DNA of 64,000 nucleotides from Diatrype stigma (lineage: Eukaryota > Ascomycota > Sordariomycetes > Xylariales > Diatrypaceae): assembly GCA_022225965.2 (NCBI GenBank), contig JAKJXP020000004.1:1-64000 (forward strand), written 5' to 3'. Below, one piece after another: positions 1 through 64,000 of this stretch. How positions within the stretch are numbered: position 1 is the stretch's first letter; every line of letters starts with the position of its first letter. A model generated the notes under the pieces. It was not told the DNA's origin and made no database searches. It saw nothing but the letters and a program-made list of their open reading frames with translations. Position numbers and translations under genes: made by a program.

Positions 1-39
1 TATTTTTTTTTTTTTTTTTGTTTTTTTTTTTTTTTTTTT

Positions 40-83
<44 letters not shown>

Positions 84-116
84 GCCACGGCAAATTTGCC
101 GTGGCCAAAAAAAAAA
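1..116. repeat. T-rich tract ending in a perfect palindrome
   Basis: The window opens with a long, almost pure T run. It is followed by a perfect 28-bp palindrome at 81-108 (arm TTGGCCACGGCAAA), which extends into flanking T and A runs to give an inverted repeat of about 44 bp (73-116). It has the same architecture, A/T run around a GC core, as the hairpin elements found inside intron ORFs at 15,321 and 50,358. It directly abuts a tRNA gene. The homopolymer start may also be a contig-end effect. Confidence 0.7.
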
Positions 117-187
117 GGTGTGTTAGTTTAATGGTAGAATATAGTAGTACGGTTACTATTGCATAAGTTCGAGTCTTATACACACTT
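117..187 (+). tRNA. trnR: tRNA-like gene, anticodon ACG (Arg), weak copy
   Basis: The sequence folds as a 71-nt cloverleaf. Acceptor strand GGTGTGT pairs with ACACACT (one G:U). The T arm is ATAAG, loop TTCGAGT, CTTAT. The anticodon arm TAGTA/TACTA encloses GTACGGT, which reads anticodon ACG. Base 32 is G, which is unusual, so this may be a diverged duplicate of the better trnR(ACG) at 379. A degraded related sequence lies at 31,206-31,258. Confidence 0.6.
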
Positions 188-378
188 TTTTTCTTTTTTA
201 TTATAAACTCAGGTTGTAACCATTAAATCTAACGAATTATTATTAAACTATAATTGTTTTAAGAATTAGTTAAAGAATTTAAATATAACTTTTATCTCTT
301 AAAATTATTAATTTTTTTTTAGTAGATAAAAAAGATAGTAATTGATACAATGTGTATATAACAATTTATATATACAAA

Positions 379-448
379 AGGTGTTAGTTTAACGGTATAA
401 TAAAGAGCTACGGACTCTTAAATGTAAGTTCGAATCTTGCACCACCTT
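379..448 (+). tRNA. trnR: tRNA-Arg (ACG)
   Basis: A 70-nt cloverleaf. Acceptor AGGTGTT pairs with ACCACCT with one mismatch. The anticodon stem AAGAG/CTCTT carries loop CTACGGA, giving anticodon ACG with the expected T33 and purine 37. The T arm is GTAAG, loop TTCGAAT, CTTGC. It shares its 5' third with the tRNA-like genes at 117 and 1,699. Confidence 0.75.
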
Positions 449-869
449 CCAACATTATTTGTTTATTTGTTCCAGTCGGTAATGTGATTACTACCAGAAA
501 CCAGTCCTATACTGGATGGACTGTAACTAGAATTTAGAATATTGTGATTTAGCGTAATACTTTCATATAAACCTTAAGCCATTACATTCAATCATGGTTC
601 TTTTTTTCAATATTGATTAATATGCTATTACTGGTTGGTAAATTCTCAGTTCGTTTAATTTTACATGTTTTGGATGTTTTTAATTTTTCTTAAGTCATCA
701 ATCAGGTGAACATTACTACTGTGAATGCGTTTAGTGGGTTTTTTATTCATCTGTTTCATTGTTTTTGTAGTCGCCTAAATTTTTTTACTTATTTTTATTT
801 TATAATCTATTAAATTAATAATGTTATAACGATTTTAAAAATAAAAATAATAAAAAAAAAAATAAAGGA
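449..869. other. Spacer with the first copy of a ~70-bp AT-rich repeat
   Basis: No gene is visible. Positions about 798-868 closely match 4,096-4,162 inside the first nad5 intron (shared stretch TATAATCTATTAAATTAATA, then ATAAAGGA). Each copy lies beside an intron HEG sequence, so this is probably a piece of intron flank that was duplicated. Confidence 0.5.
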
Positions 870-1097
870 GAAGGAAGTGATATTGTTGACTTTTTATGTT
901 CTAAATTTGCGGATGTCAATGAGATAATTACACCGTTTTTCCAAAAATATCATCCTATAGAGATGAAGCATGAAGATTTCAAAGATTGATGTAAGGCGGC
1001 TCAATTAATGAAAAGCAAAGCGCATCTAACTTCTAAAGGTAAAGCTAAATTATTGGAATTAAAATCTGGTGTTAATAAAGGTATACATACAGAGTAG
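870..1097 (+). pseudogene. LAGLIDADG homing endonuclease, C-terminal relic
   Basis: The frame ending at TAG 1,095-1,097 encodes only the end of a LAGLIDADG type 1 protein. It has the IITPFFQKY block, the KHEDFKDWCKAAQLM block (TGA = Trp) and the final HLTSKG..LKSGVNKG block, which matches the C-termini of the complete HEGs in this window. Both LAGLIDADG motifs are missing and no intron core is evident around it, so it is a fragment left by recombination or intron loss. Confidence 0.75.
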
Positions 1098-1698
1098 TTA
1101 GTACTTTCGCTGCTATTCGTAATATGGTTTATTTATCGCTTATCCCCCCCCCCCTCAAGGATCAGGTTTTCTTATGTAATATTTCCCAATATTATGGTTT
1201 TCAGGACCTTTGGTAGGATTGGTAATCTAGGAAACGGTAGGGTAAAAATTAAACACGTTACGTTGTTACAACCTTAAAACCTTATCTCTAGGTTTAGTAT
1301 TTAAGTAGGTAATTAGTTGAATTAGTGTAAGTAGAGTTTATTATCTATAGTAGACTTAAACGAAGCGGTAGAGCAACATCCGGAATTATCTAGTAATAGC
1401 TTTAAGGAAAGAATAACTCTATATTTAACAAGTGTGTTGATCTAATTTCTGAAGGAGAGCTTCTTCAACATTAGATCAGTAAGTTATCCTATTATAGGAA
1501 GGGGCTTAAAAAAAAATAAAAAACTAAAATATGTGCCGGCACGATAATTTATTTATCATTTAAAGGTTATTTAATATTTTATTTTTTATTTTTTTTTAAA
1601 CTGATCCGAAGGATAAGGACAAGTAGTTCTTTCTCTTTATTATGTTCCATATGGTAATTAGAATTGTATTTATATGTATAATTTATGTAAATACAAAA
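1098..1698. other. Spacer, no gene recognised
   Basis: Contains a C run at 1,145-1,154 and AT-rich sequence with short GC islands. The stretch GAAGCGGTAGAGCAACATC near 1,363 vaguely resembles intron-core sequence near 6,395, but I cannot build a core around it. No open frame with recognisable similarity is seen. Confidence 0.4.
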
Positions 1699-1772
1699 GG
1701 GGTGTTAGTTTAATAGGTAAAAATATAGGTAGTTAACTACCTAAGATGTTAGTTCGACTCTAGCGTACTCTC
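1699..1772 (+). tRNA. tRNA-like gene, anticodon ambiguous
   Basis: Acceptor GGGGTGT pairs over seven positions with GTACTCT, four of the pairs being G:U. The T arm GTTAG, loop TTCGACT, CTAGC is clear. The anticodon arm is built on the palindrome AGGTAGTTAACTACCT, so its loop is 6 or 8 nt rather than 7; UAA or GUU could be presented. It starts like the two trnR-like genes upstream. It may be a relic or an unusual tRNA. Confidence 0.5.
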
Positions 1773-1799
1773 ACCCATAATGAATATTATGGGTTTTTT
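1773..1799 (+). terminator. Stem-loop followed by a T run before nad4L
   Basis: ACCCATAAT, loop GAAT, ATTATGGGT form a perfect 9-bp stem, followed directly by six Ts. It sits between the tRNA-like gene and the nad4L start. It could be an RNA processing or stability hairpin; a terminator role is only inferred. Confidence 0.4.
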
Positions 1800-1827
1800 A
1801 CAATAATTTAATTTTTATAAATATACA

Positions 1828-2097
1828 ATGAATATTACACTAATACTTTTTTTGATAGGGATTCTAGGATTCGTATTAAATAGAAAAAATATTATATTAA
1901 TGCTCATCTCGATAGAGGTGATGTTATTGTCTATAACATTTTTAATATTGGTAAGTTCACTAAACATTGATGACATAATTGGCCAAACGTACGCTATCTA
2001 CATAATAGCGGTAGCAGGTGCGGAATCTGCTATAGGTTTGGGTATTCTAGTAGCTTTTTACAGATTAAGAGGAAGTTTATCAATAGAATATAAATAA
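1828..2097 (+). CDS. nad4L: NADH dehydrogenase subunit 4L
   Basis: An 89-residue, highly hydrophobic protein with three membrane segments, the normal size for fungal Nad4L. It is a membrane-arm subunit of respiratory complex I. The conserved second helix ([17 protein letters not shown]) carries the family glutamate, and the third holds [18 protein letters not shown]. The stop codon TAA overlaps the ATG of nad5 by one base, the classic nad4L/nad5 arrangement of filamentous ascomycetes, implying a shared transcript. There is no intron. Confidence 0.97.
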
Positions 2098-5000
2098 TGT
2101 ATTTAGTAATAATAATTTTACCTTTATTAGGATCTATAGTTTCTGGCTTTTTTGGTAGAAAAGTTGGAGTTAGCGGAGCACAGTTCATTACATGTTTTAG
2201 TGTAATAGTAACTACAATACTAGCAGTAATAGCCTTTTTTGAAGTAGGGTTTAATAATATCCCTGTTTCAATTGAATTATTTAGATGAATTGATTCGGAA
2301 TGAACTAATATTTTATGAGGTTTTGAATTTGATGCTTTAACAGTGTCTTGTGTGAAGATATCTTTAATATGATATATAAGTGCTGTGTTGGTGAAAATCC
2401 AACTGTATAAGGTGAATTATGTCAATAGAATTTTTATAGGTAGCGGCCGTTTAACTTTAGCTGGGCATAGATACGGTAATAATACAGGTATGGCTTTTTC
2501 TAATAATAAGTCTCAAAACAAATATTTCTTCCGCCAGGCTAAAAAAATATTTTGCTAAAAAAAATACTTTTCAAGTTTTAATGGAAATACTGAAAGTATT
2601 ACACAACCCCTTAAAGGAAAGTGCAGCTCAAAAACAGTAGAGGAAGTAGACTGAGAAAATCTTCTTCAATGATTTGTTGGGTTCTCAGATGCCGAAGCAA
2701 ATTTTATTATTAATCCTATATTAAAAAAGGATAAAGTAACTATCTCTAGTTTTTCTTTTATGTTTAAGATAGCTTTACATAAAGACGATGCAGATGTTTT
2801 AGAATTTATTCATAGAAGGTTAGCAATAGGTCACGTAAGATTTTATAAAGATGAATGCATATTTAATGTTACAGACAGAGAAGGGATTAAATCGTTAATT
2901 TCTATATTTGATAAGTATAACCTTAACACAACTAAATATCTAGATTATTTAGATTTTAAGGAAGCTTTTAACTTATATCTAAATAGAGATAAAGATTTAA
3001 ATATTAAATCTATTGAATATGCAATTATAGAATTAAAGAACAAAATGAACACAAATCGTATAAATTTTGATAGACCAGAAAATTCTAAAATTGTAATTAC
3101 AAAATGGTGATTATTAGGGTTCGTAGAAGGAGATGGGTCTTTTTTTATGAGAAGAGACACTTTCACACCTGTTTTTTCTATTGAGATAACCGGAGTACAA
3201 CTGGACGTTTTAATTAAAATAAAGGAATTTTTAGAAAAGTCTCTAGGTTTTAATACATATAGTTTATATAAATTAAAAAACTCTTCTATCATAGCAGTAA
3301 CAACAGTGAAAGCAAGAAAAAATAGTAAAAGTAGCGTATCCCTTATTATTAAAAATGTTAGAGTTTTAAATAACTATTTGGTGCCTTTTCTAGAAGATAT
3401 GATATTTTTAACTAAAAAAGGTAAAGATTTTCAAGATTTTAAAACTATTTGTAGAGTTGTACATAATGGGGCTCATAGAAATGATGAGATTAAAAAAATA
3501 ATCTTAAAGTTATCTTACACAATGAATAATTATCGTTTATCAACTAATACAGCATCAGGTTCACCTTTAAGTAAAGATGAATGAGATAAACTATTTTCTG
3601 CATTACCTACTGTTAAATATCTTTTTGATGGTAGAGTGAGAGAAATATCCACAGGAAAATTACTACATCAACAAGTCAGTTGTGTATACGAGATAATTGA
3701 GCAAGATGGGGAGATCTTGATAGCAAATACTTTACCTGAAGCTGCCTCGATTGTAGGGGTATATCCTGATACTTTAAGTAAATATCTAGATGTTGAAACC
3801 CAATGTTCAGAACATTGAGTTAGACACAATAACCGTAAGATTAGAAGAGTACCTGTATTTTAACCTTTCCCGGCTAAAGCATACGTAATAACAAATTTAC
3901 TTTTATTTTACTTAAACGGTAGCTTTAATTAGATCATACGCTTATTATACCTAAATCTTCTTGCACGAACGAGATGTGAAGTTACGTAGGAGGGAGGAGG
4001 AACTAGGTTTATAGTTAAGTTAAAAAACTTAGGGAGGAGGTGGGTTATATACTCCTCCCTTATTTCGACTAAATTATAATTACCCCTACTAAATTTTTTT
4101 ATTGTTTTATAATCTATTAAATTAATAATATTATAACAATTTTAAAAATAAAAAAATAAAGGACGGAGGGGTTAGAAGATTAGCTCATAATAAAAGTATA
4201 ATTACTATTACGAAATTATACCGCTACCTCAGTGTCATTGAACGTGGGATTACCTCGGAGAATAATGATAAATCAAGATCTCTTCGAGTAGACAGATTAT
4301 TTGCGGGTTCTGGCTCCTAAAGGTCCCCAACGTTTTCGACGTTGAAATAAAACAAATATTACATAAATCTAGAAGAATTGGGTAAGATTACTGTCGAATA
4401 ATTCTATACTTATATAAAAAAGGTGAAAACGGTTAATGAGATCCTGCTCAAAGACCGTCGGCAGTTGTAAATGTCGCTACAGACTGGTTCACCGGGGTAG
4501 GGCTGAAATGTCTGTCCAAATGTACAGTCGAGTCCTATAACGAGTGCGATATCGTAAGGAGGAAGGATTATATAACAACACTACGCACAGTTGATAGCCG
4601 ATTCACACACGGTAAATAACTCCTAAGGGGGTTAACTTAACCCCCTATTCATTCAGTTTTATGGCTATATATAAATATGGTTATTTCTGAGTAAGAATTG
4701 CGTTAATTAGGGCTGGTCCATGTTAATACCTGTATTAATTATAAGTTCTTTAGTTCATATATACTCAATTTCGTACATGAGCAATGATCCTCGATGTTGC
4801 GTTTTTTTTGTTGGGTTTTTATTAGCTCATTTTTTTTGTAGTGATGTTTTGCTTTGAGCCTCTTACCTATGTAGTAATCTATTTTTTTTTATTTCAACAA
4901 ATCTTTGCAGACCTTATAACATTCGGTTTAGGTAGTAGCCTTGGTCCAATAATTAAAAGAGAATTAAATAAGAGCTGCTTTGCCCCCACAAGTAAAGAAA

Positions 5001-8000
5001 ATTCAATCCTGATATCTAACAGGAAAATTCCAATGTTGTTGAACAGAGGACAATGTCATTATTCTCGATTATCAACTTTTAGCCCCTTCGGTACGGGTAG
5101 CATGCTACCCGTACCTGGGTCAAAGGATGAAGAAAACTTCTTACCATGGTTATGTGGTTTTACTGATGCTGAAGGCTGTTTTTATATTACGAGTAGTGAA
5201 AAGGAAGGTAGACTTTCTTTATATTGAACTTTTGAAATTGGGCTTCATATTGATGATAAACAAGTTTTAGAGTATATTCAATCATATTTGCAAATAGGTA
5301 ATGTGTATATATCTGGAAAAAAGGCTACTTTCAGAGTACGCCGTAAAGAGGATGTTATAAAAATCATAGATGTTTTCTCTAAAACCCCTTTGCAATCAAT
5401 AAAACAGCTTAATTTTCAGGATTGAAAATTAGCTTTTGAAACTTATCACTCAACCGATTTAAAAGATCAGGCATTATTTGATAAAATAGTGAGCATTAAA
5501 TTAAGGATGAATAGTAAAAGGGTTAATTACGATTGACCAGGGCGAAAACCTCAAATTATTCCTGCTTGATTTTTAGGATTTCTAGAAGGTGACGGTAGTT
5601 TTTTAGTATCAAGATCTAACTCCAAAGCACTATCTCTTATATTTGCTATTAGCCAATCTCATTTAGATTTAGCTCTACTTGAAGCTATAAAGAGATTTCT
5701 AAATGGCTTAGCTGTGACCAATGTTCAATCTGCTCCAGGAGCAGATGGCCGGGATTTTGCAAATTTATACGAAAGTATAGACAAAAGAGTGAGTGATAAT
5801 AATCGAAAAATGTGTCACCTAAGGGTTAGCCGTTCTTTATTTATATCTGAAATTTTTATCCCTTTCTTGGATGGTCTTACTTTAAGAAGTAATAAAAGGT
5901 TAGATTATGATAAATGGAAAATGATATTCAAACTGAAAGGAAAAGGTCATCATTTACACTCAGAGGGTTTGGAGGTAATTGAGTGGCTGATAAGTACGAT
6001 GAATAGTCGAAGATTATCCACTAGTAGTAAATCTCTTAAAGAGAAATATACAAATATGTCTGCACAAGAAACTAAGCGATTAGAAAAAAAATTAGATGAA
6101 TTGTTGCTAATCACTCCGACTAATAGTTAGAAAAAAATGGTAAATTTAAGTTAGAAAAATCATCTGATAAGTTTTCCCTTTCTGATCCTTAGGTTACGGA
6201 TTAACAAGCTACAACTAGGTGAGTTCAATAATTAGACGAAATAAGGTTAGTTATAAAAACCCTGTTAAATATACTTGTAATCTTCTATCGTTAGTAGTCT
6301 TATAATAAGGTTGTCCCAACTATTAAGTTAAGCTACCGCGAAAGTGTGTTTTACTATAGGGGAATTAATAAAACAATTACTACGTAGGGTAGCAGAAGAA
6401 GCGAGTGTAGAGCAGCATAGTTTTTATATATGTCTAGAAACAGGTTACAGCTTAAGGTGGTGTTAACCTAATTAAGTTAAATAAGTATTCTTTTCTAAGG
6501 ATAAAGTTAGCTAGAGATCCGATTCGTTCTAATATTTTGGATTAATATAGTAAATTATTAATGATATTTAATAGTAGCTATTTATTGAAGGCTAAAAAAA
6601 AACCGGAAAAATTTTTATTGATCCGTGTTCATCATTACTGAGATGAGGGTGAGCTTGCTGAGAGTACTTCTCTTAGAGGCAGCTTATTTTCAGCCTCTTT
6701 GATCGGAGTAGATCAAAGGTAAGCTAGTAAAATAGTAATGATTCTTTATTATGATAAACAATAATTATAATAAACAAATCTAAAAAAAATATGTATGGTT
6801 AACAGTGGGTTTGTTAATCAGTGGGGATAAACTGTCAAATTCCGGGGAACTCCTAAAGTTTATGGTACCAAGCTGTAGTTGAAGAACTATTAGTGGCTGA
6901 AGTAATTATTCAGGTATGGTAACAAGCCATAAGATTTGTGAAAACAAAATGGACGATCGCGGATCTAAGTCAACAATATATGAAAGTATTGTTGTAAAAG
7001 AGCAACGGGTAGACGACGGTTGATCTATTATTCCTTCATTAATGGATCTAAGGTGTGCTCTAAAGGGTTTAGAAATAAATCGATATACATATCTCGGCTT
7101 CAACAACCAAATGTGTTGAGGCTCGCAAATAAATAGCCCATCTAAGCAATTCCGTCTAAAAATGAATTATTCTACCTCTACCTCTGCCTCTACACCTATT
7201 AACCCTTGGGCTTGGTCTGGTTTAATAGATGGTGAAGGTTCTTTTACTATATTAATAGTTAAAGATAAAACCCGAAAATTGGCTTGACGGGTCGAAGCCA
7301 AATTTCAACTTGGTCTACACAGCAAGGATTATGATGTACTATCTCAATTACAACAATATTTGGGTGGTATTGGTGCTATTTATTTAAATGGAAAGCGAGA
7401 GGTTGTTAATTATTCAGTTTTTTCAATTAATGATTTAAATAAACTTATTCTTCATTTAGATAAATATCCATTAAAAACTCAAAAAGCCGCTGATTTCTTA
7501 TTATTTAAACAAGTAGTAAAACTTATGAATAATAAAGTTCATCTGACTACCGAGGGTTTAAATCAAATAGTAAATATCAAAGCATCCATGAATTTAGGTT
7601 TATCTGATAAACTAAAATTAGAGTTTCCTGAATATCGGGCTGTAGAAAGACCTGTCATTAATCAAGACAACGTAATTATAGAACCTTCTTGAATTTCAGG
7701 TTTTACTAGTGCTGAGGGGAATTTCGATGTTCGTATTCCTCAATCAAATAGTAAAACCGGTTATAGAGTACAATTAAGATTTAGAATTACCCAACACACA
7801 AGAGATCTTGAGCTTATGGAGAAAATAGTTCAGTATTTAGGAGCAGGTCTAATCTATAAATACACTAAGTCAGCTGTCCATTTAAATATAGTGGATTTTT
7901 CTCTTATAACTAATAAGATAATTCCTTTATTCGAGGAAAATCCTTTAGTTGGTGTAAGATCTCAAGATTATTTTGATTGGTGTAAAATTCATAAACTAAT

Positions 8001-11000
8001 GCTTGATCGTTCTCATCTAACCGTTGAAGGTATTAATGTAATTAGATAAATTAAATTAGGTATGAATAGAGGTAGAAATTCGGATAAGTAATTTTTAAAA
8101 AGTAAGGGTTACTTCAATCTTAACTTTTTGGATAATATAAAAAACTAGTCTTATTACTTATTTTATAAACAATTTAAGTTCTTATCCTTTTTTTCGCTAC
8201 TTATCCAAGTAGTAAATATTAAATAAAATTAGACAATTGTATGATAAATTTTATTTAAAGCACGTACAACGTTTCTTTAGTTATTTAAGCTTATTCACTT
8301 TTATGATGATTATACTGGTTACAGCTAATAATTATCTATTAATGTTCGTTGGGTGAGAAGGTGTCGGGATTTGTTCTTATCTATTAGTAAGTTTTTGGTT
8401 TACTCGGATATCTGCAAATACAAGTTCTATATCTGCATTATTAACTAATAGAGTTGGAGATTGCTTTTTAACTATAGGTATGTTTGCGGTTTTGTGGACT
8501 ATGGGTTCGCTGGATTATGCAGTTGTTTCTTCATTAGCTCCTTATTTAAATTCAGATTTAATTACTATAATAGGATTATGTTTTTTAATTGGAGCTATGG
8601 CTAAATCTGCACAGCTAGGTTTACATGTTTGGCTTCCTCTTGCGATGGAAGGTGGAGGATATTATATTTATTTTATTTCTTTATGTGGGGCGAAGTCACT
8701 ACTTGCTTATATAATCATACTTATTAATTCTAAGATGCCTGTCAATGCAGTTTTCAATATGGGTATTTATCAACAAGCCAAATTTTGAGGTACTACTTGT
8801 TTTAAGGTATTTCATAGTATCTTTAATAAACAAATGAAAGTAGGAACAGCTTATATTAGTTATCAAGGCTACGCTACGCTGTGTAGCAGAGAAACTCGCT
8901 TTCCCTGCTACGCCAAAAATCCTAGTATGCAATTAAGGTTGAGGGGGAAAAAAAATAAAAAATAAAATCTTAAGTAGTCTTTCAAATAAACGTATTAAGT
9001 TTAGATTTTACTTTTTTATTTTTTTTTTTACTGTTAGGACGAAATTTGCAGTTGCTTGGAAGTATACAATTAGTTAGTTCATTAGTAACTACTAGCGGTG
9101 AAAGGAAAAATTCCAGCCTTATTTGAGTGTACGATATTACTAAATTATCTGTTAATAATGGTTTATTTTCAGCTGCTCCCTTTAAAACCAAGTCGGCCTG
9201 CGCCGAAGCTATAGGTATAACTCGGGGTACTCTTACACTTTATTTGGATAGTAATAAGCTATTGTATAATAAATGGATTATTAGTTCTAGAGAATTATCT
9301 AAAGAATTGTTATCTAAATATTTAATTACTTCTGAGATTTGAGAAGTAGTTACAGGGGAATTACTGGGGGATGGACATATATCCTATGATCCTGTTAATA
9401 AACCTAATAATAACGGTAGATTAGAGTTTACATTTGCAGCTGATATTTTGTATTATATTAATTATCTTAAGTTTAATGTCTTGTCTTCTATTTGTACTTC
9501 AAATCCTCCGACACCGTGACCAAATCCTAAATCTGGTAAGGGACCAACACAATATTGATTTGGTAGTAAAAGTTTACCAGCTATAACGGATTTGTATCAT
9601 CTTTGGTATAAAGAGATAGACGGTAAAAGGGTCAAAGTCTTACCTTCTAATATTGAGGAATTGTTGACTCCTTTAGCTTTAGCGCATTTTGTCACTACAC
9701 AATACCTTTTAAGTAACTACACAATACCTTATAAGTAACCACCGGACCCTGATGGTTAAAAGTTTTAAGTGATATAGGTTTCTAAATGTGTAATTTTTAT
9801 CATTTAGTAATTTATATCATAGAGGGTTAACTTTATTCTTTTGTTTTTTTTATAGGTGCTTGCCCAAACAGGCATAGTGTATGCTATCTATCACTGTTTT
9901 AAAAATTTTTAATATTCTCATGTTTTAATTATAATTATAATTTATGTTGTGAAGTTTGGAGTTATTAAAAGGTTTATATTTACCAACCTTTATATATATA
10001 TATGTATGAATAAATGACTAAATTGATTAACAAATGCAAAAATTTTTGTTTTAGTGGCTTTTGCAGTAGATTTTTTGGCTTTAATAAACAAGGTGCTCTA
10101 AATTTAAATAATGTTACATTGGCGGCACGCTTCGTACACACGGGTGGTTTAAATGCAGATAACAGACAAGTACAGATTACTCCTATACTTGTTTATGATA
10201 ATGCCGATATTGAAAAACTACAAGCTGTCTCGGAGAATAAAGGTAAATGTGGTGTGTACCGTTGAATAAATAAAGTTAACGGTAATACTTATATAGGTAG
10301 CAGTATAAATTTAGCAACAAGATTAGGAAATTATTATAATCTAAATTATATTAGTAAAGGAGAAATGGTAATTTGTAAAGCTCTGGTAAAACATGGTTAC
10401 AGTAATTTTTCTTTAGAGATTATTGAGTATTGTAATCGTTCAGATGTAATATCAAGAGAACAATATTACCTTGATCTTTGTAAACCGGAGTATAATGTTG
10501 CAAAGTTTGCTGGTGAGGGTAGACATAGTAGAATCGGAGAACAACTAGCCAAACGACTAGCTCATTTAAAATTACATAATGCTAGTGTGGAACAGGTAGA
10601 GAAATCTAGACAACGTTTGATAGCTTACAACAAGTCTAGGGGAATGTCAATTGAAATTTTAGACACAACAACCGATGAAATTTCGTCTTACTCTTCTATT
10701 AGAGAAGCTGCGGAAGCATTAGGGTGTGTACATGGTACTATAATCAAAGCAGTAAATAATAAAAGAGAAGGAATAAATAAGGTTTTTAAGAAAAAATATT
10801 TAGTTAAAAGTATGCTAAGAGGGTACCATTCTTCTACTTGATCTTCTGCACAAGCTATTAGTGATGATAAGGTAGGGTTTAGTGGTGATAAGGTAAGGTT
10901 TAGTGGTGAAAAGGTAGGGTTTAGTGATGTTGTGTGTCTGGGGGACGGGTATTTTTCAGAGGGTAGTGTGTTTATATGTACAGACAATTATACCGAAGAG

Positions 11001-14000
11001 GAGGTATTGAGATTGATAGAAGTTTTACACGATAAGTTTGGTGTGAAAGCTACAATTAAAAAACGTACAAATCCAGGGGGAGCAGTAAAGTGGCGAATAA
11101 GAGTTAGTAGGTTGAGTATGATTAAGTTAGTATCTTTAGTTCGTCCTTATTTTATACCTGAAATGTTATATAAATTAGTGGCGTGCCTCTAAAGAAAATG
11201 GGTAATATAATATGTATTTATTTATTCGAGTTAAAGTGTAATGAATTACTTCCATATGGAGTGAAAATTTATTTGTCTTTAGTTTGTTTATTTAGAAGGG
11301 CTTTCCTTAAACTTCACTCTATGCGAGGATATCCCGCTTTAAGTATTGGTCCACTCAAGAGTTCTTTCGTGTTAGGAAAAATCCAATATGAGGGGCAACC
11401 CGCAGGAAACATGGCGGGGAGGAAGCTCCCCTGCCATGGATCTTCAGAGACTACATGTGGAGCATATATATTGAAGGATAATTTATTTAAGTGATGATTT
11501 ATAGGATTTTTAGAAGGTAAAGGATCGTTTATACTTGATAAAGACAAAAATTTAGAATTTAAATTAGTACATAAATCTACAGATGCCTCAGTTTTATTTT
11601 ATATAAAGAAGAAATTAGGCTTCGGTATTGTACGAATACAGGATAAAGTGAAAAAGAATCATTGTTTTAAGGTAAATGATGTTAAAGGCTTATTAAACTT
11701 AATTTTAATATTAAATGGTAATCTGTTTTTAGATTCTAAAGAAAAAGAATTTAAATTATTAATGGAGGCATATAACGAAAAACACGGAACTACTCTTGTT
11801 CATATTCCTTCGGACAGAAATATTAATAAGCCTGATTTGTCAAACTATTGATTATCTGGTTTTACTGACGCCGTAGGTAGTTTTACTTGTATTATTAAGG
11901 ATAAATCAAATGAAAGCGGTTTAGTTAAATTGAGTTATACTTTATATCAAGAAGGTAATTTTGACCAAGTTAAATATTTAGCCGAAATCTTGAATGGTAA
12001 AACACATTATAATAACGGTATTTACGAAACTACAGTAAATACAACTAAATTGTCTAAAATAATTGTTTATTTAAATATTCATACTTTAAAAACTAATAAA
12101 TCAGTAGATTATTTTAATATAAGAAAAATTTATAATCTAATTAAAGATAAAAAGTCTTTTACAAATGAAGATATAAAACTTTTAACTAAATATAAAAATA
12201 ACTTAAATAGATTAGCTTCGTAAATATCGTAATACGGGTATTTATTTTATACAATATGACTTTTGTGAGGCTCAGTAAAAAAAAATAAGGCGGGCCTTAT
12301 TTTTTTTTTTTTTTTTCGCCAGCCCCCTTTTTTGTATAAATAATATATATGAAGATATAGTCCGAACAGTATTGTGAAATACTGCGTATATTTAATTAAT
12401 GTATATTAAAAATCAACAAATTTTGCCTACTCCAGTTTCTGCATTAATACATAAAAAGTGAGAATAGGTTACTCACTCTTGTGTAAAATAATCAAATTCC
12501 GGGGAAGCCCTAAAGCTATAGTAACCAAAGTAATAAGTAAACTTATTGACTGGCCTGACTAATTACTAGGGTATGGTAATATCACTATAGATGAAGGCAA
12601 CTGAAATGGGTGATCGCGGATCTAAATCAGTATTGCATGAAACCAATACTGTAAAGGAGCAACGAGTAGATGGTTCTTTAGTTATTTTTATTTATATTAA
12701 TAACTATAAGGTGTACTCTAGTCACCGGGAAACCGGCTCTTGGGAGAACTAAGTAGCTCAAGATTAAAGATATCACAATAGCCTTTCCGTAAAGTTATTA
12801 ATATTTTAATTGTTTAAATATTAATAATAGGTTAAATTTGTGGTTCGGCTGCTACCATTCATCCTCTGGGTGGGATCAGAGGGAAAGTGGAAAAAAGTTT
12901 TTTGTTAATCCTATGTTATGTAAGGGAGGTTAATATAGACACTCTGTTAGGATAAAAAAAACTAAACTGCCAAACTCCGGGGAAGCCCTAAAGACAATAA
13001 TACCACCTTATATATAGTGAAAAGTCTAATAATAAGTACCATTACTAATCATAATGGCTGAGGTAATAAGTTATTGTATTAAGGAAACTTAAATGGGTAA
13101 TCGCGGAACTAACCTATACGAAGTATGGAAAAGCGCATCGAGTAGACGGTAGTTGTTGTGGAAGGGAAACTAGAAGCAATTAAGGTGTACTCAGTCTTCC
13201 TTATAGATAAGGAAATAACTTTTCGTCCTTGCTAAATAATTTACTTGTTTTTGCCTGATTTAATAAGGGAGGTCCCTGTAATAGAAGGTAAAAACAGTTA
13301 GAGATGCTAAAGAAAAGATAGGCACGGGTAAAGAAATATAATAATACACCACCAAAGAGGAGAATAACTATAAAGTCAAAACCATTATTAAATCCCTATT
13401 TTGTAACTGGTTTTGTAGATGGAGAGGGCTCTTTTACAATTAGAATTAGAAAAGATAGTAAAGCTATACTAGGTTTCAGGGTAAATCTGGTATTTTCTAT
13501 AGGAGCTCAAGTAAATGTGGAAAATCTTAAATTATTAGATAATCTAAAAGGATTTTTTTTTGGTATAGGTAGCATTAGTAAGGTGGGGGTAATATGTATA
13601 TTTATGAAGTTTCTTCTTTGATTCATTTACATAAAATTAGAAATCATTTTGATAATTACCCTCTTGAATCTACAAAAAAATTCACTATATTTTGTGATGT
13701 AAAGTAATGGATTTAATGTTAAATAAAGAACATTTAACAAAACAAGGTTTTATTAAGATACTTTCTTTTAAAGCTGTGTTTCCTAAGGGGTTGAATGAGA
13801 ATATAACCGCTGCCTTTCCTAATGTAAAGCCAATAACTAAACCTGAATTTAAACCAAATACAGGAAAATTGAATCCTCATTGAATAGCAGGGTTTACTCA
13901 AGCTGATGGTACATTTGGTTTAAGTCCTGTTAAACGAGCTAATACAAAATTAGGCTATAATGCTTTACCACAGTTTCGTATTACACAACATGAGCGAGAT

Positions 14001-17000
14001 GTAGTTGTTTTAAATAGAATTATTCTGACAATGGGTTGTGGTATTCTAATTAAACCTAGTGCAGGAAGAGATAGATATACTATTAATGTTGGAAGTGCAA
14101 AAGATTTAATATCCATTGTTATACCTTTATTTGAACAACATCCATTTTATGGAGCTAAATCTTTGGATTTTAAAGATTTTTGTGCTGGTATGGATATTAT
14201 TAAAAATAAAGGTCATTTAACAAAAGAGGGAATAGATAGAATTATAGAATTAGCCCGCGGTATGAATACTTCAATATATTCCTAGTCTATCTAAATATTG
14301 CCCGGCATGGGATTTATATAATGTTACTGCGCGCGACCCAATAGTCGGGATGCTTTATTAAAAATAAGCGTTCCTATCTTTAAAGGGTATATTTGCCGGA
14401 TCCTTACTTTATAGTTATTTTTTTTTTTATCTGGTTTATATTATTATATGTTGCCGTTGTTTAATGTCGATTAAATAATATAATATCGCTATATGCTGGA
14501 AACTCCTAAAGTCTCAAGTATTTCTAAAGCCTTTAAAGTAGTTGTTTAACTAGTGAAAGTCTTAAGGTTGTTACTTACTTTGTTAGGAAAATCAGCAGGA
14601 AACCTCTGTATATATATGATATTTAGGTTTGTCCTAAGTTATATCATTATTATTATAAAGAGGGTCCTCAGAGACTGCACGCGATATAACTTTTACAATT
14701 TATTTATTTCTTTCCGCCAGGGCTAGAAATAAATGTTTATTATTACACCTTTTTTATGGTAAATAAACGCTTTATAAGTTCTAAAACAAAGGGTAAATTA
14801 CATCCTTGGTTTATAACTGGATATACAGATGGAGAGGGTAGTTTTTCGATTCGTTTACGTACAAAATCTAATAGTCAATTTGGTTTTCATATAAGTATTG
14901 TATATTCTATAGGTGCTGAGCTAAATCCTTTAAACTTAAAATTATTGGAGCAAGTTAAGGAGTATTTTGGTGGAGTAGGTTCAATTAGCAGATCAGGTAA
15001 TATGTGTTATTATGAGATATCTTCTATTAAATCTCTTTTAAATGTTCGTAAACATTTTGAAGAATATCCTCTTCAAACTACTAAATATGTTCATTTTATA
15101 CTATGGTGTCAAGTTATGGATATTATTGAAAAAAAAGAGCATTTAACAAAATTAGGCTTTAATAAAGTATTGTCTATAAAATCTTTATTTCCTAAAGGAT
15201 TATCTGCTAAACTTTTAGAAGTTTATTCTGAAGAAAAAATTTTACCTATTGCTAAACCGATATTTGAGCCTAGTGTTCAAAAATTAAATCCTAATTGAAT
15301 AGCTGGGTTCGTACAAGCTGTAAAAAAAAAAAAAAAAAAAAAAGAAGGCGGCCTTCTTTTTTTTTTTTTTTTTTTTTCGGGACCTTTGGTTTAAATTATA
15401 CCAAACAATCTAGAATGAAATTAGGGTACACATGTCAACCTCAGTTTCGTGTTACTCAACATGAGCGTGATTTAATAGTTTTAAAAAGGATTATTGAATC
15501 AATGGGTTGCGGTACTATGGTGAAACCATCTGAAGATAGAGACAGATATAGTATATCTGTCGCAAATATATCTGATTTAGTCAATATTGTAATACCTTTA
15601 TTTGAACAATACCCTATTTATGGTGCAAAACATAGAGATTTTTTGGATTTTTGCAAAGGAGTATACATTATAAAAGACAAAGGGCATCTGACACCAGAAG
15701 GATTAAAGACTTTGGAGGATTTAGCGTACGCCATGAATACATACAGAGAGTTTTAATGAGCATGTGTTTATGTTATTTTATAATTTTTACAGTATATTCC
15801 TTTATTTTACCCTTTTTAGAACATAGAGCGTTTAAAGTTTGCCGTTGATCGATGTGAATCAATCAATTATTATATCGCTATTTGCTGGGACAACTTTACA
15901 ACAAGTTAATACATATTTTCGCAGCGATGCGTTATAAGATGTATAAGAAAATCTTGTGTCACTGGCCGACATTAGTTGGCTACTGAATGGTTAATCAGCC
16001 GGTAACATTATTAAGCTTTATTAATAGTGAAACCTCAGAGACTGCATGCGATATAACTTTTATATTTAATAATTATTTAAATCAAAAAGTTCTACATAAA
16101 AAAATAAATAAAAAATTTTTAGAGTGATTTATAGGTTTTGTTGAAGGAAAAGGTTCTTTTATAGTGTTAAACAATAAAGTATATTTTGATATCAAGGTAA
16201 GTATAAAAGACATACAAGTTATTTACTACATAAAAAAAGAACTGGGTTTTGGTAAAGTAATGATAAAAAATATGGATCATAATAATCCTATAGGTAGAAC
16301 TGTATCTTTTTATCTTACATCGGAAGAAAATTTTTCTAGATTAGTTTCAATATTTAATGGTAATTTGTGCACAGTTAATAAAAAACCAGAATTTAAAAAT
16401 TGACTGGGAATTTTTAATAATCAATACTCTAAAGATATTTCTTTTATAGATAGAGTTATAAGACCTAGCTTAACTACAGGTTGATTATCTGGTTATATAG
16501 ATGGTCAGGGTAGTTTTATAGGTTTAACTGAAAATAAAGAATTGAACGCTCCTAACAAAACTCTTTATTTGACATTTTCTATTTATCAAAAAGAATTTTT
16601 TATTTTAAAAGATATTAGTGGAGTACTAAATGTTAGTATTAAAAATATAAAATATAATAAAGATAGAAATGGTTGAGTATTAACCATCTCTTCTTTTAAG
16701 GTAATTAAACTAATAGTACATTATTTAAATAGGTATCCTTTAAAAACTAATAAATCTTTGGCTTTCGCTAGATGATGTAAAATATATAACATTATCTTAA
16801 ATAAAGAACATCTTTATTCAATTGGTTTAAATAAAATTTATTATTTGAGTTTGCGCCTAGAAGAAATAAATAAATATAAAAGTTAAAGGTACAGTCCGAT
16901 CCTTAAGGATACTTAAGGTGTGTTATTCAAGAGCAGAATATAATATATATTTACCCTATCCTCTGGGATGTTATTAAGTGGCATGTTTACACGCAGGGGT

Positions 17001-20000
17001 AAATTTTTCTTATTACAATGATGCTCGTTAAAGAATAACCAACATAAATGAACGGCGGGAGTGTACTTATTAATGCGTTCATCTCCTTTAATAGAATATA
17101 GTTCAACAGTATTATTACTTTGTTTATGATTAGGTGCTATTACAACTGTATTTAGTTCTCTTATAGGATTATTCCAACAAGATATTAAAAAAGTTATAGC
17201 CTATTCTACTATGAGTCAATTAGGTATGATGGTAATAGCAGTAGGTTTATCATCATATAACGTAGCTTTATTCCATCTTGTTAATCATGCTTTTTATAAA
17301 GGATTATTATTCTTAGGAGCTGGAGCGGTTATTCATGCAGTTGGAGATAACCAGGATTTTAGAAGATTTGGTGGATTAATTTCATACTTACCTTTAACTT
17401 ATTCTGTTATGTTAATAGCTAGTCTTAGTTTAGTTGCTTTCCCTGCAGAGCTTTTTTGGAAATTGCTCAAGTGGGGAGAACCGTCAAACTCCGGGGACAC
17501 CCTAAAGTTTCTGATACCAAGCTCTAGTTGAAAAACTATATGTGGCTGAAGTAATTACTCAGGTATGGTAACAAGTCAGAAAATGATGGAAACTGAAATG
17601 GGTTATCGCGGATCTAAATCAATTGTAGATAATGACCATAAAAGTCCAAAATCTGTAATTGTAAAAGAGCAACGAGTAGACGGCGGTTGACATAGAGTTA
17701 TATCAATAATTTCTGTGTTTAAGGTATACTCTAATGGGTTTCTAAAGAAATTATCATATCTAAATCCTTTCAAATCAAATAAAGTTATAAGTGTTATGGG
17801 ATATAGTAACTATCGCCTTGGAGTCACCGCCTATAGAGTTAACCTTGTAATGAAAAATTTTTTGACGGGTACTCCAATAAAAGGATTATTTATTCGTAGG
17901 GGGATTAGTAGTATTCCTGTATCAAATTTAACGACAGAGAACCTGATGCCTTATACTTTACCGTCCCCTTGGTGAATAACAGGGTTTGGAGATGCAGAAG
18001 GTTGTTTTCGTATTTCTATTCTTAAAAATAGAGAATTAAAGATTGGATGAGGAGTACGGGCTTTTTTCCAAATATCTTTACATGGAAAAGATAAAGCTCT
18101 CTTAGAGTTAATTCGGTTAAATTTGGGTGTAGGCCAGATTTATACGGCTGGCCCTACGGCTGTTACACTTGAAGTACATTCAATTAAAGAGTTAGAAATC
18201 ATAATTCTGCATTTCGATAAATACCCGTTAATAACTCAAAAGCGCGCCGATTATGAGTTATTTAAACTGGCCGTATACTATATTAAACAAGGGTTACATT
18301 TAACCAACGAAGGACTGATAAAAATAATTAGTCTCAAAGCTTCTATGAATAGAGGTTTACCTGATGAGTTGAAGACAGCTTTTAAGCATCCAAACCGGAA
18401 CGGTATAATTCCAACCGGAAGACCTTTAGTTAAAAATCAAGCTGTACCAGATCCTCAATGAGTAGCGGGATTCATGAGTGGAGAAGGTTGTTTAATTGTA
18501 AGGGTTCGAAGTTCTCGCACACATAAAACCGGCTTACAAGTTGAACTAGTATTTCAATTAACTCAACATACCAAAGATAAAGAACTTCTTATTAGTTTTA
18601 AAAAATATTTTGGTTGTGGACGGTATAGAGAAAGAATAGGAGGTCTGGCTGGAGATTTTAATGTAACTAGATTATCAGATCTTAATAAAAAAATTATCCC
18701 CTTCTTTTTAAAATACCCAATAATAGGTACAAAGGCTAAAGATTTTGAAGATTTCGTAAAAGTAGCACAGTTAATGCAATATAAAGCCCATTTAACTGAA
18801 GAAGGCTTGGAGCAAATCCAAGAAATTAAGGCCGGAATGAACAGAGGGCGTACAATATAGCTATAGGTGGCGTAACATAATCTGGTGGGGGCTTCACAAC
18901 CATAACTTATAATTAATCAAATCGGCTATAATATGTTTTATAGTCGGTTGTACAATAGCATACGCTCCTTTGTCATAGGTTGCGGTGTTATTTTTATTTT
19001 GAATGAGAAATTTGAAAGCCATGTTTATGACAGGGTTTTATAGTAAAGATTTTATATTAGAATCTGCTTTTGGTCAATATTATTTTAGTAGTATAGCTGT
19101 ATATGTAATAGCAGTAATAGGTGCAATATTTACTACATTATATTCTGTAAAAGTTCTATATTTAACTTTTTTAGCGAATCCTAACGGACCTCATGTTAAT
19201 TATGGTACTCATTCACAAATTGGAAATCAATCAAGGTTGATATGTGATATGTTATCAAAGTATATTGATAAAGTATATCACTTAGCAAGTACTAGAGAGT
19301 ATGGTGCGCCGTGGAGTGCGATAGACCATTATGGTGAGATATTTAAAGAACAAATAAGAGATCTTAATATGTTAAGTTTTTCTTCTACTATAGATCCTTA
19401 TAAATTTAAATCTTTATTAATTGAAATAGAAGCTATTATATGAAAAGGCTTAATGGTACCTAAATTAAGAGTTTATGCTCTCCCCGAAAAAATCGAAAAT
19501 AACTATGTTACAGATTACGTAAAAAAGATAAATATAGCGATAGATAAATATTCACAAGATTTAAATAGACAATCTACTCTTGAAGGGGATATATTCTTGA
19601 GTTTACCTTTAGTAATTTTAGCTATATTCTCTATTTTTTTTGGTTACTTAACTAAAGATATTTTCTTAGGGCTGGGTACTGGGTTCTTTTCAGATAATTC
19701 TATTTTTATTCACCCTAATCATGAGATTATGATTAATACAGAATTTGGAGTACCTACTATGTTTAAACTTTTACCTTTTGGCTTCACGGTTATCTTTAGT
19801 GTCTTAGCTATTGTTTTTTCAGAATTTTTACCTGAAAGTTTAATTGGTTTTAAATTCTCTAGGTTTGGTTATAATATCTTTGGTTTCTTTAATCAAAGGT
19901 TCCTTGTAGACCATTTCTACAATAAATACATAGTAGAGTCTATACTAAGATTAGGGGGTCAAACTACTAGAGTATTAGATAAGGGTGCTATAGAGTTAAT

Positions 20001-20316
20001 CGGACCATTTGGACTTGAGTTAGGGTTAATTAAGTTAAGTAAAAACATAGCGTCTTTAAATACAGGTGTAGTTACATCTTACGCACTGTATATTTTAGTA
20101 GGTATGATTTCATATTTAACATTTAATATGTTTATAGCTCAAATTGGATGAGATTTTGTTTTATTAGTATTATTAGCTGGTTTTTCACTTATGATGTCTT
20201 CTATCCCGTCCCCCCTCCCGTCCGGGTCCTTCGACCCGGGTCCGGGACCGTGGCTCCGAAGGGGGGAAAGGGGGGTAAAAATAAATAAAGAAGGCCCTAA
20301 TGGAATTAGGCCGTAA
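2097..20316 (+). CDS. nad5: NADH dehydrogenase subunit 5, seven exons
   Basis: Exons read as 2097-2344, 4716-4791, 8261-8653, 12426-12452, 12848-12858, 17051-17444 and 19024-20316, with TGA = Trp. Joined, they give the proton-pumping complex I subunit from [11 protein letters not shown] to the conserved C-terminal region. Boundaries were set so that each group I intron follows a U and ends in G. Exon 4 (27 nt, PTPVSALIH) and exon 5 (11 nt) are tiny; the exon 5/6 join gives AATITAGVY, one residue shorter than expected, so that junction is uncertain. Two oddities: exon 7 has about 125 extra codons (19201-19577) between NPNGP and EGDIF, where homologues have a short loop; and the frame runs through a GC-rich cassette (20204-20276) that replaces the usual C-terminus. 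Confidence 0.93.
2345..3863 (+). pseudogene. LAGLIDADG endonuclease with NUMOD1 end, broken by a GC micro-element
   Basis: The frame is open from nad5 exon 1 into the intron, so the protein was probably made as an exon fusion. A stop (TAA 2556-2558) lies just after the GC element CTTCCGCCAGGCT (2529-2541). Downstream, the same frame resumes to TAA 3861-3863 with motifs [11 protein letters not shown] and [12 protein letters not shown], both keeping the acidic active-site residue, and ends in a NUMOD1-like DNA-binding segment ([20 protein letters not shown]). The element therefore separates the N-terminus from an otherwise intact double-motif endonuclease. No ATG precedes the first motif after the stop. 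Confidence 0.8.
2345..4715 (+). other. nad5 intron 1 (group I)
   Basis: Lies between codon V of exon 1 and the VSM of exon 2. It holds a LAGLIDADG ORF in its 5' half. The 3' part has group I core sequence: GACCGTCGGC, then CTACAGACTGGTTCACCGG and AATGTACAGTCGAG, comparable to the cores in cob introns 2 and 3. Positions 3,864-4,300 are non-coding and contain a repeated AGGGAGGAGG motif and the second copy of the 70-bp repeat. Confidence 0.75.
4841..6130 (+). CDS. LAGLIDADG homing endonuclease, nad5 intron 2
   Basis: A 429-residue open frame under code 4. The motifs are [13 protein letters not shown] (about residue 107) and [13 protein letters not shown] (about residue 245), both with the catalytic acid, so a double-motif monomeric endonuclease is expected. 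The first 100 residues are not conserved. They include an in-frame insertion whose core is a perfect 26-bp palindrome (5090-5115). The start is GTG at 4841 or ATG at 4844. This frame differs from that of nad5 exon 2, so it is free-standing. Confidence 0.88.
5090..5115. repeat. Perfect 26-bp palindrome inside a HEG
   Basis: Arm GGTACGGGTAGCA is followed at once by its exact reverse complement. It lies in frame in the poorly conserved N-terminal part of the LAGLIDADG ORF, flanked by CCCCTTC and TGGGTC. GC-rich in AT-rich surroundings, it looks like an inserted mobile palindrome. Confidence 0.85.
7162..8049 (+). CDS. LAGLIDADG homing endonuclease, shortened by a CAA-to-TAA stop
   Basis: A 295-residue frame from ATG 7162. 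The motifs are [13 protein letters not shown] (about residue 20) and [14 protein letters not shown] (about residue 180), each with the final acidic residue. The family normally ends [13 protein letters not shown]; here the Gln codon is TAA (8047-8049) and the same frame continues [10 protein letters not shown] to a second TAA at about 8,090. Loss of some 14 residues may be tolerated. It lies directly 3' of the group I core at 6,829-7,105, as does the related ORF at 17,796. Confidence 0.87.
8948..9029. repeat. A/T-run hairpin element, long form, copy 1
   Basis: About 82 nt. The A-rich left arm ending ATAAAATCTT pairs with the T-rich right arm beginning AGATTTTACTT, around a centre containing AGTAGTCTTTCAAATAAACG. 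An almost identical copy lies at 43,156-43,241. Here it introduces the TAA (8963-8965) that ends the open frame coming from nad5 exon 3. Confidence 0.85.
9036..9738 (+). pseudogene. LAGLIDADG type 2 endonuclease, N-terminal half with NUMOD1
   Basis: Open under code 4 from just after the hairpin element. A NUMOD1-like segment (about 9,120-9,290; [17 protein letters not shown]) is followed by the first half of a LAGLIDADG_2 (Pfam 03161-type) endonuclease: [15 protein letters not shown], the [17 protein letters not shown] block, and [17 protein letters not shown]. The protein breaks off exactly in the second motif, where family members continue into a MGDG-type motif, and ends in two tandem copies of ACTACACAATACCTT. 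The missing half is at about 10,930-11,192. Confidence 0.8.
10014..11192 (+). CDS. GIY-YIG endonuclease fused in frame to a LAGLIDADG type 2 C-terminal half
   Basis: One frame of 392 residues (TGA = Trp). Residues about 80-170 are a GIY-YIG domain: [18 protein letters not shown], the catalytic region with the [12 protein letters not shown] block, and a NUMOD1-like tail ([16 protein letters not shown]). After STW, three 21-bp repeats (10866-10928) encode a KVGFSG-type linker. The frame then continues as the second half of a LAGLIDADG_2 protein (LGDGYFSEG ... [19 protein letters not shown]). The matching first half lies at 9,036-9,738. So a GIY-YIG gene entered a LAGLIDADG gene at its second motif and kept the downstream half in frame. 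I see no separate intron core between 9,739 and 10,013. Confidence 0.85.
10866..10928 (+). repeat. Three 21-bp tandem repeats in the fusion linker
   Basis: Unit GATAAGGTAGGGTTTAGTGG plus one base, copies at 10866, 10887 and 10908 with a few substitutions. The length is a multiple of three, so the linker between the GIY-YIG and LAGLIDADG parts stays open. Confidence 0.9.
11468..12223 (+). CDS. LAGLIDADG maturase-like protein lacking both catalytic acids
   Basis: A double-motif LAGLIDADG ORF read from an uncertain non-ATG start; the frame is open from 11,183, but that part overlaps the intron core. The motifs read [14 protein letters not shown] and [14 protein letters not shown]: the acidic residue before GSF is Lys in the first and Val in the second. 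Loss of both acids predicts no DNA cleavage, the pattern of LAGLIDADG proteins that act only as RNA maturases. The ORF lies in a loop between the 5' and 3' parts of the group I core, so it probably serves its own intron. A similar protein is at 16,131. Confidence 0.8.
12453..12847 (+). other. nad5 intron 4, group I without ORF
   Basis: About 395 nt between ATA CAT and GCT GCT ACC. The core contains CAAATTCCGGGGAAGCCC, GATCGCGGATCTAAATCAG and GAGCAACGAGTAGATGG. The same core type recurs at about 6,829, 12,960 and 17,475. No open frame is present. Confidence 0.75.
13352..14285 (+). pseudogene. LAGLIDADG endonuclease with two frameshifts
   Basis: Motif 1 ([13 protein letters not shown]) is in one frame. 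After a G run (about 13,588) the protein continues in another ([13 protein letters not shown]...). After GATGTAAAG (about 13,703), which lacks one base, it continues to the end, with motif 2 [14 protein letters not shown] and the closing block IELARGMNT. It is a close paralogue of the next ORF. The G-run shift could be a sequencing error; the second is less easily explained that way. Confidence 0.8.
14756..15756 (+). pseudogene. LAGLIDADG endonuclease split by a hairpin element in motif 2
   Basis: ATG 14756 opens 180 residues with motif [15 protein letters not shown]. The second motif starts WIAGFVQA and is then interrupted at 15,321 by an A(n)-GAAGGCGGCCTTC-T(n) hairpin of about 59 nt. The protein resumes as GTFGLNY...[11 protein letters not shown] in a shifted frame and runs to TAA at 15,756. 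A GC micro-element (TTTCCGCCAGGGCTAG) lies 30 bp upstream of the ATG. Without the element this would be a normal double-motif enzyme, related to 13,352-14,285. Confidence 0.85.
15321..15379. repeat. A/T-run hairpin element, short form
   Basis: T, A run, then the near-palindrome GAAGGCGGCCTTC, a T run and CG. It is inserted after GCTG of the A-(acid) codon pair in LAGLIDADG motif 2. The same core and flanks occur at 50,358-50,396, again after GCTG in a motif 2. Homopolymer lengths should not be trusted. Confidence 0.85.
16131..16886 (+). CDS. LAGLIDADG maturase-like protein lacking both catalytic acids
   Basis: Open under code 4 to TAA 16884-16886; no ATG is found before motif 1, so the start is uncertain. 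The motifs are [14 protein letters not shown] and [14 protein letters not shown]: the catalytic acid is Lys in one and Gln in the other. As with 11,468-12,223, this suggests splicing help without DNA cleavage. It lies between the 5' core (CAGAGACTGCATGCG, about 16,030) and the 3' core (TACAGTCCGATCC, about 16,889) of its intron. Confidence 0.8.
17445..19023 (+). other. nad5 intron 6 (group I)
   Basis: Runs from GCT TTC CCT to TTT ATG ACA GGG. The complete core is at the 5' end (about 17,475-17,735; CAAACTCCGGGGACACCC ... TATCGCGGATCTAAATC ... GAGCAACGAGTAGACGG), followed by the HEG, then about 160 nt to the next exon. Confidence 0.8.
17796..18860 (+). CDS. LAGLIDADG homing endonuclease, nad5 intron 6
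   Basis: 354 residues from ATG 17796; the frame is open from GTG 17715. The motifs are [14 protein letters not shown] (about residue 60) and [14 protein letters not shown] (about residue 222), both with the catalytic Glu. It ends in the full family tail [12 protein letters not shown]. No lesion is visible, so this is one of the intact HEGs of the window. It is related to the protein at 7,162 and shares its position 3' of the same type of intron core. Confidence 0.92.
20204..20276. repeat. GC-rich cassette at the nad5 3' end
   Basis: CCCGTCC...CCGGGTCCTTCGACCCGGG, then TCCGGGACCGTGG and a G-rich tail. The same block (CCTTCGACCCAGGTCCG, GACCGTGG) occurs twice in tandem inside the group II RT at 37,851-37,993. 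Here it replaces the expected end of Nad5 and the frame runs through it to TAA 20314-20316. Confidence 0.8.
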
Positions 20317-21382
20317 AATATTAAATAATATTAGTATATAAATAAGTTACAATTATATTTTATTTTGCTTTTTTTTACGCAGGTCCTCCTTCGCCTCAAA
20401 GGTGGGTCAAGAAAGAAAACAAGTTGCTAAAAATTAGGTATATATCCTGCTTTAGCTAAAAATATATTATTAAATAATGAGCCAGTATTATTTGAAAATA
20501 AAGAACCTTTATATGTTAAAGTAGTGGATGAATAGTTCTTAAAGAATAGGTTTAGCGTCTTCTTATAGTCTAGTAAGAAGAGAGTAGGAAGTTGTTTATG
20601 TTTTGTGTAGAGGTTAAGTGAAGTTTTTTAGATCACATAAACTTAATGATGAGAATTACTTAGCCGGGTGGGGGTGGGTATACAGGGCATGAATAGTTGA
20701 TATAATAGGCTTATTAGATTTTAGTATTAACCGTAAAGACCGTAAGTGTTAATTTTTATTTAGCTTTAATTTGTTTTAATATAAGTGATTTAAATAATGA
20801 TGGCAACACAAATAGTTGAGCACGAATTATATATTCCTCTATGTTTCCAGCCTTTTATCGCGGACTTTACCCTACTTATAAGATCTTAATTTTACGTAAC
20901 GTTACGTAAAAATATTGGAAAATAGCGTGCCTTAACGTAAAGAGCTGGGCTTCAGGGCCCAGCAAAGCTGAGGTTAAGTATATTAAAAATAAAAGTGTAA
21001 TAGTAAAATGAAAACAAACAATAAAATGAGTGGGCTTCGCTCTCCCCCCCCCCCCCAAAAAAATATTATATTATTAAAGTTTAAAGTCCTATATTTAACT
21101 TTCTTAGCTAATCCTAATTGATCTATGACATATTATAAACATGCTCTCCCGAAGGGCGAAGGTGATTTATTTTTCCCCTATCCGTTCCCCCCTCTGTTCC
21201 CCTTCTGTTCCCTAGCCTGCTGAAAAAAAAAAAAATTTTTTTTTTCTTTTCAGCCGGGGCTAAGAAAAAAATTTTTTTTACAATACATTATTATTACCTT
21301 TCACATTAATTGTATATAATACATATAAGAGCGTTTATTAACTCTAAAATTTACCAACTTAAATAATAATAATAATCAAAAC
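20317..21382. other. nad5-cob spacer with palindromes
   Basis: No intact gene. It contains a 22-bp perfect palindrome at 20890-20911 (TTTACGTAACGTTACGTAAA core), a GC hairpin GCTGGGC...GCCCAGC (about 20,943), a C run (21,044), a small open stretch near 20,480-20,535 without known similarity, and the nad5 fragment described separately. Confidence 0.6.
21068..21165 (+). pseudogene. nad5 fragment without the large insertion
   Basis: Reads [11 protein letters not shown], then a short loop ending in GEGDLF, matching the segment of nad5 exon 7 around 19,155-19,590. In the main gene this stretch carries about 125 extra codons; here it has the short, standard loop, apart from about 12 GC-rich bases (CTCCCGAAGGGC). 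It is a relic of another nad5 allele or of the state before the insertion. Confidence 0.75.
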
Positions 21383-24300
21383 ATGAGAATATTAAAAAGC
21401 CATCCTTTATTAAGATTAGTTAATTCGTATATTATTGATGCATCAGAACCTAGTAACATTAGCTATTTATGAAATTTTGGGTCATTACTAGCTGTTTGTT
21501 TAATAATCCAGATAATTACTGGAGTGACTTTAGCGATGCATTATAGCCCCAATGTATTAGAAGCGTTTAATTCAATTGAGCATATAGCATAATGTGTTCT
21601 TTAAATCAGGCTAATTGCTGGAAACTCTTATACGGTGTAAGACAATCAGCAGGGAACCAACGGATATATTTATTATGTTCCTAGTAGGATCTTCAGAGAC
21701 TACACGCCTGACATCTTATTTAAAAATAAGTTTAGATGATGATATAGTCCAATTTCTGCTGTTAAGTAGAGTATTATAGATTATCTATCTATGCCCTGTT
21801 GAGGGCATAACTTTATCATCGTTTATTTATGTATCGGGTTCTAAAAATAAAATGGGATTTCGTAACTTTACAACTTGTTTAAATAAAAACTCTGACATGC
21901 AAAAAGACAACTTTACAGCTAATGACGAATTTTTATATTGATTTAGCGGATTCACAGATGCTGAAGGTAATTTTTTAGTCTCAATAGACCGTAAATATGT
22001 TAAATTAAGATTTAAAATATGCTTGCATATTGACGATATAGAAGTACTTTATACTATTAAATCTAATTTAGGTTTTGGTAGAGTAGTAGAGGAAAGTAGC
22101 AGAAATAGTTGTTCTTTTATTGTCGAAGATTCTTTAAACATAAATAAATTATGTGTTATATTTAATCATTACCCTCTTCATACTAGTAAAAAATTAGACT
22201 TTCTTAGTTTTTATGAAGTTTCACTTATAAAAGCTACTAGTAAAACAATATCTGATGTAGATATGGAAAAAATTGTATCTATCAAAAACAGTATGAACTC
22301 TAAAAGAGAAATATTCACATATGGTACTTCGAAATCTCAAATTATAATAAACCCAAATTGATTTATAGGATTTTTAGAAGGTGAAGGTACCTTTGGTATT
22401 AAAACAGGGTCTTCTTTATATTTTCAAGTAGCACAGAAAAATACTAGTCAAGAATGTTTAAATGGCATTACAAATTTTTTGCTAAACTTACCAAGTAACA
22501 CTACAGTATATAATGACCCTTATAATAAAATACTACCTATAAACATTACAAATACGATTAACATAAGAACAAATGTGGTTACTTTAGCTATTGCTAGTGT
22601 AGATGCTTTACATTATTATCTGTTACCCTATTTAGATTCATCTAAATTTTATTCTCGTAAAGAAAAAGATTTTAAATTATGAAAAAAGGCTTTATTGTTG
22701 AAGATTTACGGATATTACTATACAACAGAAGGTAAGAATTTGTTTTTAGATATTGCAGGAATTATTAATAAAAGATATAGCACAAATTCATCTGTAAATG
22801 ATGTAGATAAAATTATTAATAATATAACTGAAAGATTTAATAATATTATGCAAAAAGATTCTCCTTTTGATGTAAAACTTAATATACCTCATACAGATAA
22901 TGTGCGTGAATATAGCATAAAAAATAGGTCTGAAAACCCTAAAATTGTCTATATTTACGTTGATAATGAAATGGTAAATGGATCACCTTTTACTTCATTC
23001 AGTTCAGCACATAAAGCATTAGGATTAAACCCTAGTAGTAATACATGTAATCGTTATATTGATACAAATAGACTTTATAAAAATAAATATATTTTCACAT
23101 CTAAACCCATAGATAGAGCGTCTAGAGATTAGATTATAGTAGATAATAGTTTATTTTAATGTTTACAACCTAAGATTATGCGTGACGTGAATAATGGTTG
23201 GCTTATTCGTTACTTGCATAGTAACACTGCGTCTGCTTTCTTTTTTTTGGTCTACTTGCATATAGGTAGAGGTATTTATTATGGATCTTATAGATACCCT
23301 AGAACGTTGGTTTGAGTAATTGGAACCGTTATACTTATTTTGCTTATGGCGACTGCCTTTTTGGGTTACGAATATAGCCCAAGATGGTTTAATATTAGTA
23401 TTTTATATTCTGCAGCAATCTTTTTAATTATTGTGTATTATACTATACAAAATTTGGTTAGTATAAAAAATAATGTATTAATAGATCTAGTTTGTAGTAC
23501 TAAAAACGTAAAATATGGTAAAATTAATAATAAATCAATATATTTTTTTAATAGTGTAAGGAAATATAGTACGGTTAACCACCCTTCTTCAAATAAAAGT
23601 ATTGAAACTTTAATGAAAGAATTAAATCTATAATTGAAGAATTAGGGGTAAATCCTGTGTATATGTTTGAAAATCTAGATTCAGAGAATGTTAGAAGAGA
23701 AATATTAAATAAAACTTACGATTTAAGTGGTATTTACATGATAGTAAATAAAACAACTAAAGATTACTATATAGGTTCAGCGTCTACTAACAGATTTTAT
23801 GCTAGGTTCAGCAATCATCTAATTTATTTCAGAGGGAGCAAAATAGTTAAATTAGCAGTAAAAAAATATGGATTAAATAATTTCGCTTTTACTATATTAG
23901 AATTATACCCTAATATAGTTACTCAAGAAAATAACAAAGAGTTGTTGGATTTAGAAGATAGATATTTAAAATTGTTATTGCCTAATTATAATATTTTAAC
24001 CGAAGCAGGTTCTAGTTTTGGATATAAACATACAGAAGTTGATTGTCAAAAGATGAAAGATATGTATAGTGATGCAAGACGGGAAAGGATAGGTAGTTTA
24101 AACAAAGGTAAAACCCTTTCTCCTGAGATAATCGAGAAAATAAGAGAAAAAGCTCTTAATAGACCACCTATGTCTCCTGAGACTAGAAAGAAATGTATTG
24201 TCAATGCTAGACCGGTTGTTCTATACAACTTAAATGATACTGTATTCGGTAAATACTCGACAGTTAGAGAAGCAGCTAGTGCTATAAATTGTGGTGAAAA

Positions 24301-27300
24301 ACCCATTATAAGGGCTTTAAAAACTGAGAAAAAATTAGTTAAAAAACAATGAATAGTGAAAGATTTCTCCAACTCTGACGATAAATAAATACCACAGTAT
24401 TATCCCTTTTTTTTATTATTAATTTATATTAAATCATAGTTCCATGAGTAATAATCTATTGGGTAATTTTTATAGAGAACCAAAGATTAAAATGGTATGT
24501 CCTGACGAGGATGTAAAATAGTTTTTATTTAGTTATTACGTAACTACGCCTTTTATAATTGGTGTATAGAAATTATTTAGCGATATTAGTGAAAACGATC
24601 AAAGAAGTTTAAACTTTAAGATCGTCGGTTATATAAATAATCGCGACAGACTGGGTCACTAATGGGTGGCTGAAATGCTGCTTAATGCACAGTCGGAACT
24701 TTTGGTTAGATTAATTTAACTAATAGAATATACGAATTTAAAGTTATTCTAGCTTATTATACATAGCTTGTTAATAAGTAAGTTTGTATGTGCTTCCTTT
24801 TGGTCAAATGTCATTATGAGGTACGCAAAAGAAAAATTTAGCTTTCCATACTTTTACTAATAGTAAGCCGGATAAAAAATTTATGGCCATGTTTATGGGA
24901 TTTATGGACGGAGATGGTTATTTTGATATAGGTGAACAAAAACAATATAATGGAAAAACTAAAGCTCCAGCTAGAAGTACTATTAGAATTCGTTTAGCTT
25001 CTAATGTTAAAACTAGAGATTTAGCTTTGTTGGAATATTTTTTAGAAATTTTAAAAGTAGGAAAGATAGACACAATGTCTGGAGGTAGAGACCAAGTTAG
25101 AGTTATATTTTCTAAAAATAATTTGATCACCACAATATTACCTTTAATTAAAGAATATAATCTCGAATTTTTAACTAGTCAACGTACAAAACAATTTGCT
25201 TTATTAAATTATATTTTGGATAATTCTATTACTCATTGGGATAATGTTAATTTTAAAGAATCCTTATTTGTGGTTAAATCTGTATCGGAATTAGCTAAAT
25301 TAGACTACTTTTGTGATTGATTAGTTGGGTTTACAATAGCTGAAGGTTCTTTTGGTTTCAAAGCTAGAGGTTCCGCCTTCTATCAATTAAAACAATCAGG
25401 AGAGGATAATGTGAATTTACTAAAAACCGCTAGTTTTGTGATAACAGGACAGCATTCAACTGCTTCTTTTAAAGTTGATTCTTTTGGAGGTTATCAATTA
25501 GCTTTATCTTCGAAAAAAGATATAGAACATGTTGTTTCATTTTTTTCATCTAGTAATCATCACGCTTTGTGCGGCTATAAATTAGAGCAATATAAAATAT
25601 TTATCTCTGGGCTTAAAACGAGTAAACGATATGAATTTATTGGGGATAAATTTATCGAATAAGTTTGTAAATCACATAAACGGGTGTTTATGTGATTTAA
25701 GTATTGGGAAGTATAAATTAGAGCCTCAAATGTATAATTATTATTTAAATAAATTATTAATATTAACAACTCCTTTTGAGTCTTTAAATAAATTAAGTAA
25801 ATTTGAAAATTTTAATAAAATAGGCCCACATAATATAGATATTGTATCTATAATTTTTGGGTCTTTATTAGGAAACGCCCAAGCTGAAAAGTTTAGAGAG
25901 CTTAATTATGAGGAAGGAACTAAAATTCAATTTTTTCAAGAAAATATACATACAGAATATATTTTTTTTCTACAAAAAATGTTTTCATATTTAAATTATT
26001 GTTGTAGTAAAAAGCCTGTAGCGATTACTAAGTTGGGACCTAAAGGAAAAATTATTAAAGAGGTAAAATTTTCTACTTGATCTTATTCAAGTTTTAATGA
26101 AATTTATTCTTTATGGTATAAAAATAATGTAAAATCTGTACCTGAAAATATAGATTTATATTTAACTCCGTTAAGTTTAGCTGTATGAGTTATGGGTAAT
26201 GGCGCTAAAGTGGGAAACAGTTTAAAATTTTCAAATAAATATTTTACGCATGATTGTTGTTTAATTTTAGTTAAAGCCTTAAATAAAAATTTTAATTTAA
26301 AAGCTAGTATAGAATTAACAGGATCTAATAAGCATTATACTATTATAATATTGAAAGAATCTATGGAAGATCTCAGAGAAATTGTATATCCTTATTTTAT
26401 ACCTGAAATGAAATATAAAATTATTTAAATATTTAATTATACATAGTTATAAAGAAAAGTATAAAGCAATTTTTTCTAAAAATTTATATAATAACTTTAT
26501 AGCAACACTGATGTTAATAGGTCAAAAATGTTGGTTTAGCATGAAGACCATTGATAGAGTAAACTATCACAACAGACTGGTTCATCGGTGGGTGGCTGAA
26601 ATGCTGCTTAATGTACAGTCGGGGTTTCTTTTATTTAGGTTTCCTTATCCCCCCCCTACATATTTAATGAAGGAGATGTAAATAAATACAAGGCTTTGTG
26701 TTGTATTTAATTTTCAATAGATTAACATAAAGTACATAGTTTACCTATTTTAAACATGAAAAGACTGATTATTAGTTAAGAATAGGTAAATTAGAGACCT
26801 GGCTACAGTTATTACCAATCTAATTAGTGCCGTTCCTTGGATTGGGCAAGATATTACTGAATTTGTTTGAGGAGGGTTCAGCGTTAATAACGCTACCTTA
26901 AACAGATTTTTTGCTTTACATTTTGTTTTACCGTTTGTATTGGCTGCATTAACTTTAATGCATTTAATAGTGCTTCATGATCAGGCTGGATCTAGCAACC
27001 CTATAGGTATATCAGGTAATTACGATAGGCTCCCTTTTGCTCCTTATTTCTTATTTAAAGATTTAATAACAATCTTTATGTTTATATTTGTTTTAAGCTT
27101 ATTCGTATTCTTTATGCCTAATTACTTAGGGGATTCAGATAACTACATTATGGCTAATCCAATGCAAACACCGCCTGCCATTGTTCCTGAATGATACAAG
27201 GAAAAAAGAGATGTCATTTAATCTCGCTAATTGCTGGAAACTCTTATGTTAAGACAATCAGCAGGAAACTTTTATACCTTTCGCTGCAGTGTAACCGTGC

Positions 27301-28970
27301 AGAGTATGTATTTGAGATTCCTCAGAGACTGTGCGCGAGACAATTATACCTATATAATTATTATAAAATTAAAATTATTAAGTTAGATTGAAGATATAGT
27401 CCGATCATGACTAGTGATAGCATGAATAACATATATTTAAATCAATTATGATCTCAATCCTATATTATTTTTTGTTATTAATCTAGTTTTATTTGCTTCT
27501 CGTTCTACAAAAGGAATAAAACGTTTGTCTAGTTCTGAGAGAGCTTTAATAAGTATACCAGATGATATAAAAGAAATATTAATAGGAATTTTACTTGGTG
27601 ATGCCCACATATCTAGAAGATCCTCTAATGCCAACTCTAGATTGATATATACTCAAACAGCTGTATTACATAAAGCATATTTTGATTATGTATTCAGCTT
27701 TTTTTTACCTTTTTGTGTTAAAGATTATATACCCCAATCTAAAGTTGTTAGAGACAATAGGACTAAAAAAATTTATAGTGCTATATCTTTTACTACTATG
27801 CAACTTCCTTGTTTTAATGAATTCAAAGAAATGTTTTATGAATTAAATGTAAAGAAAATACCAGATAATATTCATGAGTTATTAACTGCTAGAGGTTTAG
27901 CTTTTTGACTTATGGATGACGGTTCTAAACATGGTGATGGTTTACATATTAGCGTATATTCATTTAGTAAGGCCGATGTTGATAAATTGATGTTTACTTT
28001 ACAAGATAAATTTAATTTAAGATGTTCTATTCATTATAACAGGGATAACAAACCCCGTATTTATATATTTAAAGAATCTATGGACACTTTAATAAATTTA
28101 GTTAGACCTTACTTTATTAAAGAAGTGTTATATAAATTAGGGTTATAAAGCGTTATCTTAAAAAAGATCTAGATTTAAGAATTTGATCTACTTCCCTTCT
28201 ATGCTATATTAAGATCTATTCCTAATAAATTATTTGGAGTTATTGCAATGTTCAGTGCTATCTTAGCTATAATGTTATTACCTATTACAGATTTAGGTAG
28301 ATCTAAAGGTCTTCAATTCAGACCTTTGAGTAAAATAGCTTTCTTTATTTTTGTAGCTAATTTCTTAGTGTTAATGCAAATAGGTGCTAAACACGTTGAA
28401 TCACCATTTATAGAATTTGGGCAAATAAGTACTATACTATACTTTGCACATTTTGTATTTATAGTTCCTTTCGTCAGTCTACTAGAAAATACTTTAATAG
28501 ATTTAAATACTTTTAAAGTAGGAAAAATTAAACTGTCTTCAGGTAAAGTACCTAAAGGTATAAGATATTTTCACGCAACCAAACCTCTTTTAATTTATGA
28601 ATTTATAGAACTCTCTACGTTAACCGATGCTTGCATTAATTTTTATGAAGCTAGTAAAGCAGGTTACTCTCAAGCCATAGTTGATTACGCTAATATAAAA
28701 TTAGACTTGCTTCAATATGGGCATACTGATCCTTCTGTTTATCATGATGATAAAACTATACCAGAAAGTGTTAAGGTTGTAGTTGACGAGAAATTTAAGG
28801 CTTATGTGCGTCGCTTAGATGAAGCAAGGGCTAATGATGCAAATGGTCAAGCTATATTAAGGGCTATACATCGTAAGGATGTAATTAATGCTAATAGAGC
28901 TAGTATAACTCCATCTATAATGGAACTGAAAGCAGTCAAATCTGCGTGAGCTTCAATAAATGGAAAATAG
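21383..28970 (+). CDS. cob: Apocytochrome b, five exons, with an unusual C-terminal extension
   Basis: Exons 21383-21583, 23175-23366, 24787-24822, 26802-27195 and 28186-28970, code 4. The product is the membrane core of complex [39 protein letters not shown], the Qo motif PWIGQ, the PEWY motif (split by intron 4) and the end helix ending ENTLIDL. All introns follow a U and end in G. Cytochrome b normally stops about there; here the frame continues for some 150 residues ([12 protein letters not shown]...) that I do not recognise. A diverged copy of this extension lies at 35,925-36,300, so it is not a chance read-through. Confidence 0.93.
21584..23174 (+). other. cob intron 1 (group I)
   Basis: The 5' core at 21,610-21,760 (TGCTGGAAACTC ... 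CAATCAGCAGGGAACC ... CTTCAGAGACTACACGCC ... GATGATATAGTCC) is complete before the ORF. It ends in AAG before ATT ATG CGT. Confidence 0.8.
21852..23132 (+). CDS. LAGLIDADG homing endonuclease with NUMOD1 tail, cob intron 1
   Basis: 426 residues from ATG 21852 with TGA = Trp. The motifs are [14 protein letters not shown] (about residue 32) and [14 protein letters not shown] (about residue 170), both with the catalytic Glu. The C-terminal 60 residues ([15 protein letters not shown]...[14 protein letters not shown]) form a NUMOD1-type DNA-binding helix segment. There is no lesion; it is expected to be active as endonuclease and perhaps maturase. Confidence 0.92.
23367..24388 (+). pseudogene. GIY-YIG homing endonuclease, exon-fused frame split by one frameshift, cob intron 2
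   Basis: The frame from cob exon 2 continues 89 codons into the intron to TAA 23631-23633. From about 23,630 the protein continues in another frame ([16 protein letters not shown]...) to TAA 24386-24388. The GIY-YIG domain reads [20 protein letters not shown] with the [12 protein letters not shown] and [12 protein letters not shown] blocks, followed by NUMOD3-like repeats (MSPETRKK) and a NUMOD1-like end. A one-base indel at CTATAATT would restore one frame. The part from ATG 23657 could still be made on its own. Confidence 0.85.
24389..24786 (+). other. 3' core of cob intron 2
   Basis: Non-coding. It contains GACAGACTGGGTCACTAATG and GGTGGCTGAAATGCTGC with GCACAGTCGG, the 3' part of a group I core. 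Positions about 24,564-24,811, including the first bases of cob exon 3, are duplicated at 31,906-32,128. Confidence 0.75.
24823..25662 (+). CDS. LAGLIDADG type 1 endonuclease, exon-fused, cob intron 3
   Basis: Continuous with cob exon 3 in frame: 280 codons to TAA 25660-25662. The motifs are [13 protein letters not shown] and [14 protein letters not shown], both with the catalytic acid. The start is by fusion to the exon, or GTG/ATG near 24,883. It overlaps the next ORF by 32 nt. Confidence 0.9.
25631..26428 (+). CDS. LAGLIDADG type 2 endonuclease, second HEG of cob intron 3
   Basis: 265 residues from ATG 25631 in another frame. It shows the LAGLIDADG_2 layout: [17 protein letters not shown], the [17 protein letters not shown] block, [19 protein letters not shown] and [16 protein letters not shown]. 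The motif acids appear changed (GNAQ for GDA or GDG; GNGA for GDG or DDG), so cleavage activity is doubtful. It is unrelated in family to the overlapping upstream HEG. The 3' intron core (CAGACTGGTTCATCGG, TGTACAGTCGG) follows at about 26,575. Confidence 0.88.
27196..28185 (+). other. cob intron 4 (group I)
   Basis: Interrupts the Tyr codon of PEWY. Core: CTAATTGCTGGAAACTC, GACAATCAGCAGGAAAC, CCTCAGAGACTGTGCGCG and GAAGATATAGTCCGATC, all before the ORF; it ends TTTG before AT CTA CTT CCC. Confidence 0.82.
27525..28148 (+). CDS. LAGLIDADG type 2 endonuclease, cob intron 4
   Basis: 207 residues from TTG 27525; the frame is open from 27,441, and no ATG is available. LAGLIDADG_2 features: [18 protein letters not shown] and [20 protein letters not shown], both with intact acids (GDA and DDG), and the end [13 protein letters not shown]. 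It looks intact and complete. A non-ATG start would be needed. Confidence 0.88.
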
Positions 28971-29442
28971 ATTTATCTTTTCAACAAGACTCAGGTTCAA
29001 CTAAATAAAATTTTACCTAACTCAATAGCTAGCCCTTTAATATTAAAACACAAAAGGTTTTATAGTACAATAGCTGAGATTTGTGATAACTTACTAACTT
29101 AAAATAAAGTTTTTTGATGTTAACAGTTATTGTAGAACGAATTTAGATCCTAGCTATGTGTTTTCTTTACATATTTGCTTATTTATATAGTTGGCTGTAT
29201 TTTGTTTGGTTATTGAATTAATGGCTCCATTTATGAAATTTTAAATCAATTTTTTAAAGGTTCATTGACAATAATAATATTATTAGTACTATCCATGATA
29301 GTACTAATAATAGCTTTTTTTTTTTGAACCTTTGATGAAATATTTGGGCCGCGTGGCCTTGTTTTATAAGTTGGTGAATAATATTTTTAAACTAATGGTT
29401 ATTTTTACTATTACTTTTGCTTTTGTATATTTAATTTTTTAG
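28971..29442. other. Spacer with a large nested hairpin
   Basis: ATTAGTACTATC, loop CAT, GATAGTACTAAT (about 29,280-29,308) is nested in AAAGGTTCA...TGAACCTTT (about 29,258-29,334). No gene recognised. Confidence 0.5.
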
Positions 29443-29718
29443 CTTAGTTCAGAAAGATTAAATTTTATATTCTTATGTTTAATAAATTTAAGACCTATTT
29501 GAATAATCTTTTTGATTATTTTGGTATGTTTTACTAATAAGGATAATTTATTCAATATTATTTTAACCTTAAGTTTAGGTATGTTATTTTTCTCAAATTT
29601 TTCTTTATTAGGTTTGTTATTTTTCCCATTTTTTGCTTTATTTGGGTCAATACTAATATCTGCGGTTTATTATGGGAATATTTGTGGTGTAAATTTAGAT
29701 AGTAACTTATTTGAATAA
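29443..29718 (+). CDS. Small hydrophobic ORF, unknown
   Basis: Open under code 4 with two or three strongly hydrophobic stretches (IWIIFLIILVCF, IILTLSLGMLFFSNFSLLGLLFFPFFALFGSILIS). There is no ATG near the start; TTG 29512 is the first plausible start. I recognise no family. It could be part of an integrated mitochondrial plasmid or simply an AT-rich open stretch coding for Leu, Ile and Phe. Confidence 0.3.
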
Positions 29719-29735
29719 ATTTTAACCAAAATTGA

Positions 29736-29781
29736 GAGCTTGCGCCCCGAAGTAAATCTTTTGAAGATTGGGCGCAAGCTC
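29736..29781. repeat. 12-bp GC stem with 22-nt loop
   Basis: GAGCTTGCGCCC and GGGCGCAAGCTC are perfect inverted copies. A similar piece (TAGCTTGCGCTGCGAAGC) occurs at about 39,570 beside a GC micro-element. Confidence 0.8.
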
Positions 29782-29863
29782 CCTGATTCTTTTAAATTTA
29801 AGATGGCAAAAGGGTTTAATTTAGTAGATTTTTTTTTTCTAATTTTAAATTATTGGATATTAT

Positions 29864-30194
29864 AATGAGTCCTTCAAAATATACTTATATTCCTTCTTAT
29901 TTCCAGGGTTACACTTTAAAAATTTATTTTAATAAATACTGAAAAGAGGTATTTCTAGCCCTGGCGGAGGAAAATATACCTTTACCTGGAGATGTATCTT
30001 TACCTTTACCTACTTAATAAGTAAGTTATTTTTTTTTAACGGAGCCTGATTCTGAAGGATACATTAATGTTTTAGCTACAGTTGCTTGTGTAGAAGGTCA
30101 TTTGAGTGAAGTTATTGTATCTGAACGTTTAATTCTTAAACTTATGGGAATGCCTAATTTATCGGATCTTCTAAAACATCCAGGAGCTTTATAA
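29864..30194 (+). pseudogene. Unrecognised broken ORF
   Basis: Reads MSPSKYTYIPSYFQGYTLK... in one frame, contains the GC micro-element CTAGCCCTGGCGGAG (29,956), meets TAA TAA at about 30,014, and continues as EPDSEGYINVLATVACVEGHL...LLKHPGAL to TAA at 30,194. The amino-acid composition looks protein-like rather than random. I recognise no family. Confidence 0.4.
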
Positions 30195-30861
30195 ATAACC
30201 GGAACCTACGAGTTTGTATGTACAAGGTTGGGGTGCATCAGAAAGTTTATGTGAAACTTTAGGATACTTACTTCTACCCTACAAGGTTTAACTTGAGTTC
30301 CGAGCTATATAGAGTATGCAGTTTTCTTGGAGAACTCGGACGGTAGTGAAGGAGAGTTTATAGGTGAAGTAAGTAGTTTATCCTGTACAGGTGATATATC
30401 ATAGTTTCTTATGTATTAAGCAAGAATTATTGAGGTAATAAATATGGTTAAGAGTTTGTTAAAGCTTTTGTGGAGCATTGATGAACTTTACCTCTAAAGG
30501 TAGTATAATCCGAATACCTACTGATTTCCTATATTAGGTCAAGGTAGGATAACAGAGTTTTTAAGTGCTACGACTCTTGAGGATAAAAAAAAGGTATTAA
30601 TTTGTTATCTAATTTAGGGTTTATAAAAGGTTATGATACAAGCTATAGATTTGACAACCAAATATTTCATAATATTCTATGAATCTTGTATGAAGATTCA
30701 TTAAAAAAGACGAGATAATAGTACTATTGGAAATAACTAAACCTAATCTCAAATTAAATTTAGCTTATATTTTTTAAGAAATAGTCTAATTATTGATGAG
30801 TATTTTTTTTTACTAATTTTTTTTATTCAAATTTTATTTTTAATTGTTAAAAATAAAAAAA
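30195..30861. other. Degraded region, no gene recognised
   Basis: Short open pieces are interrupted by many stops, with no intron core and no known motif. It may be the decayed continuation of the preceding ORF. Confidence 0.35.
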
Positions 30862-30956
30862 AGTATGTTAATTTAAAAGGTAAAATAGATAGTAAAAATA
30901 ACCTAACCTTTGGTTAGATTTTTACGTAAATATAAGTTCAATTCTTATACATACTA
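30862..30956 (+). tRNA. tRNA-like element with an oversized anticodon arm
   Basis: Acceptor AGTATGT pairs perfectly with ACATACT. The D arm region is ATTTAAAAGGTAAAAT and the T arm is ATAAG, loop TTCAATT, CTTAT. Instead of a 17-nt anticodon arm there is a long hairpin: GTAAAAAT/ATTTTTAC enclosing CTAACC TTT GGTTAG. No normal 7-nt anticodon loop results. It could be a tRNA with an insertion in its anticodon arm, or a relic. Confidence 0.5.
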
Positions 30957-31205
30957 CGAAATCAGTAAAAATAACCCTTATGTAATAGAATTCTAGGTGA
31001 TATTATCTGATTTACGATAAACTTTTTTAAGATACCCCATAAATATTATCTAAACTAAAAGTTTTTAGTGATAAATCCTACAAATAACGATAGGGATAAG
31101 GTGTATCTAGTGTATTATTGGTATATTTATGAGGTAGTAGTAGCAACCCTTTATAGAAAAATAGTGAAACCTTTCCGTTTTTTTCCTTTTCTCCAAAAGG
31201 AAAAT

Positions 31206-31258
31206 TAATTTAAAGGTAGAATATAGTACTACAGTTACTATTATATAAGTTCGAGTCG
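31206..31258 (+). pseudogene. tRNA-Arg relic
   Basis: Matches the D, anticodon and T arm sequence of the tRNA-like gene at 117-187 (GGTAGAATATAGTA...GTTACTATT...AAGTTCGAGTC) but lacks both acceptor strands, and its anticodon is changed. Confidence 0.7.
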
Positions 31259-31293
31259 ACAAAAAAAAATTAAATAAACTTGAGTTTTTTTTA

Positions 31294-31330
31294 AGATTAT
31301 GATGTAGTAGGTCTACACTTTGCAGATCTT
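31294..31330 (+). pseudogene. 5' half of tRNA-Cys joined to a cob fragment
   Basis: AGATTAT, GTAGTAGGTCTAC and TGCAGATCT match trnC at 36,696. At GATCT the sequence switches to cob exon 5 (TTCC...TTCTATGCTATTTTAAG). GATCT also occurs at the start of the true exon (TTGATCTACTTCCC), which suggests recombination at this short shared sequence. Confidence 0.8.
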
Positions 31331-31643
31331 CCTTTCTATGCTATTTTAAGATCTATACCTAATAAATTATTAGGGGTTATTGCTATGTTTAGTGCTATCT
31401 TAGCTATATTGTTATTACCTATTACAGGTTTAGGTAGATCTAAAGGTCTTCAATTCAGACCTTTGAGTAAAATAGCTTTCTTTATTTTTGTAGCTAATTT
31501 CTTAGTGTTAATGCAAATAGGTGCCAAACATGTTGAATCACCGTTTATAGAGTTTGGGCAAATAAGTACAGTATTATATCTTGCACATTTTTATTTTAAT
31601 AGTTCCTGTATTAAGTATAGTTGAAAATACTTTAATAGATTAA
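31326..31643 (+). pseudogene. cob: cob 3' end, second copy, frameshifted
   Basis: Nearly identical to cob exon 5 from [11 protein letters not shown] through GQISTVLY. An indel at CACATTTTTATTTTAA shifts the frame; in the restored sense the copy would end IVENTLID and stop (31641-31643), without the long extension of the main gene. It is not linked to upstream exons, so it is non-functional. It shows what a shorter cob end looks like. Confidence 0.88.
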
Positions 31644-31905
31644 AGTATTAAAGTAAATAGAAATATAGTATTTAGGGGAATTGAACTTGAAAAAAAAAAT
31701 AAGATTATTTCGGCTAATGAAGAAAAAAAAATTAAGCCGCCGAAACATTAAGAATAAAAAAAATAATGAAGAAAAGAATAGAAAAAATGAAGAGGGAAAG
31801 TAACAATCTTTCTGTGATCTTTATAGAGAAAAAAGATTGAGGAGGTATATCCCGGCTGCGCCCCCCCCCCTTCGTGGGGGAAAGGGGATATATAGTGGTC
31901 TTTAA
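31644..31905. other. A-rich spacer with GC hairpins
   Basis: Contains CGGCTTAA/TTAGCCG-type inverted pieces at about 31,711-31,742 and a C run with a following G run near 31,858-31,880. No gene. Confidence 0.4.
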
Positions 31906-32128
31906 GATTATTTGGCGATGTTAGTGAAAACAATCAGAGAAGTTTAAGATCATCGGTTATATAAATGATCGCGACAGACTGGGTCACGGATGGGTGGCTG
32001 AAATGCTGCTTAATGCACAGTCGGAACTTTTGGTTAGATTAATTTAACTAATAGAATATACGAATTTAAGGTTATTCTAGCTTATTATCTTTACAATAAG
32101 TAAGTTTTACCTTATGGTCAAATGTCTA
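31906..32128 (+). pseudogene. Duplicate of cob intron 2 3' core plus start of exon 3
   Basis: Matches 24,564-24,811 almost base for base (GCGACAGACTGGGTCAC, TGGCTGAAATGCTGCTTAAT, GGAACTTTTGGTTAG), including the following TATGGTCAAATGTC, a shortened version of the exon 3 start. It is a segmental duplication placed beside the second cob 3' end. Confidence 0.85.
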
Positions 32129-32445
32129 AGGTAATAATTAATTATTTGCCTCAAATGTATAACTGATAGTAAAATTGTTTAAATTGATTTAAAATTTATT
32201 GTATCCATTGTCTTTTTTTTGCCAAGGTATTTTTATTTAATGTTCTAGGTACATTAGTGAAAAAAAATACAGTAAAGGATGGAAGTTTCCATTTGCCAAA
32301 TTAATCCCTAATTCCGTAGTAAGCGATAAGTAAAAATTAAGTAAGCAACAGGTTCAATTTGATCCCTATCCTCCTTCATTCCTTAAAATCATAATTGTCC
32401 ATCCGCGTGTAACGTGATGTGATCTCTTCCGTAGAGACTAATATC
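32129..32445. other. Transition from mitochondrial to nuclear-type sequence
   Basis: No gene. Composition changes from AT-rich intron-like sequence to balanced sequence between about 32,200 and 32,390. I see no target-site duplication or terminal repeat at the change. Confidence 0.4.
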
Positions 32446-33093
32446 TCATTCTCTCGAAAAGGTCTTTCGCCAATTGACTAGCCCATTGTTCAACCCTTGA
32501 AAGGGTTTAAACCCTATTTTTTCCAGTACTTTTTGACTTGCCAAATTGTCCTTTCTAGTGTAAGCGTACACTTGCTCAGTAGCCTCGGGTGTGTTCTGGA
32601 AATCCATAGAGCTGGAAGCTACGAGGATCTGTGCATCCATACGAGGGAGACTCCACCAAAATTCCATAAAGACCCTCGCGAACTCAGTGGCATACCCACG
32701 GCCCCAGTACTCCTTCTTGAATTTGTAGCCAAATTCAGGCCATCCGGTATGGTCAGACTTAAATTTGTGTACCCCTCCGTCACCGATGAGCTCGCCCTCG
32801 TTATCATCTGACATCTTGAGGAAGATTCCGAAATACACATGTGAATTGTGGTATGGTGGTTGCAGACTTTTGAGCTTGGCCCGAGTCTCACTCAGATCGG
32901 CATCTGGCCTTTGTTTTCCCGAATCGGTCATGGCTTCAGGTTGGCTCCGAAGGGTGTAGAATGGCTCAAGATCCGAGGGAAGGAGTGGTCGGATGATGAG
33001 GCGATCGGAACGGATAGAGGGGAGGTTATCTCCAACCTTGGGAAGCGTGGTAGAGACAGTAATACGGGTCGGCGAGGTGGTAGTAGTGGCCAT
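32446..33093 (-). CDS. GNAT-family N-acetyltransferase (RimJ/RimL-like), nuclear type
   Basis: 215 residues from the ATG at 33,093; an in-frame ATG at 33,180 would add 29 residues. Layout of Acetyltransf_3 proteins: DRLIIRPLLPSDLEPFY near the start, GELIGDGGVH, then FGYKFKKEYWGRGYATE with the acetyl-CoA binding R-G-x-A loop, and a C-terminal NLASQKVLEKIGFK. The substrate is unknown; homologues acetylate protein N-termini or small amines. Trp is encoded by TGG and there is no internal TGA, and base composition is balanced, unlike all mitochondrial genes here. It is intact and intronless. Confidence 0.88.
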   Translation of the reverse strand: MATTTTSPTRITVSTTLPKVGDNLPSIRSDRLIIRPLLPSDLEPFYTLRSQPEAMTDSGKQRPDADLSETRAKLKSLQPPYHNSHVYFGIFLKMSDDNEGELIGDGGVHKFKSDHTGWPEFGYKFKKEYWGRGYATEFARVFMEFWWSLPRMDAQILVASSSMDFQNTPEATEQVYAYTRKDNLASQKVLEKIGFKPFQGLNNGLVNWRKTFSRE

Positions 33094-33396
33094 TATGATT
33101 GGTAGGGTAAGTGCTGAAGGTGTAAATGCGTATAGAGATTGTGGTGCTGAATTGTAACTTTGTAAGCTGATAGTGAACAAGAGGAAATAAGGATAAGGTT
33201 ATTACTCTGCCTTATATACTTTTTCTTTGCCAGGATCGTATGAAAATTTTCATTTGATTTCTAAGCAATATTCTAGGTATCGGTGTTCTCCGAGATTTCT
33301 TCCCATACCCCCCCCCCCGCGGGGTGACGGAAGGATTTTTATGACGTAAGGTGACAGGGAAAATGACGCGTCACGATCCGCACTTATCTTTGCTCC

Positions 33397-33612
33397 GAAA
33401 CAAGAGATAAGGAGATAATAGATATGATTGGTTAGAAGGTTGAGGGATTTATGCAGGATAGTTCAGGTAATATGCACCTGCTGCGAGGTAAGCAGCATGT
33501 GATCTCGTATTTGATAATGGGAAAATGTCTACAAGGATTCTTATTGGATCACCAAATGGAAGGAATCTTGGCATATGTAGATCATAGATAAGAAAACCTG
33601 TTTCCCTTGATT
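33397..33612. repeat. Direct repeat, copy 1
   Basis: About 215 bp, starting GAAACAAGAGATAAGGAGA and ending ATAAGAAAACCTGTTTCCC. It is about 85-90% similar by eye to copy 2 at 34,091-34,309, with the best stretch GATCACCAAATGGAAGGAAT. It could be a pair of decayed LTRs or a duplicated spacer. Confidence 0.8.
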
Positions 33613-34090
33613 TATCTTCAGCTAACCATTCGTGTGCCTAATATTAATGAGGATGATCTGTCTCATTATCTAGAAGTGGAAGGTGTGACTCATATGGATA
33701 ATCAGATGTGTCGTACATCCCGTATGTTACTTCGTATTTGCCGATCCTTTCGTCATCCCCGATCATCTCGTATTCGCCTATCTTCTAGTATTCACCCGCT
33801 AAATCTGTCAAGTGGGCTTGATCGTATGATTTTTATGTAAGGGATGCGGTCATTTCATCTTTTATTGGTAGAATAGGCAGTGTGATGGTGGCTTGTGTGA
33901 CAGGGAGGGTAGTGCCAATAATGAAGTGTATGGAATATAACAGGGTTGATCTCGTATTTTAGTGAGGTAAAATAGGTTTATTGGATATTGGCTATGTGGA
34001 GTATAAATGGGGAAACAAGTTTTCCTGAAAGATACTTGTCTGATGACTTGATGATCGTCATGAGCGGGATGGATCTACGTAATCAAAAAT

Positions 34091-34309
34091 GAAACAAGAG
34101 ATATGGAGATAATAGACATGATTGGTTTTAAGATTGAGGGGTTTATGCGAGGTAGTTCAGGTAATATTACCTACTGCAAGGTGAGCAGCAAGTGATCTCG
34201 TATTTGATAGTGGGAAAATACCCATAAGGATTTTTATTGGATCACCAAATGGAAGGAATCTTGGCATATGTAGATCATAGATAAGAAAACCTGTTTTCCT
34301 TGAATTTAT
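34091..34309. repeat. Direct repeat, copy 2
   Basis: Same orientation as copy 1, about 690 bp downstream. The interval (33,613-34,090) has no recognisable coding sequence. Confidence 0.8.
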
Positions 34310-34333
34310 ACTTATCATTAGCCAAATTCGTGT

Positions 34334-34370
34334 GATAGAAGGATCACCCTGTCCGGGTGATCCTTCTATC
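34334..34370. repeat. Perfect 16-bp stem hairpin
   Basis: GATAGAAGGATCACCC, loop TGTCC, GGGTGATCCTTCTATC. A second hairpin follows at once (GTCTATTG ... CAATAGAC, 34374-34399). It lies between copy 2 of the direct repeat and the next gene; it may be a terminator or a transposon end. Confidence 0.8.
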
Positions 34371-34739
34371 CTTGTCTATTGGTCGCCGGATCAATAGACA
34401 TAAGGTTATTGCAGAGGTTGATAGGGTGATGGCTTAGAGCGCCAATACGGATTTATCTTGGTGTGAGCTCTGGTGGCCAAGATAGTAAGGTGATCGTGAT
34501 TGCGTGTGGGGTTGATGGGGGGGGGGGGGGGGGAGCTCGCGCCTCCGTCCCCCCCCTCCCCAGAGGCCCCTTGGGAGGGAGGGATGTTATTCCACAATAG
34601 ATATTTGTCTGGTAAAGTTTATTTAAGCTTTATCTCCCTCTTTTTTTTTCTTATAATCATCCTTCGCTTGATGGAATCTAAGGTGCTCTTATTCCCAATT
34701 TGCTTACCTCTCAATAATTTGTGGTTTCATTCCTTAACC

Positions 34740-35397
34740 ATGGATTCTCCAACTCTACACTACTCTTCTGAACCCTGCCATCCTACGTCTCCTAGTCCAC
34801 AGCTTGACGATCTCTGCAGATTAATCTCTTCGAGCCAGAGGGATTCTTTATATTTAAGCCCTCCAGCCGAGCCGTCGGTTATTGCGATTTCAGAACCGTC
34901 TGAAATCGATTCCTCTTCATCCAAGGCGGCGCCAGCTCTTCTTTCCCGTGGAGGGAAGGGGCCTCGGCGAAGTAGTGGAGTGCAATCCATAAGATTGAAA
35001 AGTAAGTGAAATCATTGTATTTATATTGTTTTACTAACCTTTACTAGGGAAACTTCATCCTAAGGACGTCGGGCATTCTGACTCTAAGCCTCTCCATGAG
35101 AAATCCGCTCGAAAACAAAAACGAGTTGTGCCCTTTCCTTCCGAGCTCCAGAAGGAAGCTAGCCAAGCCCTTATTAATCGCAGTCCTGGTTATCCCCGTA
35201 TACTTGCTCTTAAACTGGAGAGGGTTATAGAAGATCATTTGAAGAGTCTCTCGATATCGTTCGGTTCGGATTCTGTTAAAGTTGATGCGGATATGAAGTC
35301 TTGGACAGAATCAGATGAATGGGACTTGGAGCTAGACAGGAAAGAGCGGGTTGTGAATTTCAGATTTGACTTTAAGTCTGTTATCAGTTATACATAG
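34740..35397 (+). CDS. Hypothetical nuclear gene, two exons with a spliceosomal intron
   Basis: Exons 34740-35001 and 35048-35397 join to an open frame of 203 residues. The 46-nt intron (35002-35047) starts GTAAGT, carries the branch-point sequence TACTAAC and ends TAG: a textbook filamentous-fungus spliceosomal intron. The protein is Ser/Pro-rich in its first half with a basic stretch at the splice (GKGPRRSSG, KSARKQKR), and the second half ends in charged segments. I do not recognise a family. ATG 34740 has a good context; an in-frame ATG at 34671 is also possible. A run of 18 Gs lies upstream (34,516-34,533). Confidence 0.7.
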
Positions 35398-35490
35398 TTG
35401 CATAATTAAGGGAGGTTTTTATTACCTTGAACAAACCTTAAAACAATAAGGAAAGGTTAAACGTTGTTTTACATGTGCAATTAGAGCTTG
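35398..35490. other. Nuclear-to-mitochondrial transition
   Basis: About 90 bp with no gene; cob-like sequence resumes at CTTCCCATCTAAGC (about 35,491). Confidence 0.4.
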
Positions 35491-36303
35491 CTTCCCATCT
35501 AAGCTGTATTAAGATCTATTCCATAGATAGAGAGTCTATCTATGGAGTTATTGCTATGTTCAGTGCAATATTAGCTGTAATGTTGCTTCCAACTACTAAG
35601 CTTTCTTTTTTTTTTTTTTTTTTTTTTAGTGCTAGGATGCTAAATAGATCTCGAGCTAATACTCTTAAGGGAGTGGCTTTTACCTTGGTGGCTAATTCCC
35701 TAGTATTAATGTAATTAGGAGCTAAACATTTAGAATCAACATTTATGTAATTTGGACAAATAAGTACAGTATTATATTTTGTATATAAAGTACCTTTAAT
35801 TAGTATAATAGAAAATACTTTAATAGGTTAAAGTAAATGGAAATATGGTATTGATACAATTTATGCTTGAATATATAAGATTATTTCGGCGTAGCCGCAG
35901 CCAAATCTCTTTCGATATATGAAGGGTTTTAACACCAGTTCTTTTCCGATGCTTGTATTAATTTTTATACAATTAGTAAGACTTGTTACTATCAAGCTAT
36001 AACTCGATATGCTAATATAAAATTAAATATGGCTCAATATGGGGATTTTTATAATTATAGTTTTAATACCGACAGCCATATGCCTGCTGGTGTTAAAGAG
36101 ATGATTAGACCAAAATATGACACCTATCTAAATCATCTTAATGAAGCTACAGATAATTAAGAAAAGGCTGGACGTATGTTGAGTGCGTTACATAGGAAAG
36201 AAGGAGGTAATGTTAGTAGAGCTGAAATAATTCCATCTATAACTGAATTGCATGTAGTTAAATCTGCATGAAAAAACGTTGAATGGAAACTAGTTACATA
36301 TTA
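35491..36303 (+). pseudogene. cob: cob 3' end, third copy, strongly degraded
   Basis: Follows cob exon 5 from [12 protein letters not shown] onward with stops (ATG TAA TTA GGA; TTT ATG TAA TTT), a 22-nt T run replacing part of one helix, and a stop after ENTLIG. From about 35,925 to 36,300 it aligns with the C-terminal extension of the main cob gene (QAITRYANIKLNMAQYG; HRKEGGNVSRAEIIPSITEL; VKSAW), with one TAA inside. It is diverged at protein level, so it is an older duplicate than copy 2. Confidence 0.85.
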
Positions 36304-36695
36304 GTTATGTAATCTTCGTCTTTCTAAAGAGCTTGTTTATCATAGCTAGAAAATGTACCTTGCCTTCATTCAAGGTAGATTTATTTTTAATATAGTTTTC
36401 TCACCCTATTGAGATGAAAGGGAGAAAACACGCTTAGAAAAAAAATGAAAAGCTGAAATATTCTCTAGTTTCCTTTTCTATCTTTAGTAATCCTACGGAA
36501 TAAGCAAGCTCTTCATTTTTGGTTTTTTACGAGCCTTGAATGAAGGCCAATAAATCTCTTAATAAATATTTTATTTATTGAGATAAATAGAACACATCTC
36601 TTTGTGCGTATTTTTGTGAATAGTAGATTTATTTGGGCCTAATTTCATTAGGGGCCGAAGACACTTTAAATTATATAATATTTTATAAAGTATAA
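36304..36695. other. Spacer with a distant inverted repeat
   Basis: GCCTTCATTCAAGG (36,362-36,375) is repeated in inverse orientation at 36,534-36,547. No gene. Confidence 0.55.
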
Positions 36696-36766
36696 AGATT
36701 ATGTTGTAGTAGGTCTACATTTTGATTGCAGATCTTAAGTATGAGGTTCGATTCCTCCATAATCTT
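36696..36766 (+). tRNA. trnC: tRNA-Cys (GCA)
   Basis: 71-nt cloverleaf: acceptor AGATTAT pairs perfectly with ATAATCT, D stem TGTAG/CTACA, anticodon loop TTGCAGA (GCA) and T loop TTCGATT. The anticodon stem has two T:T mismatches. Its 5' half is duplicated at 31,294. Confidence 0.75.
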
Positions 36767-36872
36767 GTTAAATATTCGTATAATTATCTAGTTTCTTTTT
36801 TATAACTATAGATTAATGAAATACATTAATTATTTACTTTTTTTTAATAAATGTGGATTTATTATATGAAGA

Positions 36873-39800
36873 ATGCTTATGCCTGTGTGTATTGTTCAAG
36901 ATCAGGAGGATAGGAATATACATAACAATAATGTGAAAAATGAAGATTTGAAATCTTCTATTAGTATGTGATTTGAACGATGATTTTTATCAACAAACGC
37001 CAAAGATATAGGAACGTGCGCGACACGAGCTCTTACTTGTGTTTTGTTTGTAATATGGTATACAAACTCAGATATAACAGGCGTGTTACTGAATTTAAGT
37101 AATACATATCTGCCCTATGATACTGACATGATTATAGCTAATAACTTGATCATTGTTATAGCAGGTATTAAATGGAGAGTTGGGAATAGTCTGTCGTATT
37201 CCGACAACTCTCTTAAGGGATTCTGACATGGTTACGATGAGAAACTTGATACGCATAGATCGGCATGAGTCAGCCTTACGTCCTAAGCAGAATATCGCGG
37301 CGTAATATCAGTAATTTAAATGCTACAAAGAGATGTTCCGATCTAGGTAGTTGCCTGAAAGCTGAAGGTCACTCCAATGAGGAGAGTAATGAAGTTACAT
37401 ATGTGCAAGAACCTAAATTAGATAAGACCATATCATTAATTGATAAAAATGGCACAGTAAGAGAACTGTCGGATCTAAGCGCCTCTACTTGTAAGCGCAG
37501 ACGGAGTTCAAATAGTAGTCCAGAACGAAAAATTCTGAATTCCCAGACGAAGGAGAACAGTGAAAAAGTGCCAACTAATAAACGAGGGTCTCGTAGTATG
37601 GTCAACAACCAAAACCTACGTATGTTTGTTTTATCAAAGTTGGATCAATATAGAAGTAAAGAGAGTAAATATAACGGTATTATAATAATTCTCGCAGATG
37701 TGGAATTCCTACAATACTGTTACATGTTGATTAAAGGGAAACCCGGGAATATGAGTGCTGGTGTTACAAAAGAGACTCTATATGGCATAACTTATGAATG
37801 ATTTGTAAAAACAGCTGAGGAATTAAAAACAGGTAAGTTCAAGTTCACTCCTGGTCCCCCTCCTGTCCGAATCCTTCGACCCAGGTCCGAGACCGTGGGT
37901 CTGGATCCTTCGACCCAGGTCCGGGACCGTGGGTCTGGACCGCGGGGCCGAGGGGGGAAAAGTGGGGCCGCCGCGCACCCCGAAGGGGAACGAATGGTTA
38001 TTATACCTAAACCTGGAAAAAAGGAAGTGAGTCCTCTGGGGGTTGTAGCCCCTGCACCTAACGGAGTTATGCCCTGCGCACCCCCCTGCGGGGGGGTGCG
38101 CAGGGCAAAAGAAAAAATAGTTCAGAAAGGGCTACAAATTATTCTTGAGACCATTTTTGAACCAAAATTTAAAGACTGTTCTCATGGATTCAGACCCAAC
38201 AGATCCACTCATAGTGCACTAAGACCACTTTACCTAAAGGCCCACCGATTCACGTGAGTCATTCAAGGTGACATCTCCAAATGTTTTGACCGAATACCTC
38301 ATTACGTAATTATGGACCTAGTGAAAAAGGTCATAGTATGTGACAGAACTTTATCTGTCATTAAACAAGCACTTACAGTAGGATTTATTAAGGATAAATC
38401 TAAACATATTACAAATTCAAGCATTGGAACTTCACAAGGTAGTGTTCTTAGTCCTTTATTAGCTAATATTGTACTTCATGAATTAGACGTGTACCTTGAA
38501 GGATCCGTTATCCCAGATAATACTAAAGGAAAACGTAAAAGAGCCAATCCTGAATACAATGTGTTAAGTAATATTAGATATTTCAGGAAGTCAGCTACTC
38601 AAGAAGAAAAAAATTTAGCTCTTAAGAAAATGCTAACACTTCGTCCCCCTCCTGGGGGGGGGGGCCGCTGCGCACCCAGAGGGGAACGAATGGATAATAG
38701 AGACCCTTATTTTGAAAGATCTATGTATCTAAGATATGCTGATGACTTTGTTTTCTTATTCGAAGGACCTATCGACGAAGCACAAGTAATAAAGAAGAAA
38801 ATCAAAAATTTCCTCTTAGATGAAGTAGGATTGGAACTTAATGATGAGAAAACTGTTATCACCCACATGAACAAAGGATTCCATTTCCTAGGAGCACATG
38901 TAAAAAATTTGAGGCATGTTAATTATAGAATGAAAACTAAAACTATCGAAGGTACTCCAATCACCCTGAGAGCTAACGTTAGAGCTAGAATCAATATGAC
39001 TACCGAAATTATGATTGAAAAATTAATTAAGAACAAATTTGCACATAGAAACGTAAGAGGTCTACTATTAACCAACCCACAGACAAACCTAGTAAATCTT
39101 GACCATGCTACAATTGTGCAATTCTATAATTCTAAAATACATGGTATACTAAACTACTATTCTTTTGCTGCTAATAGAATTGAAATACAAAATATTATAT
39201 GAATCCTAAGATTATCATTAGCTAAAACCTTAGCTAGAAAATATAAACTTAGATCTGCAAGACAGGCTTTCAAAAAATTAGGCCCTTATCTTAGAGATTC
39301 TGCGACAGAAACTGAGATATTTATACCTAAATCTCTCCCCACTATACACAAATATAACAACACAGAAATAATTACACCTGCTGCAAAGATACTAGAACCA
39401 ACATTATTTGGTAGACGACTTGCACAGACTCGCTCAAAAAGACGCGTGTTTCTCCCTTTCTCTACGTGGGGAGAGAAAACGGTTTATTAGAAAAATGTGT
39501 TATATGTGATACCTCTACCAATGTACAAATGCACCATTTGAGGACAGTAAAAGATGTTAGAAAAAATGGCTAGCTTGCGCTGCGAAGCCTCCCTCTAGCC
39601 CTGGCGGAGGGATAAAAAAAACTAAAATATTAAATAATGTAAACAACGTGAATAAGTTAATATTTTTTTTATTTTTTTTTCTAGTTGTGCTAGTTTCCAA
39701 CAATCCAATGGAGCAACTCGGCTTTGCCTGATACAGATCCCTTTATGCCAGTACCATCACTCCCTTTATCACAACGTAAAATTACTTAACCATGAGTTAA

Positions 39801-42800
39801 ACCTCGGCTGCTACTAACGCAGTTATGCCCTGCGCACCCCTAAATTTATTTTTTTTGTTATTTTTATTTTTTAATAATATTAGTTGGATAAAATATTAAT
39901 AATTAAAAATAATAAAAAAAAATTAGAGCGCAGGGTTAAATAAAAAAAATTTTTTTAGCCGCCGCCAAGTATAGTAAAAACATGACCGTTGATTAAAAAA
40001 ATGATATGAGTTATGAGCCAGGCTCATAAATAATTTAGAGATACGATACTCTCTTTAACTAAAATATTGATAATACTTCTCATGGCGAGCCGTATGATGG
40101 GAAACTATCACGTACGGTTCTGAGGGCAGTTCGTAGGAGGCTGACCCCTACATTATATTTAATGTTTGCACTATTTTCAGGGTTATTAGGTACAGCATTT
40201 TCTGTACTTGTGCGCCATTGCGCTGTACTTGTGACATTGAGGATTAACCGGCCTCATCGTCGTTCTTCCAACACGACGGCAACATCAAACTTAGTTAGTC
40301 ACGAAAGGTGACTGATGAATCTAGCATGTTTGATAGAAGCATGAACGGAGTGAAATCGGATTATCTCCCTAGTGCAAGTTGCATTTCCTATGATGAAAGT
40401 TGAATTACTTGAAGGATACTTGGAGAGGACCTCTCGAAAAGGGTCTGTGTTTGTCCGTGATCGGCACAGTATAAGATCTTCGAATTTGTGGGTACGATTC
40501 GGAGAAGGAAGTCTTATAACTCGGACTGCGCGCAGCAGTAAAACAGGGAACGTCCCATCTAACGGAATTCGGAACACAAGCTCAGAACTATGGGATTGCC
40601 TAAGGAACCGCATATGTCGGAACTATGGTAACAGAGGATTCATAGTAGGCGCCTCTTGTGATGGGGGGTGACCGAAGGGATCCAGACTATATTCTCAGGT
40701 CAAAAATACGAAGGGGTCCGGGGTCCGGCCAATCAGTTCGGCTCTAACCGAGCAGAACGTAGACCTTCCAAAAAAATACCTGAAACTAATAAACTTTTGC
40801 TCCAACAAACCTTCGGGAATCAAGATTAGCGACATTTACAACCTGATGCTTAACGAGAGAATGTTCGAAGTCGCCTATCATAAATTAAAATCTAACCCAG
40901 GTAACATGACTCCGGGAATTAACCCCTCTACTTTGGACGGAATCTCTACCCAAGTTTTCAAGAAGATCATAATCTCCCTGAAGAACGAGAGTTTCGAATT
41001 CGAACCTGGTCGAAGGGTTGATATCCCCAAAAGCTCTGGGAGTGGTACTATACCCCTTACAATAGCTCCTCCAAGAGACAAAATTGTCCAGGAAGTTATG
41101 AGGATGATTTTGGAGGCCATATTCGAACCCACATTCCTCGATTTCAACCACGGTTTCAGACCTAACAGAGGATGTCATTCAGCTCTCAGACAAATTAAGA
41201 CTCAGTTCGGTTCGGCATCATTCATAATCGAAGGAGATATATCCAAATGTTTCCCTTCTATCGATCACCATCGACTAATAGAACTCATAGAAGAGAGAAT
41301 CAGCGACGAAAAATTTATCAACCTGATATGAAAATCCCTCAGAGCCGGTTATTTGGAATTTCACCAAATACAAAACTCTATAGTAGGTACTCCTCAGGGA
41401 TCCATCATCAGTCCCATTCTCTCTAATGTATACTTACATCAATTCGACGTCTTCCTAGCTAATCTGAAGAGGGATTTCGACAAAGGTACGGAAGCCAAGA
41501 GAAACCCCGAATATCGTAAACTCGAATATCTCAGGTCCAAAGCTCTGAAAAACGGAGAAAACCTCGAAGCCAACAACCAGTTGAAACTAATGCAACAAAT
41601 TCCCTCTAGACTCCCAAATGACCCTAATTTCCGTCGTTTATACGTCGTTAGATATGCTGACGATTGAGTGGTAAGTATCCGAGGATCTCTAAGAGAAACA
41701 AAGGATATTCTCTCCAAGATCGGAGTCTTTCTGAGCGATAACCTTAAACTTAATCTGAGTGATACCAAAACGTTGATAACCAACCCAAGGAAAGACTCAG
41801 CTTTATTTTTGGGTACCCTCATTAAACTCTCTGAGCACTCCACTTTCTACCACGGTCCGCACGGTCAGAGGAAAAAAGCTGTGAGCCAAATTGTTATGGA
41901 CGCCCCTCTGGATCGAATCTTCAAGAAACTGGGAGAAGCTAAATTCGTGAAACCTGGAAGTAGAACAAGTTCACCTCGTTTCCTTTGACTGCATCAGGAT
42001 AAGGACGCAATCATAACACTATATAATAGCGTATTAAGGGGTTATCTAAACTACTACAGTTTCACTAATAATTACGCTCGATTAGCCGCTACTCTGGAAT
42101 GAACTCTGAAGAACTCTTGCATGAAACTACTAGCTGCCAAATTCAATAAACATACAATCGCCAACGTACTAAAGAGTTATGGGAAAAATTTACAAGGGCC
42201 CGATAGGAGAGCCTTTTTCAAACCCTCGTACAAGACCAACGTCTGAGACTTCAAAATTTCTGCCTCGTCGGTTTTGAGCACGATTTATGCTTCGGGAATT
42301 TCAGCAGCCAGTCTTGATAACTTAGCTTGCGCCAAATGTGGCTCGGAAACTCAGGTGGAGATGCACCACGTCAGAATGATGAAGGACTTGAATCCTAAGA
42401 CTTCCGAAGTCGACAGAATCATGATCCGAAAAAGAAGAAAACAAATCCCTCTTTGTAGGAAATGTCACGTCGATCATCACCTCAGCCATCCACCCGGCTT
42501 CGTAAGCAAAAGAAAAAGCTAATCTCCCGCAAGGCACTATTAGCGCGTAAAGTGGACCTAGTCATAATATCAGTTGGAGAGCCGTATGATGGGAAACTAT
42601 CACGTACGGTTCGGGAAAGGGGGATTAGTTCCACATATAGCCTTATCGGGGAAGCCCGAGAAATCGGGACACTCCCTGATGGGGTAGAGGGACTAGTTTT
42701 CCCAGTTCATATAAGAATGGAGCTTAGTGGTCCGGGAGTACAATATATTGCAGATAATCAATTAGTGCGCCGAACGTCCGTAACTGCTTACACAGATTAT

Positions 42801-45800
42801 TTCCTTTATGCCGAAGGTAAGGTAGTCAAAATGTCTACTCTAAACATAGTTATTTTTAATGCTTACCTTGCTATCATAAACTTATTCTCGTCTAGAGATA
42901 TTAAAACCTTTAATATGTTTGGGGGTTTGAATGCCCCTATTCGTAGTAGAGTAACTAACGTTAACCCGAACAATTTATATGGGTTAGTTGCCAGTAACTT
43001 GCGGGCTATTATAGCATTAAAATTGCACCCTACACCTTTATTTAGGAAAAATGGTATAGATTGTGTTAAAGGAATACACCAACAGGCAATTCAATTAAAT
43101 AATTTAGCTCTTAATAAAATCGATCCTTGATGAGTTACGGGCTTTGTAGATGCTGTAAAAAAAAAAGAAAAAATAAAATCTTTAGTAGTCTTTCAAGTAA
43201 ACGTATTAAGTTTAGATTTTACTTTTTTCTTTTTTTTTTCGTGCTTCCATCTGTCCATTACCCAAAGTAGGAAACATAAACTAGGGTGAGAAGTGAGACT
43301 GTTCTTTGCTATATCTTTACACCAAAAGGATTACGAAATATTGGAAAATATAAAATGCTACTTCGGAGTAGGTCAAATTTTAAAACAAGGTTCCAAAGTA
43401 GTTATTTACAAAATTCAATCGGTAAACGACTTTTCAGTTTTAATAGACCATTTTGAGAGATATCCCTTAATGACTAGTAAATATTCTGATTATAAATTAT
43501 TTGTACAAGCACTTCAGCTAATACAACGTAAAGATCATTTAACTCCAGCAGGACTCCAAGAAATTTTATCTACTAGGGCTGCTATGAATTGAGGTGTTTC
43601 ACCTAATTTAATATCAGCTTTTCCTAGTGTAGTTCCATTGGCTCGTCCTACGATTTTGAATCAAGAAGTTAAGGAGCCCTATTGATTGGCTGGGTTCGCT
43701 TCTGGCGAAGGTAGCTTCCAGGTAAAGATCAAGACTAGTGGTACTAACTCTTTAGGTATAAGTGTTCATTTAGAATTTCAAGTAACTCAAGCTACCAGAG
43801 ATGAAAAACTAATTAAAAGTTTAATACACTATTTGGGTTGTGGTCGTCTTGAAAGCCCAAAAAACGGGGTAGCAGTAAATTTTGTAGTCTCAAAGTTTGA
43901 GGATATAACCTATAAGATTATCCCCTTTTTCAATAAATACCCTGTCATTGGGGTAAAGGCTTTAGATTTTTCAGATTGGTGTAAAGTCGCGGAAATGAGG
44001 GAAAGAAAACAACATCTTACTAAAGAAGGGCTAGACAAGATCCGTCAAATCAAAGCAGGTATGAACCGGGGAAGAATAAATTCAACAGATTTACCATCAA
44101 GTAAACGATTAATGTCTACTACTCGGAGTGTAAATAGCGAAGAAGTTAAATTAGATATAGATTTAGCCAGTGTGGTAATAAAACCTTATTTAGATAAAAC
44201 TCATTTAGAAAAAGGGTGCAAGGGAAAAGTCAGACCCGGAATTGGAGTTTTTGGTTCTAAAGTTAACTCTAGTGTAAATATTTATGGTAGCAGGGGAGCT
44301 AAAAAGGGTAGAACGGCTATCCTATATGTTTTAAATTGCCTTCGTGTTTATATAATCTCGGCATCAAAGTTAGGTAAGGGGGAAAGCCCCGAGCTGAACA
44401 CAGCATCTTTGCTAGAAGGAGTTTTTATGACTAACTTAGATGTTCTAAATTACCTCCGAGCCGCTTTATCTAAGGTAAAGGTTATACTACTTGAAGTCTA
44501 CTTAAAAGATGCCTATTTTATCGGGCCTAGTTTAGCTAAGGATTGGACTAGACAAAATGAGTTAGGATTAGATAATTGGATTCTAACTAAAGGACATTTT
44601 TATCGGGGTGTAAAATACACTCATAATTTAAGGAACGGACTACCTAAGGATAAATTAGAAGGAGCAGATAAGTGGAACTTCGGGATTGCCTATAGTCAGT
44701 GATGACCAGGGCAACGGAAGGATCATAGTACAATATATATTTTTTCTCTTGTAAGGCCTGCTTCGCAGGCATTTATATGTAATGAGAATAAATTATTTGG
44801 AAGGGTCCTAGGAAAATACGCGTCTACTTATACTAGGGTTGCTGCTTTTGACAGTATAATTAAATTTAACAGCCAAAGTAGGGTGGATAAACTAAGTGCT
44901 TATAATAAAAAACAGATGTTACGATTTACAAATGTAGCCTTAAACAAAAAAATATATACTAAACTTTATGACAAAAATCTTTATCTACTAGCTAATGATA
45001 TGTTGTACAATAGACCTTGTAAAGTAGTAATTACAGGTATGGAGATATTGTTGTTGAAGGACATATTCGAATGTTCATTATTGCATCCTAATATTTTTGG
45101 GAGAGAGATAAAACTCTTGGATATTTTGGATATAATAATTAAAATAAAAGGAGGGAACTATGAGTTCACAGACTTGAGTCTAAAGGGGGGACCTAAAAAG
45201 TTCACTGTTCTTAATAATTTCTCTGTATCTAAAGATATTCTTTTAATTAAAGCAATGGTCATTTTATTAGAAGCTTTTTATGAACCCTTATTTAACTCTT
45301 TACCTCAAAGCTTTCGTCCTATTCTCTCTACCTATAAAGGCACACCGTGCCCTTCTGGAGGACTTCCTCGTAACGGTAAATGAGCTTATTTACCCATCCA
45401 CTCAGCAAATATCCATGAACATGCTTTAAGGGAGCTTAAGTTAAAATTAAGAGGTGTCAAGTGAATTATAAATGTAGATTTATTTAAATATTTCGAGCAT
45501 ATGGACTTTAATGTATTGATGTCTATTTTAGAATTAAATTTAAAAGACAAAAGATTTTTAGATTTAATAAGAAAGGCCTTAAATGCAGGCCATTTTAACT
45601 ATTTTGGTGTAAAATCTGAACTATCTAATGTCCCTCTTAAGAACTTAATATCTTCGTTATACCCTATACTTATTGATATCTTCTTAGAACGTGCAGATAA
45701 TTATATTTCTTCTTTGGAGTATCAATTCACCAAGATGTCATCTAAAGAGATTAAATTATCTTATGTAAGAGCTGGGGATCAGTTAATTTTAGGTGTAATA

Positions 45801-48800
45801 GGTTCTTATTCGGATTGTGTAAATATTATAAATCTGCTAATAGATTTCTTTAAACAAATTTTGTTTTTAGAGGTGTCCAAGGAAGCTTTTGAGATTATTA
45901 ATTTATCTAATACAAAGGAAGCTTCATCAATAGTTTTATTGGGGGTTCGTTTATCTATTGTAGATCTTAAACTCTCCCCTTTCAATAATGGAATAACGTT
46001 GACAGCCCCTATCAATAGGATTATATCTAAATTAACTAAAGCAGGTTTCTTGAAGGCTAGAAAATCTATACCTAAGTTAACTTGAACTCCCTTTAATAAG
46101 GATGTGATTATCTTTCTTTATCAGTCTTGGTTCCAAAGTATAATGGATTACTACGGTGAGGTAAGAAATAAACATCAGTTGGCCTCTTACTTGAAAAGGG
46201 TGTTAAGTTCTTCTTGCGCTAAACTCTTAGCCTCCAAGTATACACTTTCTTCACAAAGAAAGACGGAGGAGAAATATGGTAGCATATTACAACGATTGGA
46301 TGCTACGTCTACTTCAAATAGTAGCTTTATAATAAATAGTGATTTAGTTCGGGTTGCCAATAGACTAGATAAAGCAAGTAGAAGAAGATTAAATACTATG
46401 TTGTATTTAGTGGAAATTAAGAGATTTAGTTCAAGCAAAGCTAAAGGGCGTAACGAATCAGCCTTACCTACAGAAGGATTAGGAAAATGAGTTATGAGTA
46501 AAAAAGCTTTTAATGTGAAAGCTTATATAGCAGGATTTATCGACGCTGAAGGAAACTTTTTCATAAAAGTAGTTAAAAGTTCTACTATAAGAACAGGCTA
46601 TTCAGTTCAACTTTCATTTGGCTTAATACTACACAGTAGAGAGTTATATTTACTTAAACTAATTCAAGCGGAATTATCAGGAGTAGGTTATATTTCAGAA
46701 GCTATATCTGGGAGAGTTCATTATCAAATTTCAAATATGAAAGATCTCAAGGTATTATTTGCTATTTTGGATGAATTTCCTTTGTTAACTCGGAAAATGA
46801 AAAACTACCGGTTGTTCAAGGAAGCATGACGTATGATATCTAATAAGGAACATTTAACTAAAGAGGGTTTAATTAAAATAGTATCTCTCAAAGCCGCTTT
46901 CAATGATTCAGGTTTATCAGAAAAACTACAGAGAGAATTTCCTGATTTAGTGCCTCTAGCTGAAAAATTTTCACCAGAAGAACAATACGTGGAACATAGT
47001 ATCAAAGATCCTAGTTGATTAGTTGGATTTGCAGATGGAGAGGGTTGCTTTTTTGTTCAATTAAGAAAAGCTGTTGGTTATAAAGTAGGTTACCAAATAT
47101 CTCTAAAATTCCAAATAACTCAGGATACTTTGGATAAGAAGCTTTTACAAAGTATAGTGGAATACTTAGGTTGTGGTAATTATAGAGAAGTAGCCAAGAA
47201 TAATGAAGGTAGATTTGAGGTAGAAAGCGCCAAAGAGATATTAGCTAAAATTATTCCTTTTTTTGATCAATATCCTTTATTAGGTTCAAAAGCCAAGGAT
47301 TGTGCTGATTTTAAACAAGTAGCTTTACTTATAGAAAAGAAGGCACACTTAACTCCGGAAGGTTTAGAAGAAATTCGAAAAATTAAAGCCGGGATGAATA
47401 AAGCTAGAGGTGAAGATTAATTTGTAGTTTAAATTAGTATTATATTTATATTTGTTAAAGTAGAGTTGTAGATGTTGTAATTACTTTAAGCACGAAGTTA
47501 GTATTTTCTGGAGAGCCGTATGAAGGGAAACTTTCACGTACGGTTCGGGAAAGGGGTAGATACTTGCTTACCCAATGGTAAACCTATTGCGAGTTAAGTG
47601 GTTTCTACTCTAGTTCACTACAATAGTATTATAACGGCACACGCCATACTTATGATATTCTTTATGGTCGAAAAAAATTTTTTTTTGTATTAAATATTAA
47701 ATCGCAACCTTCTCTAGACATAGGGATAGTAAATAATAGTGATAACCATGATGCTATAATAACAGGTAACAATAATGATGGCGCCCTCCGGAGAAAATTC
47801 TAAAAAACCTGAAGATAAGTATGTTAAAGTTTTGGTAGATGATCCTTTTAATAATAGAGACATTATACTAAAAATAACTAAAAAGCAAAAAGGGGTTTAT
47901 ATTTGAGAGAGTTTAGATGGTAAACAAATGTATGTGGGTCATTCTATTAATTTGTATAATAGAATAAGTTCTTATTTTACGCCATCTATTCTTAAGACTA
48001 AAGCACGTAGAGTTTTACGTTACTTAAATAAGCATGGTTTTAGTGATATAAAATTAACTATTTATATTATGGATAACAACTCTAGTTTAGAACAAGTAGT
48101 AGAATTAGAGTAACATTTTATTGATACTTTAAACCCAAACCTTAATGTGGATTTAGTAGCTAATATAAAACAAATTGTTACTTATACACAAAAGGACAAA
48201 GATCTAGCTATTAAAGAAAACGGGGGTAAATCTGGTGTGTACCGTTGAGTAAATACTTTAACTGGAGATACTTATGTAGGGTCAGCTGTTTCTTTATCTA
48301 AAAGATTTAGTACTTATTTTTCTACCAAAAGTATAAAAGAGGTACTTAGTAGATCTAACAGTAATATTCTAAGTGCTCTCCTTAAGTATGGTTACTCAAA
48401 CTTTAATTTAGAGATCTTGGAGTATTGTAAACCGAGTCAAACAGTTTTTAGAGAACAACATTATTTAGATCAATTATCGCCTGAATATAATATTTTACAA
48501 GTCGCAAGTTCATCTTTAGGTAGGTTACACACAGAAGAGACTAAGCTAAAAATTAGTAATTCACTAAAAGGTAGACTTCATGCGGAGGAAGTGAAAGAAA
48601 AAATGAGTTTATCTCGTAAAGGTAAAATTTTTTCTGTAGAAACCAAAAAGGTTCTAAGTGAACTACGTAAAGGTAAACCTAGTCCCTTTTTAGGTAAAAA
48701 ACACTCTGAACAAACGAGAATAAAAATGAGTGAAGGGATAGGTTCTAAATTAGAAGTTTTTAATAAAGATACTTCAGAAACTAAAACTTATCCTTCTAAT

Positions 48801-51800
48801 ATTAAAGCAGCAGAAGCTTTAGGCTGTAGTGAGTATACTATTCGTTATTACCTTAAACTCAATAAACCGTATAAAAATAAATATTTATTTAAAAAGATGG
48901 ATCGAGTTTAAACAATGTTGTTTTCAAAGTATGCATGTTTATTAATATATATGATATTTGCATGATAATACTTAAAAGATGAATAGGTAAACTTTTTAAT
49001 TAATATTTGTTCATTTTGGTTATTATTTGACCTTGTTGTTATTACTATTATAGTCTATACGCTATCTAGAAGATATAGCTGAATTTAAATTAAACAAAAA
49101 AAAAAGGCATGGCCGGGTGAGGTAGAAATATCTCACTTACTTTTCACTATGTGCTGGGACATCTTTAGAGCTTTTGATACTAGTACTGCAGACTTTCGGA
49201 ACATGTATGTAGACGAAGATTAAGTACAGTTAAAATTCAAAAGATTAGGTAATCAGCTGGAAACCTAAAATAAAGGGTAGACTTGTATAAATTTACTTTC
49301 ACATAAGTACCTCCAACTGGGTATTCAATAATATCTTACAGGGATATAACTATGTTTAGTTTTTGTAAGAGATATCCGGGAAAAGCTGGCAAAAATTTTT
49401 CAATAATTTTTTTTGGATCTTCAGAGACTATACGTGAAACACCTCATTAATATTATGTTAAAGGTGAAGATATAGTCCAAGCATTAACGAAAATTAAGGA
49501 ATAAATGTATGCCGTTTTTATGTTGATTTTTATTATCAGTTACGCTTTCATACGGTCTTTTTGATGCAAGCTTTGTTAGAAATAAAGCAATTTCCTTTAG
49601 CAATTTTACTTTTGTATCTAATAGTTCAAGGATTAATTATCGAGGTAGAATAGGGGTTTTATTTCCATCCTATGGCAGTTATTTACTTAAAGTTGGATAT
49701 GGTTCTGTGTGTAGTATGCGTATGTTCCATGGTTATGCTTCTTCGCTCCAAAAAGCCAACTATAATGAGAATGAACCAACTATTATAGATGACGATCTTC
49801 CCAAATCAGGGTGTTTGGATTCTGTTACCTCTAAGCCGGCGTCACTTCATCCTCAATGGGTAACCGGCTTTACTGATGGTGAAGGAAGTTTTAGTATAAG
49901 TGCTTGAAAATCACAGACTAAAACAGGATGGAAATTTAAACACTTGTTTACCATAGCTGTACATAAAAAAGATCAGATGATCTTGGAGTTAATAAAATCC
50001 TTTTTTGGTGGATATGGTGAAATATATAAACACAGTAAAGACAGTCTTCAGTATGTAGTTGCTTCTAAAAAGGATTTAAGAATGATTATTGATCATTTTA
50101 ATAAATATCCATTATTAACACAAAAACAAGCAGATTTCGAGCTATTCAAGCAAGCTGTAGAAACAATGGAACGTGAAGAACATTTAACCTTAGAAGGGGT
50201 TCATAAAATTGTAGGTTTAAGAGACATAATGAATAAAGGGTTAGCCTTGGGGCAGAATTAAAACTCGCATTCCCTTCTATGGATTATGCTCAAAGACCTT
50301 TAGTAATTGGCCCTAAAATTATGGATTCTAATTGAGTAACAGGATTCGTAGCTGCTGTAAAAAAAAAAAAGAAGGCGGCCTTCTTTTTTTTTTTCGGGTT
50401 GTTTTTTTGTTAGTATTTTTAGAAGTAGTGCAATATTAGGTAAAACTTCAAGATTAGTTTTTAAACTTACTCAGCATTCTCGAGATGTTGAGCTAATGAA
50501 TAGACTAATGAAATTTTTTGGAGTAGGAAAGATTTATAAAAGCCGTGATACTGTATGTTTACATATTACCAAACTTGAAGATATAAATAAAAAAGTAATT
50601 CCGTTTTTTGAAAAATATAAAATAGTAGGGGTTAAATTAAAAGATTACTCTGATTTTAAAAAAGTAGCTGAACTCATGAATAATAAAGCGCACTTGACTA
50701 GTGAGGGTTTAGAAGAAATACATAACATTAAAGTAGGTATGAATAAAGGAAGATTGTAAATTTTTATAAATTCTTATTATTTTGATTTTTCATCAAATAA
50801 GTTGCGCAATAATAGGAATAAGGCACATCCGTATGTAGCTTTTTAATCAAGTGCAGTGAGCATTCAAAGTATAAGGTAATTAGCCGGAAACCTTAGATAA
50901 AGGGCTCACTGCAGCGTTAAACACTTTATTTAACAGGGATCTTCAGAGACTACGTGTGAAATACCTTAGTAAATAGTATAATATTTAGTGGGCTCCGCCC
51001 TCAAATAGTATATTATTTAAAGGTAAAGATATAGTCCAACGTCATTAAAAACTAATGATAAAAAAAAATAATTATTGTTAGATAATAATAAGAAGCATGC
51101 CAGTTGTCTTTATTACATATTTAGTAGGTTGTACTTTTAATGTTAGAGATATTTGAGGTTATGTTATCTTTTTTCTACTTTTTCATTTGTAAGTGTTATC
51201 ATAAGACTTTTAAATCATTTATATCCTACCTATCGTTTAAGACCCAAAAATAGAGTTTGTATTCATAGTAATAGTTATTTTAATGTTACAGGTAAAAGAA
51301 ACTTCAGTGCTGCTAAGGGAAACTCTAAAAAAGGCTCAAGAAAAACTTTAAGTTCACAAGAGTCAAAACCATATGAGGATTTATATACAGGTAGAGGAAT
51401 ACCTAAAAATGAACCAATTTGAGTAAAGGATAATGGTAAAGAGAGAAGTGCATTTGGAGCTTCTTGAGCCCAAGAAGCTCCAAATAGAATACCATATCCT
51501 TCTAACTATCCTTGTGATTATATTAACATACCGGATCCTTATAATAATAGGAAATTAATTAAAGAAACCTGTAAAGGGAATCGTGTTGTGTATATTTGAA
51601 CTTATATTCCCACGGGAATATGCTTAGTAGGGTTTTCATCTAATAGTGTTGAAAGAGTATTAAGTTATTTTGAAAAGAAATATTTATTCTTAGACACTAG
51701 AAGAGGTGTTAAGTTCTTAGCAGATTATGGGTTTATAAATGTAAATTTAACTATAATTTATTTCGACTATCGTAAGACTACAGCACGAGATATGAAAATT

Positions 51801-54800
51801 ATTGAAGCTTATTTTATTAACGAATTAAATAGTAGTTTAAACTCTCAAAAATACAAACAAGGGTCTTATTAGGATTTGTTTTTAGTGAAATACAGGGCTG
51901 GATATATAATTGAAATAAGAGGAATATTAATAATGTAAATAAGAAAGAAAAAAAAGTTTAACATTAAACACATGGCATGCACTTATTCAGGTATTTGTTT
52001 TTAAGATCTTTATAAAAAAAAATTTTTTTAATGTAGTATATAATATTAGAGAAGATGTATGCCTAATATTTATTTGTTTATAAATATTACATCCGGAAAA
52101 GTATTCTACGTGTATACTCAAAAGTATAGTAAGAAAAGCTTTTTTATGGGAAGGTCCCTAAATAATACCTGCTTCAATTCTTATACTAATCATTTATTTT
52201 TATATAGAACCTCGGTCTTCAACCAAGGAAGACTGAGAGTGTCCCCAGATAGTGGGGGGGGGGGCACGTAGTATGAGACATTATTCAACTTCAAAGAAAC
52301 TAAACCCTTTTTTTGCAACAGGGTTTGTCGATGCTGAAGGGTCATTTATGATTAGTGTTATTCGACATTTGACATATAAAGGGGGTTAAGCTGTAAAACC
52401 AGAATTCGTAGTAGGGCTTCATAAAAAGGATCTGGCACTTCTTGAGTACCTAAAAATTTTTTTTGGGGGGAGTTGGAAAAGTTTCTGTTTTTAAAGACAG
52501 TGCACGATATAGAGTAACAACTATTCAGGATTTAATTCAGGTTATTATTCCTCATTTATCAAAATACCCACTTATTACTGAAAAACAGGCGGATTTTGAA
52601 TTATTCAAAAAAAAGGCTGTCCATCTAGTAAGTAATCAAGAACACCTAGAAATTGAAGGTTTATACAAAATTGTTTCAATTAAAGCCTCAATAAATAAAG
52701 GATTATTAGAGGGATTACAAAAGGCTTTTCCTACTATTGTTCCTGTTCCAAGACCTTCTGTTGTTGATCATGTTATAAAAGATCCTTATTGAGTTGCAGG
52801 ATTCGCCTCCGGTGATGGTGGGTTTTTGGTTAGAATTGTTAAATCTTCTACTCATAATATTGGTTTTCAAACTTCATTGCTATTTAGTATAACTCAACAT
52901 TCCCGTGATGTTGAATTAATGCAAAGTTTAGTTACCTATTTAGGATGTGGTAATTATCATCCTCTGCCTAATTTCATTAGCGGCCAAAAATAAAGATATT
53001 GGGGAGTTCATGGTTCTAAAATTTTCAGATATTACTAGCCCTGGCGGAGAAAAAATCATCCCATTTTTTGAAAAGTATCCCGTTTTAGGTGTTAAATCAG
53101 AAGATTTTTCAGATTTTAAACAAGTAGCCTTACTACTCCAAGACAAAGCTCATTTGACGAAGACTGGTTTAGATAAAATTCGTAAAATGAAAACCGGGAT
53201 GAATAGAGGAAGAAATGATAATTTTAATGAAGATTAGAATATGTAGTTACAGTATTTACCACCTGAACCTTTAGAATCAGTTTTACCATTTATAAATGTG
53301 TGCTTCGCCAAAATAGAGATACTTCTGTACCTATATTTATATACGGACCTGATTTAAAGAGAGTTCTTTATGTTTTTAGTTCAAAAACTGCCTTATATAA
53401 TGATTTTAATATGCATTGAAATACTGTAGATAAATACTTGGATAAGTTAGATAACAAATTATATGATTATTTTTCTTTTTCAACTAAGCTTTTAGAAGGT
53501 TCAGACTTAGATAGTCTTTTAAGTTTAAATGAACTATTAGATATTAAAACTAATGTTGACCCTAATATCCCTAGAAGAGGACAAAGGGTAAAACTAAAAG
53601 ACCAGATAAAAAACATAGGATACGAATTTTATAGTTTAAGTAAGGCAGCTAAATTTATAGAAGAAACAGAAGGGTCTTGCGATGTTGGAACTTTAAGAAA
53701 TCATATGAAAAATAACACTATTTATAAAAATAGATGGAAAGTAGAAAAATTGTAAGATTATTTAACAGATTTAGGAGCGATGTGTAATTCCGTCCTAAAT
53801 CCTTAACCATGTTTAAATTAAATATGTATGGTGCGACACGAAGGTTGTAGTAATAATGAATTTGAAAGAATTCTAGGTGTACTCTCACCTAAGTCTAGAT
53901 GAATACGATAAACCGGTAACGGTTTGGTGTAAAGCTTCATTGACAACGCTTTGATTATGAACATTTAAAAATCTTAGTTAGGCTGTGAGATGAAAGGATA
54001 AACGTGAGTGAAGATATGGTTAAAAAACGATTTGGATAGGTGTGAACACTCATACATGTAAACCAGAGTCAATAAATCTTTTCGTTTATAGTATCTATCC
54101 AAAATCTCGTATATTAAAGATGTTGGATCTTTAAGTTGTATTACTACAGCAACGTGGTAAATCTTATTGTTTCCTTTTAAACATAGGGTTTTTATATAAC
54201 TACTTATTTATAGGAGGTGTCTTATAAGTAATTAAAAAGACATATCGACAGTGAGACAGAAGATAGATCAAAAAGCTAATGGTCATTTGTAATGAATGAT
54301 ATAATCTCTTAATGAGTAAGCATGAAAATGCGCAGACTTGATCATAGGTCCTTTAAATTTTTCTTATTCATTCACTAAAATAGTTAAATTTTATGTTAAT
54401 AAATTAGAATTAAAGGGCTTGAGCCGTGTGCGGGGGAACTCGCACGCACGGTTCTTAGAGGGGGAAAGCTTGTGAGAGCCTACCTATCTCAATCCAGCTT
54501 TAATCGGTGGTTTTGGTAAAATCTATGTGAATACAATAAAAAGATTTTTTGGCACAGAGTTAAATATTAAAACAGAATCAAAATTAAGATCCAAAATAGG
54601 ACCCTACCTTGCAGGGTTAATAGAAGCTGATGGTTCTATAGCTGTTCATGATAAAGATTCTAATGGTCAAAAATATCGTCCAAAAATACTCGTGGTGTTT
54701 AGTTTAGCGGACAAACCTCTAGCTGATAAATTAGCTAGTCTTACTAATGCTGGAGTGGTATATTATAAGGAAAATGCAGGTTACGTTATTTGACATATTC

Positions 54801-57800
54801 AAAAAATAGGAGATGTCATAAAAATTATTAACATTATTAATGGTTATATGCGTACACCTAAAATAGAAGCGTTGCACCGTGCTATAAATTGGTTTAATGA
54901 ATCTTACAATTATAATATATATTGTTTAGGTTTAGATCTATCACCTATAGATAGCAATGCTTGGTTAGCCGGTTTTACCGATGGAGATGGAAATTTTTCT
55001 ATTCTATTAACCAATAGAAAAAAGCGAGGGGTGGTTACTAGTAAAAGAGTACAAACTTTCTTCCGTCTTGAGTTAAGACAAACTTATCATCGATATGTAT
55101 CAGTAGAACAAGGGGGAACTAGCTATTTTTCTATATTAAGTAAGATAGCCGCATATTTAGGTGTAAATTTGTTATCTAGAACTAGAGAACAAAAAGACAA
55201 AGTGTTTTATGCCTTTATGGTTATATCTCACAGCGCAGCTAGCCATGCTAAAGTTATAAGTTATTTTGAACGTTTTCCTCTATATTCTTCTAAATATTTA
55301 GCATACAAAGATTGATCTAATGTGGTTGAACAAGTTAGATTGCGAGCTGGTAAAGTTTTAACTGAAAAAGAAATCTTAGAAGTTGAAACAATTAAAGCAC
55401 AATTTAATAGTAAACGTAACTCGTTTGACTTTTCACATTTAGATAATTTAGGTTAAACTCTTGGTTGTCCTATAAATTTTATTCTGGCTTTTTTTGTATT
55501 CATATAAAAGAAATTGCCGTGAGTGGTAGCAATTTACTCTTATTACATAACTATATGCGGGAAACTCCTAAAGTCTTTTTATAAGTGTGGTGAAAACTTT
55601 TTTTTAGGTTCAAATCTAATTGTTTTGAGGCGTACACAACCTTAAATAGTAAAAAGAATATTTATATATAAAATATAATATATGGACAATCCGCAGGAAA
55701 CGAAATAAAATCTATCTTTCTAGGTAGCCTAATTATTTTTATAGGATCCTCAGAGACTATACGTTATGCTCCTTTATTAAGGATGAAGATATAGTCCAAA
55801 TATAACCTAACGGTTATAGTGAATTGAATTTCTTATTACCTTTGCTTGTAGGGGGGCCTGACATTAATTTATGTGACAGTGTCGTGAGTAAATCTCACCT
55901 AGTCGTTAATAAACATGACAACGTTATAGCGAAACATGAATAAATATAACGACCGGATAAGATGAAAACGGTTAATGACTCCCTAGTTAAAGACCGTCGG
56001 TGGCTATAAACATCGCTACAGACTGGTCCATCTACGTAGAGCTGAAATGCTCGCTAATGTACAGTCGGAACTTAGAATCTACACTAAATAGATTGATGTG
56101 AAGGGTATGATATAATTACATTATATCAAAGTTAACATAAGACTAGAAAACATCTATGGGTAGCGGGAGCTACTTATAACTAAGTTTGGGCAAAATTGTT
56201 ATTTTTCAATGTTACATCTCGTTACATGAAAAAATCTCTATATATTAATTCTCTCAATAATATTAGAAAATTTTCAACCTGTTCTAATAATAATGACGAT
56301 AATAGGAAAGGGATATATCTAGGTTCTTACTTGGCTGGTTTATTTGAAGGAGATGGGCACATTTCTATAAGTAAACCAGGTTCAAAGTCAAATAATTTAT
56401 CTTTATCTATTACTTTTCATTTAAAAGATTTACCTCTAGCTGTTAAATTAAAAGAGGTGACGGGGTTCGGGTGAATTAGAATTAAAAAAGAGGATAACGC
56501 TTGTGTTTTTATTTTTCATACTATAGAAGGATTAATTTATGTAGTATCCTTAATAAATTCTTATTTGAGAACACCTAAATTAATAAAATTTAATGAATTA
56601 GTTGATACATTGAACTCACGTTACAGTACAGATATTGAAAAGTATTCTTACCAAACACAAAATTTTAGTAAAGATGCTTGATTGGCTGGATTTGCTGAAG
56701 CAGATGGCTCATTTGGTATTATGTTAACTAAAAAAGAAACAGATGAATTAGGTAAAACTATTAAAAAAAGAAAAGTGGGTTGTAGATTTAGAATAGAACA
56801 AAGAATGTTTTGTCCTTATACTAATGAAAGTTACGAACCATTATTAGAAAATATTGCTACTTTTTTAAATGTTAATTTAAATGTAGTAAATAGAGCTTCA
56901 GGTAATAAATATTTCAATATAACTGCTAAAAGCAGAGAGAGTCTTAAAATTATTAAAAATTATTTCAACATATACACTTTATTTAGTTCTAAGTACCTTG
57001 ATTACTTAGATTGGCAAAAAGTTGTAGATTTTATACTTAGTCAATCTCATTATGAGGATAAGAACTTAGATTTAACTGAAAAACTAAAAAATGGTATGAA
57101 CCATAATAGAAATAATTTAAATTGAGATCATTTGTCAGTACTCGATGGGCAAAAAGAAAGAGAGAAGGACCTCCTTGGGTTTAATAAAAGATATTTTAGT
57201 GAAAGTTTAAATAAAAATAATAAATTTAATAGTTATTTAGCTGGTTTGTTTGAAGGAGATGGGCACATTTGAATTCAAAAACCTGATACATCAAAAAGAC
57301 AAAATCCGAGGTTTTGTATAACTTTTGGTATGAGAAATGAACCTTTGGCAAAAAAATTATTAGAATTATTGGGATCAGGGTTTATTAGGTATAAAACACA
57401 AGACAATGCTTGTGTGTTAGTTATTTCACCCGTGGTAGGTTTAAAAAAAATAGTCAATCTATTAAATGGTGAATTAAGAACTCCGAAAATACATCAACTT
57501 TATGCTCTAATTGACTGGTTAAGTAAAAATCATAGTACTAATATAGCTAAATTACCTAAAAAGACTAGTCCTTTATCTGATGATGGTTGATTGAGTGGGT
57601 TTGTAGACTCAGATGGTAGTTTTTCTATATCATACAGTAAGACAGAAAATGGAGCAAAGAAAAGAAAAATTGCTTGTAGATTAAGAATTGAGCAAAGATT
57701 ATTAGACCCTAAATCTAGAGATAGTTATGAGCAAATTTTGTCTAATATAGCTAGCTTTTTAAATTGTTCGTTGTTAACTAGAACTCAAAAGGCTACAGGT

Positions 57801-58505
57801 AATGAATATTATACATTAACAGCCTCTAGCCAAAATTCATTAGGAATTATAGTGAATTACTTTGAGGAATACCCTTTATTTTCAAGTAAATATTTAGACT
57901 ATAAAGATTGAATGGGAGTAGTTCTATTAATATTTGATAATAAACATTATTCAGAAGAAGGTTTAGTTAAGACAGATCTTATGAAAAATGGAATGAATAG
58001 ACAAAGAACTTTTTTTAATTGGGATCATTTAAATAATTTATATATTTAAACTTCTAAAATAATTATTAAACCCTAAAATGGGAATGCCGTTAAAGAGTGT
58101 AAATTTTTTTAATTATTACTTCGCTATATGCATAGAATTTCTCGAAGATGGGATTAATTTACCAGTCAACAGATACACAGACACCTAATTGAAAATTTTT
58201 ATATTTTTAAAGTTGTATTTTCAACTGTTTTAGTCGTAACACTTGTGTATACATGGGAAGAATATGCAGGAAACCAAAAATAAGAAGTTATATTCTTATT
58301 GAGTAGGATCCTCAGAGACTACACGCGAGGTCCCTTTTATAAGGGTAAAGATATAGTCCGTAATGGTAGGAAACTACTATTAAATATATATACTTTATAG
58401 TATATTTTACGATTCCCTAGATTAAATAACATAAGTTTTTGATTGTTAATACCTAGTTTACTATTATTAGTATTCTCTGCTGTAATCGAAGGTGGAGCAG
58501 GTACT
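36873..58505 (+). CDS. cox1: Cytochrome c oxidase subunit 1, 5' part
   Basis: Exons supported: 36873-37015, 40152-40209, 42711-42764, 47619-47668, a minute exon (V)M near 53827-53830, 54494-54517, 55827-55864 and about 58412-58505. Joined, they read SSISMWFERWFLSTNAKDIGT/LYLMFALFSG.../IRMELSGPG... /YNSIITAHAILMIFF... /PALIGGFG/NFLLPLLVGGPD/FPRLNNISFW...EGGAGT, the start of the catalytic heme-copper subunit of complex IV. The remaining gene is absent, because mitochondrial sequence ends near 60,470. The N-terminus has about 27 extra residues before SSIS if ATG 36873 is used. Introns: group II after GT, after VL, after QL and before PALIG; the rest are group I. The joins around (V)M and D(M)FP are uncertain. 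Confidence 0.9.
37265..39490 (+). CDS. Group II intron reverse transcriptase/maturase with three in-frame GC cassettes
   Basis: 741 residues under code 4. RT blocks are present: VIIPKPGKK, HGFRPNRSTHSAL, WVIQGDISKCFDRIP, GTSQGSVLSPLLANIVLHELD, LRYADDFVFL (YADD intact) and LNDEKTVITHM...FLGAHV, then the maturase domain X (about 38,900-39,300). Three GC-rich insertions (37,851-37,993; 38,044-38,108; 38,642-38,693) lie between conserved blocks; all keep the frame open, adding Pro/Arg/Gly-rich loops of about 48, 21 and 17 residues. The C-terminal HNH part is out of frame (next feature). Not in frame with cox1 exon 1; start ATG 37265. Confidence 0.9.
39491..39580 (+). pseudogene. HNH domain relic of the intron 1 RT
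   Basis: CVICDTSTNVQMHHLRTVKDVRK is the beginning of the HNH endonuclease domain that follows domain X, as in the intact intron 2 protein. It is one base out of frame after TAG 39488-39490, and is cut off by GC-rich sequence ending in the micro-element CTAGCCCTGGCGGAG (39,594). The intron may therefore have lost its second-strand cleavage activity. Confidence 0.85.
40210..42522 (+). CDS. Group II intron reverse transcriptase-maturase-HNH, exon-fused and intact
   Basis: The frame runs without a stop from cox1 exon 2 to TAA 42520-42522 (770 intron-encoded residues, TGA = Trp). Blocks: VDIPKSSGSGTIPLTIAP, HGFRPNRGCHSALRQIK, FIIEGDISKCFPSID, GTPQGSIISPILSNVYLHQFD, YVVRYADDWVVSI (YADD intact), domain X (LNYYSFTNNYARLAATLEW), and an HNH domain with CAKCGSETQVEMHHVRMMKD...LCRKCHVDHH. 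All parts needed for splicing help, reverse transcription and target cleavage are present. The mature protein would be released from a Cox1 fusion by proteolysis, as known for other such introns. Confidence 0.94.
40210..42710 (+). other. cox1 intron 2, group II
   Basis: Starts GTGCGCCATTG, ends TTCAT. Domain V is at 42579-42612 and identical in sequence to that of intron 1. It is the most intact retroelement of the window. Confidence 0.92.
42765..47420 (+). CDS. Composite intron ORF: LAGLIDADG pair, degenerate group II RT, LAGLIDADG pair
   Basis: One frame, in phase with cox1 exon 3, with no TAA/TAG for 1,551 codons (TGA = Trp). Approximate residues: 1-120 unknown; 124-440 LAGLIDADG protein 1 with motifs WVTGFVDA (interrupted in frame by an 86-nt hairpin element) and WLAGFASGEGSFQV, ending AGMNRGR; 440-1240 RT-like region with recognisable positions (ILLEAFYEPLFNSLPQSFRP; GVKWIINVDLFKYFEHMD; NVPLKNLISSLYPILIDIFLERAD in place of the GTPQG block; YVRAGDQLILGVIG in place of YVRYADD); 1254-1551 LAGLIDADG protein 2 with YIAGFIDAEGNFF and WLVGFADGEGCFF, ending AGMNKAR. 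RT catalysis should be lost (YADD read as AGDQ, PQG absent), but the frame is preserved. Processing into separate proteins is possible. Confidence 0.88.
43156..43241. repeat. A/T-run hairpin element, long form, copy 2, in frame
   Basis: Near-identical to 8,948-9,029. Inserted after GCTG of motif 1 (GFVDA) in the composite ORF; the downstream protein resumes at CFHLSITQ in the same frame, so translation passes through KKKEKIKSLVVFQVN... The catalytic acid codon itself is lost. Confidence 0.88.
47669..49507 (+). other. cox1 intron 4, group I
   Basis: Follows ATG GT; the core is at about 49,145-49,480 (TGTGCTGGGACATC, GTAATCAGCTGGAAACC, CTTCAGAGACTATACG, GAAGATATAGTCC), ending AAATG before TATG. 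The ORF precedes the core. Confidence 0.78.
47778..48911 (+). pseudogene. Two GIY-YIG domains in tandem, first ended by a CAA-to-TAA stop
   Basis: ATG 47778 opens a GIY-YIG domain (KGVYIWESLDGKQMYVGHS). At VVELE-stop-HFIDTLNP the expected Gln is TAA (48111-48113). The same frame continues through a second GIY-YIG domain (SGVYRWVNTLTGDTYVGSA, REQHYLDQLSPEYNIL), then NUMOD3-like repeats (HTEETKLKISNSLKG; HSEQTRIKMSEG) and a NUMOD1-like end. The second half could be made alone if a start is used near 48,180-48,420; the tandem arrangement suggests an internal duplication or fusion. Confidence 0.83.
49508..50759 (+). pseudogene. LAGLIDADG endonuclease split by a frameshift and a hairpin element
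   Basis: The frame from TATGCC (V-M-P) is open through a 115-residue variable part to motif [14 protein letters not shown], and stops at 50,261 after a one-base loss in CTTGGGGCAG. Read on, the protein continues to WVTGFVAA, where the hairpin element (50,358-50,396) interrupts motif 2, and resumes as GCFFVSI...AGLEEIHNIKVGMNKGR (TAA 50757-50759). The element shifts the frame here. Non-functional as written. Confidence 0.85.
50358..50396. repeat. A/T-run hairpin element, short form, second copy
   Basis: T, A run, GAAGGCGGCCTTC, T run, CG; the same core and the same junction GCTG as at 15,321. Confidence 0.85.
51153..51872 (+). pseudogene. Degenerate GIY-YIG protein, N-terminal part
   Basis: Open under code 4. 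The catalytic part reads RVVYIWTYIPTGICLVGFSSNSVERVLSYF, with VYI and LVG instead of the usual GIY/GVY and YIG/YVG. It contains an in-frame perfect 11-bp hairpin (51456-51481). It ends before the NUMOD-like C-terminus, which appears about 1.4 kb downstream (53,289). The upstream frame starting at CATGCC (51,096) closes at about 51,191, so a frameshift may also lie there. Confidence 0.65.
52273..53237 (+). pseudogene. LAGLIDADG endonuclease with several lesions
   Basis: Motif 1 FATGFVDAEGSFMI is in the first frame, which meets TAA 52387-52389 where a Trp TGA is plausible. A T/G run (about 52,455-52,470) shifts the frame. Motif 2 reads WVAGFASGDGGFLV. A further shift occurs at about 52,985, and a GC micro-element (CTAGCCCTGGCGGAG, 53,036) is inserted in frame between SDIT and EKIIPFFEKYP. 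It ends TGMNRGRN. Not functional as written. Confidence 0.82.
53289..53755 (+). pseudogene. C-terminal segment of a GIY-YIG endonuclease
   Basis: Begins SVPIFIYGPDLKRVLYVFSSKTALYN..., the part that normally follows the GIY-YIG catalytic region in fungal intron proteins, and ends in a NUMOD1-like helix region (YSLSKAAKFIEETEGS...IYKNRWKVEKL). It probably belongs to the N-terminal part at 51,153, from which it is separated by the LAGLIDADG gene. Confidence 0.6.
53831..54493 (+). ncRNA. cox1 group II intron without ORF
   Basis: 5' end GTGCGACACG; domain V at 54421-54454 (GAGCCGTGTG ... CGCACGGTTC); ends TCAAT (AY) before CCA GCT TTA. About 663 nt and no open frame. It must rely on a maturase supplied from elsewhere, for example those of introns 1 or 2. 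It is joined on its 3' side to an exon of only 24 nt. Confidence 0.85.
54518..55826 (+). other. cox1 group I intron after PALIGGFG
   Basis: The ORF is in frame with the exon. The core follows it at about 55,550-55,800 (GCGGGAAACTCCTAAAG, GACAATCCGCAGGAAACG, CCTCAGAGACTATACG, GAAGATATAGTCC), ending TTG before AAT TTC. Confidence 0.82.
54527..55456 (+). CDS. LAGLIDADG homing endonuclease, exon-fused
   Basis: 309 residues to TAA 55454-55456, open from the cox1 exon through GTG 54527. The motifs are YLAGLIEADGSIAV and WLAGFTDGDGNFSI, both with the catalytic Asp. It belongs to the LAGLIEADG group (ADKPLADKLASL, RTPKIEALHRAINWFN blocks) that also includes 56,226 and the fragments at 58,797 and 60,269. 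No lesion. Confidence 0.92.
55865..58411 (+). other. cox1 group I intron after VGGPD
   Basis: Two core sets: CTACAGACTGGTCCATC with TGTACAGTCGG (about 56,010-56,070), before the ORF, and TGCAGGAAACC, CCTCAGAGACTACACG, GTAAAGATATAGTCCG (about 58,265-58,360), after it. Two introns may be stacked here. Confidence 0.7.
56226..58049 (+). CDS. Tandem fusion of two LAGLIDADG endonucleases, four motifs
   Basis: One uninterrupted frame of 607 residues (TGA = Trp) from ATG 56226. Motifs in order: SYLAGLFEGDGHISI (about residue 38), WLAGFAEADGSFGI (about 152), SYLAGLFEGDGHIWI (about 338) and WLSGFVDSDGSFSI (about 455). Each pair is followed by the same closing blocks (FSSKYLDY, GMN.NR/GMNRQR, W DHL). 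The two halves are clearly related but diverged. All four catalytic acids are kept. A processed or a four-domain protein are both possible. Confidence 0.92.
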
Positions 58506-58796
58506 TTCCTGTGCTTGAGTAGTAAGTAATTACTATAATTGAATTTCACTGTATGCTGGAAACTCCTAAAGTTCTAGGTACTATGTAATAAAATCAGTAA
58601 AAATCCTAGAAATGCAATAATGGACAATCAGCAGGAAACCAAAGTAATAAACCATATTATAAGTAGGATCCTCAGAGACTATACGTGAAACACTTGTCTT
58701 AACCTTAAGACGGTGAAGATATAGTCCTTGTGCATATGAGAGTATGTACATCATATTAATCTGGATTTTTATCTATAGGTAGGAATTTTAAATAAA
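58506..58796 (+). other. Start of the last cox1 intron, group I core
   Basis: TATGCTGGAAACTCC, GACAATCAGCAGGAAACC, CCTCAGAGACTATACG and GAAGATATAGTCC occur within 230 nt of the exon end EGGAGT. The 3' exon is not in the window. Confidence 0.8.
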
Positions 58797-58970
58797 ATGT
58801 CCGAGCCTTTCCTTGGTTTTAATTCCGCACCTTCGGGGACCAATGATTCAGCTATAAAAACCCTAGGGGGGGGGGGGGGGCTATCTAGCAGGGTCAATAG
58901 AAGGTGATGGGTCTATAATAGTACCTAAAACTATTAGAAATCAAAAGGCCTCCGGGGAAAAGAAAAAATA
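58797..58970 (+). pseudogene. LAGLIDADG fragment, N-terminal part with motif 1
   Basis: ATG 58797 starts MSEPFLGFNSAPSG. After a run of 15 Gs the frame is off by one; read on, it gives YLAGSIEGDGSIIVPKTIRNQ, motif 1 of the LAGLIEADG group. It then runs into an A/T hairpin element (core AATAAGGCATTGCCTTATT, about 58,958-58,993). Its continuation appears at 60,269. Confidence 0.78.
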
Positions 58971-59154
58971 AGGCATTGCCTTATTTTTTTTTTACTCACC
59001 TTTTGTAAAATAGGGCTGCAAGGCAGGTAAGATATGTTTAAAATATTAACTACTTATATTTAAAAATCCTTCAAACTTATCGTTAAATAAGAATAATATA
59101 CCTAGTTTTTTAAAGACAGGAAAATTAAAAAATAGGTTAACCTGCACTTATTAT

Positions 59155-60045
59155 AATCTCGCAAATGGCGGGGGTTTACATCCTTCTTATGTCACTGGTT
59201 TTGTGGATGGAGAGGGTACTTTTTCAGTTTTAGTTCTTAAAAGAACAGGGTATAAAACAGGTTGAAATATAATTCCTGTGTTTACTATTTATTTAAATAG
59301 TAGAGATACTGCTTTGTTAGAAAAAATACAACAATTTTTTGGAGGGATAGGTAAGATTTCCCATCGTAAAAAAGATAATGCAGTATATTTTACTGTTAAG
59401 TCTGTAAAAGATTTAATGAATGTAATTATTCCTCATTTTGAAAAATACCCTCTTTTAACTAAAAAATCTGTCGACTTTGAACTTTTTAAAGAAATTGTAA
59501 CCCTAATGTATAATAAACAACATTTAGATACAGATGGATTGAATAAAGTTATGGCGCTTAAAAATTCATTAAATAAAGGTTTAACTCCTTTTTTATCTGA
59601 AAACTTTCCTAACGTTAATCCTATAGAAATTTCAGTAAGAAAATATGGATTTAATAATGTTAATCCTTATTGAATTACAGGTTTCGTAGAAGCTGAGGGG
59701 TGTTTTCATATAGCAATTATTAAATCTAAAGCTTATAAAATAGGGTGTCAGATAAGATTAGATTTTAGTGTTGTTCAACATAGTCGTGATAAAGATTTAA
59801 TGGCAAATCTTATTAATTATTTTAATAGTGGAGCTCTTTATGAAAACACAGGACATGTTACATACCGTGCTACAAAATTATCTGATATACAAGATAAAAT
59901 TATACCTTTCTTTCAAAAGTATCCCTTACATGGTTATAAATTCAGTGATTATGAAAAATTTTTTTCAGTAGCTGAATTAATAAAGAATAAAGTACATTTA
60001 ACTAGTGAAGGATTAGAGAAGATAATTGAAATAAGAAAGAAATAG
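59155..60045 (+). CDS. LAGLIDADG homing endonuclease
   Basis: Open under code 4 to TAG 60043-60045. The motifs are [14 protein letters not shown] and WITGFVEAEGCFHI, both with the catalytic Glu, plus the usual IIPFFQKYP and HLTSEGLEKI blocks. The final GMNRGR is missing (ends EIRKK). No ATG precedes motif 1 (frame open from 59,050), so the start is uncertain. It appears to lie between two halves of another LAGLIDADG gene. Confidence 0.82.
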
Positions 60046-60268
60046 TTAAATAATCTGTTTATTTGCTATTCAGTGGCTTTTATTTAATGAATAAATTATT
60101 TAAGCATTTATGTGCAATAGAATTACAACTAATTCTAATTCTTATATCCCTGTCCTGTTCTTTTAGTGTTTTAGTGTTTTAGTTTACGGGTATTTTGGTT
60201 ATATTTACTTTGCTTAGGTTTGACTTATTGTATGGGAAATTTCTTCGCTTCCTTTTTTATATCCTGTA

Positions 60269-60400
60269 GTGAAAATCACTTTTGTAAAGAAGGATTTACC
60301 GTTAGCTTTAAAAATTAAGGGAGTTATTAAGGGTGGAACAATAGAGCATCCTAAGGATTCGGGTTATTTGAATCTCTTATTCCGTCGCCCGGCGGGCGCT
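60269..60400 (+). pseudogene. LAGLIDADG fragment, middle part
   Basis: VKITFVKKDLPLALKIKGVIKGGTIEHPK...GYLNLLF is the part that follows motif 1 in the LAGLIEADG group (compare ITFHLKDLPLAVKLK at 56,410). It probably continues the fragment at 58,797. It ends in GC-rich sequence with C and G runs. Confidence 0.75.
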
Positions 60401-60424
60401 GATGTTAGTTCAATAAAGATTCCA

Positions 60425-60471
60425 CTCCCCCCCCCGCACTCCTGCGGGGGGGGGGGGGGGGGGGACGAAAG

Positions 60472-60540
<69 letters not shown>
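60425..60540. repeat. C/G run and ~70-nt A tract at the end of mitochondrial sequence
   Basis: C and G runs flanking CACTCCTGCGGG are followed by an A tract broken only by one TT. Upstream is mitochondrial intron sequence; downstream is balanced nuclear sequence. A homopolymer of this size is a common place for misjoining. Confidence 0.85.
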
Positions 60541-60542
<2 letters not shown>

Positions 60543-60924
60543 ACGGCACAGAGACGTAGCAGGTGCCGAGGAAAAGACCGACATCAATCTATGAGTGCGA
60601 CCATCAATACATGTCAGGGAGCTAGATAGACTAAGCGTGCAGTGATGATGGAAGCTCTATTGGTCAGTCCAGCTTCGGCGTTACATGCTCCCGGCTCACA
60701 CTTGGCTCGGCGGAATCAGCCACCGGCACTTGAGCCGGTTCTGCGCCTGCAATGCTCCTCCTGCAGTACGTCACTCTGCTTAGATATACGATAGTCCCAG
60801 TGGGTAAGCTTTCGTGTTTTCAATGCTGTGCGAGATTTGTTCTGATCATAATCAGCATCAGTACTGCAGGTCATTGTGTGTTCCTCGGTCTTATAGACAT
60901 TCCACGAACGGTGCACATACCATC
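60541..60924. other. Upstream region of the P450 gene
   Basis: Nuclear-type composition; no gene recognised. Confidence 0.5.
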
Positions 60925-62861
60925 ATGTCTACGCATATTGTCAAATTTCCCTTGTACGCCAGCATCGCAGTCCTTGCTTGGATAGTGTTTCAGCGGCTTC
61001 GCAGGATTGGCAGAAGACCTAAAAATTACCCCCCGGGTCCTCCCACACTCCCTCTCATCGGCAATTTGCATCAGATTCCCTCTAAGGATCGGCATCTTCA
61101 ATTCGAAAAATGGGCTCGCGAATACGGCCCAATATATTCTCTGATACTAGGCACCAAGGTAATGGTAGTTCTCAACTCTGATGTGGTGGTGAAGGATCTC
61201 GTCGACAAGCGAGGATCCATATATTCATCCAGGCCTGAAGCATATGTAGGGCAAGACCTACTTAGCGGCGGTTACAGGCCGCTTTTTATGGTATGTTGCA
61301 CCCTCGCATACTTGTGGACTTCAACTCAATTGATACTTGATTTACAGCCAGATCATGGAATGTGGAATATGGTCCGGAAGCTGGCCCATCGGATTTTGAA
61401 CGTGTCTGTAGCACGAGCCTACGTGCCGTACCAGGATCTTGAGAATAAGGCCCTGTTGGTCGGACTCTTGAACAACCCGTCCGACTTTTTGGAACACCTG
61501 CGTCGATATACAGCTTCATTGACGACCCAGATGGCATTTGGATTTAGGACAGTGACCATGCATGACCCTAGATTCAAAGAGGCCTTCGAGGTAAAGTTCG
61601 ACCCCTGAATATTGTTCTATATATAACATCAGTATTGAACTTTATATCAGATTTTTGATCGAAGTTCGGAGTTAATCGGATCACGCGTAAGTTGGGAGAT
61701 TTCAAACATGACCACGATGAAACCGGAACTAAATCTGCTTGTAGACCGCAGCTCTTCTAGATCTGGTTCCTGTGCTAAGGCATCTCCCCAGCTGTCTCCT
61801 CCCCATCAAGAAGGAGGCAACCACGATTCACGAGCGGGAGTTGAAGCTCTTCAAGGGTCTATACCTCGGGGCCAGGCAAGGATTACGGGACGGAACAGCA
61901 AAGGTATTTTCCGCTTCGCTGAATACTTCTGAACCCAAGAGCGCTAACACTGAAGATATATAGCCATCTTTTTGTGTTGACCTAATCAATATATCAAAAG
62001 AGGAACGGCTGAGTGACGATATCGCTGCTTATATCAGTGGCTCGCTATTACAGGCAGGTTCTGAGACGACAGCCAACATACTGATTGGCTTCGTCCAGGC
62101 TATGGTGATTTTCCCAGAGGTGGCAAAAACAGCCCAAGAAGAGCTTGATCGAGTGTGTGGAGAGCGGATGCCGGACCTGAATGACGCTATAAATCTGCCC
62201 TACGTTCGGGCCTGCGTCAAGGAGAGTCTGAGGTGGATGCCCGGGTTCATGCTGGGAATCCCACACAGCCTCACTAAGGATGATACTTATATGCACTACC
62301 ACATTCCGCGAGGTTCGACGGTGATCATAAACGTCTGGTGCGCATTTCTGACTAGGATCACGCTGAGAGCAAATCTTTCAAGTTCAAATATCTGACTCTT
62401 GCTACAGGGCTATACACAACGACCCGCAGAGACACCCGAATCCGCGGAGCTTTGACCCTATGAGATACATGGAAGATCACCCCACGGATATCGGCGTCGC
62501 CAACAACGGAAATAAACGCGATCACTTCGCGTTCGGTGCCGGCAGAAGAAGATGCCAAGGTATCCATATAGCAGACAGGTCCATGTTTCTGGCTATTTCT
62601 CGTATGCTTTGGGCGTTCGATATCCACAGGGCGGTGGACCCAGAAAGTAAACGAGAAATCGTCCCGGATATGAGCGAACTGGTTAGCGGGATGATGGCGT
62701 TCCCCAAGGCATTTCCTACCAAGATAAGGCCGAGACATGCATCCCGAGCAGATTCCGTGAGGCGAGAATGGGAGCAGATGCTAGCGCTGCTCGACGATCA
62801 GGGGCAGTGGAAGGAGGTACCTAAAGGGTTGGTTTGGGGAGATGAGCAGCTCTTTGATTAA
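60925..62861 (+). CDS. Cytochrome P450 monooxygenase, six exons, nuclear
   Basis: Exons 60925-61290, 61348-61590, 61651-61686, 61745-61903, 61964-62337 and 62408-62861 join to 543 residues with no stop; all introns are GT..AG, 57-70 nt. There is an N-terminal membrane anchor (LYASIAVLAWIVF), a Pro-rich hinge (PPGPPTLPLIGNL), I-helix AGSETT, K-helix KESLR (ExxR), and heme loop FAFGAGRRRCQG with the Cys ligand. It is an ER-bound fungal P450 resembling the OrdA (O-methylsterigmatocystin oxidoreductase)-like group; the substrate cannot be told. It is intact and uses TGG for Trp. Confidence 0.93.
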
Positions 62862-64000
62862 GATAACTAGAGCTTAGAGATACAATTCTGCAACAGTGTT
62901 TACTCGTGCACAGTTGGCCGAAGTTTATAATTCAGCAACCTCTGACAATGGTATGTTTTCTTGCGCTTGTTCTAGCTAACTACTTTACCTCATGACGCCG
63001 CTCCAAAAACATACTATCCTACATAGATATGCATTCAAAAACGCCACTGTTGCATTCTATATGCCCACAGGGTTGCAAACTGTGAGATCGTGAGAAGGAG
63101 CTCATGTCTTTCGGAGGGCACCGCCCCCCACCCCCCCCCCCCTCTTCGCACCGTTAGCGACCGGGGTTATTTATTGGGAGAACCCCTTGAAATTGTATAG
63201 TGGGGTACGTACCCCTATCAAATAGGGGTTATCTTGATTACCTAAGTAGGTATTCGAGCCGTTTTCCGGCCACGCTAAGATCCTAACCGCCTTGTTTCCT
63301 TTACCAAAATCATTTCCTCTTTGCTTCATGAAACCGATCAAAAGTCTAGGACTTGTTTCATTTCACTCATATATCATCGGGAATAAGCATCACGTAATAT
63401 AATAAAGGATGACTATGCTGGCGGCAAGGATTCTAGTGTAGCCGGGCGGGGCGCTAGAATACGCTAAGCCCTGTCGCTACCCGCATCTTCGGCCCTGATT
63501 AGCGCCGCAAGATTCCGCCCACACTAATGCATGTAAGATGGGATAAGCCGCTCATGGCAAGTATCCAATCAGCCCAATCTCTGCGCGTGCGCATTCCGTG
63601 AGTGAGATTTAAGTACGGTGCAGACCCGATATCGCCAGCTTCCAAGGTTGTCCTAGCATTGCGCACTGCTTACTAGTACCAGTATGCATAACTCGTCTGA
63701 GACATGATAAGCTATCCGAGGCAAGTCTCTCCGGTTGCCTCACACCATCTCCTGGCTTGATGATCCCCAGGTGCGAAAAGTACCGCCGCGAAGTTCGAAG
63801 TTCGAGCAGGTGGATCCTCCCTGGGGAACATGGCGTCTAGCGAATCTCACTTGCAGACACGTACTCCATCCACGGACATATGTTATGGGGGGCTCTAGGA
63901 CGCATCGTGCGGGGGAGGGTTCCCACTGTGATGGTATTCTTGGGGGGGTGTGGCGGGGGTGGGGGGTTTAGGTCCGCTCTAACTAGTCGTCATAAAAGTA
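62862..64000. other. Nuclear-type flank, no gene recognised
   Basis: Includes C/G-rich low-complexity pieces (63,124-63,142) and G runs near the end. Short open stretches lack coding features. Confidence 0.5.

Follow-up and report, generated by a model that had tools for sequence, protein, structure and literature searches.

The cox1 gene of Diatrype stigma contains a group IIA-type intron whose reading frame joins a catalytically dead group II reverse transcriptase (RT) and its maturase domain (domain X) to a LAGLIDADG homing endonuclease (LHE). We consider it likely, at about two chances in three, that this intron swapped retrohoming for DNA homing while retaining its RT/maturase. The intron lies in the 64,000-nucleotide stretch analyzed (the window), which has a G+C content of 33%, lower than the 38-48% of morel mitogenomes. 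Coordinates of the features are collected in Table 1.

One reading frame spans the cox1 exon and the intron

An initial sequence-only reading of the window had claimed an open frame at 42,711-47,420. This frame is real: under genetic code 4, 1,569 codons free of TAA and TAG run from the cox1 exon into the intron, all in one frame. The encoded protein consists, in order, of the cox1 exon, an N-terminal LHE (N-LHE), the dead RT, domain X, and an I-OnuI-type C-terminal LHE (C-LHE). The intron has a GUGYG 5' end, an AY 3' end, and EBS1-IBS1 pairing, and the downstream cox1 exon, YNSIITAH, begins at 47619. An RF00029 match of 63.2 bits at 47511-47576 identifies a group II domain V. It is preceded by a GGA linker, a feature of IIA1 introns (PMC13190283). 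Judged by these features, the element is a cox1 group IIA-type intron, and its splicing is predicted.

Table 1. Features of the cox1 intron and of the two RT genes upstream
Feature	Position	Strand	Remarks
RT (YADD)-X ORF, group II intron one further upstream, P0012	37259..39487	+	open frame; live comparator
RT (YADD)-X-HNH ORF, preceding cox1 group II intron, P0011	40063..42519	+	open frame; live comparator
cox1 exon IRMELSGPGVQYIADNQL	42711..42764	+	same frame as intron ORF
Group II intron in cox1	42765..47618	+	4,854 nt; 5' GTGCG ... AC 3'
Domain I 5' strand up to hairpin loop receiving N-LHE	42765..42809	+	GATTAT...ATAATC stem; fold of both flanks; insert-free site in relatives
Domain I loop insert (N-LHE and fast-evolving flanks)	42810..44351	+	alignment, dN/dS, insert-free relatives
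N-LHE LAGLIDADG pair	43116..44090	+	disrupted in motif 1; intact motif 2 at 43692-43718
A-run/T-run hairpin insert replacing catalytic Glu of N-LHE motif 1	43155..43241	+	edges approximate; DNA gap 43156-43239 vs L009
Remaining ribozyme domains I-III, in frame	44352..44740	+	domain IV boundary approximate
Candidate EBS2, TTATCT	44466..44471	+	pairs with exon AGATAA; same site in L009
EBS1, TAATTG	44573..44578	+	pairs with IBS1 CAATTA; same site in L009
Catalytically dead group II RT	44913..45980	+	Asp of motif A retained; no PQG block; AGDQ in place of YADD, 45771-45782
Domain X (maturase)	45981..46310	+	Pfam Intron_maturas2, 5.1e-20
C-LHE pair, I-OnuI/I-SmaMI type	46524..47417	+	both catalytic Glu present
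Domain V	47513..47546	+	Rfam match
Domain VI and intron 3' end	47547..47618	+	fold; stem longer than Rfam match

The RT is dead and is followed by domain X and a second endonuclease

The replacement of YADD by AGDQ and the loss of the PQG block, both noticed in the sequence-only reading, were confirmed. That reading had also placed the RT blocks across residues 440-1240; profiles and fold support an RT domain there, but residues ~460-735 are not RT. The profile check that it proposed detected Intron_maturas2 and both LAGLIDADG pairs, but RVT_1 gave no match to the window protein among those listed, and the RT was identified by other profiles and by its fold. When RT-X was folded alone (pLDDT 66.2), the fold search supported RT; in a model of RT-X-C-LHE (pLDDT 62.7), the C-LHE dominated the matches. 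The C-LHE itself has two motifs with their catalytic acids, GFIDAEGNF and GFADGEGCF, and a LAGLIDADG fold according to structure modeling and fold search.

The fusion is conserved in a family

The dead RT is common to 12 sequences, the window counted, which are non-independent and in part near-identical (close pairs P0004/P0010, P0015/P0016, P0002/L009, and window/P0014). YADD is absent in 12/12 of these and present in 7/7 live RTs. Their conserved core consists of dead RT, domain X, and C-LHE, and a check for the same domain order in independent records found it over the whole length of P0003 and in parts in L009, a metagenomic contig. The suggestion that the window had captured a one-off transitional or hybrid state therefore gives way to a conserved family. 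X and RT identities are 72% and 80% between the window and L009, and 77% and 80% between the window and P0002; in close pairs X is no better conserved than RT, nor is its dN/dS lower, whereas among diverged members X is more alike than RT. The catalytic Glu pair is retained in every family C-LHE extending that far, and the C-LHE frame of L009 is interrupted by inserts. The C-LHE is a fusion common to the relatives. To find further DNA relatives, one sequence and the alignment A1 were each run against viral_contigs, and both led to a single contig (L009, L041); P0009 against viral_contigs and A1 against genome_contigs gave no matches.

The N-LHE behaves differently, being missing at the domain I site in five of nine covering sequences (P0002, P0004, P0005, P0007, and P0010). 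It is a separate insertion, carried as a passenger in the loop of a domain I hairpin. Full double-motif LAGLIDADG proteins had been claimed at both ends of the frame; this holds for the C-LHE, with both Glu, but in the N-LHE motif 1 has lost its Glu to the hairpin insert and only motif 2 is intact. The N-LHE endonuclease is probably inactive in this genome. Its dN/dS between the window and L009 is 0.23, and its frame at the hairpin depends on homopolymer lengths. Since the C-LHE of L009 is interrupted and the N-LHE of the window is broken, parts of the protein are decaying in places. In the relatives, this intron has between zero and three endonuclease genes before the RT, and some of those with GIY-YIG inserts show an apparent duplicate of a portion of domain I.

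The dead RT and domain X are constrained

The proposed dN/dS check was run on one pair, the window and L009, by a simple method with 1000 bootstraps. The ratios were well under 1 for RT (0.30) and X (0.37), with 0/1000 bootstraps at or above 1 for both. The read-through of the ribozyme gave 0.74 (95% bootstrap 0.36-1.72), indistinguishable from 1, and constraint was weaker or less certain in the N-flank (0.56), the post-N-LHE segment (0.53), and the linker (0.40). The C-LHE is under purifying selection in this pair, its first half having been dropped for poor L009 alignment. Selection on the entire frame, as earlier suggested, is thus borne out for RT and X and not for the read-through. Because the RT and X ratios contrast with that of the read-through, we infer that the RT is under selection even after motif loss. 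In the only usable comparison of live RTs, where dS was close to saturation at 1.46, the ratio was lower, at 0.17 (0.12-0.23), so the dead RT may be less tightly constrained than a live one. A comparison of P0011 with two ORFs of L009, at 36 and 40% likeness, was dropped because dS was saturated. The dead RT-X is most likely kept as a matK-like maturase. The sequence-only reading had offered this function as a possibility, and it is predicted here from domain X and dN/dS.

Alternative explanations

The dead RT could instead be junk, its frame open solely for exon-initiated translation of the downstream C-LHE. Exon and frame are in phase throughout, the RT motifs are eroded, the less constrained N-flank, post-N-LHE segment, and linker are likewise open, and in close pairs RT is at least as conserved as X. 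However, keeping a frame predicts an RT dN/dS of ~1, which disagrees with the ratios and bootstraps found. The greater likeness of X among diverged members also speaks against this explanation, and we regard it as unlikely. It is more doubtful still that the C-LHE is itself the maturase of an immobile intron in which RT-X is a relic. LAGLIDADG maturases exist, according to the accessible part of one report (PMC8393795), and the interrupted C-LHE of L009 would fit an immobile intron; but both catalytic Glu are kept wherever the sequence reaches, though splicing should not require them, RT-X is constrained, and a group II LHE of Leptographium failed to promote splicing, as stated in the accessible part of another report (PMC4424553).

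It is similarly improbable that the N-LHE brought its own nested group I or group II intron. Such twintrons occur in fungal mtDNA (PMC12308204, accessible part), and the apparent domain I duplication in some relatives with GIY-YIG inserts would be compatible with one, but the insert lies within the loop of a hairpin and has fast-evolving flanks. Rfam (42400-47800, E<=5) returned no group I intron, and group II matches only to domain V-VI of the studied and preceding introns. We attribute the remaining sub-threshold matches, to models of snoRNA, lncRNA, miRNA, and plastid domain V families, to domain V echoes or chance; in 12 further mtDNA stretches, Rfam found rRNA pieces, tRNAs, and additional introns. 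An assembly artefact or a nuclear mitochondrial copy is very improbable, even though mtDNA meets a P450-like gene at ~60.5 kb across A runs and the N-LHE hairpin frame depends on homopolymer lengths. The same order recurs in the independent records P0003 and L009. As a whole-protein search of the assembly found no second intron copy, and COX1 is otherwise matched there by three later exons, located on contig C67, the contig studied here is most likely mtDNA, badly joined.

Proposed origin and relation to known systems

If DNA homing replaced retrohoming with the RT/maturase retained, the ancestor would have been an ordinary RT-X-HNH protein. From its position, an I-OnuI-type C-LHE fused in frame would now occupy the place of the C-terminal HNH, and the RT active site would have been lost before the known relatives split. 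Translation would enter from the cox1 exon and continue across domains I-III, followed by protein processing. By homology with MatK, the dead RT and X would bind intron RNA and aid splicing, and the C-LHE would cut intronless cox1 alleles, so that DNA repair copies the intron. The N-LHE would have arrived later as a passenger in the domain I hairpin loop.

Proteins of the yeast aI1/aI2 type, from cox1, have the order RT-X-HNH. Compared with this type, represented here by P0011, our protein has LAGLIDADG at the place of HNH and has lost YADD. Prp8 of the spliceosome has a dead group II-type RT with thumb/X, followed by an endonuclease-like domain, and is kept for splicing; the likeness is in the succession of dead RT, X, and endonuclease domain. 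Thirteen families of LAGLIDADG-encoding group II introns are known, including rns-952, rnl-2059, cox1-381, and cox1-926, and 753/753 surveyed group II-LHE introns were without recognizable RT/maturase, as a reported result and not a stated criterion (PMC13190283). Our intron resembles them in having an LHE in a fungal mtDNA group II scaffold with domain V, for which the survey additionally asks a full DI-DVI model. It departs from them in its RT-X, which is recognizable and fused to the C-LHE, a combination absent from the survey. In cox1-381 and cox1-926, both of type IIA1, the LHE occupies the domain IB loop and EBS2 is missing (PMC13190283); their LHE site is comparable to that of the N-LHE, whereas a candidate EBS2 is kept here. 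The insertion after codon 54 from the MW start (P0005) is apparently neither cox1-381 nor cox1-926.

MatK and other degenerate RT/maturases (trnK intron, nad1I4) have likewise lost RT motifs, kept X, and are presumed to act in splicing; the accessible part of that report describes no endonuclease behind X, where our protein has a LAGLIDADG pair (PMC4424553). Ceratocystis nad2 i5 is a partial precedent, in another gene and with an RT interrupted by another intron, for which the accessible part of the source describes neither a conserved single fusion nor YADD loss (PMC8208691). The literature searched, with most subscription journals outside it, yielded no described RT-LAGLIDADG fusion, the nearest being PMC13190283 and, in its accessible part, PMC8208691. 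The earlier statement that no described protein has this order thus stands for the full order, with Ceratocystis nad2 i5 as its partial precedent.

Since LHE and RT/maturase share one polypeptide, the LHE would have been gained while the RT/maturase frame persisted, and the RT active site was given up but the maturase domain was not. More tentatively, and at less than even odds, these proteins may form a stable class in which an RT decommissioned to a maturase is fused to an LHE that drives mobility; the class would be the missing intermediate of the mutual-exclusivity model and an independent parallel to Prp8, with at least two origins (here and P0009). The intron offers a system for separating splicing needs from mobility needs, and bears on the step from mobile RT to splicing protein that is inferred for MatK and Prp8.

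A single open frame in a cox1 group II intron

Up to about 60.5 kb, the window has the appearance of fungal mitochondrial DNA (mtDNA). The sequence-only reading had claimed one uninterrupted frame from 42,711 to 47,420, and this was borne out under genetic code 4. Stop to stop, the frame has 1,653 codons, a length with a chance of about 10^-43 given the base composition; the remaining two forward frames contain 160 and 139 stops. After a cox1 exon, the frame encodes an N-terminal LAGLIDADG pair (N-LHE), a reverse transcriptase lacking the YADD catalytic motif (dead RT), maturase domain X, and a C-terminal LAGLIDADG pair (C-LHE). The flanking exons join in phase (...ADNQL-YNSIITAH...). Both the EBS1 and candidate EBS2 sites were found again in L009, a metagenomic contig with DNA of a relative, but their pairings have no testable covariation because the exon end is identical in L009 and the window. 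A GGA linker ahead of domain V, a IIA1 feature according to the available text of PMC13190283, is present in the intron.

The mtDNA is edged by long T runs and G and A runs, with an apparent P450 gene beyond its edge, and later cox1 exons were located on another contig of the assembly (C67). The assembler probably joined mtDNA to nuclear contigs.

Coordinates of features in the window and related contigs
Feature	Position	Detail
mtDNA edges	3-82; 60446-60540	homopolymer runs
Repeats	28191-28461; 31328-31598; 35544-35835	~78-92% alike, resembling 3' part of cob
Three consecutive group II introns	37259-47618	near cox1 start; two with live RT (YADD), third with dead RT
Frame, stop to stop	42459-47420	
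Open frame	42711-47417	
cox1 exon		54 nt, start of long frame
Group II intron	42765-47618	4,854 nt; ends GTGCG...AC
EBS2 candidate	44466	TTATCT, pairs with AGATAA
EBS1	44573	TAATTG, pairs with exon end CAATTA
Domain V	47513-47546	
A-run/T-run elements	15305-15380; 43140-43250; 50342-50400; L035 ~8791	
L009 frame	5372-11770	N-LHE motif 2 reads WWPMG instead of GEG; catalytic Glu again lost
L009 short inserts	~11700-11974; 12497-12557	break C-LHE frame

Relatives of the fusion protein

Whole-protein and RT-to-C-LHE searches, each scoring about 8,000 candidates, gave overlapping sets of nine relatives apiece among the matches listed; the final three listed for the latter query were live RTs. The P-numbered relatives are protein records without genomic context. 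P0003 (1,712 aa) aligned with the window protein over the whole length (46%). YADD was found in none of the 12 members reaching motif C (window, P0002, P0003, P0004, P0005, P0007, P0008, P0010, P0014, P0015, P0016, and L009), which include several near-identical pairs and are not independent cases, versus all seven live RTs compared; P0006 stops short of the RT and lies outside this count. The C-LHE was seen in 9 of the 12, interrupted in L009 and incomplete in P0010, and P0005, P0015, and P0016 terminate ahead of it. In the tree, dead RTs formed one clade (support 100/100, stem 1.21). Live RTs of cox1 type, among them P0011, the RT-X-HNH ORF of the preceding cox1 intron, lay close to this clade (wider group, 81/97). 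Judged by these alignments, the dead RT-LHE architecture is a family.

Of the nine sequences spanning the N-LHE site, four (window, P0003, P0006, and L009) have the N-LHE there; in the other five (P0002, P0004, P0005, P0007, and P0010) DYFLY or similar is joined directly to IISASKLG. P0004 bears a different N-LHE farther along, whose top match is the protein record P0083 (90%). GIY-YIG domains lie in frame in P0004 (two stretches), P0005 (one), P0010 (two), and L009 (two). In P0004, P0005, and P0010, part of domain I appears to be present twice, with the extra, diverged copy next to the insert.

The same order occurs in the compact P0009 (1,158 aa): LAGLIDADG pair, dead RT (YSNN, with the Asp of motif A also altered), X, and LAGLIDADG pair. 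Its LHEs have their closest relatives outside the window family and are not orthologous to the window endonucleases, and its RT has a very long branch; P0009 therefore looks like a possible separate origin, although the tree alone is not decisive.

Selection on the frame and damage to the N-LHE

Selection on the whole frame had also been proposed. Comparison with L009 upheld this for the N-LHE, the RT, X, and the second half of the C-LHE, but not for the ribozyme read-through, whose low dS (0.13) fits constraint on RNA. Because YADD is absent from both sequences, constraint on the RT acted after its loss. X was not more conserved than the RT in the close window-L009 pair (72% vs 80%), whereas it was among diverged members (57% vs 45%; 15 pairs of six sequences); the close-pair result counts against the simplest matK picture.

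dN/dS by segment, window versus L009 (Nei-Gojobori, single pair, 1000 codon bootstraps)
Segment	Codons	dN/dS	Bootstraps at 1 or more
N-LHE	298	0.23 (0.15-0.34)	
N-LHE flanks (two)		0.56; 0.53	35/1000; 19/1000
Pre-RT		0.39	11/1000
RT	312	0.30 (0.20-0.43)	
X	125	0.37 (0.19-0.70)	
Linker, ending within first C-LHE motif		0.40	15/1000
C-LHE second half	155	0.35 (0.21-0.60)	
Ribozyme read-through	121	0.74 (0.36-1.72)	248/1000
Live RT, same genomes (dS 1.46)		0.17 (0.12-0.23)	

The low dN/dS of the N-LHE says that it was under selection during much of the time since the window and L009 split. In the window an A-run/T-run insert replaces the catalytic Glu of its motif 1, with a frame that depends on homopolymer lengths, and the N-LHE is probably now dead as an endonuclease. 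A loose A-run/T-run pattern had 43 matches on the + strand in 214,859 bases of the assembly's own mtDNA-bearing stretches, most of them palindromic with two recurrent cores and some not. At least four elements lie within LAGLIDADG ORFs, and the four recognised there share one insertion point, the codon for the motif 1 catalytic Glu; 41 intact motifs were counted in the same scan. These may be small mobile elements targeting LAGLIDADG coding sequence. The motif 2 Glu of L009 was replaced in frame by a small change unlike this insert.

Published comparisons and proposed working of the intron

In the available text of PMC13190283, all 753 analysed introns are without recognizable RT/maturase, whereas the window intron has RT-X fused to a C-LHE. 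The consulted portions of PMC4424553 treat degenerate RTs and LHE introns as distinct kinds, those of PMC12308204 mention secondary invaders whose insertions into the ORFs of resident introns are in frame, and those of PMC8393795 a GIY-YIG inside a group II intron; an RT remnant was not found in Ulva IIB-LHE introns (PMC13026550, likewise in part). No RT-LHE fusion was met in the portions of these five papers, PMC8208691, PMC6279837, and PMC4570212. Within the literature searched, the RT-X-LHE fusion has one partial precedent, Ceratocystis nad2 i5, a group IIA intron that apparently encodes an LHE together with an RT that is interrupted (PMC8208691, in part).

P0011, the window's nearest live relative of the dead RT, has an HNH domain at its C terminus. 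The C-LHE is found at the corresponding position, so an endonuclease swap, LHE for HNH, is likely. The N-LHE is a passenger carried in a loop of domain I, a location also reported for the LHEs of the cox1-381 and cox1-926 families (PMC13190283). Most likely, RT-X has been retained to serve the intron as maturase, and the fused C-LHE is what moves it as DNA. If RT-X and the C-LHE are translated from the exon, it would follow that the frame stays open across all inserts.
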